A stretch of DNA of 64,000 nt, taken from the NCBI RefSeq assembly GCF_029937855.1, contig NZ_JAPYPC010000003.1, positions 124,001 through 188,000 of the forward strand, read 5' to 3'. The DNA comes from Christiangramia sp. (GTDB lineage Bacteria; Bacteroidota; Bacteroidia; Flavobacteriales; Flavobacteriaceae). A program made the position numbers and the translations under genes. Positions 1 through 64,000 of the stretch are shown here, in pieces. Positions within the stretch are counted from its first letter, which is position 1. Each line of letters begins with the position of its first letter. The notes beneath the pieces are model-generated. The model saw only the letters and a list, made by a program, of their open reading frames with translations, was not told the origin of the DNA and did not search any database.

Positions 1-764
1 ATCTGAGCAAGTCTAAGATATGCCCAGGCTGGTGACTTAAGATCCTGATATCCAAAATTTTCAATATATTCTTCTAAGAGTTTTTTACCCTCTTTCAAAC
101 GTATTTCATAGATGGCAGCTGCTTCTCCTAGTTCATATTTTAGATAGTTTCTGGAAAGGAGTTCAGGCTGATTAGCCGCCGTACGAATCGCCTCCTCATA
201 TTTCTTTTTCGCAAGGTCCCGGTATTCCTGGGTTTTATAGATGTAAGCGTCAGCTAATAATGCATCCACCTCATTTAACCTATCCAAATCTGAAGCATAA
301 CTTTCAGCAATTGTTTTACTTCCACCAATAATACCAGGCAACTGCATATAAAGCTCCACCAATGCCCGACGGACTTCTTTATGCGTAGGATCGAGCTTGG
401 CAGCTTTTTTTAGATACTCTTTTATATCTCCCAATAATAAAGCAGCCTGAAATTTAGAACCATAATAAGCTTTCATACCCATAGCTCCTCCAAGCTTAAA
501 GTTATACATAGCATTTTCAGAATCCATTTCAACAAGTGTTTCGTAATATTCAATGGCTTCATCCCAATTTTTTTCAAAACTGGCAATATCTCCTAAATAT
601 TCGATGGATTTTGGCTCATCCTCATACTGTAGAAATACTTCCCGGGCTTTTTGAATTTCCCCGTTTTTGAGCATTTTTTCCGCAGAATTCAAACTGGTTT
701 GCGCCATTGAAATACCAGAAAAAAGGTAAAAAAAGCCGATCAGATACTTAAAATTTGTTAACAT
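1..764 (-). CDS. TPR-repeat exported protein (3' part cut by window edge)
   Basis: The reading frame is open from the ATG at 764 to the left window edge, about 254 codons, with no stop reached, so the C-terminus lies outside. The first 20 residues form a signal peptide ending near SMAQT. The rest is helical and TPR-like: it speaks of KARE, WDEAIEYYETLVE and similar A/Y/E-rich pairs of helices. Such proteins are periplasmic scaffolds; no enzymatic motif is visible and no partner can be named. It is divergent from the large adhesin gene at 943, with 178 bases between the two starts, so the two probably share a control region. Confidence is high that it is a gene and moderate for the TPR assignment. 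Confidence 0.8.
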   Translation of the reverse strand, partial: MLTNFKYLIGFFYLFSGISMAQTSLNSAEKMLKNGEIQKAREVFLQYEDEPKSIEYLGDIASFEKNWDEAIEYYETLVEMDSENAMYNFKLGGAMGMKAYYGSKFQAALLLGDIKEYLKKAAKLDPTHKEVRRALVELYMQLPGIIGGSKTIAESYASDLDRLNEVDALLADAYIYKTQEYRDLAKKKYEEAIRTAANQPELLSRNYLKYELGEAAAIYEIRLKEGKKLLEEYIENFGYQDLKSPAWAYLRLAQ

Positions 765-942
765 AAATATATTTTTTATAAATTTAGCACGCCCAAAGAG
801 TTGTTATTCAGCAAACTTAAGATAACATCTTAATTAATGTTTCTTAATTTAACTCGGCATATTAAAAATTATTTTAATATTTGTGCAGCTTTTTAATGAG
901 TTTTAACCGAATACAAATTTTTTGAATTTTAACACCTAGCCT

Positions 943-3900
943 ATGCAAAATTTTACTTTAGGGAGGAAAGGACTTAATTGGTTCCTTTTCGCCTTCATTT
1001 TATTTGTTGGCAGCTCGTCCTCTTATGGACAATGTGCCGACGTGAATGATGAGGATGCCGGTACAAATGGCAATCAGCAATCATATTGTTACCTTTCTAC
1101 CATTCAGGATTTATTAGAACAAGGTACAAATGATGGAGATCCAAATAGTGCCCCAGCAAACATTGAAATATATGAAACTGCTGACAGTACTAACGATACA
1201 GATCCTATAGACAGGGACGAACTTCTAACCAATGCCACAACTTACTTTTTCGGGGATTCCACAGATTCAAGTTGTACTAGAGTACCTGTTGAGGTAAGTG
1301 TTGATGCAGGTCCAACACCGCAGAATGAGATAACTGGAGGCAGAGATAGTTTTTCTATTTCTCCGTGCGAATCTGCAGGTTTTACCGCTCAGGAATTAGA
1401 AGACTTATTTACTGCTGATGCAGGTTATGAACTAGAAGTTTATGATATAGAATTTGGCGAAGTCGCTTTGGCGCCAGGAACTACTTTAACACCTGGAGAT
1501 AGTTATTTTGTAGGCCAGGTGGACGATGGCTCTGGTTCCAGATGTCCATCCACAAGAGCTGCAGTTGGCTATGACCCACTTGAATCGCCAGGACCAACCG
1601 CTGATGCTAATCAAACTTATTGCGAAGAAGCAACTGTAGCTGATTTAATGGCTTCAGGAACCGAACCAAATACTCAGGCAATTAGATGGTATAGAAGCCA
1701 GACTTCTAACTCTCCACTTGCAGATGATGTTGAACTTGTTAATGGAGAAGACTATTTTGCAGCGCAGGTTGTAAATGATAGAAACAGTCCGTTCCCTCCA
1801 TGTGAAACAGCATCTGGTGAAAGAACCAGAGTTGTAGTAACAATTATTGAAGGCCCGGATGCTGGAGAAGATAATACAGGCGTGGTTTGTGAGCCTGATG
1901 TAGAAGCTACATTTCCAAGTCTGGATGCTGTAGAAAACTTCTATTTGTCTCTTCTGGATGATGGAGTTCCTACTGACGGAACTTTTGAGCCAACTATAGC
2001 GCAAATCGTTGATGCTTATAATGCTGACGAAGATGGCCTTGGAGATTTTACAGTAACCTATACAATTGGAGAAGATTCATGTCAGGACTCTGTAGATCTA
2101 ACTATTCGAGTTATCGAGGAAGAACCTGCTAATGCAGGAACTTTTGATGATATTTCCGGAGTTTGTGCTGAAGATGAACCCATAGATCTGACAAGCCTTG
2201 AAAACAACGACCCTGATGCTACTTCAGGTGGAACTTTTACAGGAGAAGGAGTATCAAATAATGAATTCGACCCTTCAATTGGCGAAGGTGAATACACAAT
2301 CACCTATACCGTAGATGAAAACTCCGAACCCTGTACTTCAGGATCTGACTCTACTACTTTTACAATTACCGTAAATGACGCAAATGCGGGTGAAGACATA
2401 TCAGACACTGTTTGTAGTTCAGATATTGAAGACCCCAGTAGTTTCCAGGCTCAATTTGCTTCATATTTGGAGGGAAGGGATACTGACGGTACTTTCGATC
2501 CAGCTTTAGAAGATTTATACGCTCAATATCAAAACGATTTAGCTTCAGATAATCTTCCTCAAACTTATGATGTAACTTATACGGTTACCGATGGAAGTTG
2601 TGAAGATCAGGCTACAATATCAGTTACTGTAAATCCTTCTCCAGATGCGGGGGAAGATGGAACTGCTAATTTAGAATCTACAGATGATCCTGTTCAACTT
2701 TTTGATTATCTGGGAGGAACTCCAGACGAAGGAGGGACATGGAGTCCGGGAGATGGAACTTTCGATCCTGCCACTGATACTCCTGGAACCTTTACCTACA
2801 CCGTGAGCAATTCTTTTGGTTGTGAAGACTCAGCTACAGTCACAGTGACAGTTGATGAAGAATGTGCGGGAGTTACAGCAGGAAGCGACAATACCGGAGT
2901 GGTATGTGAAACAGATGTACAGGAAACTTTCCCATCGAACGATGAGGTCAGAAAATTTTATCTAGGTCTTTTAGACGAAGGTGTTCCAACTGATGGAACT
3001 TTCAATCCTACCATCCAACAGATCATTGACCAATATCAAGCTGATGAAGACGGATTAGGTGATTTTACCACTACCTATACCATTAATGTAGATGGTTGTG
3101 AAGATTCTACAGAACTCACGGTAAGTATAGTAGCTCCTGAACCAGCCAATGCTGGTGAAGATGTAAACCTGACTTTCTGTACCGGAGATGAAGACCAGAA
3201 TTTATATATATTCTTAAGTGAAGACGCCAATAACGATGGTACTTTTGAAGGCTATCCTGATGGTATTTTCAGCCCTTCTTCAGAAGGTGCAGGAACATAT
3301 ACTGTTACTTATACGGTGGATGAATCTACCGGTTGCGTAACGGGGTCAGATTCTGCTACTTTTAATATAACTGTAAATGAAGGTGATGCTGATGCGGGAG
3401 AAGATGGGTTCGTAGAACTGGCTCCAACAGATGACCCTGTGGATCTGTTTGATTTCCTAGGTGGAACTCCAGATGAAGGAGGAACATGGAGCCCGGGTGA
3501 TGGAACCTTCGATCCTGCGACTGATACTGCTGGAACTTTCACTTATACCGTTAGTGATGGAGAATGTACAGATTCTGCTACTGTTACAGTAACACTAACT
3601 TCTGAAGAATGTGACGCAGGAAGCGATAATACCGGAGTGGTATGTGATACAGATGTACAGGAAACTTTCTCTTCAAATGATGAGGTTAGAAAATACTATC
3701 TGGGCCTTTTAGACGAAGGTGTACCAACCAATGGTACATTTAACCCCACCATCCAACAGATCATTGATCAATATCAGGCTGATGAAGACGGATTAGGCGA
3801 CTTTACAACTACCTATACCATTAATGTAGATGGTTGTGAAGATTCTGCTGACCTGACTGTGAGAATTATAGAAGAAGGGCCTGCAAATGCCGGAAGCTTT

Positions 3901-6213
3901 GATAATATTGAGGATGTATGTTCAGATGAAGATCCTATAGACCTTACATCTTTAACTAATAATGATCCCGATGCTACCATTGGGGGTACATTTAGTGGTG
4001 AAGGAGTTACAGATAACGAATTTGATCCATCAATAGGTGAAGGCACTTATACCATCACTTATTCGGTAGACGACACGACACCATGTACGACTGGTTCTGA
4101 TGACACCTCTTTTACAATTACTGTAATCGATGCGCCTGTTAGTGCAAGCATCAATAGAACTTTATGTGTAACAGATGCGAGAGATTTAATTTCTGATCCT
4201 GCAGCTGGTTTTGCATTCTTACAAAACCTGGTAGAAGAAGCTGGAGTTGAAGATTTTGATGCTGATAATTTTAATGATGAAGCCTTTGCTGAAGCTACCA
4301 GATTATCCAACTTTATAGATTCACCAACTTCAGATTCTGAAACATTCAATTTTGAATATACCGATCCTTCAGATTCTGTGTGTGGGGATGGCGTTATTAG
4401 CATTGCTATCACCATCAATGATCTAAGAGATGCTGAAGCCGGAGATATAGAAGATCAAACTGTTTGTGAAGCAAGCGGAATGATCGACTTAACAGATTTC
4501 TTTACTGATGAAACTGTTCCTGGTGGAACTTTCAGCGGAACGGGTGTAGAGGATGGAATGTTCGATTCTTCTCTCGGATCTAATGAAGATGGTTATGAAA
4601 TCACTTACACCGTAGATGATTCTACAGAGTGTGTAACTGAAGGAACCAGTGACTCAACTACTTTCACGATATTTATTGACGCTTCAGTAGATGCTGGAGA
4701 ATCAAATAGTACTAGTGTATGTAGAGCTGAAGTTGATGAATTATTTCCAAATAATACCTCCGTTAGAAATTTCTATCTTAATTTATTGGACGAAGGAGTC
4801 TCTAGAAATGGAACTTTTGCTCCAACTATTCAGGAAATAATTGATGCTTATAATGCAAATGCAGATCAGGATGAGTTTAGCACTACCTACACAATTTCAA
4901 ACGGAACTTGTTCAGATAGCGTGGAATTAACGATAAACCTTTTCGATGCAATTCCTGCTGAAATTGGAGATATTGCTAATCCAGACCCTATTTGTAGAAA
5001 TGCTGACGATATAGACCTATTCTCTTTCCTTCCTGAAGATGCAAATCCAAACGGAACCTTCGAAGGTTATGAGGAAGGTACTTTCAGCCCAGGAATGGCA
5101 GGTGTAGGTTCATTTGAAATCACATATACGCTTACAGAAGATTCTCCATGTACTGAAGGAGAAGCATCTGCTACCTTTACCATTACAGTAACTGAATCTG
5201 CTTTTGCAGGAGAAGATATGGATCTTAGCGTTTGTATGAGCGATGAAGTTCAAAACCTATTCGATTTTATTTCAGTAGATGCTGATAATAATGGAGAATT
5301 CACACTGGATGGCGAGGTGATCGCTGATGGATTGATGAACCCTGCAGATTTCGAAGCTGGTGAATACGAAGTAATTTATACAGTAGAGGCGATTAATGAC
5401 TGTGGTGATGATACCGCAACCTTTACGGTTACCGTTGAGGAGGCACCAGATGCACCAACAGTTGATGGCAACCCATTCAACTTCTGCGCAACAGACGATG
5501 CTACTGTGGCTGATCTTTCAGCAACAGGAACTAATCTAACATACTATTCAGATGAAGCGCTTAGTATGATGGTTGCTGAAGAAGATACTTTAGTTGCAGG
5601 AACTTATTATGTGACTCAACGAGGTGATGATGGTACTTGCGAATCTGAAGCTGCTGAAATAACAGTAAATATCAATGATGCAGCAACTCCAACAATTTCA
5701 GATGCTAATCCAACTTTCTGTGAATTTAATGATCCAACTGTAGCAGATCTTACAGATTTAATTAATGAAACAGGTACAATTACCTGGTATGATTCTGAAG
5801 ATGGAGACAATGCCCTAAGTAGCGGAACACCTTTACAGGATGGAGTAACTTATTACGCAACATTATTCGATACAGAAACAGGATGTGAGAGCTCTATAAG
5901 ATTGGCAGTTTCAGTAAGTATAGAGTGTGATTTCTTCATCCCTGAAGGATTTTCGCCTAATGGAGATGGACTAAATGACACATTTGATATAAGATTTATC
6001 GAAGACATATATCCTAATTACACTATGGAGATCCGTAATAGAAATGGTGATTTGGTTTACAAAGGAAACCGAAATTCCCCAAACTGGGATGGAACCAGTA
6101 CCGAAGGTTCTTTAGGAAATGGTGTTCTACCGGTAGGAGCTTACTTCTACTATATAGACTTTAACGATGGTACCACTGAGCCCGCAAGAGGAACTGTATA
6201 CTTAAGTAGATAA
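943..6213 (+). CDS. Giant secreted repeat adhesin with type IX (type B) sorting domain
   Basis: A 1756-residue, very acidic exported protein. Residues 1-30 are a signal peptide (hydrophobic LFAFILFVG, cleavage near SSSYGQ). The body is a chain of about 80-residue Ig/PKD-like units rich in D, T and G with one or two cysteines each. One unit type (GVVCxxDV, LLDxGVP, DGTFxPTI) recurs near residues 306, 646, 891 and 1250. A second (GGTPDEGGTWSPGDGTFDPA) occurs near 567 and 814, a third near 396 and 979. The last 94 residues (from IPEGFSPNGDGLNDTFDI) match the gliding-motility-associated C-terminal domain that directs type IX secretion of type B substrates. The next gene encodes the PorP/SprF partner usual for this class. 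By analogy with SprB it is likely a cell-surface adhesin; ligand unknown. Confidence 0.9.
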   Translation: MQNFTLGRKGLNWFLFAFILFVGSSSSYGQCADVNDEDAGTNGNQQSYCYLSTIQDLLEQGTNDGDPNSAPANIEIYETADSTNDTDPIDRDELLTNATTYFFGDSTDSSCTRVPVEVSVDAGPTPQNEITGGRDSFSISPCESAGFTAQELEDLFTADAGYELEVYDIEFGEVALAPGTTLTPGDSYFVGQVDDGSGSRCPSTRAAVGYDPLESPGPTADANQTYCEEATVADLMASGTEPNTQAIRWYRSQTSNSPLADDVELVNGEDYFAAQVVNDRNSPFPPCETASGERTRVVVTIIEGPDAGEDNTGVVCEPDVEATFPSLDAVENFYLSLLDDGVPTDGTFEPTIAQIVDAYNADEDGLGDFTVTYTIGEDSCQDSVDLTIRVIEEEPANAGTFDDISGVCAEDEPIDLTSLENNDPDATSGGTFTGEGVSNNEFDPSIGEGEYTITYTVDENSEPCTSGSDSTTFTITVNDANAGEDISDTVCSSDIEDPSSFQAQFASYLEGRDTDGTFDPALEDLYAQYQNDLASDNLPQTYDVTYTVTDGSCEDQATISVTVNPSPDAGEDGTANLESTDDPVQLFDYLGGTPDEGGTWSPGDGTFDPATDTPGTFTYTVSNSFGCEDSATVTVTVDEECAGVTAGSDNTGVVCETDVQETFPSNDEVRKFYLGLLDEGVPTDGTFNPTIQQIIDQYQADEDGLGDFTTTYTINVDGCEDSTELTVSIVAPEPANAGEDVNLTFCTGDEDQNLYIFLSEDANNDGTFEGYPDGIFSPSSEGAGTYTVTYTVDESTGCVTGSDSATFNITVNEGDADAGEDGFVELAPTDDPVDLFDFLGGTPDEGGTWSPGDGTFDPATDTAGTFTYTVSDGECTDSATVTVTLTSEECDAGSDNTGVVCDTDVQETFSSNDEVRKYYLGLLDEGVPTNGTFNPTIQQIIDQYQADEDGLGDFTTTYTINVDGCEDSADLTVRIIEEGPANAGSFDNIEDVCSDEDPIDLTSLTNNDPDATIGGTFSGEGVTDNEFDPSIGEGTYTITYSVDDTTPCTTGSDDTSFTITVIDAPVSASINRTLCVTDARDLISDPAAGFAFLQNLVEEAGVEDFDADNFNDEAFAEATRLSNFIDSPTSDSETFNFEYTDPSDSVCGDGVISIAITINDLRDAEAGDIEDQTVCEASGMIDLTDFFTDETVPGGTFSGTGVEDGMFDSSLGSNEDGYEITYTVDDSTECVTEGTSDSTTFTIFIDASVDAGESNSTSVCRAEVDELFPNNTSVRNFYLNLLDEGVSRNGTFAPTIQEIIDAYNANADQDEFSTTYTISNGTCSDSVELTINLFDAIPAEIGDIANPDPICRNADDIDLFSFLPEDANPNGTFEGYEEGTFSPGMAGVGSFEITYTLTEDSPCTEGEASATFTITVTESAFAGEDMDLSVCMSDEVQNLFDFISVDADNNGEFTLDGEVIADGLMNPADFEAGEYEVIYTVEAINDCGDDTATFTVTVEEAPDAPTVDGNPFNFCATDDATVADLSATGTNLTYYSDEALSMMVAEEDTLVAGTYYVTQRGDDGTCESEAAEITVNINDAATPTISDANPTFCEFNDPTVADLTDLINETGTITWYDSEDGDNALSSGTPLQDGVTYYATLFDTETGCESSIRLAVSVSIECDFFIPEGFSPNGDGLNDTFDIRFIEDIYPNYTMEIRNRNGDLVYKGNRNSPNWDGTSTEGSLGNGVLPVGAYFYYIDFNDGTTEPARGTVYLSR

Positions 6214-6235
6214 TTAGGATAAACAAGAGAACGAA

Positions 6236-7171
6236 ATGAAAAAAATAATCACAAAATATTTATTATTCGCAGGCATTATCCTTTTTTCTATAAAAGGATT
6301 AGCCCAGCAAGATCCACTTTTCACTCAGTATATGTATAACATGAGTGTGATGAATCCTGCTTACGCAACGGACGATCCGGGAATGTTAAACCTGGGTGGA
6401 ATTTATAGAATGCAATGGACAGATGTTGATGGTGCACCTCGCACCCTCAACTTCTTTGCCCACACTCCTGTGAGTGAGAGGGTTGAATTAGGACTTACGG
6501 TAGTACATGATGAAATTGGAAATGTTGAGAACACAAACAACATTACAGCAGATTTCGCCTATGTAATTCCAACCGGTGAAACCACCAACCTATCTTTTGG
6601 TGCTAAAGCTGGTATCACAACTTATGATGCAGATTTATCGCAATTAGTAGTTAATGATCCTAACGATCCCGCATTTGCAAACAACATCAATGAGGTATTT
6701 CCAGTATTTGGAGTTGGCGCTTTTTGGTTTGGAGATAAACACTATTTAGGTGTTTCTGCTCCCAACCTGCTTACTTCAGATCATTTGGACGAAAGTCAGT
6801 TACTTCGTGATCGTGGTTCAGAAGAAATTCACTATTATTTAACTGGTGGTTATGTCTTTGACATAGGAGAGAACTTCAAATTAAAACCATCAACCATGGT
6901 AAGAGGAGTACAAGGAGCTCCACTTTCTGTTGATGTAAATGCTAACGTTTTATTATACGATAGACTTGAAGCAGGTGTAGGTTATAGATTCGATGAAACT
7001 GTAACTGGTTTGGTGAACTTCAGAGTGACTCCAGGCCTTAGAATAGGATATGCATATGATTATCCTACCTACGATTTAAGTAACGATGGGTCACATGAGA
7101 TCATGCTTTTATTTGATCTGGATCTATTCGGACTTAAAAAAGGATATGACAAATCACCTAGATTCTTCTAA
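6236..7171 (+). CDS. PorP/SprF family type IX secretion membrane protein
   Basis: A 311-residue outer-membrane beta-barrel. It has a signal peptide (LLFAGIILFSIKGLAQQ) followed at once by the family signature DPLFTQYMYNMSVMNPAYA, then alternating strands, and ends with an aromatic Phe-Phe as outer-membrane proteins do. PorP/SprF proteins are needed for secretion or surface attachment of specific type B substrates, and the substrate is normally encoded next door, here the adhesin 22 bases upstream. The OmpA-like gene follows after 12 bases, so the three form one operon. Function is inferred from family and context. Confidence 0.92.
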   Translation: MKKIITKYLLFAGIILFSIKGLAQQDPLFTQYMYNMSVMNPAYATDDPGMLNLGGIYRMQWTDVDGAPRTLNFFAHTPVSERVELGLTVVHDEIGNVENTNNITADFAYVIPTGETTNLSFGAKAGITTYDADLSQLVVNDPNDPAFANNINEVFPVFGVGAFWFGDKHYLGVSAPNLLTSDHLDESQLLRDRGSEEIHYYLTGGYVFDIGENFKLKPSTMVRGVQGAPLSVDVNANVLLYDRLEAGVGYRFDETVTGLVNFRVTPGLRIGYAYDYPTYDLSNDGSHEIMLLFDLDLFGLKKGYDKSPRFF

Positions 7172-7183
7172 AACCCGACTAAC

Positions 7184-8863
7184 ATGAAAAATATATATAG
7201 TACACTTTTAATAATTTTTGTAAGTATCACTGCGTTCGGGCAAAAGTCTGATATTAGGGATGGAAACAAGTTTTTCGCCCAGGCTGCTTATATCGATGCT
7301 GCTGATGCTTACGAGAACGTAAATGATAAATCTCAGGAGGTTCTTCAAAATCTGGGAGACTCTTATTTCTATACTAACCAGATGCAAAATGCAGCTGAAG
7401 TATACGAATTGTTGTTCTTAAGACATGAAGGATCCATAGAACCTGAGTATCAGTTTAGATATGCCCACACTTTAATGGCTGCGGGTAATTACGTAAAAGC
7501 TGATGAATTAATGAATGAATTAACTGGTGAAAGCTGGGAGCATGAAGAATTTGCAAGTGAACTGGATACCATGGTTCCTCACAAATTCAAGTACGATCAG
7601 GTGATGAACAATCAGTCTTCTTCAGACTTCGGGATTGGATTCTACGGCGATCGCGTTGCTTTTGCTTCCACAAGAAACCAGGAGCGCCCGGTTTATCCCT
7701 GGAATAAACTTCCAACTTTAGACCTCTATAGTGCTGAAATGAATGACGAAGGAGAAATGACAGATATCGTTCTTTTCTCTGATGCTATCAATACTGATGA
7801 GCATGAAAGTTCAGCTACCTTCAGCCAGGATGGTACAGTGATGTTCTTTGACAGAACAAATGAGGATAGAGTGAAAAATGAAAATGACGTTCGTGTGGCA
7901 CACATCAGCCTTTACCGTGCTGAAAATGTAGATGGTGAATGGACCAATGTTGAGAAATTACCATTCAGTAGCGAAGAATATTCAGTTGAACATCCAAGCT
8001 TAAGTGCTGACGGAAGTAAACTATACTTTGCCAGTGATATGCCAGGCGGTAGCGGATCTTTTGATATCTACGTTGTAGATGTAAATGAAGATGGGACTTA
8101 CGGACCACCTCAAAATTTAGGACCCGGAGTAAACACTGCACATAGAGAGCAATTCCCATTCATTAGTGAGGAAGATGTTCTTTACTTTACCTCAGATGGC
8201 CACCAGGGATTTGGAAATCTTGATATTTTCAGAACTGAAGGTGATTTTTCTGAAGTTGAAAATCTTGGAGAGTCTATTAACAGTGGAAATGATGATTTTG
8301 CTTTCGTAATTAAAGAAAGTGAAGAAATGGGCTATTTCGCTTCAAACCGAAGAGGAACTGATAACCTTTACCAATTTACCCGTGAGGAAAATGAGATCAT
8401 TGAAGCTCCTACAGTAACTGATGAGACAAGCGGACAGGATGTTATTCCTATCGATGGAAGTAAAATCTACTTCGACTTTGACAAAGCTACCATTAAGCCA
8501 GAATCTAAACCGGTTCTAGACTCTGTAGTGACTTATATGAATGATTATCCAAACATTAAAGTAAAGGTGGAATCTCATGCCGACGCAAGAGGATCTGACC
8601 AGTATAACATGGCACTGTCAAAAAGAAGAGCTGCTTCTACCGTAGAGTACCTTGTTGAAAAAGGTATAGACAGAGGAAGATTAACTTCTGAAGGATATGG
8701 TGAAAACAGACCTGTTAACGATTGTACCGAACCAACAGGTTGTACAAATGAGCAATATGCTAAAAACCGTAGAAGTGTATTTGTAGTATCTAACCGAAAT
8801 AGATCTATGAATGAAAACACTAATATGGACGATTCGGAAATGGAAGATCAAGACGAAAACTAA
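7184..8863 (+). CDS. TPR-PD40-OmpA family envelope protein
   Basis: A 559-residue exported protein with three parts. After a signal peptide (LLIIFVSITAFGQ) come TPR-like helices (about 20-130), then a WD40-like PD40 propeller with FASTRN, LYFASDMPGG and LYFTSDGHQG blades (about 150-390), then an OmpA peptidoglycan-binding domain (about 428-535; FDFDKATIKPESKPVLDSV and VESHADARGSDQYNMALSKR). A short polar tail follows. This protein type regularly follows PorP/SprF and a type B substrate, and probably anchors the complex to peptidoglycan. It ends the operon; a strong terminator lies 36 bases after the stop. The role is inferred. Confidence 0.9.
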   Translation: MKNIYSTLLIIFVSITAFGQKSDIRDGNKFFAQAAYIDAADAYENVNDKSQEVLQNLGDSYFYTNQMQNAAEVYELLFLRHEGSIEPEYQFRYAHTLMAAGNYVKADELMNELTGESWEHEEFASELDTMVPHKFKYDQVMNNQSSSDFGIGFYGDRVAFASTRNQERPVYPWNKLPTLDLYSAEMNDEGEMTDIVLFSDAINTDEHESSATFSQDGTVMFFDRTNEDRVKNENDVRVAHISLYRAENVDGEWTNVEKLPFSSEEYSVEHPSLSADGSKLYFASDMPGGSGSFDIYVVDVNEDGTYGPPQNLGPGVNTAHREQFPFISEEDVLYFTSDGHQGFGNLDIFRTEGDFSEVENLGESINSGNDDFAFVIKESEEMGYFASNRRGTDNLYQFTREENEIIEAPTVTDETSGQDVIPIDGSKIYFDFDKATIKPESKPVLDSVVTYMNDYPNIKVKVESHADARGSDQYNMALSKRRAASTVEYLVEKGIDRGRLTSEGYGENRPVNDCTEPTGCTNEQYAKNRRSVFVVSNRNRSMNENTNMDDSEMEDQDEN

Positions 8864-8898
8864 GTTTTCTAACTGATACTAACTAACCAATCAAAAAG

Positions 8899-8935
8899 TG
8901 AAAAGCCCCGCAAATTGTGGGGCTTTTCTATTTTA
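8899..8935 (+). terminator. Rho-independent terminator of the adhesin operon
   Basis: A 10-bp perfect stem GAAAAGCCCC / GGGGCTTTTC with a 9-base loop, followed by a T-rich tract. It lies 36 bases after the OmpA-like gene. Confidence 0.85.
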
Positions 8936-9282
8936 TATAAGTAGTGCATAATAATTTCCTTCACCCGAATTGGAACATTTTATATAATGGCATGTATAAT
9001 TAACATCAGGAATTAACCTATTCGGAATAATTTAAAACTTCCAATGACAAGCTTTACTATTCTAACTATTCCTTAACCTGAAAATTTTCAATAAAAAACG
9101 AGTTTGAAATAATTTATTTTAAAGCTTTCGGGATTTAGCCTTTATTTCAAACAGCAAAGAAGCCTAAATTATATCGGTCCCGGTTCGTATGTTAGGGGAG
9201 GTAAGGAGGCCGATTTGTCGGCTTAGTTTTGATTTGTTAATCAAGTTAATAATTTCTTTTTAAGGCTAACTTCTATTGGCCA
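8936..9282. other. Gene-free stretch with competing hairpins
   Basis: No convincing reading frame on either strand. At 9173-9214 ATCGG pairs with CCGAT around an inner TCCC/GGGA stem. The last bases of that stem also form an alternative hairpin GCCGA-tttg-TCGGC at 9209-9222 followed by TTAGTTTT. The two folds exclude each other. No gene follows on the + strand for 3 kb, so a riboswitch-like role has no evident target; it may be a decayed repeat. Confidence 0.4.
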
Positions 9283-9821
9283 CTAACAATTATTAGCTAC
9301 TGGCCGATTTAGTTCAAAAATTATGTTATCTATATTATTTTGATCATTTCGTTTCTCATTTAGAAGAAAGTTATTTTTAATTAAAAGACTTATTGAATTT
9401 CTATTTTGTTTTTGTGTAAATGCCTCTACCTTTTCAAGATTCAATATTTGAAAACCAAAGTTTAGAATTGCCATCATTGATTCATTCATAATACCTTTAT
9501 TCTGAAATTTCGGATCTAGATCATATCTGATTTCTCAGTTTTTTCGTCTTCTGAAAAATTCCAAAGACAAATTGAACCAATCATTTTTTCGTCTTCTTTT
9601 AATGTAATACTCCAGTAAAATAACTGGTCGTTTTTAATCTTTAATTTAGTTTTTTCAATAAATTTAATTGCTTTTTGTTTTGTATCAGCATTTTCACGTT
9701 TTACAAACTGGTTCACAATTTTATCGGAACGTAAATAAGAAATACTTTCCCAATCAGATTTTTCTAATTTTCTAAGAAACAATCTTTTTGTGTCTAGCTG
9801 GGGAAATTTTTTCTTTTTCAT
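9283..9821 (-). pseudogene. GNAT acetyltransferase broken by a one-base frameshift
   Basis: Two adjoining minus-strand frames together make one normal 179-residue GNAT N-acetyltransferase of the RimJ/RimL type. The first part (start 9821) reads TKRLFLRKLEKSDWESISYLR and runs to IGSICLWNF, then stops at 9516. The second part carries the acetyl-CoA loop and C-terminus: YDLDPKFQNKGIMNESM, VEAFTQKQNRNSISLLIK. The join lies near 9515-9525, where adding one base would restore KSGYDLDP. Either the gene is dead or the base is a sequencing error. It lies alone between the adhesin operon and the DUF4136 gene. Confidence 0.8.
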
Positions 9822-9864
9822 GTTTTAATTTTGTCAGAGGCTTGCAGCTAACTTGATTATAAGA

Positions 9865-10386
9865 TCAATTCTTAGGGGGATATCCTTCCAGTGCTTTTGT
9901 TACAATTTTATCGAATTTCTCCTGTCGTTTTTGAGGGTCAGCATTCATATCAAAAGAACTTTCTACTACGGCCTGCCAAATAAGGGCATCATTTTCAACA
10001 TCTATAAAGTCAAAAGTAAGTTCCAGGTAACTATCCATTTGTCCCAAAGGAATACCTCCGGAAACTCCTACTCCAACATTACCGCCACCGCCACCTATTC
10101 CTACTCCGACTCTGCTTCGGTTATCTTGCTGAAATTTTTTGGTATATACATTTACATAGATTCCCGGTGAAGAAGAATCAGAAAAACCTTTTTCCTGCAT
10201 CTGTCTTTCGATACTTTCCAGCAATCTTGCTTCATCTAACTGGCTAAGTCCTGTTTGAAGATCAGGAAAAATAGTATAAGAATTATATCGATCAAAATTC
10301 ACCTGTTGATCATAATCATAAACTGCTTTGGGAGAATTACACGCGGCAATAAATAACAGTAGAAAAGAATATTTCAATAGTCTCAT
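9865..10386 (-). CDS. DUF4136 domain lipoprotein
   Basis: A 173-residue lipoprotein. The ATG at 10386 is chosen because it begins a clean lipoprotein signal (MRLLKYSFLLLFIAAC) with the lipid-bearing Cys at residue 16; a start nine codons upstream would put a charged stretch before it. The mature part fits DUF4136: VYDYDQQVNFDRYNSYTIFP near the start, a Gly-rich strand (VGVGIGGGGGNVGVGV) and a final LTFDFIDVENDALIWQAVVE. The function of the family is not known. It lies 60 bases downstream of obgE on the same strand. Confidence 0.85.
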   Translation of the reverse strand: MRLLKYSFLLLFIAACNSPKAVYDYDQQVNFDRYNSYTIFPDLQTGLSQLDEARLLESIERQMQEKGFSDSSSPGIYVNVYTKKFQQDNRSRVGVGIGGGGGNVGVGVSGGIPLGQMDSYLELTFDFIDVENDALIWQAVVESSFDMNADPQKRQEKFDKIVTKALEGYPPKN

Positions 10387-10446
10387 AATCTGATTTTTAC
10401 TAAAAATAAGCAAAATCAGTTCCAGACTTGAAAGGTTTAACAGGAT

Positions 10447-11454
10447 TTAAACAGGCTCTTTATTAAGCATCTGCCATAACTGATCCTTTAATTGCGTAAG
10501 TCCCATTTGAGCCACTGAAGAAATAAATATATAGGGTAATTTAAATTCTTTATCCAATTCTTTAGCCATTTCCTCTTTCAATTCCTCATCAAGAAGATCA
10601 CTTTTAGAGATAGCGATCAATCGATCCTTATCCATCAATTCAGGATTATATCGCTTTAATTCGTCAAGGAGGATATCATATTCCTTCTTGATATCTTTTG
10701 CATCTGCAGGAATTAAAAATAACAGGGTTGAATTTCGCTCAATATGCCTAAGAAATCTATGCCCCAGGCCTTTACCTTCTGCGGCCCCTTCTATAATTCC
10801 TGGTATATCGGCAACCACAAATGTTTTAAAATCACGATATTCTACAATCCCAAGGTTTGGCTTAAGGGTGGTAAACTCATAGTTAGCAATCTTAGGTTTT
10901 GCCGCAGTGATTACAGAAAGTAGTGTAGATTTACCAGCATTTGGAAAACCAACCAGACCAACATCTGCCAGGACTTTTAATTCCAGCGTAATATCTACCT
11001 GTTGGCCATCTATTCCTGGCTGTGCATATCGTGGAGTTTGATTGGTAGAACTTTTAAAATGCCAGTTACCAAGTCCGCCCTTACCTCCTTCAGCCACTAT
11101 AAATTCCTGACCATCTTCTGTGATTTCTTTAATAATTTCGTTAGTATCGGTATCCCGAATAACGGTTCCTAATGGAACTTCAATATATTCGTCTTTCCCC
11201 TGAGCTCCTGAACTTCTCTGTTTACTTCCATTTTCTCCATGTTCAGCTTTTACGTGGCGTTTGAATTTTAAATGGAATAATGTCCAGAGATTTTTGTTGC
11301 CTTTCACTATAACGTGACCGCCACGACCACCATCTCCTCCATCTGGACCACCCTTTGTAATATATTTTTCCCTATGCAGGTGAGCAGAGCCCTTCCCTCC
11401 TTTTCCGGAAAAAACATGAATTTTCACGTAATCAACAAAATTCCCTTCAGTCAT
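10447..11454 (-). CDS. obgE: GTPase ObgE/CgtA
   Basis: A 335-residue Obg-type GTPase involved in late assembly of the 50S ribosomal subunit. The N-terminal Gly-rich Obg fold occupies about residues 1-158 ([14 protein letters not shown]). The G domain follows with P-loop GFPNAGKST near 168, TTLKPNLG, switch [11 protein letters not shown] and the G4 motif SKSDL. The C-terminal extension of some Obg proteins is absent. It lies 5 bases after adk, and hpt precedes adk, an order typical of Flavobacteriia; all three are probably one operon read leftward. Confidence 0.96.
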
Positions 11455-11459
11455 TCTTT

Positions 11460-12038
11460 TTATTTCATTAATTCGTCTATCACCTGGCTTAAACGCTCTG
11501 TGATTTCTTTTATACCTCCTACTCCGTCAACGCCATAATACTTATCCTGTTTCTGATAAAATTTTTTCAGAATAGCAGTTTCATCATAATAAACCTTAAT
11601 CCTATTTCTAATCACAGACTCATCGGCATCATCAGGTCTTCCGGAGGTTTTTCCTCTCTCCAGTAAACGTTCCACAAGGATTTCATCTTCCACTTCTAAC
11701 GCGATCATCGCATGAACCTCAGTTTCCCTGGATTCTAAATAGGTGCTTAAAGCTTCTGCCTGAGCTTCAGTTCTCGGGAAGCCGTCAAAAATAAAACCTT
11801 TAGCACTTTCATTCTTTTCCACTTCAGCCTTCAGCATATTAATCGTTACCTCATCTGGCACCAACTGTCCTTTATCTATATAAGATTTTGCACTTAGACC
11901 CAGTTCAGTTTTATTTTTGATATTATACCTAAAAACATCTCCGGTAGAGATATGAACCAAATCATATTTATCTTTTAAAATATCGGCCTGAGTTCCTTTC
12001 CCTGCACCCGGAGGGCCAAAAAGCACTAAATTTGTCAT
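11460..12038 (-). CDS. adk: Adenylate kinase
   Basis: A 192-residue adenylate kinase (ATP + AMP to 2 ADP), cytoplasmic. The P-loop [10 protein letters not shown] lies at residues 8-17, the AMP-binding region contains [12 protein letters not shown] and [14 protein letters not shown], and the lid region [18 protein letters not shown] is of the short type without zinc cysteines. The length matches short-lid bacterial enzymes. It sits between hpt (5 bases upstream) and obgE (5 bases downstream). Confidence 0.97.
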
Positions 12039-12043
12039 TTTAT

Positions 12044-12571
12044 TTATTTGCGTTTATATACTTGTGTAAGGTTGCGACCCAATCCATCATAATCGAGTCC
12101 AAAACCTACAATAAATTCATTAGGTATCTCCATTCCTTTATAATGCACCGGAATATCTTTTTTATAAGCATCAGGCTTATAAAATAACGTAACCACCTTA
12201 TAATCTTCTACCTGGGACTGCTTTAAAATTTGGTCAATTTCAACCAGTGTATTCCCGGTATCCACAATATCTTCCAGCAAAACTACCTGCCGTCCTTTCA
12301 ACTCCTGATTTAAACCTAAAAGCGTTTTCACGTTTCCGGTAGTTTCCGTCCCTTCATACGAGCCCATTTTAACAAAACTAACTTCACAATCTCCCTTAAA
12401 TCGCTTAATAATTTCTGAAGCAAACATAAAAGAGCCATTTAATACTCCCAGGAAAACAGGTTTTTTATCACCAAAATCGGAATTGAGTATTTCTGAAATC
12501 CCGTCTATCACCTTCATAATCTCATCTTCTGAAATATAAGGTTCAAATTCAAGATCATGTAGTTTTACCAA
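12044..12571 (-). CDS. hpt: Hypoxanthine phosphoribosyltransferase
   Basis: A 175-residue purine-salvage enzyme that joins hypoxanthine or guanine to PRPP. The PRPP loop VVLLEDIVDTGNTLVEI is present, preceded by GVLNGSFMFASEI and followed by KPDAYKKDIPVHY and GFGLDYDGLGRNL, the usual C-terminal substrate loop. It is first in the hpt-adk-obgE group. A -7 box lies 21 bases upstream of the start. Confidence 0.95.
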   Translation of the reverse strand: MVKLHDLEFEPYISEDEIMKVIDGISEILNSDFGDKKPVFLGVLNGSFMFASEIIKRFKGDCEVSFVKMGSYEGTETTGNVKTLLGLNQELKGRQVVLLEDIVDTGNTLVEIDQILKQSQVEDYKVVTLFYKPDAYKKDIPVHYKGMEIPNEFIVGFGLDYDGLGRNLTQVYKRK

Positions 12572-12591
12572 AACTGTAAAATTTTAAGTGG

Positions 12592-12599
12592 CAAAGATA
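12592..12599 (-). promoter_or_regulatory. Bacteroidota -7 box before hpt
   Basis: On the minus strand the sequence reads TATCTTTG, an exact match to TAnnTTTG, 21 bases before the hpt ATG. No clear TTTG -33 element is seen at the right spacing. Confidence 0.5.
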
Positions 12600-12667
12600 A
12601 GGAATCTCAATAAGCCTTGCCGCTTGATTTCTTACTGAATATCTATGGCAGGAAGTACGAATAGATT

Positions 12668-12675
12668 ATTTTTGC
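12668..12675 (+). promoter_or_regulatory. Bacteroidota -7 box before purK
   Basis: TATTTTTG matches TAnnTTTG exactly and ends 18 bases before the purK start. A -33 TTTG is not evident. Confidence 0.5.
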
Positions 12676-12693
12676 AAAAAGTGAATTGAATTT

Positions 12694-13854
12694 ATGGTAA
12701 ATTATTTTTCTTCAGACTTTAAACTTGGAATTTTAGGCGGAGGCCAACTGGGTAAAATGATGTTGTACGAAACCAGGAAATATGATATCCAAACCCTGGT
12801 ACTGGACCCAAGTGACGAGGCTCCCTGTAAAATTTCCTGTAATTACTTTGAGCAGGGAGATCTTATGGATTATGAAACTGTCCTGAACTTTGGAAGAAAA
12901 GCAGATGTGGTGACTTTTGAAATTGAAGGCGTAAATATCGAAGCTCTAAAAAAGCTGGAATCTGAAGGCATTAAAACCTATCCTTCTGCCAGCACTTTGG
13001 AAAAGATCCAGAATAAAGCAGTTCAGAAACAATTTTATAAAGATAAAAATATACCCACGGCAGACTTTGTGGTTTTTGAATCGCTTCAAAAATTAAAAGA
13101 AGCCGTTGGAAATAATAATATAGAAATTCCATTTGTCTGGAAAAGCGCCACCGGTGGCTATGATGGCAAAGGTGTTTCTGTGATAAGAAATACAGGTGAC
13201 CTTGACAATTTATCTGAAGGAGAATGTATTGCCGAAAAATTGATCCCTTTCAAAAATGAGCTGGCAGTGATCGTGGCCAGAAATCCTTCTGGAGAAATGA
13301 AAACTTATCCGGTGGTGGAAATGGAATTTCATCCTACGGCAAATCAGGTAGAATATGTAATTTGTCCTGCCCGGATCGATGAAAATATTTCTGAAAAAGC
13401 AAGGAATATTGCTGAAAAAGTTTCTAAAGCTTTCCAACATGTGGGTCTACTCGCAGTAGAAATGTTCCAAACAGAAGATGATCAAATCCTAATCAATGAA
13501 GTGGCGCCACGACCACATAATAGTGGACATTACAGCATAGAAGCCTCTTATACCAATCAGTTTGAACAACATATTAGAGCGATCCTTGACTTACCTTTAG
13601 GCAATACAGAAAGTAAAGTAGGAGGCATTATGGTGAATTTGGTGGGCGATAAAGATCATGAAGGTGAAGTTGTGTATGAAAACATTGCCCAAATTATGGA
13701 AATGGACGGCGTGACTCCTCATATTTATGGAAAGAAAATTACCCGGCCATTCAGAAAAATGGGACATGTGACCATAGTAAACAAAGACCTATCAAAAGCA
13801 AGAAAAGTTGCTGAAGAAGTAAAGAATAGCATTAAAGTAATAAGCAAAAAATAA
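12694..13854 (+). CDS. purK: 5-(carboxyamino)imidazole ribonucleotide synthase
   Basis: A 386-residue ATP-grasp enzyme that carboxylates AIR to N5-CAIR in purine synthesis. The N-terminal nucleotide fold begins LGILGGGQLGKMM. The ATP-grasp domain shows VWKSATGGYDGKGV and the metal-binding end INEVAPRPHNSGHYSIEA. The C-terminal domain is typical in length. purE begins 6 bases after its stop, so the two consecutive steps are made from one transcript. Confidence 0.96.
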   Translation: MVNYFSSDFKLGILGGGQLGKMMLYETRKYDIQTLVLDPSDEAPCKISCNYFEQGDLMDYETVLNFGRKADVVTFEIEGVNIEALKKLESEGIKTYPSASTLEKIQNKAVQKQFYKDKNIPTADFVVFESLQKLKEAVGNNNIEIPFVWKSATGGYDGKGVSVIRNTGDLDNLSEGECIAEKLIPFKNELAVIVARNPSGEMKTYPVVEMEFHPTANQVEYVICPARIDENISEKARNIAEKVSKAFQHVGLLAVEMFQTEDDQILINEVAPRPHNSGHYSIEASYTNQFEQHIRAILDLPLGNTESKVGGIMVNLVGDKDHEGEVVYENIAQIMEMDGVTPHIYGKKITRPFRKMGHVTIVNKDLSKARKVAEEVKNSIKVISKK

Positions 13855-13859
13855 CCAAT

Positions 13860-14345
13860 ATGGGAAAAGTAGCAGTAATCATGGGCAGCACCAGCGATAT
13901 GCCGGTAATGCAGGAAGCCATAGATATATTAAAGGGTTTTGATATTGAGGTAGAAGTTGATATTGTTTCTGCCCACAGAACTCCTGAAAAACTTTTCGAT
14001 TTTAGCAAGACAGCTCATGAAAAAGGCATTCAGGTAATTATTGCCGGAGCCGGTGGCGCTGCACATTTGCCTGGAATGGTTGCTGCTATGTCTCCTCTTC
14101 CCGTTATTGGAGTTCCAGTAAAATCAAGAAATTCCATAGATGGTTGGGATTCGGTACTTTCTATTCTTCAAATGCCTGGCGGGGTTCCGGTAGCAACCGT
14201 CGCATTAGATGGAGCTAAAAACGCGGGGATTCTTGCCGCACAAATTATAGGAATTTCAGATAAATGTGTGCTGGACAAAATCCTGGTGTACAAGGAAGGC
14301 CTTAAACAAAAAGTGATAGACGGTGCAAAATCCATTAAAAAATAA
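13860..14345 (+). CDS. purE: N5-CAIR mutase
   Basis: A 161-residue class I PurE, which converts N5-CAIR to CAIR. It shows the conserved MGSTSDMPVM start, the SAHRTPEKL loop holding the catalytic His, GAGGAAHLPGM and PVKSRNSIDGWDSVLSI. It follows purK by 6 bases and is followed directly by a hairpin terminator. Confidence 0.97.
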   Translation: MGKVAVIMGSTSDMPVMQEAIDILKGFDIEVEVDIVSAHRTPEKLFDFSKTAHEKGIQVIIAGAGGAAHLPGMVAAMSPLPVIGVPVKSRNSIDGWDSVLSILQMPGGVPVATVALDGAKNAGILAAQIIGISDKCVLDKILVYKEGLKQKVIDGAKSIKK

Positions 14346-14369
14346 GAAAGGCCGCTGTTGCGGCCTTTC
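14346..14369 (+). terminator. Hairpin terminator after purE
   Basis: A perfect 10-bp stem GAAAGGCCGC / GCGGCCTTTC with a TGTT loop starts immediately after the purE stop codon. The T-tail is short (CTTTC). Confidence 0.65.
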
Positions 14370-14560
14370 AAGTAGTAAACATTTTTTAATCTGTACTTAT
14401 TATTTATTAACCATTCTAAATATAAAACCAGAACTTTGCAAACTACTAATTTATAATGAGTTCAATTTTAACAATAATTGGCTAAAATATTAAAAAAAAT
14501 CTAAAATTCACCATCAACGTTAATTTTTTTCGGCTTTAGCGTTAAACTAAATATAGACTT

Positions 14561-16591
14561 ATGGGTCCTCAGAATATATTGCTTACAGATTTTGAATATA
14601 CTCCTTTCTCCAGAATTAATACGGAAGATTATAAACCTGCTATTTTAAAAGCAGTGGAGCTTGCGCGGGAAGACATCAATGACATTATTAAATCTGAAGA
14701 AGCTCCATCTTTTGAAAATACTATAGAAGCTTTGGAATTTTCAGGTCAAAAATTGGATAGAGTAACCAGTATTTTCTTCAATATTAATTCAGCTGAAACG
14801 AATGAACAAATTCAAAAGATTGCGCAGGAAGTTTCCCCTGTACTTTCAGAATTTAAGAATGATATCATTTTAAATAAACAACTATTTGAGAAAATAAAAG
14901 CGGTGTATGCCACTAAAGATTCTCTGGATTTAACGAAAGAGCAAATCATGCTGCTCGATAAAAAATATAAAGCCTTTACCCGAAATGGGGCGAACCTGCC
15001 AGATGAAAAACAGGCAGAACATAGGGAAATTGACAAGGAGCTTTCGAAATTAAAACTTCAGTTTGGAGAAAATGTCCTTGCTGAAACCAATAAATACGAA
15101 CTTCAGGTAACCGATGAATCCAGACTTGATGGCCTTCCGGAAAGCTTTAAGGACGAAGCGAGATCGGTTGCAAACTCTAAAGATAAGGATGGTTGGATTT
15201 TCAGCCTGGAATACCCCAGCTATATACCTTTTATGAAATATGCGAAAGATCGTGAACTTCGCAAAGAACTATCCCTTGCCTTTGGTTCCCGTGCTTTTCA
15301 TAATGACGAATTAGACAACCGCGAAAATGTTCTGAAAATCGCCAAGTTAAGGTATCAAAGAGCAAAACTATTAGGCTTTAATTCCCATGCTCACTTCATT
15401 TTAGAAGAGCGTATGGCTGAAACTCCGGAAAAAGTAAATTCCTTTTTAGATGATATGCTTGAAAAAGCAAAACCAGCTGCTGAAAAGGAGTTTAAAGAAC
15501 TGGAAAATTTTGCCAAAGATCTCGATGGAATAGATCAGCTTCAAAAATGGGATGCCGCTTATTATGGTGAAAAACTTAAACAGAAACTTTTTGATCTCGA
15601 TGATGAAAAGTTAAAGCCGTATTTCAAACTCGAAAATGTGATCGAAGGGGTTTTTACAATAGCGCAAAAACTCTACGGACTCAATTTCAAAGAAGTTCAC
15701 CATATTGACAAATATCACCAGGATGTTAAGACGTTTGAAGTAACTAATGAATTAGGAGAAGAAATTGCGCTTTTTTACGCCGATTTTCATCCTCGTCCCG
15801 GAAAACGAGATGGAGCCTGGATGACCATTTATAAAGATCAATATGTTCAGAATAATAAAAATGAGCGCCCACATATTTCTATCGTTTGCAATTTTACCAA
15901 ACCAACTGAAAAAGAACCTTCCCTTCTCACCTTTAACGAAGTGACCACACTTTTTCATGAATTTGGCCATGCTCTTCACGGGATGCTGGCAAACACGACT
16001 TACCCTAGCCTTTCCGGACCGAACGTTTATTGGGATTTTGTAGAACTCCCCAGTCAGGTATTGGAAAACTGGTGTTATGAAAAAGAAGCCCTGCAGCTTT
16101 TTGCTAAACATTATAAAACGGGAGAAGCAATCCCTCAGCAGTATATAGATAAAATTAAAGAATCGGCTAATTTCCTTGAAGGAATGGCTACTTTAAGACA
16201 ATTGAGTTTTGGTATGCTGGATCTTAGCTGGCACGCCATTGACCCGACGAACGTAAATGATGTTAAAGAGCATGAACTCGAAGCTTTTGAAGCTACAAAA
16301 CTATACCCGGATGTTCCTTCAAATTGTATGAGCACAGCATTTTCCCATATTTTTCAGGGAGGGTATTCCGCAGGATATTATTCTTATAAATGGGCTGAAG
16401 TATTGGATGCAGACACCTTTGAATACTTTACTGAAAATGGTATTTTCAGCAAGGATATTGCCGATAAATTCAGAGAAAATATTCTTTCAAAAGGGGGCAC
16501 CGAGCATCCAATGGAACTTTACAAACGTTTCCGCGGAAAGGAACCCAAACCCGATGCATTGCTAAGAAGAGCCGGATTAATTTCAAAATAG
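14561..16591 (+). CDS. M3 family zinc oligopeptidase (peptidyl-dipeptidase type)
   Basis: A 676-residue thimet-oligopeptidase-family enzyme. The zinc motif HEFGH lies at residues 466-470 (TLFHEFGHALHGML) with the downstream Glu helix in YWDFVELPSQVLENW. The helical N-terminal half and the C-terminal SHIFQGGYSAGYYSYKWAEV block are typical of Dcp/OpdA-like peptidases. No signal peptide is present, so it probably works in the cytoplasm on short peptides. It stands alone between the pur operon and the sigma factor gene. Confidence 0.92.
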   Translation: MGPQNILLTDFEYTPFSRINTEDYKPAILKAVELAREDINDIIKSEEAPSFENTIEALEFSGQKLDRVTSIFFNINSAETNEQIQKIAQEVSPVLSEFKNDIILNKQLFEKIKAVYATKDSLDLTKEQIMLLDKKYKAFTRNGANLPDEKQAEHREIDKELSKLKLQFGENVLAETNKYELQVTDESRLDGLPESFKDEARSVANSKDKDGWIFSLEYPSYIPFMKYAKDRELRKELSLAFGSRAFHNDELDNRENVLKIAKLRYQRAKLLGFNSHAHFILEERMAETPEKVNSFLDDMLEKAKPAAEKEFKELENFAKDLDGIDQLQKWDAAYYGEKLKQKLFDLDDEKLKPYFKLENVIEGVFTIAQKLYGLNFKEVHHIDKYHQDVKTFEVTNELGEEIALFYADFHPRPGKRDGAWMTIYKDQYVQNNKNERPHISIVCNFTKPTEKEPSLLTFNEVTTLFHEFGHALHGMLANTTYPSLSGPNVYWDFVELPSQVLENWCYEKEALQLFAKHYKTGEAIPQQYIDKIKESANFLEGMATLRQLSFGMLDLSWHAIDPTNVNDVKEHELEAFEATKLYPDVPSNCMSTAFSHIFQGGYSAGYYSYKWAEVLDADTFEYFTENGIFSKDIADKFRENILSKGGTEHPMELYKRFRGKEPKPDALLRRAGLISK

Positions 16592-16654
16592 CTGAAAACG
16601 GTTGTCATACCTAAATCTTATCCTTTCTATAACTTTATATAGCCTATCTTTTGC

Positions 16655-16662
16655 TATTTTTG
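16655..16662 (+). promoter_or_regulatory. Bacteroidota -7 box before the sigma factor gene
   Basis: TATTTTTG is an exact TAnnTTTG match, 24 bases before the start codon. A second close match, TATCTTTT, lies ten bases upstream. Confidence 0.45.
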
Positions 16663-16685
16663 ACTAGAACCGATTAATTTAGATC

Positions 16686-17237
16686 ATGTCAGCCAACACC
16701 CTCGACCCTAACAAATGGGTGGATAAATATTCAGACTACCTTTTTAATTACACGATAGTTCGTGTAAATAATCGCGAGGTAGCTAATGATCTTATTTCCG
16801 AAACTTTTCTGGCTGGGCTAAAATCGGCTAAGAATTTTAAGGGAGAAGCGAGTGAAAGAACCTGGCTTATTTCAATATTAAAGCGAAAAATTATAGATTA
16901 CTACCGTAAGATCAATTCGCGTAAAGGGAAAGCAGAGGTCAAAATCAATTATTCTGATGATTATAATGAAGGAGAATGGCTGGAAGAACAGGTAGCAGAC
17001 CAGTTCGACAGAACTGCCGAAGATGAAATGGAGAATAATGAACTTGGATTGGCAATCCTGGATTGTCTGGATTCTATAAATGAAAAACACGCAGAGATCT
17101 TTAAGCGAAAAACAATTGATGGTGCAGATACGGAAGCAATTTGTAATGAATTTAATATCACCCCGTCTAATCTCTGGGTTATTATACATAGAGCCAGGAC
17201 TGCACTGGCTGCTTGTTTAGAAAAAAACTGGTTTTAA
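16686..17237 (+). CDS. ECF-type RNA polymerase sigma factor
   Basis: A 183-residue sigma-70 family protein. Region 2 covers about residues 11-80 (YLFNYTIVRVNNREVANDLISETF, then FKGEASERTWLISILKRKIIDYYRK). Region 4 covers about 125-175 with the helix-turn-helix DTEAICNEFNITPSNLWVIIHRAR. There is no N-terminal region 1. A small zinc protein with an anti-sigma signature starts 2 bases after its stop, so the pair is a likely sigma/anti-sigma unit. Target genes cannot be read from the window. Confidence 0.9.
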   Translation: MSANTLDPNKWVDKYSDYLFNYTIVRVNNREVANDLISETFLAGLKSAKNFKGEASERTWLISILKRKIIDYYRKINSRKGKAEVKINYSDDYNEGEWLEEQVADQFDRTAEDEMENNELGLAILDCLDSINEKHAEIFKRKTIDGADTEAICNEFNITPSNLWVIIHRARTALAACLEKNWF

Positions 17238-17239
17238 TT

Positions 17240-17506
17240 ATGGGCAAAAAAGCTAAGTTTCTTTTTTTTAATTGTTCTGAAGCGGCTACCTGTTGCGATA
17301 AAGCTCAATATGAAGAGGCAAATTTATTTGAAAAAGCAAAATTAATGCTGCACCTGGCATTTTGCAAAACCTGCAGAAAATTTTCTGCCCGCAATTCCAG
17401 GCTCACCCATCTAATGAAAGAATCTAAACTGGAAACTTGTCCAGAAGAAAAGAAAAAACAGTGGCGTGAAGAAATTAAGAAAGAATTTGCGGAAGAACGT
17501 TCTTAA
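17240..17506 (+). CDS. Small ZAS-like anti-sigma candidate
   Basis: An 88-residue soluble protein. The ATG at 17240 is preferred over one at 17213 inside the sigma gene because it lies just after the sigma stop codon. The motif H-x3-C-x2-C (LHLAFCKTC) near residue 44 is the zinc-binding signature of ZAS anti-sigma factors; two further Cys occur in TCCDKAQ. It has no membrane segment, so if it is an anti-sigma factor it is cytosolic. The 3' end overlaps the convergent UbiA-like gene by 32 bases. Confidence 0.7.
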   Translation: MGKKAKFLFFNCSEAATCCDKAQYEEANLFEKAKLMLHLAFCKTCRKFSARNSRLTHLMKESKLETCPEEKKKQWREEIKKEFAEERS

Positions 17507-18314
17507 AACATAAATATATCCCTAAATAAAAAATCGGTACTGCTTCCACCCAAAAAGAAGCATAATATTTTTTCTGATTCTCTCTCGATTTCCAAAGCAT
17601 CACTCCACTTATAACTAGAATTATCGCCAAAGCAAGAAATTCATTTAATTGGAAAGAATTCTGAAATAACTCTATCAGAAATATGAAACCAATTAAAAAA
17701 GTTCCAAATGTTTTAGTCTTAAAAACCCCAAGTTTCTGAGGAATCGTTCCCAGGTTTGCCCTATCAAAATTAAGATCTCTTATTTCGAAAGGCAGGGTTA
17801 AGACAATCACCAGTAAAAGACGTTGTATGAAATTGGCTAATATTTCAATTTCAAGATATTTTTCAGCATTAATAAGAGGAAGAATTACTGTGCTTCCTGC
17901 CCAAACGATAGCAATAATAAAGATTTTTATTCCGGGTAGGCTTCTCAGGTTTTTACCTCCCCCAAAAAGGGGAACCGCATAAAATAGGGTGAATAAACCT
18001 AAAATTCCTGTGGCAATAAGGACTTCAATTTTCAACTGAAAACAAAAATATATTAAGGCAATAAAAGATAGACCAGAGAAAATCTGAATGATCCTAAGAT
18101 TCTTTGCCAGGCTTAAATGATGAAGTTTCGCTATTCCCGCATACTTCACAAAATTATAACCGGTAATAGAGGCAAAAAATATGAATCCTATTAAATTTTT
18201 ATCCGGTTCAAGATCATGCTCAAAATAAGTGATCAGGGTAAAAACAACAATCGCTAAGGAGACATGAATGCTACTATTCAGGTAAAGTTCGAAAGCATTT
18301 TGCAAATACTTCAT
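17475..18314 (-). CDS. UbiA-like integral membrane protein
   Basis: A 279-residue protein with about eight hydrophobic helices. The second Asp-rich motif of UbiA prenyltransferases is recognisable (DLNFDRANLG, Asp180 and Asp184). The region where the first NDxxDxxxD motif should lie (about residues 48-60, SITGYNFVKYAGI) keeps Asn but has no Asp. It may therefore be a non-catalytic or altered UbiA relative. Its end overlaps the convergent small zinc protein gene by 32 bases. No lipid pathway gene is adjacent. Confidence 0.7.
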   Translation of the reverse strand: MKYLQNAFELYLNSSIHVSLAIVVFTLITYFEHDLEPDKNLIGFIFFASITGYNFVKYAGIAKLHHLSLAKNLRIIQIFSGLSFIALIYFCFQLKIEVLIATGILGLFTLFYAVPLFGGGKNLRSLPGIKIFIIAIVWAGSTVILPLINAEKYLEIEILANFIQRLLLVIVLTLPFEIRDLNFDRANLGTIPQKLGVFKTKTFGTFLIGFIFLIELFQNSFQLNEFLALAIILVISGVMLWKSRENQKKYYASFWVEAVPIFYLGIYLCFKNVLPQILS

Positions 18315-18447
18315 TTTACGAAATTACATATAAAATTATTCAGAAAGTGAACCTCAGAAAATCTTAACAAGTGTATGCCATTAAAGGCTAAAAAAATAGC
18401 TTGAAATTATGTATTTTCGCAGCACGAAAAACACAACTATTATTTTA

Positions 18448-21297
18448 ATGAGAACAGATTCTTTCGCGTTACGTCACATAGGTCCTAAAGCAGAAAATCT
18501 ACAGGAAATGCTGGATACCATCGGCGTTGAGTCTATAGAGCAATTAATTTACGAGACGATCCCCGATGATATTAGGCTCCACCAGCCACTCAACCTTCCG
18601 AAAGCGATGAGTGAAAACCAATATGCCGAGCATATAAAAAAGCTTTCTGAAAAGAACAGGGTTTTCAAAACATACATAGGTCTTGGGTATCACCAGGCAA
18701 TACTTCCGGCAGTTATTCAGAGAAATATTCTGGAAAATCCGGGTTGGTACACCGCTTACACCCCTTATCAGGCTGAAATTGCCCAGGGACGCCTGGAAGC
18801 TTTACTAAATTTCCAAACCATGGTAAGCGATCTTACCGGAATGGAGATAGCAAATGCTTCACTTTTAGACGAATCTACTGCGGCGGCCGAAGCCATGGCC
18901 TTATTGCATGCGGTACGCGACAGAAAACAAAAGAAAAATGAAGTAAACAAGTTTTTTGTCTCTCAACAAACCCTGCCTCAAACCATTTCTTTAATGGAAA
19001 CCAGAGCCAATTTCCTGGGAATAGATATGATTGTTGGAGACCATGAAGAATTTGACTTCTCAGAAGAATATTTTGGCGCTCTGGTACAATATCCTGGAAA
19101 ATTCGGACAGATTTTTGACTATGCTGATTTTGTTGAAAATTGTAGGAATGCAAATATCAAAACTGCGGTTGCGGCAGATATACTCAGCCTTGTTAAACTT
19201 CAGGCTCCGGGAGAACTTGGAGTTGATGTTGTGGTTGGAACCACTCAAAGATTTGGAATTCCGCTAGGTTATGGCGGCCCTCACGCGGCATATTTCGCTA
19301 CCAAAGAAGAATATAAACGTAATTTACCCGGAAGAATCATTGGTCTTACTAAAGATCTTGATGGTAACAACGCTCTAAGAATGGCGCTTCAAACCCGGGA
19401 GCAGCATATAAAAAGAGATAAAGCAACCTCAAATATCTGTACTGCACAGGTATTATTGGCCGTTATGGCAGGAATGTACGCTGTCTATCACGGCCCTAAA
19501 GGTCTTGAATACATCGCAAACACAGTACATGCTTCTGCCGTTTCTCTTGAAGGTAGCCTGAAAGAACTTGGATTTGAGCAATTAAATTCCGCGTATTTCG
19601 ATACAATTCATGTAAAGGCAGATACTTCTAAATTGAAGAAAATTGCTGAAGATCACGAAATCAACTTCTTTTATCCAGATGCTGAAAGTGCCTGTATTTC
19701 TATAAATGAAACTACCACTACAGACGATATTAATGCTATAGTAGCTGTTTTTGCAGAACTTGCGGAAAAAGATAAATCAGAGATCGAAGAACTTTCTGAA
19801 AAAATTGCAATTCCTGAAAATCTTCAGAGAAAAACTGAATTTTTAACGCATGAAGTTTTCAACCTGTATCATTCAGAAACTGAACTGATGCGTTATATCA
19901 AAAAACTGGAGCGTAAAGATCTTTCGTTAAATCACTCCATGATATCTCTTGGATCGTGTACCATGAAACTTAATGCAGCTTCAGAAATGCTTCCTTTGAG
20001 CAACCCACAATGGGGAAATATGCACCCGTTTGCACCGGTAGACCAGGCAGAAGGTTATCAAACTGTTTTAAAAGAATTAGAGCATCAATTAACCGAAATA
20101 ACTGGTTTTTCAGCAACCTCCCTGCAACCTAACTCAGGTGCTCAGGGAGAGTATGCCGGATTAATGGTAATCAGGGCTTATCATGAAGCCAACGGAGAAG
20201 GACATAGAAATGTCTGTTTAATTCCATCTTCTGCTCACGGAACCAATCCGGCTTCTGCAGTTATGGCAGGAATGAAAGTAGTGGTTACTAAGGCTTCTGA
20301 AAACGGAAATATTGATGTAGAAGATCTTAAGCAAAAAGCTATAAAGTATAAAGATAATCTGGCGGCATTAATGGTCACCTATCCTTCTACGCATGGGGTT
20401 TTTGAATCTGCTATTCGGGAGATTACCAATATTATCCACGAAAATGGCGGACAGGTGTATATGGATGGTGCCAATATGAATGCACAGGTAGGATTAACAA
20501 ATCCAGGAAGAATTGGAGCTGATGTTTGCCACTTGAATTTACATAAAACTTTTGCCATTCCTCACGGCGGGGGCGGACCAGGAGTTGGGCCTATTTGTGT
20601 TGCAGAGCAGCTAAAACCTTTTTTACCCGGTAATCCAGTTATTAAAACAGGAGGAGAAAAAGCAATTGGCGCAATTTCTTCTGCACCATGGGGTTCTTCT
20701 TTGGTGTGCCTAATCTCCTATGGTTATATTAAAATGCTTGGAACTGGCGGTCTACAAAAGGCTACAGAATATGCTATTCTAAATGCTAATTATATCAAAG
20801 CGAGGTTGAACGGACATTATAAAACCTTGTATTCAGGAGAAAGAGGACGAGCAGCCCATGAGATGATCATAGATTGCAGGCCATTCAAAGAACAGGGAAT
20901 TGAGGTCACAGATATTGCCAAGCGACTTATAGATTATGGTTTTCACGCGCCTACGGTTTCTTTCCCTGTTGCCGGAACCATGATGATAGAGCCTACCGAA
21001 AGTGAGAGTAAACCAGAACTGGATCGTTTTTGTGATGCTCTGATTTCCATAAGAAAAGAAATAGAAGAAGTCTCAGCTAACGATAATAATAACGTATTGA
21101 AAAATGCACCGCACACTATTCATATGTTAACTTCAGATGAATGGGATCTCCCTTATTCCAGAGAGAAAGCGGCATACCCATTATCACATCTTCATGACAA
21201 TAAATTCTGGCCGAGTGTTAGAAGAGTAGATGAAGCTTTTGGGGACAGGAATCTAATGTGCACGTGCCCCCCAACCGAGGAGTACGCAGAAGCTTAG
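18448..21297 (+). CDS. gcvP: Glycine dehydrogenase (decarboxylating), P protein
   Basis: A 949-residue single-chain P protein of the glycine cleavage system; it decarboxylates glycine with PLP and passes aminomethyl to the lipoyl H protein. The ATG at 18448 is chosen since it gives the standard start [13 protein letters not shown]. The C-terminal half holds the PLP lysine in [18 protein letters not shown], and the N-terminal half repeats the fold without it. gcvT and gcvH are not next to it, as is common in Flavobacteriia. A strong terminator follows. Confidence 0.97.
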
Positions 21298-21312
21298 GTT
21301 TTGATTGTATAA

Positions 21313-21342
21313 AAAAGAACCTGTTAGCCCGCAGGTTCTTTT
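21313..21342 (+). terminator. Rho-independent terminator after gcvP
   Basis: An 11-bp perfect stem AAAAGAACCTG / CAGGTTCTTTT with an 8-base loop, 15 bases after the gcvP stop. Confidence 0.85.
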
Positions 21343-21425
21343 ACGACCAAAATTTTGTCAGTTTTAAATTATTTTTAAGATATTTATTTAAATTGTAGGC
21401 CTTAACCTAATAAGAAGTAAGTCAG

Positions 21426-22484
21426 ATGAATTGTAAAATCACGGGGACGGGAAGTTATATACCGAATGTTATAACCAGGAATGCTGACTTCGACAAACAC
21501 GAATTTTTTAATCTCGATGGTTCCACTTTTCCTCATGATAATGAAACTACCATTAGGAAATTTAAAGCTATTACGGGAATTGAAGAAAGACGATATTTAG
21601 ATGAAAATTTAAATACTTCAGATATAGCCGTCATTGCAAGTCAGAAAGCCATTGAAAGCTCGGGAATTGATCCTGAAACCCTGGATTATATTATTGTCGC
21701 CCATAATTATGGTGATGTAAGATCCAACTCCATACAAAGCGATACGGTGCCTAGTTTGGCCACCCGGGTGAAGGCACATTTAAGGATTAAAAATCCAAAA
21801 TGTGTAGGTTACGACCTTCTTTTTGGCTGTCCCGGATGGATTGAGGGCTTGATACAGGCACAGGCTTTTATCAAGGCAGGTATTGCAAAAAAATGTCTAA
21901 TTATAGGAGCTGAAGCACTTTCCCGGGTTGTTGATAAGCATGACCGGGATTCCATGATATTTTCAGATGGTGCCGGCGCAGTAATTCTGGAAGCTTCAGA
22001 AAGTGAATCGGGAATTTTATCCCATGAATCTGCTACCTATTCTTTTCAGGAGTCAGAATATATTTATTTCGGAAAATCCAATCATTCTACTGCACCAGAA
22101 GAGATCAGGTATATCAAAATGCATGGCAGAAAGATTTACGAATTTGCTTTGGTCAATGTGCCCAGGGCAATGAAGGAATGCCTTGAGAATAGTGGTAAAT
22201 CTATTAAGGATCTTAAAAAAGTCTTTATACACCAGGCGAATGAAAAAATGGATCATGCCATTATTCAAAGATTCTACAAACTTCATGGAATGACTCCTCC
22301 AGATGATGTAATGCCCATGACAATCCATGAATTAGGGAATAGCAGTGTAGCTACGGTGCCAACCCTTTTTGATCTTGTACAAAGGGGAAAAATAGATAAT
22401 CAAAAACTGGAAAAAGGAGATGTCGTTATGTTTGCCAGCGTAGGAGCGGGAATGAACATCAATGCGATCACTTATCAGATCTAA
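21426..22484 (+). CDS. 3-oxoacyl-ACP synthase III family (FabH-like)
   Basis: A 352-residue ketosynthase III. The Cys-His-Asn triad is visible: Cys in LLFGCPGWIEG, His in VFIHQANEKM, Asn in IHELGNSSVATVP. The C-terminal VVMFASVGAGMNINA is typical. It could prime fatty-acid synthesis or serve a specialised lipid or polyketide. It is followed with 1-base spacing by a methyltransferase gene and then a glycosyltransferase gene, so a role in a modified surface lipid or glycan is possible but unproven. Confidence 0.88.
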   Translation: MNCKITGTGSYIPNVITRNADFDKHEFFNLDGSTFPHDNETTIRKFKAITGIEERRYLDENLNTSDIAVIASQKAIESSGIDPETLDYIIVAHNYGDVRSNSIQSDTVPSLATRVKAHLRIKNPKCVGYDLLFGCPGWIEGLIQAQAFIKAGIAKKCLIIGAEALSRVVDKHDRDSMIFSDGAGAVILEASESESGILSHESATYSFQESEYIYFGKSNHSTAPEEIRYIKMHGRKIYEFALVNVPRAMKECLENSGKSIKDLKKVFIHQANEKMDHAIIQRFYKLHGMTPPDDVMPMTIHELGNSSVATVPTLFDLVQRGKIDNQKLEKGDVVMFASVGAGMNINAITYQI

Positions 22485-22485
22485 A

Positions 22486-23007
22486 ATGTACGAGAATACT
22501 TTTCCTGAAAAACGTTATCAAAAAACACTTGAATTTTTAAAAGAAATGCTGCCTCCGCCAGCCAAAGTTCTGGATCTGGGAGTTGAAAATCCTTTTTCTG
22601 AAATCATGAAAGAACACGGGTATGATGTTACCAATACCTCGGGAGAAGATCTAGACAATAATTTTGAAGCTGTAAAGAAAAAGACATACGATCTGGTAAC
22701 CGCCTTTGAGATTTTTGAACATCTACTTGCTCCCTACAACATTCTACGGGAAATAAAAGCAGATAAAATCCTGGCCAGCGTACCTCTTAAATTATGGTTT
22801 TCGCCAGCTTACCGAAGCAAGACAGACAAATGGGACCGGCATTATCATGAATTTGAAGACTGGCAGTTCGATTGGCTGTTCGAAAAAAGCGGCTGGGAGA
22901 TCAAAAAAAGCATTAAATGGACAAACCCTGTAAATAAGATTGGGATAAGGCCTGTCTTAAGAAAATTCACTCCGCGGTATTATGCTGTTTACGCTGAAAA
23001 AGCCTAG
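22486..23007 (+). CDS. Class I SAM-dependent methyltransferase-like protein
   Basis: A 173-residue protein. The ATG at 22486, one base after the ketosynthase stop, is chosen as start. The SAM-binding strand appears as AKVLDLGVENPFSEIMKEHG, then YDLVTAFEIFEHLLAP, which fits methyltransferase motifs I and IV. The acidic loop is shortened compared with the usual GxGxG (LGVEN), so activity is not certain. The substrate is unknown. Confidence 0.7.
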   Translation: MYENTFPEKRYQKTLEFLKEMLPPPAKVLDLGVENPFSEIMKEHGYDVTNTSGEDLDNNFEAVKKKTYDLVTAFEIFEHLLAPYNILREIKADKILASVPLKLWFSPAYRSKTDKWDRHYHEFEDWQFDWLFEKSGWEIKKSIKWTNPVNKIGIRPVLRKFTPRYYAVYAEKA

Positions 23008-23057
23008 CTTTTTAGTCTAAAATTCTATCTTAGCAACTCATCATAATCTATTTTCTG

Positions 23058-23906
23058 TTGAAGATCTCCATTGTTATACCCGCCCACAATGAAGCTAATT
23101 TTATTGGTCAGACGCTTCAGTCGCTCGCAGATCAAAGCTTAAAACCTCATAAACTGGTTGTGGTGGATGACAGTTCTACCGATAATACTTCTGAAGTGGT
23201 TGAAGAATTTTCCAAAAAATATTCTTTCATGCAATTAGTTAAAAATAATTCTTCTACTGAACATGCCCCCGGCAGCAAGGTGATCAATGCTTTTTATAAA
23301 GGATATTATGAATTAGAGGATGATTTCGATATCATTTGTAAATTTGATGCAGACCTTATTTTTCCAAAAAATTATCTTGAAAAAATAGTCGCACATTTTA
23401 ATGATAATAATTTGGCGGGGATGGTAGGAGGTTTTTGTTCAGTTCAAAGAAAAAATAAATGGATCCCTGAAAATTTAACCGGAAAAGATCATATTCGGGG
23501 AGCTCTTAAAGCTTACAGAAAACATTGCTTTATTCAGATTGGGGAATTAAAACCGGCAATGGGCTGGGATACTGCCGATGAACTTCTCGCACGTTTTCAC
23601 GGCTGGAAGGTAATTACGGATGATTCTCTATATGTAAAACACCTAAGACCCACGGGAATGAATTATTTTGAACATTCCGGCCGCAAACAGGGCGAAGCAT
23701 TTTACCGGTTGAGATACGGCACTTTATTGAGTTTAATCGCTTCAGCCAAACTGGCCGCGATGAAAATGAACCCTTTTGCTTTTTTACATTATATCACAGG
23801 CTACTTCAATGCAAAAAACAAAAAACGACCTTTTCTTGTTTCTGAAGAAGAAGGCCATTTTATAAGAAAATTACGCTGGGCTAACATCCGGAAAAAATTC
23901 GCCTAA
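23058..23906 (+). CDS. Family 2 glycosyltransferase with TTG start
   Basis: A 282-residue GT-A glycosyltransferase: KISIVIPAHNEANFIGQTL at the start, the nucleotide-sugar Asp in VVVDDSSTDNT and the metal DxD-like motif in ICKFDADLIFP. No in-frame ATG lies at a suitable place; the frame opens with TTG at 23058, just before the first beta strand, so TTG is the likely start. Residues near 220-250 are weakly hydrophobic. It is third in the ketosynthase-methyltransferase group, 50 bases after the methyltransferase, and its stop lies 2 bases from that of the convergent phosphatase gene. Confidence 0.85.
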   Translation: MKISIVIPAHNEANFIGQTLQSLADQSLKPHKLVVVDDSSTDNTSEVVEEFSKKYSFMQLVKNNSSTEHAPGSKVINAFYKGYYELEDDFDIICKFDADLIFPKNYLEKIVAHFNDNNLAGMVGGFCSVQRKNKWIPENLTGKDHIRGALKAYRKHCFIQIGELKPAMGWDTADELLARFHGWKVITDDSLYVKHLRPTGMNYFEHSGRKQGEAFYRLRYGTLLSLIASAKLAAMKMNPFAFLHYITGYFNAKNKKRPFLVSEEEGHFIRKLRWANIRKKFA

Positions 23907-23908
23907 TC

Positions 23909-25534
23909 TTACAGCATTTGAATTAAAGGCTGACCGGTTGAAGCATCTGGAAAAGATATGCCCAGTAAAGCAGAAATTGTGGGCGCAATATCAGGAATTA
24001 CTGAATGTTCAAAAGTGCTTCCCTTCTTAATCCCTTTTCCGAAGAAAATTAAAGGAACATGTGTATCATAAAGAAATCCGGAACCGTGGGTGGTTCCCTT
24101 TTCTGGATATACTATAAAGGCGGGATCTAATACAAAAACCACATCACCGCTACGTTCCTGGTTAAATCCATTCTGGATCAACGAACTAATTCCTTTGGTA
24201 AAGCTTCCCGATTGTAATTGTGACCTGGTATATACCCTGGAAATATTTTTTTGCTGAAGTAAATAGTGGGAAATCTTATTTTCTACTTCCTCTGCATCTA
24301 AATCTTCTTCAGTTAAAACATCATAATCCAGAAAAATCTGTGAATTAGAAATATTTTGAATGAGACTATCAACCTTAAACTCCTCGCTTAAAAATTGCTC
24401 TAATCTTTTATTTCCTTCTATATCATCATAATATCCTGAAGGAATTTTACGGGTATTTAAATAGGCAGGGACATCTACTCCTCCATGATCTGCAGTTAAA
24501 AAGACCGTATATTCACCCTCTCCAACATTTTGATCAAGATAGTTCAGGAGATCTGCCAAAGCCAGATCCAGCCTCATATAAGTATCCTGAATTTCTTTTG
24601 AATTCACTCCAAAATTATGACCTACATAATCGGTGCTGGAGAAACTAAGTGTAAGCACATCAGTAAATTTATCCTGACCCAGGTTTTCACCTTTGATCGC
24701 GGCTTTTGCAAATTCCGCCGTAAGGTCATTGCCAAAAGGTGTTGCTTTTATTAATTCATATTCTCCATTTTCAGAAGCCAGAGCTTCCAGATCATAAGGA
24801 AATGTGGCGGTTTCTTTTCCCTGATATCCAAATTCAAAGTTGTTCTCATCTACTCCACTTTCAGAATAAGTATCAATATCTTCCAGAGTATTCCATGTTT
24901 TTAAATACTCTTTTGCCTTGCCAGATCTATTGAAGTCTTTCACCCAGTCTGGTAATTCTGTCTTATAAAAAGAACTAGTGATCCATCTTGCCTCATCCCT
25001 TCCGTGGAACCAATAAGCTGCATTTGCAGTATGACCGGCTGGCAAAATTGCTCCCCGATCTTTCAAAGCAATACCAATAGTTTTCCCCTTCATTTGGGTG
25101 TGTAGCCGGTTTTCATCTCCAAAGGTAGTTGTCTTCATTCTATGCGGAGACATTTTACCAGCATCATTGGTGGTTCCAACTGGCTCCACATTTTCATCTC
25201 CTACACAATAAACCGAAGTATCCTTAAATTTATCAAACCAGCCATTACCTATAATTCCATGATATTCGGGAGTAGTACCGGTAAAAACCGAAGCATGACC
25301 GGGACCAGTATAGGTAGGCACATAGTTGAAATGGTTATTCTTAAAATTATACCCGTTATTCACAAGTCTTTTGAATCCTTCATCTCCAAACCGGTTCCAA
25401 AATCGGGTTAAGTAATCATACCTCATCTGGTCTACGACAATTCCTACTACCAATTTTGGTTTTTCATTTACAATTTGCGCCTTGATCGGTGAGAAGGCAA
25501 GCACTAATATAAATACCAATAAATACCGTTTCAT
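23909..25534 (-). CDS. PafA-like alkaline phosphatase / phosphodiesterase
   Basis: A 541-residue exported enzyme of the alkaline phosphatase superfamily. A signal peptide (LLVFILVLAFSPIKAQ) is followed by metal ligand Asp35 (VVGIVVDQMRYDY) and the nucleophile Thr76 in PTYTGPGHASVFTG. Further metal sites are in FLTADHGGVDVP and GTTHGSG. This is the arrangement of the calcium-independent PafA phosphatases of Bacteroidota, which release phosphate from organic phosphoesters in the periplasm or at the surface. It is a single gene with its own -7 box. Confidence 0.88.
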   Translation of the reverse strand: MKRYLLVFILVLAFSPIKAQIVNEKPKLVVGIVVDQMRYDYLTRFWNRFGDEGFKRLVNNGYNFKNNHFNYVPTYTGPGHASVFTGTTPEYHGIIGNGWFDKFKDTSVYCVGDENVEPVGTTNDAGKMSPHRMKTTTFGDENRLHTQMKGKTIGIALKDRGAILPAGHTANAAYWFHGRDEARWITSSFYKTELPDWVKDFNRSGKAKEYLKTWNTLEDIDTYSESGVDENNFEFGYQGKETATFPYDLEALASENGEYELIKATPFGNDLTAEFAKAAIKGENLGQDKFTDVLTLSFSSTDYVGHNFGVNSKEIQDTYMRLDLALADLLNYLDQNVGEGEYTVFLTADHGGVDVPAYLNTRKIPSGYYDDIEGNKRLEQFLSEEFKVDSLIQNISNSQIFLDYDVLTEEDLDAEEVENKISHYLLQQKNISRVYTRSQLQSGSFTKGISSLIQNGFNQERSGDVVFVLDPAFIVYPEKGTTHGSGFLYDTHVPLIFFGKGIKKGSTFEHSVIPDIAPTISALLGISFPDASTGQPLIQML

Positions 25535-25558
25535 TAGGTTAAATTTTTAAATGGATTC

Positions 25559-25566
25559 CAAAAATA
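25559..25566 (-). promoter_or_regulatory. Bacteroidota -7 box before the PafA-like gene
   Basis: The minus strand reads TATTTTTG, an exact TAnnTTTG match, 25 bases before the ATG. About 18 bases further upstream lies CTTTA, a weak -33 match. Confidence 0.5.
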
Positions 25567-25650
25567 CTAAACTTGAAACGCTAAAGTTTAATTAAGCCTT
25601 AAATACTTTAGAACGAAATTTTAGTATTTTAGCTTTTCAAAATTGAATTA

Positions 25651-26388
25651 ATGACCTACCTGCACTCCATTGGGGAATACTTTTTAATGCTTAAAGGAGT
25701 TTTTGGCCGAATGACCAAAGGTTCGGTTCTCAGAAATCTTATTCTAAAGGAGATAAATGAACTTATTATGGGTTCCCTGGGGATTGTCGCATTTCTATCA
25801 TTTTTTATTGGAGCGGTAGTAGCAATTCAAACCGCACTGAACCTAAACAACCCGCTTATTCCTAAATCATTGGTAGCTTATGCCGCAAGGCAGTCTGTAA
25901 TATTAGAATTTGCCCCTACTTTCATTTCCATTATTATGGCCGGTAAAGTAGGATCTTTTATTACTTCCAGTATTGGATCTATGAGAGTTACTGAACAAAT
26001 TGACGCGCTGGAAGTAATGGGTATCAACTCCAAAAATTATCTCATCTTTCCCAAGATCATCGCAATGTTAACATATCCATTTGTAATTGCAATTTCGATG
26101 TTCCTTGGAATAGTAGGAGCTTATTGTGCTGCAGTGCTTGGAAATTTTGTCCCATCAGATGAATTTATAACGGGACTTCAGGACGATTTTAACGGTTTTC
26201 ATCTTACGTACGCATTTATAAAAACATTTCTCTTTGCCATCATTTTAGCAACTGTACCAGCTTATCATGGTTATTATATGAAAGGTGGAGCTCTGGAAGT
26301 TGGGGAAGCCTCTACCACGTCTTTCGTATGGACCAGTGTAGTTCTAATTGTAACAAATTATGTGGTTACACAACTCTTATTAAGTTAG
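25651..26388 (+). CDS. mlaE: MlaE/YrbE family ABC transporter permease
   Basis: A 245-residue permease with about five membrane helices. It shows the family core VVAIQTALNLNNPLIPKSLVAYA, then LEFAPTFISIIMAGKVGS and TEQIDALEVMGINSKNYLIFPK. MlaE homologues move phospholipids across the cell envelope together with an MCE protein and the MlaF ATPase. The ATPase gene follows after 3 bases; no MCE-domain gene is in the immediate neighbourhood. Confidence 0.93.
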   Translation: MTYLHSIGEYFLMLKGVFGRMTKGSVLRNLILKEINELIMGSLGIVAFLSFFIGAVVAIQTALNLNNPLIPKSLVAYAARQSVILEFAPTFISIIMAGKVGSFITSSIGSMRVTEQIDALEVMGINSKNYLIFPKIIAMLTYPFVIAISMFLGIVGAYCAAVLGNFVPSDEFITGLQDDFNGFHLTYAFIKTFLFAIILATVPAYHGYYMKGGALEVGEASTTSFVWTSVVLIVTNYVVTQLLLS

Positions 26389-26391
26389 CAA

Positions 26392-27156
26392 ATGATACAG
26401 GTAAAAAATTTATACAAAGGATTCAATAATCAGGAAGTACTTCGCGGGATTTCCTATACGTTTGAAAGAGGGAAAACAAACTTAATTATTGGTCAGTCTG
26501 GCTCAGGAAAAAGTGTCTTTTTAAAATGTATGCTCGGGCTATTTAAAGCTGATAAAGGAACCATTGAATACGATGGCAAACCTTACTCCAGTTTTTCAGA
26601 TGAAGAACAGCGGGAATTAAGGACTGAAATAGGAATGCTTTTTCAGGGAGGTGCTTTATTCGACTCCATGACAGTGGAAGAGAACGTAATGTTCCCCCTA
26701 AGAATGTTTACAAAGCAGAGAAAAAAAGAAATGCTCTCCAGGGTTCATGAAGTACTGGAGCGTGTAAATCTCGACGGCACGGGCGACAAAATGCCTTCAG
26801 AGATTAGTGGGGGGATGCAAAAAAGGGTTGCGATCGCCAGAGCAATCGTAAACAAACCTAAATATCTTTTTTGTGATGAGCCAAATTCAGGACTTGACCC
26901 TCAAACGGCTACGGTAATTGATAATCTTATCCAGGAAATTACGCATGAGAATGATATTACCACCGTTCTCATCACGCACGATATGAATTCAGTCTTAGAA
27001 ATTGGGGAACGTATCGCTTTTCTAAAAGATGGAAAATTGGCCTGGAAAGGCACCAAAGATGAAATTTTCCAGACAGACGATGAGACGGTTACCAATTTTG
27101 TGTATTCTTCCAATCTTTTTCAGAAGGTGCGCGAGGCACAGCTCAAAGGCCTTTAA
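26392..27156 (+). CDS. mlaF: MlaF-type ABC transporter ATPase
   Basis: A 254-residue ATPase. Walker A GQSGSGKS is at residues 34-41, the signature ISGGMQKRVAIARA near 135, Walker B YLFCDEPNSGLDP near 160 and the H-loop LITHDM near 195. Sequence style and its position after the MlaE-type permease assign it to phospholipid transport. Its stop codon abuts the end of the convergent DUF389 gene with no spacer. Confidence 0.93.
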   Translation: MIQVKNLYKGFNNQEVLRGISYTFERGKTNLIIGQSGSGKSVFLKCMLGLFKADKGTIEYDGKPYSSFSDEEQRELRTEIGMLFQGGALFDSMTVEENVMFPLRMFTKQRKKEMLSRVHEVLERVNLDGTGDKMPSEISGGMQKRVAIARAIVNKPKYLFCDEPNSGLDPQTATVIDNLIQEITHENDITTVLITHDMNSVLEIGERIAFLKDGKLAWKGTKDEIFQTDDETVTNFVYSSNLFQKVREAQLKGL

Positions 27157-28590
27157 TTATCTCACATTCTTTATCGCGAGTGTATCAAGCTCTAAACGTA
27201 CCCGCATCCAGTCGGCGAATTTGTCTTGTTCTGTAGCCAACTGCCTGGCATTTATCTTATCATTCCAAATCACCGTGAAGGTTGGAACGGTATCTGTTTT
27301 CTGAAAATTGGTGGTTATAAGATTAGAATATCCAATTTCTTCAATATTCTCATAATTGATCTTAGCCTCCTTACTCAAATTAACAAAAGAAAATTTATCG
27401 CCTCGATATTTCGAAAGTTCCGATTCTAATAATTGAATTCTGCGATCTTTATTCTGAAGTACTTCCTGATTCTTAACATAGAGATCCTCGAGAATCCCGC
27501 TTCTAACTACTGTTGAAAGTTCATTAATATCCTGGCTCTGATCATTTCCCTGATGGATTACAAGCTGACTTTCTTTAAGAGCTTCTATTTCCCCCAGTCG
27601 CTCCTGCCAGGTAGTAATGGTTGCAACTGGTACAGAATTACCTATCATATACACATCAATAGTCTTAGCCGCATAATCACTGGTTGCTTTTAAAACTTCA
27701 GTGCCGGAATACCTAACAGTATTTTCAATAAATTCTGCTGCCTTGCTTTGAAAAACCTGTTCTCTTAATAATTTCACGAACAGAACCACACTGGGGATCA
27801 TTACTATAATAGCCACTGTGGATGCAATTTGAGCGGTCCTCCTCCTTCTTTTACTATTGGCATACCTTACCAACGGAAAACCCAGCAGTTTTGACACTAC
27901 AAAGGTGGAAAGGGCGATAAATACCGCATTGATAGAAAACAAGTAGAGCGCTCCAAGAGCATATTCCCATTTTGCATTTGCTATACCATAGCCTACCGTA
28001 CATAATGGTGGCATAAGAGCTGTGGCGATCGCAACCCCTAAGATTACGCTGGCTATAGTTCCTTTTTTAGTCTTAGCGACAATGAGGGCCAGTCCGCCAA
28101 AAATAGCTACCAGTACATCCAGAATTGTAGGATATGTTCTGGCTACCAGCTCTGGTGTTTCATTTTTAACCGGCGATATAAAAAAGTAAATGCTAGCGGT
28201 AAGCACACTTAGACCCACCATAATCCCAAGGTTCACAAAAGAACGCCTTAAAGTATCTACGTCATTGATAGCTACAGCCATTCCAATCCCTACAATAGGT
28301 CCCATTAAGGGAGAAATAAGCATGGCTCCAATCACCACCGCGGTACTACTTACATTTAACCCAATGGAAGCGACAAAAATTGAAAATATAAGGATCCAGG
28401 CATTATGGCCCTTAAAGGAAATATCTTTCTGTACAGCTTCTACTGTAGATTCTCTATCGGTATCTTCGCGAATGTCCAGCAGCCTACTAAAAAATGTTCT
28501 TGCTTTCTTATGAATCTCTTTGGCATCTTCCCTTAGGTTTTCACCTGAGGAATTCTTTGATTCGCCATCTGTAATTTTAGTATCTGCCAT
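27157..28590 (-). CDS. DUF389 family membrane protein
   Basis: A 477-residue protein. After a charged N-terminus come six or so hydrophobic helices (about 65-265) with the family features GAMLISPLMGPIVGIGMA and ALMPPLCTVGYGIA. The C-terminal 200 residues are soluble and contain a short coiled coil (NKDRRIQLLESELSKYRGD). The function of the family is not established. It precedes the guanylyltransferase-SprT-SDR group by transcription order from upstream and lies 3 bases after the guanylyltransferase gene. Confidence 0.88.
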   Translation of the reverse strand: MADTKITDGESKNSSGENLREDAKEIHKKARTFFSRLLDIREDTDRESTVEAVQKDISFKGHNAWILIFSIFVASIGLNVSSTAVVIGAMLISPLMGPIVGIGMAVAINDVDTLRRSFVNLGIMVGLSVLTASIYFFISPVKNETPELVARTYPTILDVLVAIFGGLALIVAKTKKGTIASVILGVAIATALMPPLCTVGYGIANAKWEYALGALYLFSINAVFIALSTFVVSKLLGFPLVRYANSKRRRRTAQIASTVAIIVMIPSVVLFVKLLREQVFQSKAAEFIENTVRYSGTEVLKATSDYAAKTIDVYMIGNSVPVATITTWQERLGEIEALKESQLVIHQGNDQSQDINELSTVVRSGILEDLYVKNQEVLQNKDRRIQLLESELSKYRGDKFSFVNLSKEAKINYENIEEIGYSNLITTNFQKTDTVPTFTVIWNDKINARQLATEQDKFADWMRVRLELDTLAIKNVR

Positions 28591-28593
28591 TTA

Positions 28594-29685
28594 TTAACCT
28601 AGGTCTTCCCCAAAATCTTTCATTACCTTTTCCCTTAATTGCTTTATTTGCTGTTCTTCAGATTTTGGAACGATCATCAGGATATCCTTATCCTCCACAA
28701 CTATATAATCTGAAAGTCCCTTTAAAACTACAATCTTTTTATCAATTGTAGAGACAATATTATTCTCTGAGTTTTCTGCTAAGAATCTGCAATTTATAGT
28801 TGTATTATTTTCTTCATCTGAAGGTAGTTCCGCTTGAACCGAAGACCAGGTTCCAAGATCACTCCAATTAAAGCTAACCGGAATCACAAACACAGCGTCA
28901 GATTTTTCCAGGATGGCGTAATCAATAGAAATATTGGAGGTTTTTGAATAGTTCGCTTCAATAAATTTTTCTTCTTCCGGAGTATTCCATTTTTTCTTTC
29001 CCTTATCTAAAACATGAAAAGTATCGGGAAGATATTTTTTAAAACTTTCAATGATGAATTTCGCACTCCAAATAAATATCCCGGCATTCCAGGCATAATT
29101 GCCGGCTTCGATAAATTGTTTCGCTTTTTTTTCACTCGGTTTTTCTATAAAAGCATCTACTTTCTTCAGGCTTTCCTGATCTTCCTTATCATATTTTATA
29201 TAACCATAACCGGTATTTGGATAAGCCGGCTCTATCCCAAGCGTTACCAACTTATCATTATGCTCTACATTATTAAAAGCTTCCTGGATAGCCTCAAGAA
29301 ATTTATCTTCTTCCTTGATCCAATGATCGCTAGGCGCTACGACGGTTAATGCCTTTGGGTTCTTATCGTAAATTTTTAAAGCTCCTAATAATATACTTGG
29401 AGCAGTATTCCTCATTTCAGGCTCAGCGACTACCTGTTCTTCTTTAATCTGTGGCACCTGATCCCTAATAATATCTACATACTTTTTATTGGTAAGTACA
29501 TAAATATTTTCCATGGGAATCAATTTTGAAAGCCTTCTAAAAGTAGCCTGAAATAACGTCTCCCCAACGCCCAATATATCTATAAACTGTTTAGGATTTG
29601 ATGCCTTGCTAGCCGGCCAAAATCGAGAACCAATACCACCTGCCATCAGGATCGCATAATAATTATCTTTTTTTGTACCCGTCAT
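28594..29685 (-). CDS. manC: Mannose-1-phosphate guanylyltransferase
   Basis: A 363-residue nucleotidyltransferase making GDP-mannose from mannose-1-phosphate and GTP. The N-terminal motif AILMAGGIGSRFWPASK followed by NPKQF, the VAPSDHWI strand and FIEKPSEKKAKQF are diagnostic. The phosphomannose isomerase domain found in longer homologues is absent. GDP-mannose would feed surface polysaccharide or glycoprotein glycans. It lies 6 bases after a SprT-like gene and 3 bases before the DUF389 gene. Confidence 0.93.
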   Translation of the reverse strand: MTGTKKDNYYAILMAGGIGSRFWPASKASNPKQFIDILGVGETLFQATFRRLSKLIPMENIYVLTNKKYVDIIRDQVPQIKEEQVVAEPEMRNTAPSILLGALKIYDKNPKALTVVAPSDHWIKEEDKFLEAIQEAFNNVEHNDKLVTLGIEPAYPNTGYGYIKYDKEDQESLKKVDAFIEKPSEKKAKQFIEAGNYAWNAGIFIWSAKFIIESFKKYLPDTFHVLDKGKKKWNTPEEEKFIEANYSKTSNISIDYAILEKSDAVFVIPVSFNWSDLGTWSSVQAELPSDEENNTTINCRFLAENSENNIVSTIDKKIVVLKGLSDYIVVEDKDILMIVPKSEEQQIKQLREKVMKDFGEDLG

Positions 29686-29691
29686 AATAAT

Positions 29692-30291
29692 TTAAACCTT
29701 AATTAAATGTACTTCAGCATTGGGCTGAAATAAATAAATTCTTCCTGTCTCCACCTCCAAGCATTCATAGCGCTTTATTTTCTTTCTTACTTTTTTAAAA
29801 GTCTTTCCATTGTGTATTTTAAAAACACTGCCAAAAGGAATTTCAAAAATATAGCTTTTATCGTTCTCCGGATCAAAGCTTTTGAGAGCAACAGAGAGTC
29901 CCGCATCTGTATCACTACTGGCTTTGGGATTTCTAAAATGATTCGCTATTACCGGCAACAAAGAATTGGGGAAAATTTCGGGCCTAATAAATGGTAACAT
30001 TAAGCTTCTGAAACAATGCTTCCACTCCAGGCCATGAGGTTTTATTCCCCGACCGTATTTTTCAAATGCTATCAAATGGGCTACCTCATGAATAGTTGTT
30101 ATCAAGAATCTGTATTTATTCAAATTTGCATTGATAGTGATTTGCTGTGCTCCATCTGGCATTCGGCGATAATCCCCATGCCTGGTAATCCGTTCATTGA
30201 CTATTTTCAAATGAACGCCGTTCATTTTTATCAATTCTGATACGGGTTCTACCGCATTTACTGGCAAGTATTTAGCGAGAATATCTCTCAT
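29692..30291 (-). CDS. SprT-like zinc metalloprotease domain protein
   Basis: A 199-residue SprT-like protein. The zinc motif HEVAH occurs in TTIHEVAHLIAFEKYG, with the third ligand in HGLEWK, as in the SprT family. The C-terminal part contains PFGSVFKIHNGKTFKKVRKK, a small basic domain. Bacterial SprT-like proteins are poorly characterised; a DNA-protein crosslink role is known only for eukaryotic relatives. It is in a tight leftward group with SDR (3 bases) and guanylyltransferase (6 bases) genes. Confidence 0.87.
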   Translation of the reverse strand: MRDILAKYLPVNAVEPVSELIKMNGVHLKIVNERITRHGDYRRMPDGAQQITINANLNKYRFLITTIHEVAHLIAFEKYGRGIKPHGLEWKHCFRSLMLPFIRPEIFPNSLLPVIANHFRNPKASSDTDAGLSVALKSFDPENDKSYIFEIPFGSVFKIHNGKTFKKVRKKIKRYECLEVETGRIYLFQPNAEVHLIKV

Positions 30292-30294
30292 CTA

Positions 30295-30978
30295 TTAGGG
30301 CGTACTATTAGACACCTGCATTATTTTACCGTTGTAGAACTTTTGTCCATTCAGACTGAAATCTGCTATGTAATGTGCCATTTCTTCTGCGCTCACCGGA
30401 GCTTTATATCCAGGAAAAGCTTCTTCCAACATTTCAGTTTGAACTGCTCCCAGTGCCAATGCGTTAAATGAAGGACCGTTTTCCTTATATTCTTCCGCAA
30501 GCAATTCAGTTAGTGTAAGTAAAGCTCCTTTACTGGAACTATACGCTGCCAGGCCAGAAAATTTTATACTTCCCTGAATTCCACCCATACTACTAATATT
30601 TAATACATGCGACTTATCATTCATAAAAGGAAGTAATTTTCTGGTTACTTCAGCTACTCCAAAAACGTTTACTTTATAAACTGTAGTAAAATCCTCATAA
30701 TTAGAATCTTTGAAGGGCTTGTTCAAAAGAGCACCTGCATTATTTATAAGAATATCTACTTTAGAATTCCAGTTTTTAGTAATGTAGCTTTCAGCCTTTA
30801 GCAAACTATCTTCTTTTGTAATATCAAAAGAAAATGCATGTACATTCTCAAGACCCAAATCTTTAACCGGCTTTTCATTTCTGGAAAGTGCGAGAACCTG
30901 ATGTCCCATTTTAGATAAGAAAGAAACCAGCTCGAAACCTATACCTCTGCTAGTTCCGGTAATTACTACATTCTTCAT
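30295..30978 (-). CDS. Short-chain dehydrogenase/reductase
   Basis: A 227-residue classical SDR. The Rossmann motif TGTSRGIGFELVSF is at the N-terminus, NNAG follows near residue 80, and the catalytic Ser and YxxxK are in NISSMGG and AAYSSSKGALL. The substrate is unknown. Its start overlaps the end of the M28 peptidase gene by 4 bases, so translation of the two is coupled. Confidence 0.92.
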   Translation of the reverse strand: MKNVVITGTSRGIGFELVSFLSKMGHQVLALSRNEKPVKDLGLENVHAFSFDITKEDSLLKAESYITKNWNSKVDILINNAGALLNKPFKDSNYEDFTTVYKVNVFGVAEVTRKLLPFMNDKSHVLNISSMGGIQGSIKFSGLAAYSSSKGALLTLTELLAEEYKENGPSFNALALGAVQTEMLEEAFPGYKAPVSAEEMAHYIADFSLNGQKFYNGKIMQVSNSTP

Positions 30979-31952
30979 TCATTAGTCATTTTAATTTCCT
31001 TGTCTCCGGTATTTGCCATTTTTCTCAAACCTGGAATAAGATCTTCTATTAGTGATGCCATGAACTCAGCATTAAGAAATTCAGATTCATCATCTACATG
31101 ATGATAATATGGATAATTTGAAAAATCAAAGGTACTTACGGTTTGGGAGGGCACATTAAATACTTCAAAAAACGGATAATTATCGCTTCTCCTGAAAAGG
31201 CTCATTTGCTGCGCCTGGGGCAGGAATCCCAGAATTTGCTCTCCTTCAGAATATTCATTGAATTTTTCAGCGAGATTCGATTTTTCGAATCCGGTTAAAT
31301 AAGCCCGGTAATCTTTGGCTTTCATGGGAACACCAATCATTTCCAGGTTGAACATCACATACAGGTCGAGGCCTTCTTCTTTCAATTTTTCAGCAAGATG
31401 CTTTGAACCTTTTAGCCCCATTTCTTCTCCTGAAAAAAGGGCAAATAAAATGCTTCTTTTATTTTCAGAATTAGCAAAATGTTTAGCCAATTGTATCACT
31501 CCTACAGTTCCTGCCGCATTATCATTGGCTCCATTGGCGATAGTATCCTCTTCTACTTCTTTCCCTGTGCCAATATGGTCATAATGTGCACCAATAATTA
31601 TAAATTCATCTTTCAATTCCGGATCGTTCCCTTCTACATATCCCACGATATTAAAACCCTGGATATCATTTATCATGAAATTATCCCTGTAGGTTTCAAA
31701 ATATGGTTCTACCCCAAAATCTTTAAACTTATTTTCAATAAAAACAGCAGCATCTTCAATTCCTTTAGTACCTGTTTTCCTTCCCATTAATTCATCTGAT
31801 GACAAATACTTTAAATCATCCTGAACTTCATTTTTGGAAACCTCAGCTTTTACAATATCAGGATTCTTATCAGTCTGACCTGTACAGGCCAGGGTTGTGA
31901 AAAACACAAGAAACATTGCGTTGAACCTATTGAATAATCTATTTTTTCTCAT
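30975..31952 (-). CDS. M28 family zinc peptidase lipoprotein
   Basis: A 325-residue exported aminopeptidase. The signal ends in a lipobox, TTLACTGQ, so it is probably a lipoprotein. Two-zinc ligands appear as IGAHYDHIG, NGANDNAAGTVG, FSGEEMGLKGS and the late His in YPYYHHVDD. Family members remove N-terminal residues from peptides or act on cyclised glutamate. The promoter overlaps the T-run of the terminator behind pdhC. The SDR gene follows with a 4-base overlap. Confidence 0.9.
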   Translation of the reverse strand: MRKNRLFNRFNAMFLVFFTTLACTGQTDKNPDIVKAEVSKNEVQDDLKYLSSDELMGRKTGTKGIEDAAVFIENKFKDFGVEPYFETYRDNFMINDIQGFNIVGYVEGNDPELKDEFIIIGAHYDHIGTGKEVEEDTIANGANDNAAGTVGVIQLAKHFANSENKRSILFALFSGEEMGLKGSKHLAEKLKEEGLDLYVMFNLEMIGVPMKAKDYRAYLTGFEKSNLAEKFNEYSEGEQILGFLPQAQQMSLFRRSDNYPFFEVFNVPSQTVSTFDFSNYPYYHHVDDESEFLNAEFMASLIEDLIPGLRKMANTGDKEIKMTNE

Positions 31953-31963
31953 AATGCTAAAGA

Positions 31964-31990
31964 TAAAAAAATCCCGCGATTAGGCGGGAT
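31964..31990 (-). terminator. Terminator after pdhC, overlapping the next promoter
   Basis: On the minus strand a 7-bp stem ATCCCGC / GCGGGAT with a 6-base loop is followed by a run of seven T. The T-run continues into TATCTTTA, one base short of a perfect -7 box, 15 bases before the M28 start codon. Confidence 0.8.
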
Positions 31991-32015
31991 TATGATAGTT
32001 TATTAAGCTTTTGAA

Positions 32016-33731
32016 TTAAGCCAGCATCGTTACCGGATTCTCCATATAAGTCTTTAAGGTCTGTAAGAAAGCAGCCCCTGTTGCTCCATCTACGGTACGG
32101 TGATCACAGGCAAGTGTTAACTTCATCGTATTTCCAACAACAATCTCACCATTTCTAACCACCGGCTTCTCTACAATAGTTCCTACGGAAAGTATCGCTG
32201 AATTAGGCTGATTTATAATACTGGTGAATTCTACAATCCCAAACATTCCAAGATTAGAAACGGTAAAGGTGCTCCCTTCCATCTCTGACGGTTGAATTTT
32301 CTTATTTCTTGCTTTACCAGCAAGATCCTTCACATTTCCACCAATTTGAGTCAGTGACATTTGATCTGCAAATTTCAAAACCGGCACCACCAGCCCTTCT
32401 TCAACAGCAACCGCCACTCCCATATGAATATGTTTGGCGATCTTAGTATTATCACCTGTCCACTGGCTGTTCACCTGCGGATGTTTTCTAAGAGCCATTG
32501 CAGACGCTTTGATCACCATATCGTTGAAAGACACCTTTACATCTGGCATTTCATTAATATGTTTTCTGGAAGCCATCGCATTAGCCATATCAACCTCGAT
32601 AGTTAAATAATAATGCGGAGCGGTGAATTTAGACTCCCCAAGACGCTTGGCAATTACCTTACGCATTTGAGAATTCTTACGATCTTCAAAACTTTCTTCT
32701 CCTGCCGGAGTATAAGGCTGAGCTGCTGCCGTTGTTTTTTCAGCGGAATCAGCTTTTGCTTCAGCTCCAGCTTTTTTATCAGTTCCTTTAAAGTTCTCTA
32801 TATCTTTCTTTACAATTCTGCCATTTTCTCCTGACCCGCTAACATCAGCAAGATCAATACCTTTATCTTCCGCCATCTTTTTAGCTAAAGGCGAAGCAAA
32901 TATTCTTTTGCCGTCTTTGCCCTGAGCCGGACCTGAAGCTTCTTTCTCTTCTTTATCCTGTTTTTCTGAATCTTTAGAAGTATCTGTAGCTTCCTGTTTC
33001 TTATCTGAAGAAGTAGCTTTCTTTTTAGTACCTCCCGAAGTATCAATTTTGGAAACATCGGTTCCTTCAGGGCCTATAATGGCCAGCAGGCTATCCACTT
33101 TTGCAGATTCACCTTCCTGAATACCAATTTTCAGCAGCGTTCCCTCGTAAAAAGATTCAAATTCCATAGTAGCCTTATCGGTCTCGATCTCAGCCAGGAT
33201 ATCCCCTTCTTCTACTTTATCTCCTTCCTGTTTAAGCCATGCAGCGACGGTGCCTTCTTCCATGGTATCACTTAAACGAGGCATATTTATGATCTCAACA
33301 CCTTCAGGTATACCTGAGGTCTCGTTGCTATCATCTTCAGACTGTGATTTTTCTTTCGAATCACCTTCTTTATCTGAATCGTCTTTTGATTCTTCATTTT
33401 CAGAATCATCAGATTTATCTTTTTTCTTTTTGTTCTTTTTATCGTCCGCATCATCACTTCCACCTCCATTGATAAGATCAGAAATATCTTCTCCTTCATC
33501 ACCAATTATGGCTAGCAGTTCGTCCACCGGGGCTCCATCCCCCTCCTCAACTCCAATATGAAGCAGCGTACCTTCATAGAAAGATTCGAACTCCATTGTG
33601 GCCTTATCTGTTTCGATTTCAGCCAGGATATCACCTTCTTCTACTTTATCTCCCTTTTTTTTCAGCCACTTGGCAACGGTACCTTCTTCCATGGTATCGC
33701 TCAGGCGCGGCATTTTGATAACTTCTGCCAT
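32016..33731 (-). CDS. pdhC: Pyruvate dehydrogenase E2 (dihydrolipoamide acetyltransferase)
   Basis: A 571-residue E2 core protein. Two lipoyl domains with the lipoyl-lysine motif EIETDKATMEFESFYEGT lie at about 1-80 and 148-225, joined by very acidic and Lys/Ser-rich linkers. An E3/E1-binding domain (IFASPLAKKMAEDKGIDL) is near 280. The catalytic domain occupies the last 230 residues, with the active-site DHRTVDGATGAAF. The two lipoyl segments are also nearly identical in DNA. The E1 alpha gene ends 3 bases upstream; E1 beta and E3 are not in the window. Confidence 0.96.
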   Translation of the reverse strand: MAEVIKMPRLSDTMEEGTVAKWLKKKGDKVEEGDILAEIETDKATMEFESFYEGTLLHIGVEEGDGAPVDELLAIIGDEGEDISDLINGGGSDDADDKKNKKKKDKSDDSENEESKDDSDKEGDSKEKSQSEDDSNETSGIPEGVEIINMPRLSDTMEEGTVAAWLKQEGDKVEEGDILAEIETDKATMEFESFYEGTLLKIGIQEGESAKVDSLLAIIGPEGTDVSKIDTSGGTKKKATSSDKKQEATDTSKDSEKQDKEEKEASGPAQGKDGKRIFASPLAKKMAEDKGIDLADVSGSGENGRIVKKDIENFKGTDKKAGAEAKADSAEKTTAAAQPYTPAGEESFEDRKNSQMRKVIAKRLGESKFTAPHYYLTIEVDMANAMASRKHINEMPDVKVSFNDMVIKASAMALRKHPQVNSQWTGDNTKIAKHIHMGVAVAVEEGLVVPVLKFADQMSLTQIGGNVKDLAGKARNKKIQPSEMEGSTFTVSNLGMFGIVEFTSIINQPNSAILSVGTIVEKPVVRNGEIVVGNTMKLTLACDHRTVDGATGAAFLQTLKTYMENPVTMLA

Positions 33732-33734
33732 AGT

Positions 33735-34736
33735 TTAATCTAATTTATGTGCTAGAAATGGATAATTCTCCTGTTCATAAACAACGTCATACATAATATT
33801 GGTATCTGGAAAATCAGATTCATCTGCGAATTTTTCACATTCTGAAACTCTTTCCTTAACGCGTTTATCTATCTCTTTAATTTCTTTATCTGAGGCGTAT
33901 TTTTTCTCCTTAATGATATCCCGAACTTTAGTGATAGGATCCAGTTTTTGATACTCTGCAACCTCATCTTTAGTACGGTATTTCTGAGCATCACTCATAG
34001 AGTGACCTCTATAACGGTATGTTTTTAACTCAAGGAAAGTTGGCCCGTTTCCTTTTCTTGCCCTGGTGATCGCTTCATCCAATGCTTCAGCAACTTTTAC
34101 AGGATCCATGGCATCTACAGGACCACAAGGCATTTCATAACCATTCCCTAGCTTCCATATCTCAGTATCTTTTGAAGTACGGGCTACAGAAGTACCCATA
34201 GCATAACCATTATTCTCAACACAAAAAACAACCGGAAGATTCCAGTTTACGGCCATGTTCAAAGTTTCATGAAGGGAACCCTGTCTAACAGCTCCGTCAC
34301 CCATAAAAGTCAAGGTAACATTATCCCTCTTGTGGTATTTATCTGCGAATGCAAGTCCAGCTCCCAGAGGAATTTGCCCTCCTACGATACCGTGACCTCC
34401 ATAAAACCTCTGCTCCTTGGCAAAAATATGCATGGAACCACCCAGTCCCATAGAAGTCCCTGTTTTCTTACCATACAATTCTGCCATCACTCGTTTTGGG
34501 TCTACTCCCATCCCAATTGGCTGAACGTGGTTACGATAAGCCGTGATCATGCGGTCTTTCTCCAGATCCATTGCATGAAGTGCTCCGGCCAATATGGCTT
34601 CCTGCCCATTATATAAATGTAAAAACCCTCTAACTTTCTGTTGTATATAAACCTGCGCAAGCTTATCTTCGAATTTGCGCCAAAACAACATATCCTCGTA
34701 CCACTTTAAGTATGTGGCTTTTGTAATTTTCTTCAT
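33735..34736 (-). CDS. pdhA: Pyruvate dehydrogenase E1 component alpha subunit
   Basis: A 333-residue E1 alpha subunit. The thiamine diphosphate motif begins GDGAVRQGSLHETLNMA and ends VFCVENNGYAMGT, at about residues 152-187. The phosphorylation-loop region YRYRGHSMSDAQKYR is present. It decarboxylates pyruvate together with E1 beta, which is encoded elsewhere. It forms an operon with pdhC, 3 bases downstream. Confidence 0.95.
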   Translation of the reverse strand: MKKITKATYLKWYEDMLFWRKFEDKLAQVYIQQKVRGFLHLYNGQEAILAGALHAMDLEKDRMITAYRNHVQPIGMGVDPKRVMAELYGKKTGTSMGLGGSMHIFAKEQRFYGGHGIVGGQIPLGAGLAFADKYHKRDNVTLTFMGDGAVRQGSLHETLNMAVNWNLPVVFCVENNGYAMGTSVARTSKDTEIWKLGNGYEMPCGPVDAMDPVKVAEALDEAITRARKGNGPTFLELKTYRYRGHSMSDAQKYRTKDEVAEYQKLDPITKVRDIIKEKKYASDKEIKEIDKRVKERVSECEKFADESDFPDTNIMYDVVYEQENYPFLAHKLD

Positions 34737-34787
34737 CTAAAAATTTATATTTAAAGGCCAGACAGATTGGTTTTGCCAAGCGGGTAA

Positions 34788-34795
34788 CAAAAATA
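34788..34795 (-). promoter_or_regulatory. Bacteroidota -7 box before pdhA
   Basis: The minus strand reads TATTTTTG, an exact TAnnTTTG match, 52 bases before the pdhA ATG. TTTCG lies 17 bases upstream, a weak -33 match. Confidence 0.5.
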
Positions 34796-34847
34796 CTATT
34801 TTCGCTAAGAAACGAAAACAGTTTTACTGCAAAAAATCACGAAAACC

Positions 34848-35330
34848 TTATAGACACGAATTGTCAAAAGCTAAAGGCAACAGATCCTTTATAGATTCAG
34901 CCTTCACCACTTTTCCTGTTTCGCCCATAAAATACAATTCTATAGGCTCTTCCTGTTTTACTTCATATTCTGCTAAAGCCTGCCTACATGCACCACAAGG
35001 TGGTACGGGCGAAACAACTTTATGTTTTAATGATCTTGCAGTTATTGCAATTTTTAATATTCGAATATTTGGATGTTGGGCTCCAGCGGCATAAACAGCG
35101 GTCCTTTCAGCACAAAGACCCGAGGGGTAAGAAGCATTCTCCTGATTGCTTCCCACGACCACTTCCCCGTTTTCCAAAAGAATTGCTGCTCCAACTTTAA
35201 ACCTGGAGTAAGGGGCATAGGCATTTTCCCGAACCTCCACGGCTTTTTTCATTAAATCCTGAATATCATGGGAAATTTCATCTATAGATTCATAAACTTC
35301 TAAACGTGAAGTAATGGTAAGTGGTTTCAT
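34848..35330 (-). CDS. cdd: Cytidine deaminase
   Basis: A 160-residue homotetramer-type cytidine deaminase in pyrimidine salvage. Substrate loop NAYAPYSRFKVGAAI, active-site Cys-Ala-Glu in SGLCAERTAVYAA and the zinc-binding SPVPPCGACRQALAEY are all present. It lies between porV and pdhA on the same strand, with about 80-110 bases on either side, so it may be transcribed alone. Confidence 0.96.
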   Translation of the reverse strand: MKPLTITSRLEVYESIDEISHDIQDLMKKAVEVRENAYAPYSRFKVGAAILLENGEVVVGSNQENASYPSGLCAERTAVYAAGAQHPNIRILKIAITARSLKHKVVSPVPPCGACRQALAEYEVKQEEPIELYFMGETGKVVKAESIKDLLPLAFDNSCL

Positions 35331-35409
35331 ATATAATTATTGAAAAATACAAGGTAAAAGAAATCACCAGGCTAAACCGTAATGACAAGACAGATTTAAG
35401 AATTCAGTT

Positions 35410-36564
35410 TTAGTTATTGTAGCTATCCCCAAAGTTAAAGCTTAACCCAAACCTTAAGGTACCTTCTAACGGGCTGGGCACGGAAGAAGTTGAAAATAAA
35501 TAAGAAGCATCTATAATGATATTTTCATAAGCAAAACCTGCACCCAGGGAGAAAAATTTTCTAAAACCTTTATCTTCACTCTCATTGAAATATCCTGCCC
35601 TTAAAGCGAATTTTTCCCTATACCAGTATTCGGCTCCCAGGGCGAGAGTGATTTCTTTCAGCTCTTCAGAAAAACCGTCAGGCGCATCTCCAAAAGACTT
35701 AAATATACCGTCTATAGAACCTATTGTATTATATTCCTCATCATCTTCAGCATCTATATCACCATCATCATCAAAATCCTGAGGGGTAGGAACCAAAAGC
35801 TTATTAAATTCAACATAGGTCCCTAAACGATTATCAGCATCAAAAATAAAATCGAAACCGGCACCTAATTTAAGATTGGTAGGAATAAAGTTTTCCTGTC
35901 CTGCATCATCATATTTCATCTTAGGACCAATATTGGATATTGCAGCACCTAATCGCCATTTTGCATCAAAACTACTTAGAGTGAGCTGTTCCCCTTCATA
36001 ATATGCAGCGACATCTACCCCAAAAGTAGAAGCAGCACCCAGATCCTCATTGTCCTGAAGTCCGAGATCAGACCTTAAGTACCTTCCGGCTACGGCCATA
36101 GAGAAAGTTTCATTAAGCTTTAAAGCATAAGATACATCAAAAGTAAGTTCATTTGGATTCACCAAAAGCGGAAGATCTTCAAATCCCTGACGCGTCTCTA
36201 TAGACCCGAGACTAAAATATCTTAAACTTCCGGCAACAGCACTTCGATCATCTATCTTGTGGAAATAATTAAGACTTCCAAGAAAAATATCATTTACTAT
36301 TTCGCTCAAATAAGGAGTGTAGGAAACCGCCACCCCATTTTCGCTTGTAGCGAAAGCATATTTTGCGGGATTCCATTGTTGGGAAAAAACGTCTGGAGAA
36401 GTTGCCACCCCCTGGTCCCCCAATCCGGCCGCACGTGCATCTGCAGCTACCAATAGAAAAGGAACGGCTGTGGTTATTACTCTGTCCCTATCATTTCCCT
36501 GCCCAAAGATTGAAAGATTGGTGAACAAAATGGCAACGATCAAAAAGAATGTAATTTTTTTCAT
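35410..36564 (-). CDS. porV: Type IX secretion system outer membrane protein PorV
   Basis: A 384-residue outer-membrane protein with signal peptide (FFLIVAILFTNLSIFGQ). The early block TTAVPFLLVAADARAAGLGD and SQQWNPAKYAFA are the hallmark of PorV (LptO). It carries secreted substrates from the translocon to the attachment machinery. An Asp-rich loop, DFDDDGDIDAEDDEEYN near residue 265, looks calcium-binding. It is divergent from gldJ. The sortase gene porU, which lies next to porV and gldJ in Flavobacterium johnsoniae, is not here. Confidence 0.93.
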   Translation of the reverse strand: MKKITFFLIVAILFTNLSIFGQGNDRDRVITTAVPFLLVAADARAAGLGDQGVATSPDVFSQQWNPAKYAFATSENGVAVSYTPYLSEIVNDIFLGSLNYFHKIDDRSAVAGSLRYFSLGSIETRQGFEDLPLLVNPNELTFDVSYALKLNETFSMAVAGRYLRSDLGLQDNEDLGAASTFGVDVAAYYEGEQLTLSSFDAKWRLGAAISNIGPKMKYDDAGQENFIPTNLKLGAGFDFIFDADNRLGTYVEFNKLLVPTPQDFDDDGDIDAEDDEEYNTIGSIDGIFKSFGDAPDGFSEELKEITLALGAEYWYREKFALRAGYFNESEDKGFRKFFSLGAGFAYENIIIDASYLFSTSSVPSPLEGTLRFGLSFNFGDSYNN

Positions 36565-36984
36565 TATAGTAGTTAATGATACACAAATATATAGTAATAA
36601 TCCTGTTAAGAAAGAACCTCGAAAAAAAAATGCTTTCCCATTCAGTAGAATCTCAATAAATCTATAGCAGTGATTTCGTTAGGGGTTAATGAATATAACT
36701 CAAATTAATGGAATTTATTGCAGGACATAATAAAGAGAACATTAAATTCGATAAAAATTTAAAAATGCATATAATTTTTCCAGTAATAATTACGTTTTAT
36801 AGATCCCGCAGTTGGGGAACCTAAAAACCTAATTTTAAACCGAATATAAATTGATCTTGGGTGATCACAATATCAGAGAGTTATGAATTTTCGACTCTTT
36901 CAGAATTAACAAAATAATCTTGTACATTTATCGTTAATTAGTATATTGCGAAGCCTAAATTTCTATCATAAAGAAGGGAATACT
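36565..36984. other. Divergent control region of porV and gldJ
   Basis: A 420-base AT-rich spacer without a convincing reading frame. The porV side has an exact -7 box at 36584-36591. The gldJ side has a weaker TATATTGC at 36942-36949 preceded by CTTG about 19 bases upstream, and a clear AGAAGGGAA ribosome-binding site at 36972-36980. Confidence 0.6.
36584..36591 (-). promoter_or_regulatory. Bacteroidota -7 box before porV
   Basis: The minus strand reads TATATTTG, an exact TAnnTTTG match, 20 bases before the porV start, giving a very short leader. Confidence 0.5.
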
Positions 36985-38679
36985 ATGAAATTGAATGTAG
37001 CTTTAAAAGCCGTTATTGCTGTAATTTGTGGCGTTAGCTTACTAAGCTGTAATAAATCCAACAATTACAAAAATACCTCTCGCGCTACCGGTTGGGACAT
37101 TAATTCTGACGAAGGTGGCTTTCAGTATAATTCTGATTATAAAGAGCAGGAAGCTGCTCCCGGATTAGTATTTGTAGAAGGAGGAACTTACACTATGGGA
37201 CGTGTTCAGGATGATCCTATGCACGACTGGAACAACACCCCAACGCAACAGCATGTACAGTCGTTCTATATGGACGAAACCGAGGTCACCAATAAAATGT
37301 ACCTCGAGTATCTGGATTGGTTAAGACGTGTCTTCCCGCCTAGCGAAGAAAATTACAAGAATATATATAATGGAGCTCTCCCAGATACGTTGGTTTGGAG
37401 AAACCGCCTGGGTTATAACGAGACTATGGTAACTAATTACCTACGTCACCCTGCTTATGCTGAATATCCTGTGGTTGGAGTTAGTTGGATACAAGCTGTG
37501 GAATTCAGTAAATGGAGAACCGACCGAGTGAATGAATATCGTTTAGAAGATGAAGGCTTCATTAAAGAAAGTGCACACTTAACAGACGTAGATGCGTCTT
37601 CCACTTTTAACACCGAAACCTATATCCACACGCCAAGCAAAGCTTATGGAGGCAACACCGAAATTAGTCAGGGTGGAGATGAGTCGCAAGACAGATTAAG
37701 TGAAACTAATGAGGCTGGAAACCCGGTTAAGAAAGTATACCCAGGGCGAGAAAGCGGTCTTATATATCCAGAATACAGACTTCCAACAGAAGCAGAATGG
37801 GAGTACGCGGCACTTGGATTGGTGGGAATTAGAAATTACAACACTTACCGTGGTAGAAAAAAATATCCATGGGATGGGCAATATACCAGAAATGGTGATG
37901 TTAAGAAAATGGGTGATCAGTTAGCCAACTTTAAACAGGGGGATGGAGATTACGGCGGAATTGCCGGATGGAGTGATGATGGCGCTGATATTACCGCTGA
38001 AGTTAAAACTTACGAACCTAATGATTATGGCCTTTATGATATGGCCGGTAACGTAGCTGAATGGGTTGCTGATGTTTACAGACCTATCGTTGATGATGAA
38101 TTTAATGACTTTAATTATTATCGTGGAAATGTGTATACTAAACACGCTATCAATGAAGATGGGACTGTAAAAGTTGTAGGAACAGACGACATAGTTTATG
38201 ACACTCTAAGCAACGGAAAACTTGTAGCAAGAAATTTACCTGGAGAAATTGCCCAGGTGCCGGTTACTCAGGAAGATACTTACATGAGAACCAATTTTAC
38301 CGAAAGTGATCAAAGGGATTTCCGTGATGGAGATAAAAGCTCCAGTAGATATTACCAGCCTTTCCAGGAAGTAGAGGAGGATCCTGCTAAAAGAATGTAT
38401 AATTCCCCAACCTATGATAATTTCACGTATGCCGATAGTAGCGCAGAAGGTGAAATCACTGAAAGAGGTTACGATAAAGAAAAAAGAACTACGTTAATAA
38501 GTAATGAAGTTAGGGTTTATAAAGGAGGTAGCTGGAGAGACAGAGCCTATTGGTTAGATCCCGCACAGCGTCGCTATTTCCCACAGGATATGGCCACAGA
38601 TTATATTGGTTTTAGAAACGCCATGTCCAGAGTAGGCTCAAAATCACTGGATAAAAATAAAACAGCCAGAAGCAACTAA
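36985..38679 (+). CDS. gldJ: Gliding motility lipoprotein GldJ
   Basis: A 564-residue lipoprotein of the type IX secretion/gliding core. The ATG at 36985 follows the strong site AGAAGGGAA and gives a proper lipoprotein signal ending GVSLLSC (Cys23). The rest is a formylglycine-generating-enzyme-like (sulfatase-modifying factor) fold, with FVEGGTYTMGRVQDDPM early, MDETEVTNKMYLEYLDW, YRLPTEAEWEYAALG and the closing VYKGGSWRDRAYWL. Catalytic Cys of the true enzymes are not evident, as expected for GldJ. murF follows after a terminator. Confidence 0.94.
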   Translation: MKLNVALKAVIAVICGVSLLSCNKSNNYKNTSRATGWDINSDEGGFQYNSDYKEQEAAPGLVFVEGGTYTMGRVQDDPMHDWNNTPTQQHVQSFYMDETEVTNKMYLEYLDWLRRVFPPSEENYKNIYNGALPDTLVWRNRLGYNETMVTNYLRHPAYAEYPVVGVSWIQAVEFSKWRTDRVNEYRLEDEGFIKESAHLTDVDASSTFNTETYIHTPSKAYGGNTEISQGGDESQDRLSETNEAGNPVKKVYPGRESGLIYPEYRLPTEAEWEYAALGLVGIRNYNTYRGRKKYPWDGQYTRNGDVKKMGDQLANFKQGDGDYGGIAGWSDDGADITAEVKTYEPNDYGLYDMAGNVAEWVADVYRPIVDDEFNDFNYYRGNVYTKHAINEDGTVKVVGTDDIVYDTLSNGKLVARNLPGEIAQVPVTQEDTYMRTNFTESDQRDFRDGDKSSSRYYQPFQEVEEDPAKRMYNSPTYDNFTYADSSAEGEITERGYDKEKRTTLISNEVRVYKGGSWRDRAYWLDPAQRRYFPQDMATDYIGFRNAMSRVGSKSLDKNKTARSN

Positions 38680-38705
38680 TTTGCTTAGTTCCATAAAATA
38701 AACTT

Positions 38706-38734
38706 AAAGCCCTAATTTGTTTAGGGCTTTTTTT
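38706..38734 (+). terminator. Rho-independent terminator after gldJ
   Basis: A 10-bp stem AAAGCCCTAA / TTAGGGCTTT with a 5-base loop and a following T-run, 26 bases after gldJ and only 13 bases before the murF start. Confidence 0.85.
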
Positions 38735-38747
38735 ATAGATTTAATTT

Positions 38748-40040
38748 ATGAATACAGCTCGACTACATCAACGATTTTTACTTTGTTCTGGCGCCAATAC
38801 AGATACTAGAGAAATAAGAAAAGACAGTATGTTTTTTGCCCTGAAGGGTACAAACTTCAATGGGAATGAATTTGCGGAAAATGCGCTTAAAAAAGGTGCC
38901 CGCTATGTTGTGGTAGATGATAAAAAATATGCGAAAAAAGAAGAGCATTATATACTGGTAAAAAATGCTCTGGAAGCTCTTCAGAAATTAGCAACTTTCC
39001 ATCGAAATTATCTAAATATCCCTATCCTGGCGATTACCGGGAGCAATGGCAAAACTACTACGAAAGAATTAGTGAATACTGTGCTTTCCAGAAAATTTAG
39101 AACTATGGCCACCAGGGGTAATTTAAACAACCATATTGGAGTCCCGCTTACTTTATTAAGTATGGACAATCAAACGGAATTTGGAATTGTGGAAATGGGC
39201 GCAAACCATCCTTTTGAAATAGAACACCTGTGTACTATCGCTAATCCCGATTATGGTTACATCACGAATTTCGGGAAAGCACACTTAGAAGGCTTCGGAA
39301 GTATAGACGGAGTAATTAAAGCAAAAACCGAACTTTATAAAAGTCTGCAAGAAAGACATAAATTAATTTTTATTAATATCGATGATGAAATCCAAAGGAG
39401 ACATCATAATTATAGCCATACCTTTAGCTTTGGGGAAAGCAAGCTTGCTGATGTTTGCATAGAATACAAAACAGGTTTACCCAATGCCCAGTTAACTTTT
39501 AATAAGACCGACTTTAAAAGCAACTTAAGCGGATCTTATAATGCCAAAAATATGGCAGCCGCATTATGTATAGGTCTTTATTTTAAGGTGGAGTTCAAAC
39601 AAATTCAGGATGCAATACAGCACTACGCTCCAGACAATAATCGATCTCAGATGATCGAAACCGAAACTAATACGATCATCATGGATGCTTATAATGCTAA
39701 CCCCACAAGCATGCATGCCGCACTTGAAAATTTTAGTCAGCTTAAGACGAATAAACAAAAAATTGCCATCCTAGGAGATATGTTTGAATTAGGCACTTCT
39801 GCTGAAACAGAACATCAGGTGATTGCAAACTATGTTCAAAACAGTGATTTTTCGGAGGTTTATTTGCTTGGAGACAATTTCAAGAATACAAAAACAAGTA
39901 GTAATTTCATCTTTAAGTTTAAGTCAATGGAAAGTCTACAAAACCACTTAAAAGAATCCGACTTCCAAAATTGCTATTTTCTTATCAAAGGTTCCAGAGG
40001 AATGACACTTGAAAGAGTCCTTGATTCTATTAAAAAATAA
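38748..40040 (+). CDS. murF: UDP-MurNAc-tripeptide--D-Ala-D-Ala ligase
   Basis: A 430-residue Mur ligase that adds D-Ala-D-Ala to the peptidoglycan precursor. The N-terminal domain has TDTREIRKDSMFFALKG; the ATP loop AITGSNGKTTTKELV lies near residue 103; NYGYITNFGKAHLEGFGS and DAYNANPTSMHAALENF follow in normal order. It starts 13 bases after the gldJ terminator, so it needs read-through or a promoter within the gldJ end. The pairing with gldJ is common in Flavobacteriia. Confidence 0.95.
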   Translation: MNTARLHQRFLLCSGANTDTREIRKDSMFFALKGTNFNGNEFAENALKKGARYVVVDDKKYAKKEEHYILVKNALEALQKLATFHRNYLNIPILAITGSNGKTTTKELVNTVLSRKFRTMATRGNLNNHIGVPLTLLSMDNQTEFGIVEMGANHPFEIEHLCTIANPDYGYITNFGKAHLEGFGSIDGVIKAKTELYKSLQERHKLIFINIDDEIQRRHHNYSHTFSFGESKLADVCIEYKTGLPNAQLTFNKTDFKSNLSGSYNAKNMAAALCIGLYFKVEFKQIQDAIQHYAPDNNRSQMIETETNTIIMDAYNANPTSMHAALENFSQLKTNKQKIAILGDMFELGTSAETEHQVIANYVQNSDFSEVYLLGDNFKNTKTSSNFIFKFKSMESLQNHLKESDFQNCYFLIKGSRGMTLERVLDSIKK

Positions 40041-40361
40041 TTTACTTCAGGTTTTAAACTTTTCAGTATAAATCAAACTTTAGTTTTAATTCAAATTTCT
40101 TATACCGACTATCCCTGAGGTAAGCCGTAGGGGTATGTCGCCGTACCGCTAATTATCGGTGTGATTTTGGCCTCCCCAGCCAAAAACCGATTTTTTTTAT
40201 TTTCCCTCACCCGGAACTGCAAAAAAAGCAGTTCCGACCTCTCTCAAAGAAGATATGAAACGGAAGCCCCGATGCAGAGCCGTTGGAGAATTTTAAAATT
40301 TGAAAACCTATAACTGGGAGAGTAAAATAAGCAATGACAAATTAAATTTACAAATATTCCC
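40041..40361. other. Gene-free stretch with ordered hairpins after murF
   Basis: No reading frame is credible. It holds three stems in order: 40106-40140 (CGAC + TATCCCT paired with AGGGGTA + GTCG, one bulged T), 40155-40191 (ATCGGT/ACCGAT enclosing TTTTGGC/GCCAAAA, then eight T), and 40212-40234 (GGAACTGC/GCAGTTCC). The last part resembles dispersed intergenic repeats of this group; a fragment like its CCCTCACCCGGAA occurs near 8957. Confidence 0.55.
40155..40198 (+). terminator. Two-level hairpin terminator downstream of murF
   Basis: Outer stem ATCGGT/ACCGAT, inner stem TTTTGGC/GCCAAAA with loop CTCCCCA, followed by eight T. It lies 115 bases after murF. Confidence 0.7.
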
Positions 40362-41750
40362 CTATTTACTCATCTCAGTAAAATGCTTATAAAACCACGG
40401 AATTGTCTCAATTCCTTTCAGGTAATTCCAGACTCCGAAGTGCTCATTCGGCGAATGTATCGCATCAGTATCCAATCCGAAGCCCATTAAAATGATTTTG
40501 CTGTCCAGTTCTTTTTCAAACAACGACACAATTGGTATACTCCCACCGCTCCTTTGCGGAATTGGTGTTTTACCAAAAGTTTCTTCATAAGCTTTACTCG
40601 CCGCCTGGTAACCAATAGTATCTATGGGAGTAACATAAGGATATCCCCCGTGATGTGGCTTCACTTCTACTTTTACTGAATCTGGCGCCAGACTTTCAAA
40701 ATGTTTTTTGAATAATTCTGTGATCTCTTTCCAATCCTGATTTGGCACCAGTCGCATGGAAATCTTAGCATATGCTTTTGAAGGAAGTACTGTCTTGGCC
40801 CCTTCACCTATATAACCTCCCCACATTCCATTTACGTCCAGCGTTGGCCTTATGGAACCTCTTTCTAAAGTAGAATATCCTTTTTCCCCATGAACATCAT
40901 TGATATCCAGCTTTTCCTTATAATCTTCCAAGCTAAAAGGAGCTTCAGCCATTTTAGATCTTTCTTCATCGCTGAGATTTTCCACGTTATCGTAAAATCC
41001 AGGAATGGTAATATGATTATTTTCATTGGTGAGCTTAGCGATCATCTGGCTTAAAATATTCAATGGATTTGCCACCGCACCTCCATAAAGACCTGAATGC
41101 AAGTCACGGTTGGCACCGGTCACCTCAACTTCCACATAAGACAGTCCGCGAAGTCCTGTCGTTATAGAAGGTGTGTCCTTAGAGATCATTCCGGTATCTG
41201 AAATAAGAATAACATCATTCTGAAGTCTTTCTCTATTCTCTTTGATCCACCATTCCAGATGCTCACTCCCTACTTCTTCTTCTCCTTCGATCATAAACTT
41301 CACATTACAGGGAAGCTCATTATTTCGGGTCATATATTCCATCGCTTTCACGTGCATAAACATTTGTCCTTTATCATCACAGGAACCTCTCGCGAATATC
41401 GCACCTTCAGGATGGATCTTTGTTTCTTTGATCACAGGTTCAAAAGGTGGTGAATCCCAAAGGTCCAACGGATCTGGGGGCTGCACGTCATAATGTCCAT
41501 AAACCAGTACTGTAGGTAGGTTTTTATCGATGATTTTTTCGGCATATACTACCGGATGACCGGGAGTTTCTGAAACTTCTGCTATATCACAATCTGCTTT
41601 CAGCAGACTTTCTTTTACCGCTTCTGCAGCTTTTAGCATATCGCCTTTATAGGCAGGATCGGCTGAAATTGAAGGGATCTTTAGCAGATCTACCAGTTCA
41701 TCCAAAAATCTATCTTTATTCGTATCTAAGTATTTCTTTATTGAATCCAT
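40362..41750 (-). CDS. M20 family dipeptidase
   Basis: A 462-residue cytoplasmic metallopeptidase of the M20 (PepV/CNDP-like) group. Zinc sites appear in VYGHYDVQPPDP, ARGSCDDKGQMFMH and MIEGEEEVGSEHL; the lid domain carries NRDLHSGLYGGAVANP; the final His is in DAIHSPNEHFGVWNY. It probably hydrolyses dipeptides or acyl-amino acids. It is a single gene with no signal peptide. Confidence 0.92.
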   Translation of the reverse strand: MDSIKKYLDTNKDRFLDELVDLLKIPSISADPAYKGDMLKAAEAVKESLLKADCDIAEVSETPGHPVVYAEKIIDKNLPTVLVYGHYDVQPPDPLDLWDSPPFEPVIKETKIHPEGAIFARGSCDDKGQMFMHVKAMEYMTRNNELPCNVKFMIEGEEEVGSEHLEWWIKENRERLQNDVILISDTGMISKDTPSITTGLRGLSYVEVEVTGANRDLHSGLYGGAVANPLNILSQMIAKLTNENNHITIPGFYDNVENLSDEERSKMAEAPFSLEDYKEKLDINDVHGEKGYSTLERGSIRPTLDVNGMWGGYIGEGAKTVLPSKAYAKISMRLVPNQDWKEITELFKKHFESLAPDSVKVEVKPHHGGYPYVTPIDTIGYQAASKAYEETFGKTPIPQRSGGSIPIVSLFEKELDSKIILMGFGLDTDAIHSPNEHFGVWNYLKGIETIPWFYKHFTEMSK

Positions 41751-41962
41751 GAATTATTTTTCAAATGTGCGTAAAGTTACTAAGTTATAATTGGAAATCT
41801 ATAAAGCTTTTATTTACTGTTTCCAAAACTCAACCTAAACCTTTTCAATTTATCGAAAAAAAATTATAATCTGTTTGAACACTGGAATCAAGTCCTGAAA
41901 GACGCATATTTTATCCCGTTAAAATTATTCAGAAAAAAAATTAATATTTTTGTCTAACATTA
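41751..41962. other. AT-rich spacer before the tRNA promoter
   Basis: Part of a 304-base gene-free interval between the M20 gene and tRNA-Leu. I see only weak -7 like boxes (for example TATTTTTG at 41945-41952) and no coding potential. Confidence 0.5.
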
Positions 41963-41992
41963 TTTGAAATTTAAAAACAATAATTATATTTG
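41963..41992 (+). promoter_or_regulatory. Promoter of tRNA-Leu
   Basis: TTTG at 41963-41966, an 18-base spacer, and TATATTTG at 41985-41992 match both halves of the Bacteroidota promoter (TTTG, TAnnTTTG) exactly. The tRNA begins about 60 bases downstream. Confidence 0.75.
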
Positions 41993-42054
41993 CACCCGCT
42001 TAAGTAATTAAGCAGGGAATCACAACGAGTCCTAAGTGTTGTGAAACTTTAAAT

Positions 42055-42139
42055 GCGGGCGTGGTGGAATTGGTAGACACGCTAGACTTAGGATCTAGTG
42101 CAGCAATGTGTGGAGGTTCGAGTCCTCTCGCCCGCACCA
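42055..42139 (+). tRNA. tRNA-Leu (anticodon UAG), target of the mobile element
   Basis: Acceptor arms GCGGGCG and CGCCCGC pair fully; the anticodon stem CTAGA/TCTAG encloses loop CTTAGGA with anticodon TAG, which reads CUN leucine codons. A T arm with GGTTCGAGTCC and an encoded CCA are present, with the long variable arm of a leucine tRNA. The segment from the anticodon loop to the 3' end has a second diverged copy at 56514-56564, marking this gene as the integration site: its 5' half is host sequence and its 3' half was probably supplied by the element. Confidence 0.95.
42086..42101 (+). repeat. Left attachment core (attL) in the tRNA anticodon arm
   Basis: The 16 bases ACTTAGGATCTAGTGC are identical to 56514-56529. 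Similarity to the right copy continues with a few mismatches through the tRNA end and its terminator. Confidence 0.85.
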
Positions 42140-42143
42140 AACG

Positions 42144-42174
42144 AAAAGCCGACTTTAACGAGTCGGCTTTTTTT
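42144..42174 (+). terminator. Terminator of tRNA-Leu
   Basis: An 11-bp stem AAAAGCCGACT / AGTCGGCTTTT with a 6-base loop and a T-run. A near copy lies at 56574 behind the displaced tRNA fragment. Confidence 0.85.
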
Positions 42175-42179
42175 ATGTG

Positions 42180-42198
42180 GGTAACACCGAGGTAACAC
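42180..42198 (+). repeat. Paired GGTAACAC boxes, left end of the element
   Basis: GGTAACAC at 42180-42187 and 42191-42198, separated by three bases, so one helical turn apart. The same pair with the same spacing and orientation occurs at 56390-56408. They are likely arm-type integrase binding sites. Confidence 0.6.
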
Positions 42199-42295
42199 TT
42201 TATGTTAAAGTTTAACAAAAAAGCATATCATCCCGGCATATCTTAAATAACTGAACGATTCAGTATTATATGATGCCAGTTAACTTTTGCTCTAA

Positions 42296-43660
42296 TTACT
42301 GATTTAAGCCATAATTTTTCACGAAGAATTCAACATATTTTGGAAGTTGTGTACCCAGGTAATAAGGTAAATTCATCAATAAATAAGGTGTTCCGTCCAG
42401 GGTTTTATCTTCTTCAATTTTAAAGTTACCCCCATATATTCTTATAGTATAAGGGTGGTTTGCCCTTATTGTAAATTGATGTAATGATTTTAAAGTGCCT
42501 TTTGCTCCGGATTTTATTTCTATAGGAATCACTTTATCTTCATAAGGATATACCAAATCAACTTCAGAAGATGCCTGGTTTTTCTCCCTTACCCAAAAAT
42601 TTGGTTTTGCGTTTGTTATGGTATTCAATGAAATCAACTCCTGAGTAATTAAATGTGGAATTATAGCTCCTTTAAAGGAATTGCTAAGATCTTCCATTCC
42701 CAACATTTGCGCTTGAATTCCAAGGGCGTGATTTATCAATCCCGTATCCAGAAATTGAAGCCTAGGAGACTTTTTTAAATTTGATTTTATGGGATTCTCT
42801 GTATCTGTAGTAGGATAAATAAGCTGAATTATTTTGGCATCATCTAAATTGCGCATAGCTTCCCCAACTTCTCTTGATCTATAGTTGGAATTTCCAAAAT
42901 TCTGAAATTTGATACGTTCATCTACATATAAGTGAGCTACTTCCATGATATGTTTTATTACACGCCTTTCTGTAGCATTCGAAGTGTATTTTTCCACATC
43001 GTTTCTATAAGTACTCCAAATACTTTCATAGACTTTAGGCAGGTCGGCCAAACTTTTGGTTTTTAGATCGGCTTTGACCACTTCTGGCATACCACCTATA
43101 ATAGCATATCTATGAAATAGATCCATCAGAGTAGTATGGGCATAAGGCTTTATTGGAATAGTATTTAGTTGGTCTAACGCTGTTTCGTGTTCTAAAGCTT
43201 TTAAATATTCAGCAAAATTCAACGGGTAGAGATATAAATATTCAATACGGCCTACGGGAAAACTTTTTACATCTTTTATGGCAAACTCAAGCAAAGAACC
43301 AGCTGCAATAACATGCAATTGAGGTTTGTCCTCGTAGAAATATCGTAGTAATTGGATAGCTTTGGGCAACTCCTGAATTTCATCTATAAATAAAAGGGTG
43401 TCGTTTAAATCCCGAACAGATATATTATTGGTCAGGAACAGAGCTTCGACAATTGTTTCAACATCATCATGTTCTTCAAATACCCTTTTATCTGCAGACT
43501 TCTCCAAATTTAAAAAAATAGAATTCTTATATTTTTTTGCAAAGTCCTGGACTAATGTAGTTTTACCTACTTGTCTTGCGCCTCTAATTACCAAGGGCTT
43601 CTTGTCGGAATTTTTCTTCCAATTCTCTAGATGACCGGTTATATGTCTCTGGAAATTCAT
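42296..43660 (-). CDS. AAA ATPase with DUF4143 C-terminal domain
   Basis: A 454-residue ATPase. Walker A GARQVGKTT is at 27-35 and Walker B LLFIDEIQEL at 89-98; the C-terminal DUF4143 region holds NFWVREKNQASSEVDLVY, a nuclease-like EVDLV strand followed by PIEIKSG. Such proteins are common in mobile and accessory DNA of Bacteroidota; their job is not settled, and defence or toxin-like roles have been proposed. Three 33-bp-spaced repeats lie just upstream and probably control it. It is the leftmost gene of the element. Confidence 0.88.
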   Translation of the reverse strand: MNFQRHITGHLENWKKNSDKKPLVIRGARQVGKTTLVQDFAKKYKNSIFLNLEKSADKRVFEEHDDVETIVEALFLTNNISVRDLNDTLLFIDEIQELPKAIQLLRYFYEDKPQLHVIAAGSLLEFAIKDVKSFPVGRIEYLYLYPLNFAEYLKALEHETALDQLNTIPIKPYAHTTLMDLFHRYAIIGGMPEVVKADLKTKSLADLPKVYESIWSTYRNDVEKYTSNATERRVIKHIMEVAHLYVDERIKFQNFGNSNYRSREVGEAMRNLDDAKIIQLIYPTTDTENPIKSNLKKSPRLQFLDTGLINHALGIQAQMLGMEDLSNSFKGAIIPHLITQELISLNTITNAKPNFWVREKNQASSEVDLVYPYEDKVIPIEIKSGAKGTLKSLHQFTIRANHPYTIRIYGGNFKIEEDKTLDGTPYLLMNLPYYLGTQLPKYVEFFVKNYGLNQ

Positions 43661-44352
43661 TTTATTTTGTTATATAATAAGGGTAAATATATAATTATAT
43701 TGTAACAAAATAAGGGTTATTTTAAATTTAATTTGTAATGAAATTAGGGTAATAGAAAAGACAGTGATTCAAATAAATTTTTGAAGAGGTCTAAAGGGGA
43801 AATCGGAAAGTATGCCAAAATTTGAGCAGAATGCAAAAACACTAAAACAATGTTTAAGAACCGTAAGTAATTTTCTTATCCCCGAATTGTTATTTATTCT
43901 TTTCAAGCTTAAATATTTTCGGATGTTTAAAATTGAACCAGTATGAAAACTTGAAGACGATAAGAGCTTTGTGTCAGCCATTTTGGCTATCTCAATTTAC
44001 AGGTTTCTGAATCAAGTTCGGTTTCCATGGTATAATGTTAAAATTTATACTCTTCGAGACATGTTGTTATTGCATTTTTATCTTCTATAACTATAAGGGC
44101 AGCCCATTAGTTAATCCTTCTTCTATACTAAATAAAGAATTGGCTTCAAGGTACCCTCCTATGGTTACCGGTGTCTTGTTTCAGAACCATAATTCAAATA
44201 ATTTAGACATACAAATAACTAGAGTATGTGAGGTATGAAGTCCCTATTCTTTTTTCTTTATTGGAAATAGAAAAGAACAATAAGCGCATTCATTTGAAAA
44301 AAACTTCAATAAAATAAATCAAAATAAACTAAATCTTAAAAAAGTATTATTT
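43661..44352. other. Gene-poor interval with an operator array at its left end
   Basis: A 692-base AT-rich stretch. The first 100 bases hold the three-unit repeat array. Beyond it, two short frames (43769-43981 minus, 44035-44238 plus) show no family resemblance, no ribosome site and biased composition; I do not count them as genes. The rest shows nothing recognisable. Confidence 0.5.
43665..43753 (-). repeat. Three direct repeats of 33-bp period upstream of the AAA gene
   Basis: Units of about 23 bases with consensus TTTGTAAnAAAATAAGGGTwAT; the GGG triplets lie at 43681, 43714 and 43747, exactly 33 bases apart, about three helical turns. The first unit begins 5 bases upstream of the ATPase start codon, so the array covers its promoter. 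It looks like a cooperative operator. Confidence 0.7.
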
Positions 44353-44448
44353 CTATTTCAAATTTTCTTTAGCCAATTTTCCTTTGTCTCTAGTAGGATA
44401 AAAAGAAAATTCTATTCCATCTTCCATTACCTTAGCAATGGTTCTCAT
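44353..44448 (-). CDS. Possible 31-residue protein coupled to the DoxX gene
   Basis: The frame starts at ATG 44448, overlaps the last 17 bases of the DoxX gene in another frame and reads MRTIAKVMEDGIEFSFYPTR and then DKGKLAKENLK. Composition is protein-like and charged, and the overlap would allow translational coupling. No family is recognised. It may also be chance. Confidence 0.3.
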   Translation of the reverse strand: MRTIAKVMEDGIEFSFYPTRDKGKLAKENLK

Positions 44449-44905
44449 TTTCCTTTTTTTCCTTCAATGCGGAAGTACTAATTACCAGCATTGAGCTAAC
44501 AATTATTATATTTTTTAGAATGTACTGGCCAACCAGGGTGAATGTTAACTCTGGAAAAAGCAGCAAAGGAGTAAAAGTTCCAGCTATATGCAATAGTACT
44601 AATGCAATGGTAAGCGGTCTAAGGATATTAAGGAGCAGAAGAAAACCTATAGCGGTCTCCCACAACGCCAACAGAATCATGGACAGCTCTGGAGAGAGTA
44701 GCCCAAATGTTAATGTATGAACGGTTGTAGTAGCCAAATCTTCGGCAGGACTTAGATTAGGGAAAAATTTTAGTATTCCAAATAAGCAATATATGAGACC
44801 AATACTTATGCGCAATAGGAACGTTCCCTGAAGTCCAATCCAGCATTCGATCTTTTCTCTCATATTTTGTAACGGTATTGTGATTGGCTCCTTATTATAT
44901 TTCAT
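44432..44905 (-). CDS. DoxX-like membrane protein
   Basis: A 157-residue protein with four hydrophobic helices, matching the DoxX/DoxD family: LLRISIGLIYCLFGILKFFP, then LLALWETAIGFLLLLNIL and ALVLLHIAGTFTPLLLFP. Family members are membrane subunits linked to redox or sulfur chemistry in a few cases, but most are uncharacterised. It lies between the AAA ATPase and the TonB receptor inside the mobile element, 144 bases after the receptor gene on the same strand. Confidence 0.8.
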   Translation of the reverse strand: MKYNKEPITIPLQNMREKIECWIGLQGTFLLRISIGLIYCLFGILKFFPNLSPAEDLATTTVHTLTFGLLSPELSMILLALWETAIGFLLLLNILRPLTIALVLLHIAGTFTPLLLFPELTFTLVGQYILKNIIIVSSMLVISTSALKEKKENENHC

Positions 44906-45049
44906 TTGAATGTGCTTTTAAGCAGTCTGATTTATACCTCTCATCCTAAGTAGTTTTCTCTTAATCAAGAAACATTTCTAAAGAAGGAGGCTTGGTTTGG
45001 GATATCCCAATCAATTTTTATTTATTATTTCAACAGGTTATAGAAGTAT

Positions 45050-47692
45050 TTATATTTTGATATCCACTCCGAAAATAATTTGCCTAAAACCACCTCCGAA
45101 AATACCAGATGTTGCACGGTTTAAACGGGAAGCCCGATAAATTTCATCGGTAATATTTTTGCCATTGATGAAAGCCAACATTTTGAGTTTTTCACCTATA
45201 CTAAAGTTATAATTCACAAAGGCATCTATAGAATGATAGGCAGGCAGTTTCCCGATTGCCCCATCTGCTGATTCGTTGTCGAAATTATGAAATTCGGTAT
45301 ATTGTTCACTTACAAAATGTCCACTAATGCCAGCAGATAAATTTTTATAATTATAATTCAATCCAACACTGGTATTCCATCCTGGCGTGTAGGGTGCTTC
45401 AACGTCAGACAAACCATCATCTCCAAAATTTATAACACTTTTAGTGATATTTTGAAAATCAGATTGGTCAATAGTTTCATCGGTTAAAAGCACTTCTCCA
45501 CTCGGGCCGTCAGCAACATAAACTTCAAATGCATCCCGGTTGGAATTTACTTTTTCTATGTATTCGTTTTGAGTAGCTCTGCTATGTATGACTTGTGAAA
45601 AAAGATCTTTGTCCACCAATCGGCCGTCTAAGACCTCAGACTTCATAATATTAATATTTCCAAAAAGTCGGAGCTTATGTTGATTTTTATTTAAAAGTTC
45701 AGCACCCAGGGCCACTTCCAGTCCCTGTACATTGATTCGTCCCAAATCCTCAAATACTTCATTTCGTCCTCCTGCATAGAAATTTCGACTCGTATTATTG
45801 AAGTAAGTAAGTTGACCGTCAATGCGATTGTTCCATAAATTTCCTCTCCAACCTATCTCCCGATTCCAGGCCAATTCTGGTTCTATATTAATACTTTGTC
45901 TTGCCAGTGGATTGGTAACTATACCATTTTGCTCGACCAAAAAGCCAAATACCTTAGACGGGGCAATCATTCCCTGATAAATACTTCCATAAAATTCTCC
46001 GTTTTTTATGCTATAATCTGCTGTAAGACCCGGCAGGAACTGAGTATAAATATTAGGCTCTTTACCTTCTTCTGTACTGCTGAGACTTGGGTTTTGAGCC
46101 ACGGCAAACAGATCCTGCCGATACATATTTACATGCTCCACTCGTAGAATAGGGGTGAAACCCCATCTTCCTATGTTAAATTCATTTCTGATAAAACCAT
46201 TGGCTGACCAGAGGCGATACCATAAATCTTTTGTGGTTCTGCCACTTCTTGCCCATCGGCTGTTATCGGCCACCAAAAAACGGTCTTTAAATATCTCACG
46301 GTGTAAATTGATACTTGCTTCTAAATGTTGCCCTTCTCCAAAAACTTCCCAATCATAATTCATGGTTTCTTTAAAACCTGAAACCGTATAAGTCCAGCGG
46401 CTATCTGTGGTGCTTTCCCTACCGTTTAATATCCTGCCTACAATGAGATAATCTTCCTCGTTAAAAGTTTTTCCTTTTAAATAAGCGTAACGATCGTTAA
46501 AAATTTGTTCCCCCACGTAATCCCTTACTTGCTCAGCTTTAACCTTTGTAGTAATCTGTCGCCACCAATCCCGCTCAAAATCGGAAGCATATATTTTTGA
46601 GGTAAAACTCAAATTACTTTTAGGTAGCCATTTATGGATAATGTCCAACCCATAACGTCTCATGGTAAATTGGTCGGCATCCAATGGGTTTTCTGTTGGA
46701 TCTGTTTCGAAAGTAAATGGTGTTTGTGAACTCAAAGATGCCTGATTATCTTCATATTGTCCACTTACTTTAAAATATAGCGATTGTTTATCCGAAAGTT
46801 TTGAGAATATTTTGGCATTTAAATTCAGTATTTCAACGGAAGAATTATCAGTAAACCCACCAAATTTTTTGTAAACGCCTTCCACCAAAGCTCCAAGGTT
46901 GTTCCATGTACCTCCATAGGAGAGAAGTCCGGTTTGATAGTTTCGCTGACCACCTACCAATTTTACCCTGAGTTTAGGTTTTTGTGGTGGCAATGCGGTG
47001 ATGTAATTTACGGCACCATACATATTATTCGGTCCAAAACGCAACATATCGGCACCTTTGTAAACTTCAATAGCAGTTAACCGGTCACTTACGGGATTAT
47101 AATATGCGCCCGGTGCGATATAAGGTGCGGGTGCTGAAGGGGTGCCATCTTCCATTAATAGTACTTTTTTTGAACGTCTTCCCCAAGAGCCTCTAATACT
47201 AATATTCGGGCGGTTGGACAATCCCATATCTCCCACAATGTTCACCCCGGGCACAATCTTAAGTATTTCTTCAGTACTGATGGGATTCATATTTTTCAGG
47301 GTTATAGGATTAATCCTGAAATTACTCCCTTTAAATGTTGTTTTAAAATTAGTGGGCGATGCACTTACGAGAACCTCATCCAGGCTGGTACTGGATCGCG
47401 TCATTTCAATTACGCCTAAATTAAAGGTGTTAGGATTGACTTTAATAGTCCTTGCGTTATAGCCTAAATATTTAATAAGGAGTACATCCTCACTTTTCGG
47501 TTTCTGCAATTCAAAATATCCCTGCTTGCCTGTGACGGTACTTGCACTATTTGACTGGAATTGAACTATTGCTCCTGCCAACGGTTGATTATCTGTTTTA
47601 TCAACCACTTTACCTGAAATTAAGTTTTGTGAATAAACGGAATATAAATTTGCAAAAAAAATGATCAATAAGGATAGGACTGTTTTGGTCAT
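45050..47692 (-). CDS. FecA-like TonB-dependent receptor
   Basis: An 880-residue outer-membrane receptor. After a signal peptide (LLIIFFANLYSVYSQ) comes a carboxypeptidase-like domain (ISGKVVDKTDNQPLAGAIV, about 25-110), a plug (EEILKIVPGVNIVGDMG, ISIRGSWGRRSKKVLLMEDG, EVYKGADMLRFGPNNMYGA) and a 22-strand barrel ending in an aromatic-alternating strand FGGGFRQIIFGVDIKI. It resembles ferric dicitrate/siderophore receptors, but the substrate is not proven. It is cargo of the element. The remains of an IS lie 112 bases upstream of its start and may have changed its expression. Confidence 0.92.
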   Translation of the reverse strand: MTKTVLSLLIIFFANLYSVYSQNLISGKVVDKTDNQPLAGAIVQFQSNSASTVTGKQGYFELQKPKSEDVLLIKYLGYNARTIKVNPNTFNLGVIEMTRSSTSLDEVLVSASPTNFKTTFKGSNFRINPITLKNMNPISTEEILKIVPGVNIVGDMGLSNRPNISIRGSWGRRSKKVLLMEDGTPSAPAPYIAPGAYYNPVSDRLTAIEVYKGADMLRFGPNNMYGAVNYITALPPQKPKLRVKLVGGQRNYQTGLLSYGGTWNNLGALVEGVYKKFGGFTDNSSVEILNLNAKIFSKLSDKQSLYFKVSGQYEDNQASLSSQTPFTFETDPTENPLDADQFTMRRYGLDIIHKWLPKSNLSFTSKIYASDFERDWWRQITTKVKAEQVRDYVGEQIFNDRYAYLKGKTFNEEDYLIVGRILNGRESTTDSRWTYTVSGFKETMNYDWEVFGEGQHLEASINLHREIFKDRFLVADNSRWARSGRTTKDLWYRLWSANGFIRNEFNIGRWGFTPILRVEHVNMYRQDLFAVAQNPSLSSTEEGKEPNIYTQFLPGLTADYSIKNGEFYGSIYQGMIAPSKVFGFLVEQNGIVTNPLARQSINIEPELAWNREIGWRGNLWNNRIDGQLTYFNNTSRNFYAGGRNEVFEDLGRINVQGLEVALGAELLNKNQHKLRLFGNINIMKSEVLDGRLVDKDLFSQVIHSRATQNEYIEKVNSNRDAFEVYVADGPSGEVLLTDETIDQSDFQNITKSVINFGDDGLSDVEAPYTPGWNTSVGLNYNYKNLSAGISGHFVSEQYTEFHNFDNESADGAIGKLPAYHSIDAFVNYNFSIGEKLKMLAFINGKNITDEIYRASRLNRATSGIFGGGFRQIIFGVDIKI

Positions 47693-47804
47693 TTTGAAAT
47701 AATTTGTTTTTTGCTGATTGTCGGCAAATGATTAAAAAAATAATATTTAATTTACGCTTTGTCCATTAGAATATCTGATCTTGCTGTTTTGACGAAAATA
47801 TATA

Positions 47805-47827
47805 GGGAGTGTAATTTAAACTCTGTC
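47805..47827 (+). repeat. Left terminal inverted repeat of the IS256-family element
   Basis: Reads GGGAGTGTAATTTAAACTCT then GTC; the shared blocks TGTAATT and TCTGTC match the reverse complement of the other end. Confidence 0.65.
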
Positions 47828-47834
47828 CTCTGCT

Positions 47835-49067
47835 TCACTCCTTGGGTACCCCCGAAGGAGTGGTCGCTAAATCGAGCTTGATCCGGTCTTCAAATCTAAT
47901 GTATAATTGCTGGATTGTCAAGCTCCAATTTTGAAGTGGGCTCGTCCATTTCTTTTGGATATTTTTGGTGGCCAGATAGACCAGTTTCAATAGTGCCATA
48001 GCGTTGGTGAAAGCCCCTTTGGTCTTGGTCATTTTGCGCACCTGCCGGTGGAAGCCTTCCACGGCATTGGTGGTATAAATAAGTTACGGATGGGCTGGGT
48101 GTATTTAAAGTACTGTGAGAGGTGTTCCCAGTTGTTTTGCCAGCTTTCGATAACCATCGGGTATTTCTTCCAGGTCCAACAGTTGATCCTCTGCCACCTC
48201 TTTGCTGGTGGCACGATAGACCAGTTTTAGATTTGCCATAAACTCCTTTTGGTCTTTGGAGGCCACGTATTTCATTAAGTTCCTTATTTGGTGGATAATA
48301 CAAAGTTGTACCTCCGTCTTTGGAAAAATACTTAGTATGGCCTCGGTAAAGCCCTTGAGGTTATCGGTACAGACAATCAATATGTCATCCAATCCGCGGT
48401 TTTGCAGGTCGGTAAGTACCTGAAGCCAAAAATTGGCGCCTTCGCTCTCGGAAATATACATCCCAAGCACCTCCTTATACCCGTCTTTGTTGATGCCCAA
48501 CACATTGTAAAGGGCTTTATGTTTTATCTTTCCATCAACCTTGACCTTGTAGTGCATGGCATCCAACCATACGATGCAGTAGAGGGGATCCAAAGGACGG
48601 TTTTGCCAGGCTTTTACATCAGGGATGATCCGGTCGGTGATCTCGGTAAGCACATTGTGGGAGATCTCGGTATCGTACATTTCTTTTATATGACTACAAA
48701 TATCCCGGTAGCTCATACCAAGCCCATAAAGTCCAATAATCTTATCGGAGAGGTTATCGGCAAGAATGGACTGGCGTTTTTTGACCAATTCGGGTTCAAA
48801 GCTGCTCTGCCTATCTTGTGGGGTTTCGATTTCAAAACTCCCCATGCCGCTTTTGATGGTCTTTTTGTCTTTTCCATTACGCTTGTTGCCTTTGTTTCGC
48901 TCATCGCTATCCAAATGGCCTTCCATTTCTGCTTCAAGGGCTTTTTCTATGAAACTTTGAAGCATAGGTGCAAAGGCACCATCCTTTCCAAAAAAGCTCT
49001 TGCCTTTACTGAATTGTTCCAAGGCTTTTTTACCAATCTTGTTTAATTCTTCTTGTGTCATTTTCAA
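47835..49067 (-). pseudogene. IS256-family transposase with two frameshifts
   Basis: The three frames together give a normal-length transposase of about 410 residues. Frame one (start 49067) covers the N-terminus and catalytic Asp residues in WLDAMHYKVKVDGK and VCTDNLKGFTEAI. It leaves register near 48170, where the expected KYPMVIESWQNNWEHLSQYF lies in another frame. A second slip of one base near 48085 moves to the third frame, IYTTNAVEGFHRQVRKMTKT, which carries the catalytic Glu and runs to the end at 47835. The protein cannot be made, so the copy is immobile unless complemented. Confidence 0.88.
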
Positions 49068-49097
49068 TCTGTTTAAGTATTAGTATAAAAATTCTCA

Positions 49098-49121
49098 GAC
49101 AGACTTCGAATTACACCCTCC
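49098..49121 (-). repeat. Right terminal inverted repeat of the IS256-family element
   Basis: On the minus strand reads GGAGGGTGTAATTCGAAGTC then TGTC, matching the left end at 18 of 24 positions. Confidence 0.65.
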
Positions 49122-49243
49122 TTATAGTTTTTTATTTTATTGTGAATTATACCATTTAAATAGATTTTTTTTCTTGCCCCATATCTGCCATAACCTTGCG
49201 CATGGTTCCTGTGCTGTTTTTATAGCGTACGGGAAGTTAAGCG

Positions 49244-49284
49244 TTCCTGCCTACCGCCCCGAATAAGGGAGGGGCAGGCAGGAA
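49244..49284. repeat. Long intergenic hairpin
   Basis: TTCCTGCCT pairs with AGGCAGGAA, with an inner CCC/GGG-rich part. It lies in the 287-base gap between the IS and the PepSY-like gene and is typical of short dispersed repeats. Confidence 0.45.
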
Positions 49285-49408
49285 ATAAAAATGGCATAGG
49301 GCGCATTTAATGAGTTTTTTAACTTTAAGATAATCCTGTAATTATGCATTGCAACAGCAATGAATGGAAAAAGAGGCTGTCCACCTGTTAAAAAACCGTG
49401 CAGCATTA

Positions 49409-50146
49409 TTAGTCATTTTCGTCCTCATCATCGTCTTCGCCGTTGTTATCTTCGGCATTCAGGAAATTACCGTCTGCGTCAAATTCCAGTTCCACCCCAT
49501 TATTCAGGGTTACCTCATAGGAACCATCGGATTCAACTTCAGCTTCAATAATAGTATTATCAGGATAATTCTCACCTATATAATCCAATATCATCTGTGG
49601 TAAATTCGCAGGATTAATGTCTTCATCCTCTCCCTGGTCATCATCATTCTCATCCTGCGCCTGTCCCAGAAAATTGCCGTCCCCATCAAAGATAAGTTCA
49701 ACATCATTTTCTAATTCGACTTCATAATTTCCATTGTTTTCCAATTCGGCTTCTTCAATGGCCACCCCGGGATAGTTTTGAGCAATGAAATCCAGTATAT
49801 TTTGAGGTAATTCTGAAACCTCTACTTCCTCATCGCCAAAATCGTCCTCCTCGTCTGTATCCTCTCCAAGAAAATTACCCTCCGAATCAAAAACCAGTTC
49901 GGTATCATCGCTCAGCGTGATCTCATAATTTTGATTGTCTTCTATTTCAGCTTCTATAATGGTCAATCCCGGATAATTATCTGTGATATAATCCAAAATG
50001 TTTTGTGGTAAGGTGGAGGTGCTAATACTTGCGTCTGCTGAAAAAGCAACAGCATTTAAGTCTGCTTCAAGGGATTCTTCATTATCAGTGCATGACTGTA
50101 ATACCAGCAATAAGAAAGTACTTAGAAAAATTTTATACGTTTTCAT
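49409..50146 (-). CDS. Three-repeat PepSY-like (DUF2874) lipoprotein
   Basis: A 245-residue lipoprotein (LLLVLQSC, Cys19). Three copies of a 48-residue PepSY-like module start at residues 46, 113 and 182: LPQNILDYITDNYPGLTIIE, then ELVFDSEGNFLGE. They are joined by strongly acidic linkers (DTDEEDDFGDEEVEV; DENDDDQGEDEDIN), and the tail is acidic too. PepSY-like domains occur in periplasmic proteins that may bind ligands or inhibit enzymes; nothing more specific can be said. It is cargo of the element; the linkers may bind calcium. Confidence 0.8.
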   Translation of the reverse strand: MKTYKIFLSTFLLLVLQSCTDNEESLEADLNAVAFSADASISTSTLPQNILDYITDNYPGLTIIEAEIEDNQNYEITLSDDTELVFDSEGNFLGEDTDEEDDFGDEEVEVSELPQNILDFIAQNYPGVAIEEAELENNGNYEVELENDVELIFDGDGNFLGQAQDENDDDQGEDEDINPANLPQMILDYIGENYPDNTIIEAEVESDGSYEVTLNNGVELEFDADGNFLNAEDNNGEDDDEDEND

Positions 50147-50512
50147 ATTTAATAGTTTAGTTCGTTTTTGACGGATATAAATCCAATTCCATCGATAATA
50201 ACGTCTGTGAATTCTTCAAATTGTATGAATTCGGCTTCAAAATATAAAAAGGCTTGATTTAAAAATCTCTTTTTTAATCAATTTTAACAAATTAGGTGTT
50301 GATAGTGAACTCATTAGCTGTTCGAGTCTAAGTTTTCACCACTCTCGTAGTCCCTTTATCGGTGCACGGTAAGTTAAAGTAAAAACAGCATAAGACGCAT
50401 ACCACTTATGCGACAAAATTTACTGTAAAAAATTGCCTTTTTATAAGGCTTACCGGAACTTTTACTGTAAAAATTAGGATAATTTGCGACAAGGAAATTG
50501 TCATGACAAATG
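50147..50512. other. Gene-free stretch with paired motifs
   Basis: No coding potential. TTTACTGTAAAAA occurs twice (50419-50431 and 50461-50473), GCATAAG/CTTATGC form an inverted repeat (50388-50411), GCGACAA occurs twice, and the 12-base palindrome TTGTCATGACAA sits at the right end, next to the stop of the small membrane protein gene. The purpose is unknown; together they resemble a regulatory or transfer-related site. Confidence 0.5.
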
Positions 50513-50959
50513 CTACTTATTTTCTTCCAGCCACTGGTAATATCCATTCTTGATTTCAGGATTTTCTAAAAGATAATTTTCAAATAGTTCACTTTCGGAA
50601 TTCATCATTTGATACATTTCAAATTTTTCTTCGGCTGCTTTTGTGGCAGAAGATTTAAAATATCCTAATAAGCCTAACATTAGTATTCCGAAGATACCGA
50701 ATAGAAGAAGCATATAATTAGGCATCAACCGGGCATTTTTCAGTTTCTGATCAATATTTTTGAGTATGTCATCTTTCAACTGATCATTTTTTTCCTGCTT
50801 TTCCAGAAAAGCGTTCAGGTTTTTGTCCAATGCTTCAGTGCTGATGGGTATACTCATTTTCTCGATTTCTCTGGAAAGCTCCTGTAGCTTTAGAATGGCC
50901 AGTTTAAAATCGGTCATTTCATCAGTCATCAATTCCATGATCTCATCTAGTTTTTTCAT
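50513..50959 (-). CDS. Small coiled-coil membrane protein of the mobilization operon
   Basis: A 148-residue protein that I cannot assign to a characterised family. Residues 1-75 are charged and helical, with coiled-coil character (LKLQELSREIEKM, LDKNLNAFLEKQEKNDQLKD). One membrane helix follows at about 80-101 (YMLLLFGIFGILMLGLLGYF) and then an acidic C-terminal helix. Its start lies 18 bases after the relaxase stop on the same strand, so it belongs to the mobilization operon. It may help dock the relaxosome to the membrane, but that is a guess. Confidence 0.75.
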   Translation of the reverse strand: MKKLDEIMELMTDEMTDFKLAILKLQELSREIEKMSIPISTEALDKNLNAFLEKQEKNDQLKDDILKNIDQKLKNARLMPNYMLLLFGIFGILMLGLLGYFKSSATKAAEEKFEMYQMMNSESELFENYLLENPEIKNGYYQWLEENK

Positions 50960-50977
50960 ATCTTATAAGGTTTAATA

Positions 50978-51844
50978 TCATATTCCAATTCCAGTATCCA
51001 GCGCCCTTTTTATCACCTGTTTCACCAGATCCTTTGCTATTTTAGCAGCCATATTGGAGCTGATTTGTACGGTCTTATCCAACAGCTTTAAGCTCTGAGG
51101 GATTTCCTTCAGCCTGGAATAACTTGTATTCTGACTGATTTCTCCTATGAGCCGGCCACCCGTCATCTGCCGATGTACCTCGCTTCCTTTTAGATTGGCG
51201 CCTTGAAATTCAAATCGAAAGCCCTGCAGTTGATTGGATTTATTCATACTCGGAATGACCTTTACATTACGGGCTTTCATGTTCTTGATGTATTCATCAA
51301 GCGATTTAGGCCGCTTCTCCAGCACTTTGTTATTGATATGTCTAATGGCCAATCGCTGCCATTTTAATTCCTGCAGCTTTTGCTGTTGTATTTCTTTTAC
51401 CCGGGTAAGACCTAACTGTTTGGCAACATTGTCTGCTGCGATCTGACTTCGCTTGCCGATAAAACTATCTTTGTAGGTTTCTCCATTTAAGCTAATTCGA
51501 TTTGCATAGATATGGATATGGGTATGTTCCTTGTCTTTATGTACAAAACCAATAGCCTGATGATTCTGAAGGTTCATCTCCTTTATAAATCCCTGGGCAA
51601 TCTTTTCCAAATCCTGGTGGCTTAATTCCTTTCCGTCTTTGATGGTAGGACTCACTATAAAACTCAGGGTGTTTTTAGTACAGTGGTCATTTTGAGATTG
51701 AATGATCTTAAACTCATCGGTTATCTGCTCTGGCGTATCACCGGCCAGATGTTGTTTGAGAACTACTTCGGCTTCTTTTTCCTGGTTCCATCCATAGTCG
51801 ATGGCAGCCTTGGTACTTGCTATAGACTGTCCTTTACCAATCAT
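50978..51844 (-). CDS. Relaxase / mobilization nuclease
   Basis: A 288-residue relaxase. The metal-binding three-His motif is at 107-113 (HTHIHIY, in DKEHTHIHIYANRISLNG). The catalytic tyrosine is expected near the N-terminus; Tyr17 (AAIDYGWNQEKEA) is a candidate. These features match the MobA/VirD2-like relaxase family that nicks at oriT. Its start codon overlaps the mobC stop (ATGA type), showing coupled translation. The C-terminal part (about 150-288) is basic and helical. Confidence 0.9.
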   Translation of the reverse strand: MIGKGQSIASTKAAIDYGWNQEKEAEVVLKQHLAGDTPEQITDEFKIIQSQNDHCTKNTLSFIVSPTIKDGKELSHQDLEKIAQGFIKEMNLQNHQAIGFVHKDKEHTHIHIYANRISLNGETYKDSFIGKRSQIAADNVAKQLGLTRVKEIQQQKLQELKWQRLAIRHINNKVLEKRPKSLDEYIKNMKARNVKVIPSMNKSNQLQGFRFEFQGANLKGSEVHRQMTGGRLIGEISQNTSYSRLKEIPQSLKLLDKTVQISSNMAAKIAKDLVKQVIKRALDTGIGI

Positions 51845-52137
51845 TTTTTAAAGTTTTGAAGGTGTGTTCTAATTTCTTCGGCTAGATCTTCAACATTTTT
51901 AGCCAGCCGGGGATCACTTTTTTTAAACATATTACTGATTCGCATAAAGTTGTTTTTATACTGGATCAGTAGCTGATAACATTCCAGTTGTTCCGGAGTT
52001 AATCGTTCCACGATATTGAGTTTGAAAGCGGTAGCCCGGAGATATTCTGAAAGGGAAATTCCAGCCCGGGCCGCTCTTTTTTTGAGTAGCTTTTTCTCGT
52101 AGATCGAGCAACGTATCTGGATGTATTCCCGTTTCAT
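51841..52137 (-). CDS. mobC: MobC-like relaxosome accessory protein
   Basis: A 98-residue ribbon-helix-helix type protein. I choose ATG 52137, which gives MKREYIQIRCSIYEKKLLKK, then RAARAGISLSEYLRATAF, the typical MobC fold. A longer frame from 52200 would add 21 residues (CHCHDNLALRPEVAKKK) encoded by the palindromic DNA discussed as oriT, and is unlikely. The gene overlaps the relaxase start by 4 bases. MobC proteins bind oriT and help the relaxase open it. Confidence 0.85.
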   Translation of the reverse strand: MKREYIQIRCSIYEKKLLKKRAARAGISLSEYLRATAFKLNIVERLTPEQLECYQLLIQYKNNFMRISNMFKKSDPRLAKNVEDLAEEIRTHLQNFKK

Positions 52138-52152
52138 TTTTAATATTTTTTT

Positions 52153-52210
52153 CTTTGCAACCTCCGGGCGCAAAGCAAGATTGTCATGACAATGACACAT
52201 CTTGCTTTGC
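52153..52210 (-). other. Candidate oriT upstream of mobC
   Basis: Two adjoining hairpins lie in the 76-base gap between the TOPRIM gene and mobC. The first has CTTTGC/GCAAAG arms (52153-52175). The second is a perfect 12-bp inverted repeat GCAAAGCAAGAT / ATCTTGCTTTGC (52170-52181, 52199-52210) whose 17-base loop region carries the palindrome TTGTCATGACAA. Position before mobC and relaxase, and this shape, are what an oriT looks like. The nick site cannot be read from sequence alone. Confidence 0.55.
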
Positions 52211-52213
52211 TAC

Positions 52214-53095
52214 TCAAAACGATTTGTGGCTACTATAAATCCACTGCCCAGAAGCTTGTTTTTCATTGAGATCTTTATAGTTTTTATAGCGATGACTTTG
52301 GTCTTTTAAGTTGGGATAGTACTGTAATAATTCCTCTGCGTTTTTCTTCCCGGCCTGATCATTATCCAGGTAGAGATCAACTGATATATAATTGTTAAAA
52401 TAGCGGGTAATCTGTTGTAAAAAAGAAAGCGAGTTTAAAACGATGATATCCGAACCATTTAATTCCTGAGGATACATTTCAGCGATGGATAATAGATCAA
52501 ACATCCCTTCACAAACTACTAGGTTATCCTTTTCCTTCTTCAGATAGGTATAGGTTTTAGGAGCACTGGAAGTTTTAAAATAGAGACTGCGCAGTTCCCA
52601 ACCACCATCCTTATTTTGAAGTCCAATGGCATAGTAAGAATTCCCTTTACACTCATACCATACTTCTTTGCAGTAATTCCTGGCTACTTGTAAAGTAATA
52701 CCTCGAGATCGCAGGTACTTCTTTAAATAACTCCTAGTGATCGGTTGGACCTTTATGTTGGTGTTACCGCTATCATTCGTAGAAGTATCTTCTATGGGTC
52801 CCTGGCATGAAAATACTGGCAATTCATCAGACAGGAATTGAAGGGCTTGGGCAACACTACAAATAAATACTTTGCATATCAGGTCGATAACATTTCCACC
52901 TTCGCCTATTCCGAAGTCATACCATCGGTTCTTTTTTAAAGATACTTTGAAAGAGGCCTGTGTTTCTGACCGTAGGGGGCTCAGAAACCAGGCTTCTTTC
53001 TCCGTTTCCCTACTGGGGAAGTGCCCCAATTTTGCGAGTGTTTCTACGATGCAAATATTGCGGGCTCTTTCACAGTTTAGTTTTTGAAGTTTCAT
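52214..53095 (-). CDS. CHC2/TOPRIM primase-like protein
   Basis: A 293-residue protein. The N-terminal part keeps the CHC2-type pattern WFLSPLRSETQASFKVSLKK and NRWYDFGIGEGGNVIDLI, though the zinc-binding Cys/His set is degenerate. The C-terminal half is a TOPRIM domain with NLVVCEGMFDLLS (Glu) and LYLDNDQAGKK (DxD). Such proteins prime replication of plasmids and integrative elements of Bacteroidota. It lies leftward of the primase-helicase, across the repeat-rich spacer. Confidence 0.87.
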   Translation of the reverse strand: MKLQKLNCERARNICIVETLAKLGHFPSRETEKEAWFLSPLRSETQASFKVSLKKNRWYDFGIGEGGNVIDLICKVFICSVAQALQFLSDELPVFSCQGPIEDTSTNDSGNTNIKVQPITRSYLKKYLRSRGITLQVARNYCKEVWYECKGNSYYAIGLQNKDGGWELRSLYFKTSSAPKTYTYLKKEKDNLVVCEGMFDLLSIAEMYPQELNGSDIIVLNSLSFLQQITRYFNNYISVDLYLDNDQAGKKNAEELLQYYPNLKDQSHRYKNYKDLNEKQASGQWIYSSHKSF

Positions 53096-53330
53096 TTTTT
53101 TTATAATTTTAGCTACCTACTTACCTTTTCCTGTCATAGCAAGGCTTTTCAAATAAAAATGCTAGTTACCTTTAGTTACCTGTCTTACCTAAGCTTCGAG
53201 ATTTAGGTAACTTAGGTAAGATGAACCAAGTTTTACTTACCTGGTCTTAAGCCTTGTCATAAAAGGGATGACCTTATTTAGGTAAGTAGGTAAGTAACTT
53301 TTATTTTTTTTAAATTATTTCTTTCCTGTT

Positions 53331-53377
53331 TTACCTAAACAAAGCCCTCACCCATGGACGGGGTTTTGTTTAGGTAA
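53331..53377. repeat. 17-bp hairpin in the iteron field
   Basis: TTACCTAAACAAA pairs perfectly with TTTGTTTAGGTAA, extended by G-T, CCC/GGG pairs to about 17 bp, with an 11-base loop (CACCCATGGAC). Confidence 0.75.
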
Positions 53378-53471
53378 GCTGATGAAAGACGGTCCTATTT
53401 TTTATTTCAATAGCATTTTTATTCTAGCCAATTAGCTTCATTTAGTATCTCATCAGTATTCTCTTAATTTC

Positions 53472-53689
53472 TGTCATCATTTTTATTTTGATGACACTTT
53501 GATGACAAAATGATGACAGTATTAAGCCTTACTATTACTAGTCTCATCTTACTCTGTCATCAATTCATCAAAAAAAAGAGAAAACCAACGACCCTACCTC
53601 CAGAAAATCAGTTTGAAAATGATGAAACGATGACAGCGCATGGGAACCCCAGTAAAATCTGGTGATTCCCCGTCATCATTTTGTCATCA
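53472..53689. repeat. Eight TGATGACA iterons on both strands
   Basis: Exact copies at 53472-53479 (-), 53489-53496, 53500-53507, 53511-53518, 53555-53562 (-) and 53682-53689 (-); one-mismatch copies at 53628-53635 and 53671-53678 (-). Confidence 0.7.
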
Positions 53690-53719
53690 ATTCATCATTT
53701 TTGTTTGAGCCAGCAGTAC

Positions 53720-54928
53720 TTAGTCTGCCTTTGCATCCTCAAACTGCTCCTGCAAAAACATTTTTGTTATAGTGAAATAGCGTCCTTTGGCTTCCTTCCA
53801 AAGAATATCCCCATCAGCGTACATTACAAATCTCAAATAGCGATTCGAGTTGGGTTGATTGGTAAGGTTCCAGTCCTTTTTAAAGATTTTCCGAATCTGG
53901 GTCAAATCAGTTCGAATCCGGGATTTGCCCAATCCATTCAATGCATCCACTGGACATAACTTTAGCTCATTAGAATCATCCGATTCCATAATAGCTAAGA
54001 GTAAACTGGCCAGCTCCTTCTCTACCCTATTTCTATTATTATGAACCAGTTTACGCAATGCTTTTGTTTCTATTTGCTCAGCGGTAAACCACATGCGTGT
54101 TTTTTTGCTGCTTTGCATTTCCCGATTTTTTAGGAAATGAAGAAATGCAGGGATTTCCTGGTTGAGAGATTCCAGTAATTCCGTTTTCTCTTTTTGTGCC
54201 TTTGGTACTTTCAGCACCCAGAACCGAGTTTCATGCTGATCGATCTTAATGAAGTTTTCTTCATTATTACTGCAGAGAATAAACTTGCCAAAGAATTCTG
54301 CTTCTCGTTTATCCTTTCCCTTAGCTTCGAGCTTATTATAATTAGTGGTACTAAGAAATTTTATTCGTTCGGTCAGTTCTTCCTTATTAAATAAGACTTC
54401 ATCAACGCAGATCAGTAGTTTGTTTGTCCAGTCTGAATTGAACTGACTACTGAAATCATCATTAAGCAGATAAGTAAGATTTCCCTGGAAGATATTCTTG
54501 AGCCATTTTAGAAACGTACTCTTTCCAGTGGAGCGTTCCTGGGAGACCAAACAAAGGATGGGTAGAATTTGAGTGGGCTTGGTATAAAGTAACTGCAGGT
54601 AATCCAATCCTAATTCCCGGTGTTCACCAAATATATGCGCTACAAAAGCTAAAGATCGTTTGATACTTCCTTCTTCCGGCGTATGGCTCAAAGGAGCATA
54701 GGTATTATAAAAATTATGGAAGGTCGATTGAAAATTAATATGGTCGGGAATACAGGTGAATCCATCATATTTTGGAATCTGCGCCAGAAAGGTTTTTCCG
54801 TGATCCTGGCGGATCGTTTCGATATTCCAGGGAATCAAACTTTGATTAGTGTGCCCGGAAATAGACGGAATTTGTACCAGTTTATAATATTGAGTGCCTA
54901 CCCGTATATATTCAATTTCAATATTCAT
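53720..54928 (-). CDS. Primase-helicase family protein (DUF5906-like)
   Basis: A 402-residue ATPase. The Walker A SQERSTGKST lies at 129-138, Walker B LLICVDEVLF follows, then a motif-C like KFILCSNNEEN, the order of superfamily 3 helicases. The C-terminal part shows QTRF-like HETRFWVLKVP and a wing domain. It would unwind origin DNA for the element's replication. It is upstream of the TOPRIM protein gene, separated by the iteron field. Confidence 0.85.
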   Translation of the reverse strand: MNIEIEYIRVGTQYYKLVQIPSISGHTNQSLIPWNIETIRQDHGKTFLAQIPKYDGFTCIPDHINFQSTFHNFYNTYAPLSHTPEEGSIKRSLAFVAHIFGEHRELGLDYLQLLYTKPTQILPILCLVSQERSTGKSTFLKWLKNIFQGNLTYLLNDDFSSQFNSDWTNKLLICVDEVLFNKEELTERIKFLSTTNYNKLEAKGKDKREAEFFGKFILCSNNEENFIKIDQHETRFWVLKVPKAQKEKTELLESLNQEIPAFLHFLKNREMQSSKKTRMWFTAEQIETKALRKLVHNNRNRVEKELASLLLAIMESDDSNELKLCPVDALNGLGKSRIRTDLTQIRKIFKKDWNLTNQPNSNRYLRFVMYADGDILWKEAKGRYFTITKMFLQEQFEDAKAD

Positions 54929-55134
54929 CTAAATTTGGATGCAAATCAGCTAAAACATTTACTGACAAAACATCAATTAAATATACTGAAAATCGATTAT
55001 AATTACATATTATTCAGTGATAATTTATTTTAACTAAGAATAGTGCAATTTAAAACTCTGAAATTTATTTTAAGTGCTTTTAAGATAGCAAATGGTGTTA
55101 AATGATTGTTTTTGTATTTTCTATTAAAACAGAT

Positions 55135-56352
55135 TCAGAAATTAATAACTGAATCTAGGGCTTCATCTGAACTTTTGTGAATGAAATTTGCTTGATAACC
55201 CATGGTTGTGCTTAAACTACTATGCCTATATAATTTCTGTAACATTTGTGGAGAAACTTTGTCTCCAGCAATATTTCCGAAACTATGCCTGGCGATATGA
55301 TTCGTAATTTTCTTATTTATCTTCGCAAGCCTTGCAATTTCAGATAGATTATTATTAAAGCGTTTTATAGCGCTTTTTATAGCACCGTATTTTGCCGGAA
55401 CTTCCTTAGCACCTACTTTCTTCAATTCTGGAAAAATGAAATCAGAATAGGAATTTTGGTCTTTTCTATAGAACTCTAAAATGGTGAGAACTTTATTAGG
55501 TAATTTTAGGGAATCAATTTTATTATTTTTACTCATTTTATAGAAAAGTCGGTCTTCTACTATATCATTCCATTTCATATTCAATACATCGGTAATCCTT
55601 ATCCCCGCGAGATAAAAAGAAAAAAGAAATACATTCCGGGTATGCCAAATAATACTATTTTCTTCTAGGGAAAGCTCTTCGATTTTAAGTATTTCTTCCT
55701 CATTGAGGCCTATTTTTATCGATTGAGGATATTTAATGAGTATTTTACCTCTTCCAAAAGGATAAAGGTTTTGCTCGATAACTCCCCTGCTTATGGCCCT
55801 ATTAAATAGAAGTCTGATAAATACATAGTAATTCATCACAGATCGCTCAGAAATATTCTTTTGAATTTTCAGAAATGTTTTGAGGCGTTTAAGCATTAAT
55901 TCATCTATCTCTTGAAAACTTAATTCTCTTCCTTTTGTGAATTCGAGAATTCTTCTCACTTTACCCCTATCTGAAATTGCCCTGTTGTATTTATTTGCTT
56001 TGAATAAATCGTCCACATGCTCGTTGGCTAATTCAAAAAATGAATTATTCTTTCTTTTATCTCTTACTGAATCCAAAATTTGTTTGGCAGTCAATTTCTT
56101 TCCATTAGATCCTGCTTCAAAAATAATATCATCAATTTGATCGAATTTTTTCCTAATTAATCTGTTTAGTTGGGCGTATTTAGGATGAGATTTTTTCACT
56201 CTTTCTCCTTCCTCACTCCAGTCGGTTGGATCTATATTATATCCGAGATATAAATAGCTTCTTCTTCTGTATGCTGTAACTCGAAAAGCCAACCTATATA
56301 TATTTTCTCCATTAGTCTTTTTTGGATGTAAAACTACCTTTAATTTTGCCAT
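55135..56352 (-). CDS. int: Tyrosine recombinase (integrase) of the element
   Basis: A 405-residue integrase. ATG 56352 is preferred over a GTG 45 bases upstream because it gives the usual start MAKLKVVLHPKKTNGENIYR of the Arm-DNA-binding domain. A SAM-like core-binding domain spans about 100-200. The catalytic domain has Arg in AGIRITDVL, the HIARHSFG box with His and Arg, and HSSLSTTMGYQ near the end with the Tyr nucleophile. It is next to the right junction, and the paired GGTAACAC boxes lie directly upstream of the start, so they may also control int expression. Confidence 0.92.
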   Translation of the reverse strand: MAKLKVVLHPKKTNGENIYRLAFRVTAYRRRSYLYLGYNIDPTDWSEEGERVKKSHPKYAQLNRLIRKKFDQIDDIIFEAGSNGKKLTAKQILDSVRDKRKNNSFFELANEHVDDLFKANKYNRAISDRGKVRRILEFTKGRELSFQEIDELMLKRLKTFLKIQKNISERSVMNYYVFIRLLFNRAISRGVIEQNLYPFGRGKILIKYPQSIKIGLNEEEILKIEELSLEENSIIWHTRNVFLFSFYLAGIRITDVLNMKWNDIVEDRLFYKMSKNNKIDSLKLPNKVLTILEFYRKDQNSYSDFIFPELKKVGAKEVPAKYGAIKSAIKRFNNNLSEIARLAKINKKITNHIARHSFGNIAGDKVSPQMLQKLYRHSSLSTTMGYQANFIHKSSDEALDSVINF

Positions 56353-56389
56353 AATTTTCTCGTTTACTTTTACTAAGATAAGAAATCTG

Positions 56390-56408
56390 GGTAACACATA
56401 GGTAACAC
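56390..56408 (+). repeat. Paired GGTAACAC boxes, right end of the element
   Basis: GGTAACAC at 56390-56397 and 56401-56408, separated by three bases, in the same orientation and spacing as at 42180-42198. The first box overlaps the upstream leader of the integrase gene. Confidence 0.6.
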
Positions 56409-56513
56409 TTTTAATGGTCTTGCTTGATTACAAATGAATACAAACAAAATGTATTTATTTGATTTATAGTTATTTACATATGTTTGAACTCATTTGATAT
56501 CTTCTTTGAGCAA

Positions 56514-56529
56514 ACTTAGGATCTAGTGC
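56514..56529 (+). repeat. Right attachment core (attR)
   Basis: ACTTAGGATCTAGTGC, identical to 42086-42101. It marks the right boundary of the element. Confidence 0.85.
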
Positions 56530-56564
56530 CGCGAGGTGTGAAGGTTCGAGTCCTTTCGCCCGCA
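56514..56564 (+). pseudogene. Displaced 3' half of tRNA-Leu
   Basis: The sequence runs from the anticodon loop through the variable and T arms (AAGGTTCGAGTCCTTT) to the acceptor CGCCCGCA, but there is no 5' half and no encoded CCA. It differs from the intact copy by compensated changes in the variable arm (GCC/GGT instead of GCA/TGT) and in the T arm, so it was once functional. It is most simply the original host end displaced by integration. Confidence 0.85.
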
Positions 56565-56573
56565 CAGCAAGAG

Positions 56574-56603
56574 AAAAGCCGACTTTAACGAGTCGGTTTT
56601 TTT
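56574..56603. terminator. Bidirectional terminator behind the tRNA fragment
   Basis: AAAAGCCGACT / AGTCGG with T-runs on both sides; a near copy of the terminator of the intact tRNA. From the other strand it may end the molybdenum operon. Confidence 0.75.
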
Positions 56604-56651
56604 ATTTAAATCTGAAAAATTACATCGTAACTAATAGTTCTACATATAATC

Positions 56652-57407
56652 CTAAATCTTAACTCCAAAACCATAGTTAAAGATCAACCTAAGCCCCACA
56701 TAAAAAACAAGGATCGCCGTTAAGATTCCGAGAAATTTAAGATTGAATTTCTTAAGGGAAAGATAAGAACCGATACTTCCGCCGAGCACTACGGCAAGGA
56801 TCAGTTTAAAGATTAGATCGTAATTGATTTGAAAAGTTCCGGCAACATTCAGCCCTACAACTCCGGCAACAGAATTCACCAATATAAACACTGAAGCCAG
56901 TGAGGCAATGATTCTGGGATTAGTCCATTTAAGAATATTTAAAACCGGGGACAAAAATATACCACCACCAATCCCGGAAATTCCTGAAAGCAAGCCAATG
57001 CTTCCTCCAAGCAGAAACTTCTTCGGCTTAGAGAATTCCTGCGATTCCAGTTTGCTTTTGATGAATTTCAGAATCATAAATATTCCTGCCAGCATGAGGG
57101 CGCTTCCTAAAATCAAAAAAAAGTAATCCTGTGGTAATTTCAACTGGGCACCTAAATAGGCCATGGGAATACTGAAAACGAAGAATGGCCAGATAAGCTT
57201 CCTTTTTAATATCCCGCTTTTTATATAAACGACTGTTCCTATGCTAACCACACAAATATTCAGGAGCAGTGCAGTGGACCGGATTTCATAAAAATCGGTT
57301 AGCACCAGGCTTAAAATGGCCAGGTAACTGGAGCCGCCGCCAAAACCAACGGAACTATAAAATAAGGCGATTAAAAAAAAAATAAACGGCAGGTATTCTA
57401 TCGGCAT
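56652..57407 (-). CDS. TauE/SafE (DUF81) family membrane transporter
   Basis: A 251-residue protein with about eight hydrophobic helices. It has the family repeat LLGGSIGLLSGISGIGGGIFL and FALFYSSVGFGGGSSYLAI. Members export sulfite or sulfo-compounds or are of unknown substrate. It is the last gene of the molybdenum operon, its start 1 base after the moeA stop, so a role in oxyanion transport is plausible but not shown. Confidence 0.88.
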   Translation of the reverse strand: MPIEYLPFIFFLIALFYSSVGFGGGSSYLAILSLVLTDFYEIRSTALLLNICVVSIGTVVYIKSGILKRKLIWPFFVFSIPMAYLGAQLKLPQDYFFLILGSALMLAGIFMILKFIKSKLESQEFSKPKKFLLGGSIGLLSGISGIGGGIFLSPVLNILKWTNPRIIASLASVFILVNSVAGVVGLNVAGTFQINYDLIFKLILAVVLGGSIGSYLSLKKFNLKFLGILTAILVFYVGLRLIFNYGFGVKI

Positions 57408-57408
57408 T

Positions 57409-58575
57409 TTATGAAATTAGAAAACACTCTATGAGATCACCTTTTTTAACCGCGGTTTCAGCATCCAGGAACGCCAGTGCATTTCCAAGCGCCATAGACC
57501 TGATCATTGATGAACTTTGGCCGTCCAAAACCTCCACCTGAGCGTTTTGAATTTTTGCCTTGAGAAAAGCAGGCCTCTTGGTCTTATTCTCAAAGTCATG
57601 GGCAAGGGGAAAAGAATACCTCTCCAATCCTAATTTTACTGAACCGCTTAGTTTCTGCAAAAATGGTAATACATATATGTAAAAACAGCTTAACGAAGAA
57701 GCCGGGTTACCTGGTAAAGCGAAGACAAATTTATTTCCTTTTCTTCCAAAATAAAGAGGTTTCCCCGGTTTCTGGAAAACTTTATAAAACTGCTCCTCTA
57801 CTCCGTTCTCTTCCAGCGCCTGTTTTACAAAGTCATAAGCCCCCACCGAAATTCCCCCGGAAAGTATCAGAACATCAGTTTTCTCCAATGATTTTTCTAT
57901 TCCTGATTTAATCGCTTCAAAATTATCCTCGATCTGTTTTTTAGCCTGGCATTTATATCCAAAATGTTCACATGCTGAAGCCAGTGCATAGCTGTTAGAT
58001 TCATAGATCTGACTTTCTTTCTTTGGTTTTCCGGGTTCAATTAATTCGTTTCCGGTGGTGATCAGATTAATAACGGGTTTCATAAAAACCTCAATTTCAG
58101 CAAATCCCAATCCGCCGATTAAACCTATTCCTGCAGGCGTGATTGTATAGCCTTTTTTAAAAACAAGCCTGTCTTTTTCTAACTCTTCGCCTTTTCTACG
58201 AATACACTGACCTTCTTTTGGCTTTTCGTCAAGTACAAGTTTATCGCCCTCAACTTTTGTTTTTTCCTGCATCATTACCGCAGTGGTGTTCTCAGGAACT
58301 TTCGCGCCGGTAAAGATCCTTACCGCTTCTCCTCTTTTCAGTTTTATTTCACTCTTATCACCGGCAGCTATTTCGCCCACGATTCTATATTCCGTAGCAA
58401 TCCCGCATACAGCATAACCATCCATAGCTGAATTATCGAACGAGGGCATATCAAATGGAGCCAAAATATCTTTGGAAATTGAATAACCCAGACACTCATT
58501 CAGGCTACGATTTTCGACCTTTAATTCAATCGATTGATCTTTGATGATCTTTAAAGCATCGTCTATACTTACCAT
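57409..58575 (-). CDS. moeA: Molybdopterin molybdotransferase MoeA
   Basis: A 388-residue MoeA, which inserts molybdate into adenylated molybdopterin. It shows PSFDNSAMDGYAV early, GGISVGAYDFVKQAL in the MoCF domain and FALPGNPASSLSCF. The C-terminal domain is complete. Its start codon overlaps the moaA stop by one base, so it is translated with the cofactor genes. Confidence 0.95.
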   Translation of the reverse strand: MVSIDDALKIIKDQSIELKVENRSLNECLGYSISKDILAPFDMPSFDNSAMDGYAVCGIATEYRIVGEIAAGDKSEIKLKRGEAVRIFTGAKVPENTTAVMMQEKTKVEGDKLVLDEKPKEGQCIRRKGEELEKDRLVFKKGYTITPAGIGLIGGLGFAEIEVFMKPVINLITTGNELIEPGKPKKESQIYESNSYALASACEHFGYKCQAKKQIEDNFEAIKSGIEKSLEKTDVLILSGGISVGAYDFVKQALEENGVEEQFYKVFQKPGKPLYFGRKGNKFVFALPGNPASSLSCFYIYVLPFLQKLSGSVKLGLERYSFPLAHDFENKTKRPAFLKAKIQNAQVEVLDGQSSSMIRSMALGNALAFLDAETAVKKGDLIECFLIS

Positions 58576-59567
58576 CAGCCTCCTATTGAAATCATTGAAC
58601 GATTGTTTTCATAATGATCTGCATCCATTTTTACATCCATGCCGTCGCGAGAATATTTTTTGGTTTTGATGGCATTGATGATAATATTTTCCATTTCTTC
58701 CCCATTTCTAAACGGCGTGAGCAGATCTGTTTCAGAATTCGCAAAAAGGCAATTCTTCATTTTTCCATCGGCAGTTACACGAATCCGATTACATTCATCA
58801 CAAAAGGGGTTGGTAATAGTGCTTACAATGGCAAAACTACCCACGTGGTCTTTCACCTTAAAATTGGTAGAGGTGCTATGCTTTGGATTTTCCAGCTCTT
58901 CCACATCTCCGAACTTATTCGAAACGGCATCTAAAATTTCCTGTTTCCCCACACCTTTGCTCCAGTCCCATTTATTGCCTTTAAAGGGCATGAATTCAAT
59001 GAATTTTACGGTAAGGTTTTTATGTTTCGTAAGCTCAATAAAATCATTGATCTCATTATCATTTACGCTTTTGATGAGTACAATATTCAGTTTTACTTCC
59101 ATATCCATTTCCAGCGCTTGCTGAATATTCTTCCAGATACGATCAAAATAATCCCGCTTGGTGATAAAAACCGATTTGGCCTTATCCAGTGTATCCAAAC
59201 TAAGGTTTATTTTTTTCAATCCTATTTTCTGAAAAAGTTCCAGGTATCTATCCAGCATAATCCCGTTGGTAGTGATTTTTAGTTTGACCCCCAATTTCGC
59301 CAATTCTTCCACCAGATATCCAAAGTTCTTTCGCACCAATGGTTCACCGCCGGTAAGGCGAATCGTATCCACGCCCAGATCCCGAAAAGTTCTCGAAAGT
59401 TCAATGATCTCTTCAATACTCATTATACTGGATTTTTCCATCAACTCGATCCCTTCTTCCGGCATGCAGTAGAAGCATCTAAGGTTGCACCTGTCTGTCA
59501 GGGAAATCCTGAGGTAGGTATGTGGTCTTCCAAAATTGTCTACAATTCTCTTTTTCTCTTCAATCAT
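58575..59567 (-). CDS. moaA: GTP 3',8-cyclase MoaA
   Basis: A 330-residue radical SAM enzyme for the first step of molybdopterin synthesis. The first cluster is in DRCNLRCFYCMPEEG, the second in CDECNRIRVTADGKMKNC, and the C-terminal GG tail is present (MISIGG), as MoaA requires. The gene overlaps moaCB by 8 bases and moeA by 1 base. Confidence 0.97.
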   Translation of the reverse strand: MIEEKKRIVDNFGRPHTYLRISLTDRCNLRCFYCMPEEGIELMEKSSIMSIEEIIELSRTFRDLGVDTIRLTGGEPLVRKNFGYLVEELAKLGVKLKITTNGIMLDRYLELFQKIGLKKINLSLDTLDKAKSVFITKRDYFDRIWKNIQQALEMDMEVKLNIVLIKSVNDNEINDFIELTKHKNLTVKFIEFMPFKGNKWDWSKGVGKQEILDAVSNKFGDVEELENPKHSTSTNFKVKDHVGSFAIVSTITNPFCDECNRIRVTADGKMKNCLFANSETDLLTPFRNGEEMENIIINAIKTKKYSRDGMDVKMDADHYENNRSMISIGG

Positions 59568-60456
59568 GTCTTTTTCCTTCTATCACTTTAAAAACGTGCA
59601 ATACATGCGGAAATATTGCATCCATGCATTCTGCGGCTCCTTTGGTAGATCCAGGTAAGGCCAGCACTATTTTCCCATTCATAATTCCTGCAACCAATCT
59701 TGACAGCATAGCGTACGGCATTCGCTGCTGACCGTAATTTCTCATTTGTTCCTCAACGCCTTTTAGTTTCAGGTCCAGCATTGATTCAATAGTTTCCGGG
59801 GTTACATCACGTGGTCCAACGCCCGTCCCACCGGTAAAAATAACTAAATCTGAACTTGCCTTTTTTAATGCTGATCTGATCTCTTCAGCTTCATCAGGAA
59901 TAATTTCTATTGTTGAATCGATTTCGAAATCTTTCAGTTTTGAAGCAATCGCTTTTCCGGCTTTATCTTCTCCTTCACCTTTAAAAATTGTATCTGAACA
60001 AACCACGACTTTCGCAGTGAGTCCTTCAGAATTGATTTTAAAGGAAGATTTTCCACCTTTTTTATTCTGAAGTCCAATTGTTCCAATTTCTACATTTTTA
60101 TCAATCGGCTTCAGCATATCATACATGGTTAGCGCGACAATACTGGCACCGTGCATGGCTTCCACCTCGACACCCGTCTTATAAATGGTTTTCACTGTAA
60201 CCGAAATTTGAATCTCCAGGCCGTTGATCTTATAATCGATGCCGGTATATTCAATAGGCAATGGATGGCAATCGGGTAACAATTCCGGGGTTTTTTTCAC
60301 TCCCAGTAATCCGGCAGCTTTCGCCATTTCAAACACATTCCCCTTCGGAACTTGATTTTCTCTTATCGCATTAATAGTCTCCTCGCTGGAAGTCCGCACC
60401 ACAGCTATGGCGGTCGCTTCCCTAAGTGTCGTTATTTTATGAGTGATATCTACCAT
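59560..60456 (-). CDS. moaCB: Bifunctional MoaC-MoaB fusion protein
   Basis: A 298-residue fusion. Residues 1-150 are MoaC (cyclic pyranopterin monophosphate synthase) with LLPDCHPLPIEY and VEAMHGASIVALTMYDML. Residues 155-298 are a MoaB/MogA molybdopterin adenylyltransferase with FTGGTGVGPRDVTPETI and ALPGSTKGAAECMDA. Fusing these two non-consecutive steps is known from several Bacteroidota. Downstream moaA overlaps it by 8 bases. Confidence 0.94.
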   Translation of the reverse strand: MVDITHKITTLREATAIAVVRTSSEETINAIRENQVPKGNVFEMAKAAGLLGVKKTPELLPDCHPLPIEYTGIDYKINGLEIQISVTVKTIYKTGVEVEAMHGASIVALTMYDMLKPIDKNVEIGTIGLQNKKGGKSSFKINSEGLTAKVVVCSDTIFKGEGEDKAGKAIASKLKDFEIDSTIEIIPDEAEEIRSALKKASSDLVIFTGGTGVGPRDVTPETIESMLDLKLKGVEEQMRNYGQQRMPYAMLSRLVAGIMNGKIVLALPGSTKGAAECMDAIFPHVLHVFKVIEGKRHD

Positions 60457-60484
60457 ATATGTTTTCGACTATAAAGTTTTAATT

Positions 60485-60515
60485 GTTACTTTTTTCCATT
60501 GATGAAAAAAGTAAC
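60485..60515. repeat. 12-bp hairpin between moaCB and moaE
   Basis: GTTACTTTTTTC pairs perfectly with GAAAAAAGTAAC over a 7-base loop. It lies in the 271-base gap upstream of moaCB; it could act as a terminator or be a dispersed repeat. Confidence 0.65.
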
Positions 60516-60727
60516 CAAAAAAATCTAGGCTTACGAAACTTTATCTAAATTTTAGAAACTCACGATCAAGAATGGATGTAATCCAAAATTTAGTATGCTC
60601 GAACAACCTAAAATTTTACGGTTCATTCGCTTTAAATTTGACGATAAACTATCGGTAGGCCATTTAGTTCTTCCTACCAGATAATTTAAATATCAATCAC
60701 TCCTAAGCTTTCGATACTCTCGATCAT

Positions 60728-61171
60728 CTAATTATTCACTTTCCATTGGTGTGTTTCATCTTTAAAGATCTCTTTTCCGAAAATAGGCACTTTGGCCTTG
60801 ATCTCTTCCACAAAATAATTGCATGCCTCGATAGCATTCTTTCTATGTGCCGAAGAGGTGAAAACGAAAAAGCATAATTCCCCAGCTTTCACTTTCCCGA
60901 GACTATGATAAATATGCGCGCAGGTAATGTCAAATTTCGAAAATGCCGCTTCCCTTATTTCATGGAAAGCATTTTCTGCCATTTCCTCGTATGCCGAATA
61001 ATCTATCGCACTCACAGTTTTCCCATCAATTGTATCTGCACGAATCTGACCTAAAAAGATACTATGAGCACCAATATTGGTCTTCGACTGGTGATTCGCA
61101 ATAGAATTAGCGATCTTTTCCGGCGGAATGGCGCCCTGTACAAATACTTTTTTTGGTTTTTTCTTCTCCAT
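60728..61171 (-). CDS. moaE: Molybdopterin synthase catalytic subunit MoaE
   Basis: A 147-residue MoaE, which with MoaD adds sulfur to precursor Z. Family motifs: AHSIFLGQIRADTIDG, AHIYHSLGKVKAGELCFFV, SSAHRKNAIEACNYFVEEIK and KVPIFGKEIF. It precedes moaCB by 271 bases, with a hairpin between them. Confidence 0.95.
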   Translation of the reverse strand: MEKKKPKKVFVQGAIPPEKIANSIANHQSKTNIGAHSIFLGQIRADTIDGKTVSAIDYSAYEEMAENAFHEIREAAFSKFDITCAHIYHSLGKVKAGELCFFVFTSSAHRKNAIEACNYFVEEIKAKVPIFGKEIFKDETHQWKVNN

Positions 61172-61244
61172 TAATTTCTTTTTGTAGTCTCCATTAATAT
61201 TTCATTTAAATCTGATTCAAAATTTCAATTTTTGCCCCCCTTGC

Positions 61245-61282
61245 GCGTAGTCGAAATGTCGATAAAAATATCTCGACTGCGC
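61245..61282. repeat. Stem-loop repeat of Flavobacteriia type
   Basis: GCGTAGTCGA pairs with TCGACTGCGC over 10 bp (one G-T), with an inner GATA/TATC stem in the loop. Neighbouring GCGCGTAGTCG and CTCGATGTGACG are typical of dispersed intergenic repeats. It lies in the 187-base gap between moaE and the ThiF/rhodanese gene. Confidence 0.6.
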
Positions 61283-61358
61283 CTCTCTGCCACCAGTGCT
61301 CGATGTGACGCACATATCTTCTCTTGGTTCAGGTAGATTCAGCATGAGGTTTTTTAAT

Positions 61359-62366
61359 TTAAACAATTATCGTTTCTATTCCTCCTTCAACATTTTTCAG
61401 GTGCTCAAAGCCATATTCATTTCTTAACAGCTCTACTACTTTTTTACTTCTTTTTCCCGACTGGCAGAAAACCAGTATTTCTTCCTCTTTGGGGATCTCC
61501 CATAATCGTTCATCTAAAACGCTCATCGGGATCTGAATGACATTTTCTGAATTGATCTTCGGCTGCTCGAAAATTTCCCGGATATCGAGGTACTTCTGTT
61601 CTGCATCTTTAATCCTACATTCAATTTTCACCGGAATTATTCCATTTTCCCTGATCTTTTCTATCTCTGTCGGTTTTTTCTGGATATTCAGTATTTGCTC
61701 TGAACCTGAAAGAATATTCATGATCTTTAACTTTCCGGAAAATATTTTTCCAACGCCCAATATGATCTTTAGAACTTCTGTAGCCTGAAGCATTCCCAAT
61801 ATGCCAGGTGTCACTCCCAAAACTCCGGTCGCTTCACAACTGATATTCTGCCGGGTTGTCTTCGGAAAAAGGCAGCGATACGTTGGCCCGTTTTGATAAT
61901 TGAATACCGATAACTGACCTTCATTTTTATAGATCGATGCGTAAACCCAAGGTTTTTCATTTAAAATGCTAGCATCATTGATCAGATATTTAGTTTCAAA
62001 ATTATCGGTGCCGTCCAGAATGATATCGTATTCGCTGAATATCCTTTCAGCATTTTCAATAGTCAGTGCTTCTTCAATGGCAACTAACCGGATCTCTGAA
62101 TTCAATTGTTCAAGCTTTTCTTTAGCAACCTGAGCTTTAGATTTACCAATATCGCCTTCACAAAATAATATCTGACGATGTAAATTAGACAAAGAAACCC
62201 TATCATGATCCATCAAACCGATCTTCCCGATACCTGCGCCAGCCAGATATTGCGCCGCAGGACAACCAAGTCCTCCAACCCCAACGATCAACACGCTGGT
62301 ATCCTGCAGTTTTTCCTGTCCGGAATTCCCAACTTCACTTAATTTTATTTGTCGGTCGTATCTCAT
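61359..62366 (-). CDS. moeB: MoeB/ThiF-type adenylyltransferase with rhodanese domain
   Basis: A 335-residue two-domain protein. Residues 1-240 are the ThiF/MoeB E1-like adenylyltransferase: GVGGLGCPAAQYLAGAGIGK, DHDRVSLSNLHRQILF and a zinc region YRCLFP/SCEATGVLG. Residues 245-335 are a rhodanese with active Cys in LVFCQSGKRSKKVV. It activates MoaD at its GG tail and may supply the sulfur itself. It overlaps moaD by one base. Confidence 0.93.
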   Translation of the reverse strand: MRYDRQIKLSEVGNSGQEKLQDTSVLIVGVGGLGCPAAQYLAGAGIGKIGLMDHDRVSLSNLHRQILFCEGDIGKSKAQVAKEKLEQLNSEIRLVAIEEALTIENAERIFSEYDIILDGTDNFETKYLINDASILNEKPWVYASIYKNEGQLSVFNYQNGPTYRCLFPKTTRQNISCEATGVLGVTPGILGMLQATEVLKIILGVGKIFSGKLKIMNILSGSEQILNIQKKPTEIEKIRENGIIPVKIECRIKDAEQKYLDIREIFEQPKINSENVIQIPMSVLDERLWEIPKEEEILVFCQSGKRSKKVVELLRNEYGFEHLKNVEGGIETIIV

Positions 62367-62602
62367 TATCCTCCAGCGAATGGTGGTAAAAACGCCACCT
62401 CATCGTCATCTTTTAATTCTACTTCAGTATTTAGATCCTGGTTTACCGCCAGCTGAATCGATTCCGGATCTGCTATATTATGTTTCTGAACCTGCCGGGC
62501 TTTAAGCTCCTCAAGGGAAATATTTTCCCCCAGTTCCAGAACTTCCTCGGTTTTTCCAACCGATTCCGCGATCATTCCAAAATATTTTAAATTCACTTTC
62601 AT
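62366..62602 (-). CDS. moaD: Molybdopterin synthase sulfur carrier subunit MoaD
   Basis: A 78-residue ubiquitin-fold protein ending FLPPFAGG, with the Gly-Gly end that carries the thiocarboxylate. The start is 4 bases inside the previous gene (MocA-like) and its stop overlaps the MoeB start, a tight operon. Confidence 0.94.
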   Translation of the reverse strand: MKVNLKYFGMIAESVGKTEEVLELGENISLEELKARQVQKHNIADPESIQLAVNQDLNTEVELKDDDEVAFLPPFAGG

Positions 62603-63207
62603 TTCTTTTCCATCTGCTTTAGTAATTCCACATCTTCTTTTGTGTCCACATCAAAATTTCCTGCTTCAAAGCTTACAGTTTGATATTCGATTTCTCCATT
62701 AATTAATAGTTTTTTCGCTCCCTGATCTCCTTCTAATTTCCCTAACTCTGAAAATAATTCTTTGGAAAAGATTGCAGGCACTCCCAATTCTCCAGAATAT
62801 TTAGAAAATGTAGCCGGAGCTTTGTTTTCCAACTGAACTTTAATCAAGCTATCAATGTTTTCTTTGCTCACAAATGGCTGATCGGACACCAGTATAAGAA
62901 TATGCTCCAGATGCTTCTCCGATTTCAGGCTTGCTGCTAAGCCAGATTTAATACTTGTTGACATTCCTTCTTCCCATTCTTCATTCATCACCACCCGGAA
63001 ATTCCCTGGCTCGATATCATTAATAATCTCCTTAGATTTTGCTCCCAAAACCATCATTTTAGTATCAAACTGAAAAAAATCAGCAACTTCGATCACCTGC
63101 TGAAGCAGTAATTTACCTTTGAACTCCACCAGCTGTTTTGGACGTCCAAGTCGGCTGGAAGAACCTGCCGCCAGAATAATTACGCCTATTTTCTTATTCT
63201 CGATCAT
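62599..63207 (-). CDS. MocA/MobA-like nucleotidyltransferase
   Basis: A 202-residue enzyme. ATG 63207 is chosen as it starts the first beta strand MIENKKIGVIILAAGSSSRL; a GTP/CTP-binding GRPKQLVEFKGKLLLQQ and ILVSDQPFVSKENID follow. It resembles MocA, which adds CMP to molybdopterin, or MobA. The presence of XdhC next door favours the MocA assignment. It overlaps moaD by 4 bases. Confidence 0.88.
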   Translation of the reverse strand: MIENKKIGVIILAAGSSSRLGRPKQLVEFKGKLLLQQVIEVADFFQFDTKMMVLGAKSKEIINDIEPGNFRVVMNEEWEEGMSTSIKSGLAASLKSEKHLEHILILVSDQPFVSKENIDSLIKVQLENKAPATFSKYSGELGVPAIFSKELFSELGKLEGDQGAKKLLINGEIEYQTVSFEAGNFDVDTKEDVELLKQMEKK

Positions 63208-63296
63208 TTTTTCTTTTTTCGTCCTCCTGAACTTAATGCAGGATCTTAACATTTAGATGTTAAAATAAATTCGCCATATCGTGTTCCCAATCTTTG

Positions 63297-64000
63297 TCAC
63301 CCTACATGAGATAATATTTTTTTAAAATGATTTTCTTTCTTTTCATGGATCGGTGACTCTTTTTTCCGTAACGGCCTGGCATCTTTACCGGTTAACATCG
63401 ACTGTATTTCAGCTAAAATTGAAAGTCCTATCTCTGCCGGGGTCTCCGCACCAATTTCAAGACCTACGGGAGCGTATATTTTTTTCAGGGTTTCGTTTTT
63501 CAGCTTAAATCCTTCAGTTTTCAACTCATCAAGCATTCGCTTATATTTTTTCTTCGGACCCAGAATTCCTATATAGGGGATCGTCTTTTCAGGTAACAGT
63601 AATTTCAGGACAGCCATATCATAATTATAATTATGGCTCATCAATACGAAACAGCTGCGATTATCAATTTCAATATTTTCGAGGGTTTCCTCCGGCTTTG
63701 AAACGATCACCTGGCAGGAATTGGTAAAACGCTCTTTATTGGCATGCGTTAGCCTTCCATCGGTCACGATCACATCCCAACCGAGCAATTCAGCCTGCAT
63801 TGCCAGGATCTGCGCGTCATTGCCAGCCCCCACCAAAATTAATTTTACCGGCGGCTGATAATTCTGGATAAAAAAATAATGAGTATTCCCATTCAGAGCC
63901 ACTTTCGCAAAATGAGGTTTATTATTATCAAGGCTGATTTTAACCTGCTCCAGAACTATTTTCTTTAAATCTTCTTCTAATCCTTTTCCATGAAAACTTG
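63297..64000 (-). CDS. XdhC/CoxI-family protein (5' end outside)
   Basis: The reading frame is open to the right window edge; a GTG at 63902 is not the start because the upstream frame remains coding (SFHGKGLEEDLKKIVLEQ). The C-terminal domain is complete, with a nucleotide-like KLILVGAGNDAQILAMQAEL and the signature YIGILGPKKKYKRMLDEL, and ends with APVGLEIGAETPAEIGLSIL. XdhC inserts sulfurated molybdopterin into xanthine dehydrogenase-type enzymes. It is first in this operon within the window. Confidence 0.9.
   Translation of the reverse strand, partial: SFHGKGLEEDLKKIVLEQVKISLDNNKPHFAKVALNGNTHYFFIQNYQPPVKLILVGAGNDAQILAMQAELLGWDVIVTDGRLTHANKERFTNSCQVIVSKPEETLENIEIDNRSCFVLMSHNYNYDMAVLKLLLPEKTIPYIGILGPKKKYKRMLDELKTEGFKLKNETLKKIYAPVGLEIGAETPAEIGLSILAEIQSMLTGKDARPLRKKESPIHEKKENHFKKILSHVG

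Follow-up and report, generated by a model that had tools for sequence, protein, structure and literature searches.

A conserved two-hairpin block, the probable transfer origin of an MbpAB-type mobilizable element of Flavobacteriaceae, and its copies on islands without a detected MbpB gene

Introduction

Among the closest known systems are NBU1 and MTnPi4, integrative mobilizable elements (IMEs) of the Bacteroidetes that encode a tyrosine integrase, insert at the 3' end of tRNA-Leu and have no channel of their own; NBU1 carries its own MOBP relaxase (PMC5704250). Various Bacteroidetes elements can be mobilized by IncP plasmids in E. coli (PMC5704250). In the passages of that review cited here, the known Bacteroidetes IMEs are counted among those with their own relaxase, relaxase-less islands are described from Firmicutes and Proteobacteria, and comprehensive searches for relaxase-less IMEs are said, as of 2017, never to have been performed (PMC5704250). 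In the staphylococcal pWBG749 family, replicons that lack a relaxase have between one and three oriT mimics, which often differ in subtype, according to the section cited (PMC8136818). The nic consensus of MOBP relaxases is given as YATCCTG|Y in the part of the source used (PMC3772185).

Here we analysed a 64,000-nucleotide stretch of Christiangramia sp. DNA (the window), in which a preliminary description had proposed a candidate oriT. Judged from sequence comparison, the probability that this block is the oriT of an MbpAB-type IME inserted in tRNA-Leu is about 90%. Loci, genomes and contigs are designated below by L, G and C numbers.

Results

The host element

An integrative mobilizable element of ~14.5 kb sits in tRNA-Leu of the window (42086-56605; Table 1). 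Its length follows from a 91-92-nt repeat that joins the 3' part of tRNA-Leu and the integrase side and, like a canonical IME, it has an integrase with att repeats and a relaxase of its own. A mobC gene and a relaxase gene had been named downstream of the block: the relaxase was confirmed, while the supposed MobC is an MbpA-type protein, passing the MbpA equivalog model NF041418 (109.2 bits, cut-off 90). The relaxase matches PF03432 (96.3 bits) and misses the cut-off of the MbpB equivalog model NF041420 (99 bits, cut-off 400), and is therefore a relative of MbpB rather than a strict MbpB. Its residues Y17, H109 and H111 are invariant in 15 aligned relatives; solved structures gave 0 matches to the relaxase profile. 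No TraG gene (TIGR03783) was found on the contig of the window (C59), and the four TraG genes of the same genome are on C8, C49, C55 and C78.

The cargo (42296-50146) includes an AAA_14/DUF4143 ATPase, a small membrane protein (44432-44905) that is DoxX-like by look alone, a TonB-dependent-receptor-like protein below model cut-offs, and a PepSY-like protein. A relative of the PepSY gene was also found on a putative relaxase-less island of the same genome (C38). The IS256-family transposase of the element (47896-49067) consists of two overlapping ORFs in different frames and is apparently frameshifted. Between the primase-like and the DUF5906/VapE-like genes, 624 nt (53096-53719) contain many short direct and inverted repeats, of the types TTACCTAA/TTAGGTAA and TGATGACA/TGTCATCA; it is possibly the origin from which the excised element replicates.

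Table 1. Positions of the element's features in the window
Feature	Position	Strand	Evidence and remarks
att repeat	42086..42176	+	Spans the 3' part of tRNA-Leu (42055-42139) plus downstream DNA
DUF6730 protein in mbpC position	50513..50959	-	PF20503 77.8 bits; mbpC comparison by position only
mbpB-type MOBP relaxase	50978..51844	-	PF03432 96.3 bits; NF041420 (MbpB) 99 bits
mbpA, NikA-like accessory protein	51841..52137	-	PF21983 61.8 bits; NF041418 109.2 bits, cut-off 90
Candidate oriT block (H1 + H2)	52153..52210	-	36/36 MbpB loci; 58/58-nt identical copy in G266
H2	52153..52175	-	(C)TTTGC (52175-52170) x GCAAA(G) (52158-52153) around KCCCGNNGGTY; pair counts
Guessed nic (K|CCCG)	52168..52169	-	Weak; analogy with known nic sites only
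H1	52175..52205	-	GCAAGAT (52205-52199) x ATCTTGC (52181-52175); pair counts and fold
Primase-like protein	52214..53095	-	Toprim, CHC2 zinc finger
DUF5906/VapE-like protein	53720..54928	-	PF19263 71.2 bits
Tyrosine integrase	55135..56397	-	PF00589 59.3 bits
att repeat, integrase end	56514..56605	+	93-column alignment, few mismatches

Repeats and folding of the block

The 76-nt gap to which the candidate had been assigned was found as described, at 52138-52213, between the end of the primase-like ORF (52214) and the ATG of the MbpA/NikA-like gene (52137); the mbpA frame of the window is additionally open from an ATG at 52200, within the repeat. Both repeats that had been reported were recovered: a perfect inverted repeat of GCAAAGCAAGAT (52170-52181) and ATCTTGCTTTGC (52199-52210), complementary at 12/12 positions across a 17-nt spacer, and a second pair, CTTTGC (52153-52158) with GCAAAG (52170-52175). 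Because the second pair uses one arm of the 12-bp repeat, both cannot fully form simultaneously, and the outward pairing of CTTTGC and its pairing with the GCAAAG of H2 are mutually exclusive. The sequence TTGTCATGACAA occupies 52181-52192 and overlaps the left repeat arm by one base. Read on the mob (minus) strand from 52210 down to 52153, the block is GCAAAGCAAGATGTGTCATTGTCATGACAATCTTGCTTTGCGCCCGGAGGTTGCAAAG.

When the 76-nt gap was shuffled 20,000 times, a perfect 12-bp inverted repeat arose 0 times. With arms of 12 and a spacing of ≤40, the whole window gave 6 matches (4 distinct places), whereas 20 windows simulated with a first-order model had a mean of 0.2; two of the 4 places are in the repeat-rich stretch at 53.3-53.5 kb. 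Folding of 52148-52216 as DNA gave -17.9 kcal/mol (z -5.8) for the minus and -18.0 (z -6.4) for the plus strand; 0 of 200 shuffles reached these values on either strand. No match to the 66-nt gap was found by blastn against plasmids and phages. The YATCCTG|Y motif of RP4/VirD2-type MOBP oriTs was considered as the nic and rejected, being missing from both the block of the window and the consensus of the alignment; a nic at K|CCCG would be a weak guess, by analogy.

Conservation at MbpB loci

The block was compared at 36 MbpB loci, namely 33 relaxase relatives in named genomes and 3 copies in the window's own genome, including that of the window. Relaxase identity across this set goes down to 49%. 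Loss of the block from loci that keep the mob genes had been named beforehand as the outcome that would speak against an oriT; the block was present upstream of mbpA at 36 of the 36 loci, which supports the proposal made from its position and shape. It was detected by motif at 35 loci and, at L011, by the covariance model (56.9 bits), 1.3 kb upstream of mbpA. As is expected of an oriT, an inverted repeat near the relaxase gene is kept together with that gene.

The conserved unit of ~58 nt is made up of H1, with the common form C-R-AGAT ... ATCT-Y-G and a variable inner stem, and H2, with the common form NTTGC-KCCCGNNGGTY-GCAAN. Among the 25 distinct blocks (from 35), 27 alignment columns are invariant. 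The left arm's outer GCAAAG, like the exact TTGTCATGACAA, is clade-specific, and in the clade of the window H1 is lengthened to the full 12-bp repeat (52170-52210); of the five outer pairs of this repeat, two do not pair in the majority of rows (16 and 17 of 25). Columns 10/42 hold A-T in 17 rows, G-C in 7 and G-T in 1, and two H2 pairs are altered on both sides. In this alignment 93.3% of the cells are paired, compared with 91.1% in shuffles (0/500 as high) and 40.4-52.5% when the pairing is slid; the count of pair types was not above that of shuffles (479 of 500). Pairing fails in 10 of the 25 blocks at H2 columns 49/63, in 6 at H1 columns 13/39 and in 5 at 14/38. These paired changes are compatible with a cruciform, a single-strand hairpin or a dyad bound by a protein dimer. 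At L086 (G133:C2), a single mbpA is preceded by two copies of the block (9833-9893 and 10191-10251) at a distance of 358 bp from each other; a primase fragment lies between or around these copies, and the arrangement resembles a local duplication.

The coding context of the block was examined at 35 loci. At most loci of the window's clade, no primase or mbpA frame crosses the entire block, and at L008 the mbpA frame is open 38 nt past it. At eight Maribacter/Flagellimonas/Cellulophaga-type loci (L009, L010, L012-L017) the primase frame crosses the block and ends ~11 nt later, whereas at 11 Gelidibacter/Mariniflexile-type loci (L021, L022, L024-L030, L032, L033) the block lies within an extension of the mbpA frame, so that the frame through the block differs between these two groups. 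Being kept in three coding contexts, the block is under selection as DNA.

The suggestion that the motifs may be new holds only in part, as MbpAB-type plasmids from Myroides to Bacteroides have the same design. Six plasmids with relaxase relatives of 27-38% identity were taken, and in five of them the design was found before an MbpA-like gene, with model scores of 38.5 bits (Myroides), 37.8 (Empedobacter falsenii), 36.3 (Capnocytophaga), 31.8 (Empedobacter stercoris) and 24.8 (the mbpABC plasmid of Bacteroides faecis, E 0.011). The sixth, from Candidatus Cardinium, gave no match to the block model. Since the plasmids share the design, the block belongs, as one of several branches, to a broader family of MbpAB-type oriTs. 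In a sample of 296 genomes of the phylum, 6 had a match, in two families of one class.

Copies without an adjoining MbpB gene

The family search covered 397 genomes, 56 of which had a match at E ≤0.001. The main tallies exclude block rows below 50 bits (7 of 102 places) and MbpB rows below 170 bits; as only a small number of initial candidates were scored in each genome, some copies may have escaped detection. Of the 95 strong copies (≥50 bits), 73 are followed by MbpB on the same strand. In all 77 paired copies taken together, the distance from block to MbpB is 297-395 nt in 75, and 667 and 1200 nt in the other two. Conversely, 76 of the 82 MbpB places that score 170 bits or more have the block. 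The six places without it are two contig starts, the second piece of a split gene, a weak match in G089 (E 0.0011), and G030 and G252, which have strong MbpB genes with no block found and are real misses.

The remaining 22 strong copies, from 15 genomes, have no adjoining MbpB (orphan copies); they are not all unrelated, as G000 and G266 are congeneric and an island with two blocks was counted twice. Over 24 orphan loci (387,756 bases; 3 with weaker copies), the MbpB and MobB profiles matched nothing except a distant MbpB-like ORF in L120, ~12.5 kb from the block, and both positive controls were matched. MbpB occurs elsewhere in 10 of the 15 orphan genomes and in 43 of the 382 others (Fisher p 1.4e-6, uncorrected for phylogeny). 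In the orphan copies 91.9% of the cells are paired, against 87.8% in shuffles (0/500), and the covariation score is 0.120 against 0.045 (0/500); the first H2 pair is T-A in 15, A-T in 5 and G-C in 1. Pairs changed on both sides (matched by 53/500 shuffles) and pair types (260/500) were not significant in this set.

Islands that carry the orphan copies

A clear integrase was present in the fetched stretch for 16 of the 22 orphan copies, with fragments or weak matches for 3 more; none was found in the stretches of L117 and L083. The integrase lies immediately upstream of the block on the same strand in L082, L110, L121, L126 and L127, or 0.5-1.9 kb downstream and facing back in L088, L115, L118 and L119. 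In L111, L124 and L125 it is 5.8-7.6 kb downstream, and the block is preceded by an XRE-opABC operon. In the 14 orphan loci scanned, it is next to tRNA-Pro(TGG) in seven, tRNA-Pro(GGG) in L088 and tRNA-Lys in L119. The last 13-16 nt of tRNA-Pro are repeated at the far side in 5 of the 10 loci tested (L088, L111, L121, L125, L127), and in L110 the far-side repeat matches the tRNA of L082; the tRNA-Pro islands so bounded measure 5.8 to 16.2 kb. These islands have the integrase with att ends expected of relaxase-less IMEs (mobile genomic islands, MGIs), and no relaxase was found among the part of the orphan-island proteins that was scanned (20 with Pfam and 10 with PADLOC). Their cargo includes Eco57I-type restriction-modification, a Tmn-type defence protein, a chromate transporter, superoxide dismutase, sigma factors and a desaturase, among others. 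Just beyond the tRNA-Pro island of L088, three tandem, near-identical ORFs of 79 aa were observed (5593-6437).

Some loci look like relics: L113 has vapE, primase and a fragment of mbpA, L120 has remnants of vapE and primase, and in L083 the stems are broken. The decayed block of L083 (9844-9905; C70 of the window's own genome) directly follows a histidine-kinase-like ORF close to the end of the contig; the end sequence of tRNA-Pro is found there in reverse.

Two copies are identical to the block of the window, one on C38 of the same genome (57/57 nt) and one in G266, of the same genus (58/58 nt, over window 52152-52209). Except for the PepSY gene of C38, the flanks of both gave no match to the window at the limits used. 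At the end of contig C39 are an integrase and a block of another subtype. The final 55 nt of C39 recur as the first 55 of C38, the contig of the window-type block, and we take the two contigs to be neighbours. On a single contig of G266 the order is integrase, first subtype, sulfate permease and second subtype, and together these arrangements indicate one island with two blocks of different subtype.

A recurrent operon with a divergent XRE regulator followed by opA, opB and opC was seen at L111, L112, L114, L122, L124, L125 and L129-L148. One opA member has a HEPN match (PF05168, 26.5 bits); opB and opC have no Pfam match. The gap from the end of the last opABC gene to the block is 39-122 nt in L112, L114, L124 and L125; in L111 gene and block touch, and in L122, where the copy is weak, the gap is 748 nt. 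The operon was considered as a substitute relaxosome, and this idea was rejected: 18 of 20 further opA loci (of 31 places) are without a block at E ≤0.01, and in L142 and L148 opA lies in a canonical IME, beyond mbpC. For these reasons the operon was treated as cargo.

A second hairpin linked to MobB

Common to the orphan islands is another hairpin, GTAACATCGC-nnn-GCGTGTTAC followed by CCTCTTGCT, which is absent from the window and the 36 MbpB loci. It was searched for in the 56 genomes chosen for carrying the block, of which 40 contain the exact 14-mer GTTACCCTCTTGCT, at 107 sites in total; the reversed control occurs 0 times. A divergent MobB-family relaxase gene (NF041495) lies 536-781 nt from 46 of the 107 sites; seen from the relaxase, the exact 14-mer is near 46 of 77 MobB places and not near the other 31. 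Six MobB-linked loci were scanned, and three of them encode a BfmA/BtgA-type protein, MobB and a MobC-like coupling protein. Of all second sites, 39 are ≤60 kb from TraG, 31 of these downstream of it. By these associations, the second hairpin is a good candidate for the oriT of MobB conjugative elements. It lies within 1 kb of 8 of the 22 orphan blocks. The 61 second sites without such a MobB could mark many more islands that borrow the relaxase of a conjugative element.

As a marker of helper elements, CTnDOT TraJ (PF07863) was uninformative, with 0/56 genomes and 0/14 controls matched. It was replaced by TraG (TIGR03783), for which the 14 controls were likewise silent. TraG is present in 40 of the 54 genomes with a strong block; for the 28 of 95 copies that share a contig with a TraG gene, the distance between them is never below 56.9 kb.

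Discussion

The reading of the block as the oriT of the tRNA-Leu element is based on its place before mbpA, its two stems with paired changes and its conservation independent of reading frame, and on the finding that strong copies occur only beside MbpB genes or on islands without a detected MbpB. If it is correct, the integrase would excise the IME at tRNA-Leu, MbpA would bind the paired sites of the block, and MbpB would nick the mob strand at H1 or immediately 3' of it. As the IME shows no channel of its own, the nicked strand would then enter that of a co-resident conjugative element.

RHH-type mobilization proteins often control their own operon, and a palindromic block directly upstream of mbpA could accordingly be only the operator or promoter of the mbp operon, autoregulated by MbpA. 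We consider this very unlikely, given that 22 of the 95 strong copies have no MbpB downstream and their stems still pair, and that the block is kept within the primase ORF at 8 loci and within the mbpA extension at 11; a double role as oriT and operator is possible. Still less credible, to the point of being negligible, is a transcription terminator or other RNA hairpin. The hairpin is strong and intergenic, as a terminator would be, but no T-run follows the block on the mob strand, the loop and flank bases are as conserved as the stems, and at 19 of the 35 loci tested the block is inside open reading frames.

The copies without MbpB admit a different alternative, namely that they are unused scars of decayed IMEs. 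The remnants in L113 and L120, the broken stems of L083 and the PepSY gene on C38, akin to that of the window's IME, all fit decay, and we regard scars as possible, if somewhat doubtful, as the explanation of these copies. Other copies, however, are in islands with integrase, cargo and tRNA-Pro repeats, the orphan stems are retained with paired changes, the two copies identical to that of the window (57 and 58 nt) have dissimilar flanks apart from PepSY, and MbpB is found elsewhere in the genome far more often where orphan copies occur (10/15 vs 43/382). Most likely, a resident IME would supply the MbpAB that recognizes, in trans, the copies on islands without mbpB. We accordingly read the orphan loci as putative relaxase-less islands with a copy of the IME oriT and, in some cases, also an ICE-type oriT; islands with no matching transfer gene may hitch a ride.

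These readings together suggest a layered transfer piracy in Flavobacteriaceae, a picture for and against which we see about even chances. The IMEs (MbpAB) would use conjugative elements (MobB, TraG), and relaxase-less tRNA-Pro islands would copy the oriT of the IME and, in part, a second, ICE-type oriT, allowing pick-up by two relaxases. They would be, as far as open papers go, the first such islands in Bacteroidota: in the openly licensed literature, nothing was found on the window-type oriT, the MobB-linked hairpin or relaxase-less islands of this phylum. The block provides a searchable oriT signature for mobile elements of Bacteroidota that form a large and little-studied group, and the search with it suggests that some genomic islands without a relaxase, with cargo that includes defence and restriction-modification proteins, may yet be transferable.

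Among known systems, NBU1 and MTnPi4 resemble the IME of the window in integrase type, tRNA-Leu site and lack of a channel and, for NBU1, in having its own MOBP relaxase; the comparison with these elements covers gene content and site. The pLV22a-type mbpABC region, as read on the B. faecis plasmid NZ_CP103275.1, has MbpA/MbpB-type genes and a block of the same design before mbpA, as in the window; in contrast, the plasmid is not integrated, its relaxase is 27% identical and the core of its H2 is CTCGCTTTGCTC. Like the orphan islands, proteobacterial MGIs such as MGIVflInd1 have an integrase, cargo and no relaxase, and an oriT related to that of the helper, according to the passages cited (PMC5704250). 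There, the copied oriT is that of the conjugative helper, whereas in the orphan islands it would come from a merely mobilizable element, and an ICE-type site is also within 1 kb in 8 of the 22. The members of the pWBG749 family, as presented in the section cited, are plasmids with subtypes of one family (PMC8136818), while the islands described here are chromosomal, with sites tied to two relaxase families.
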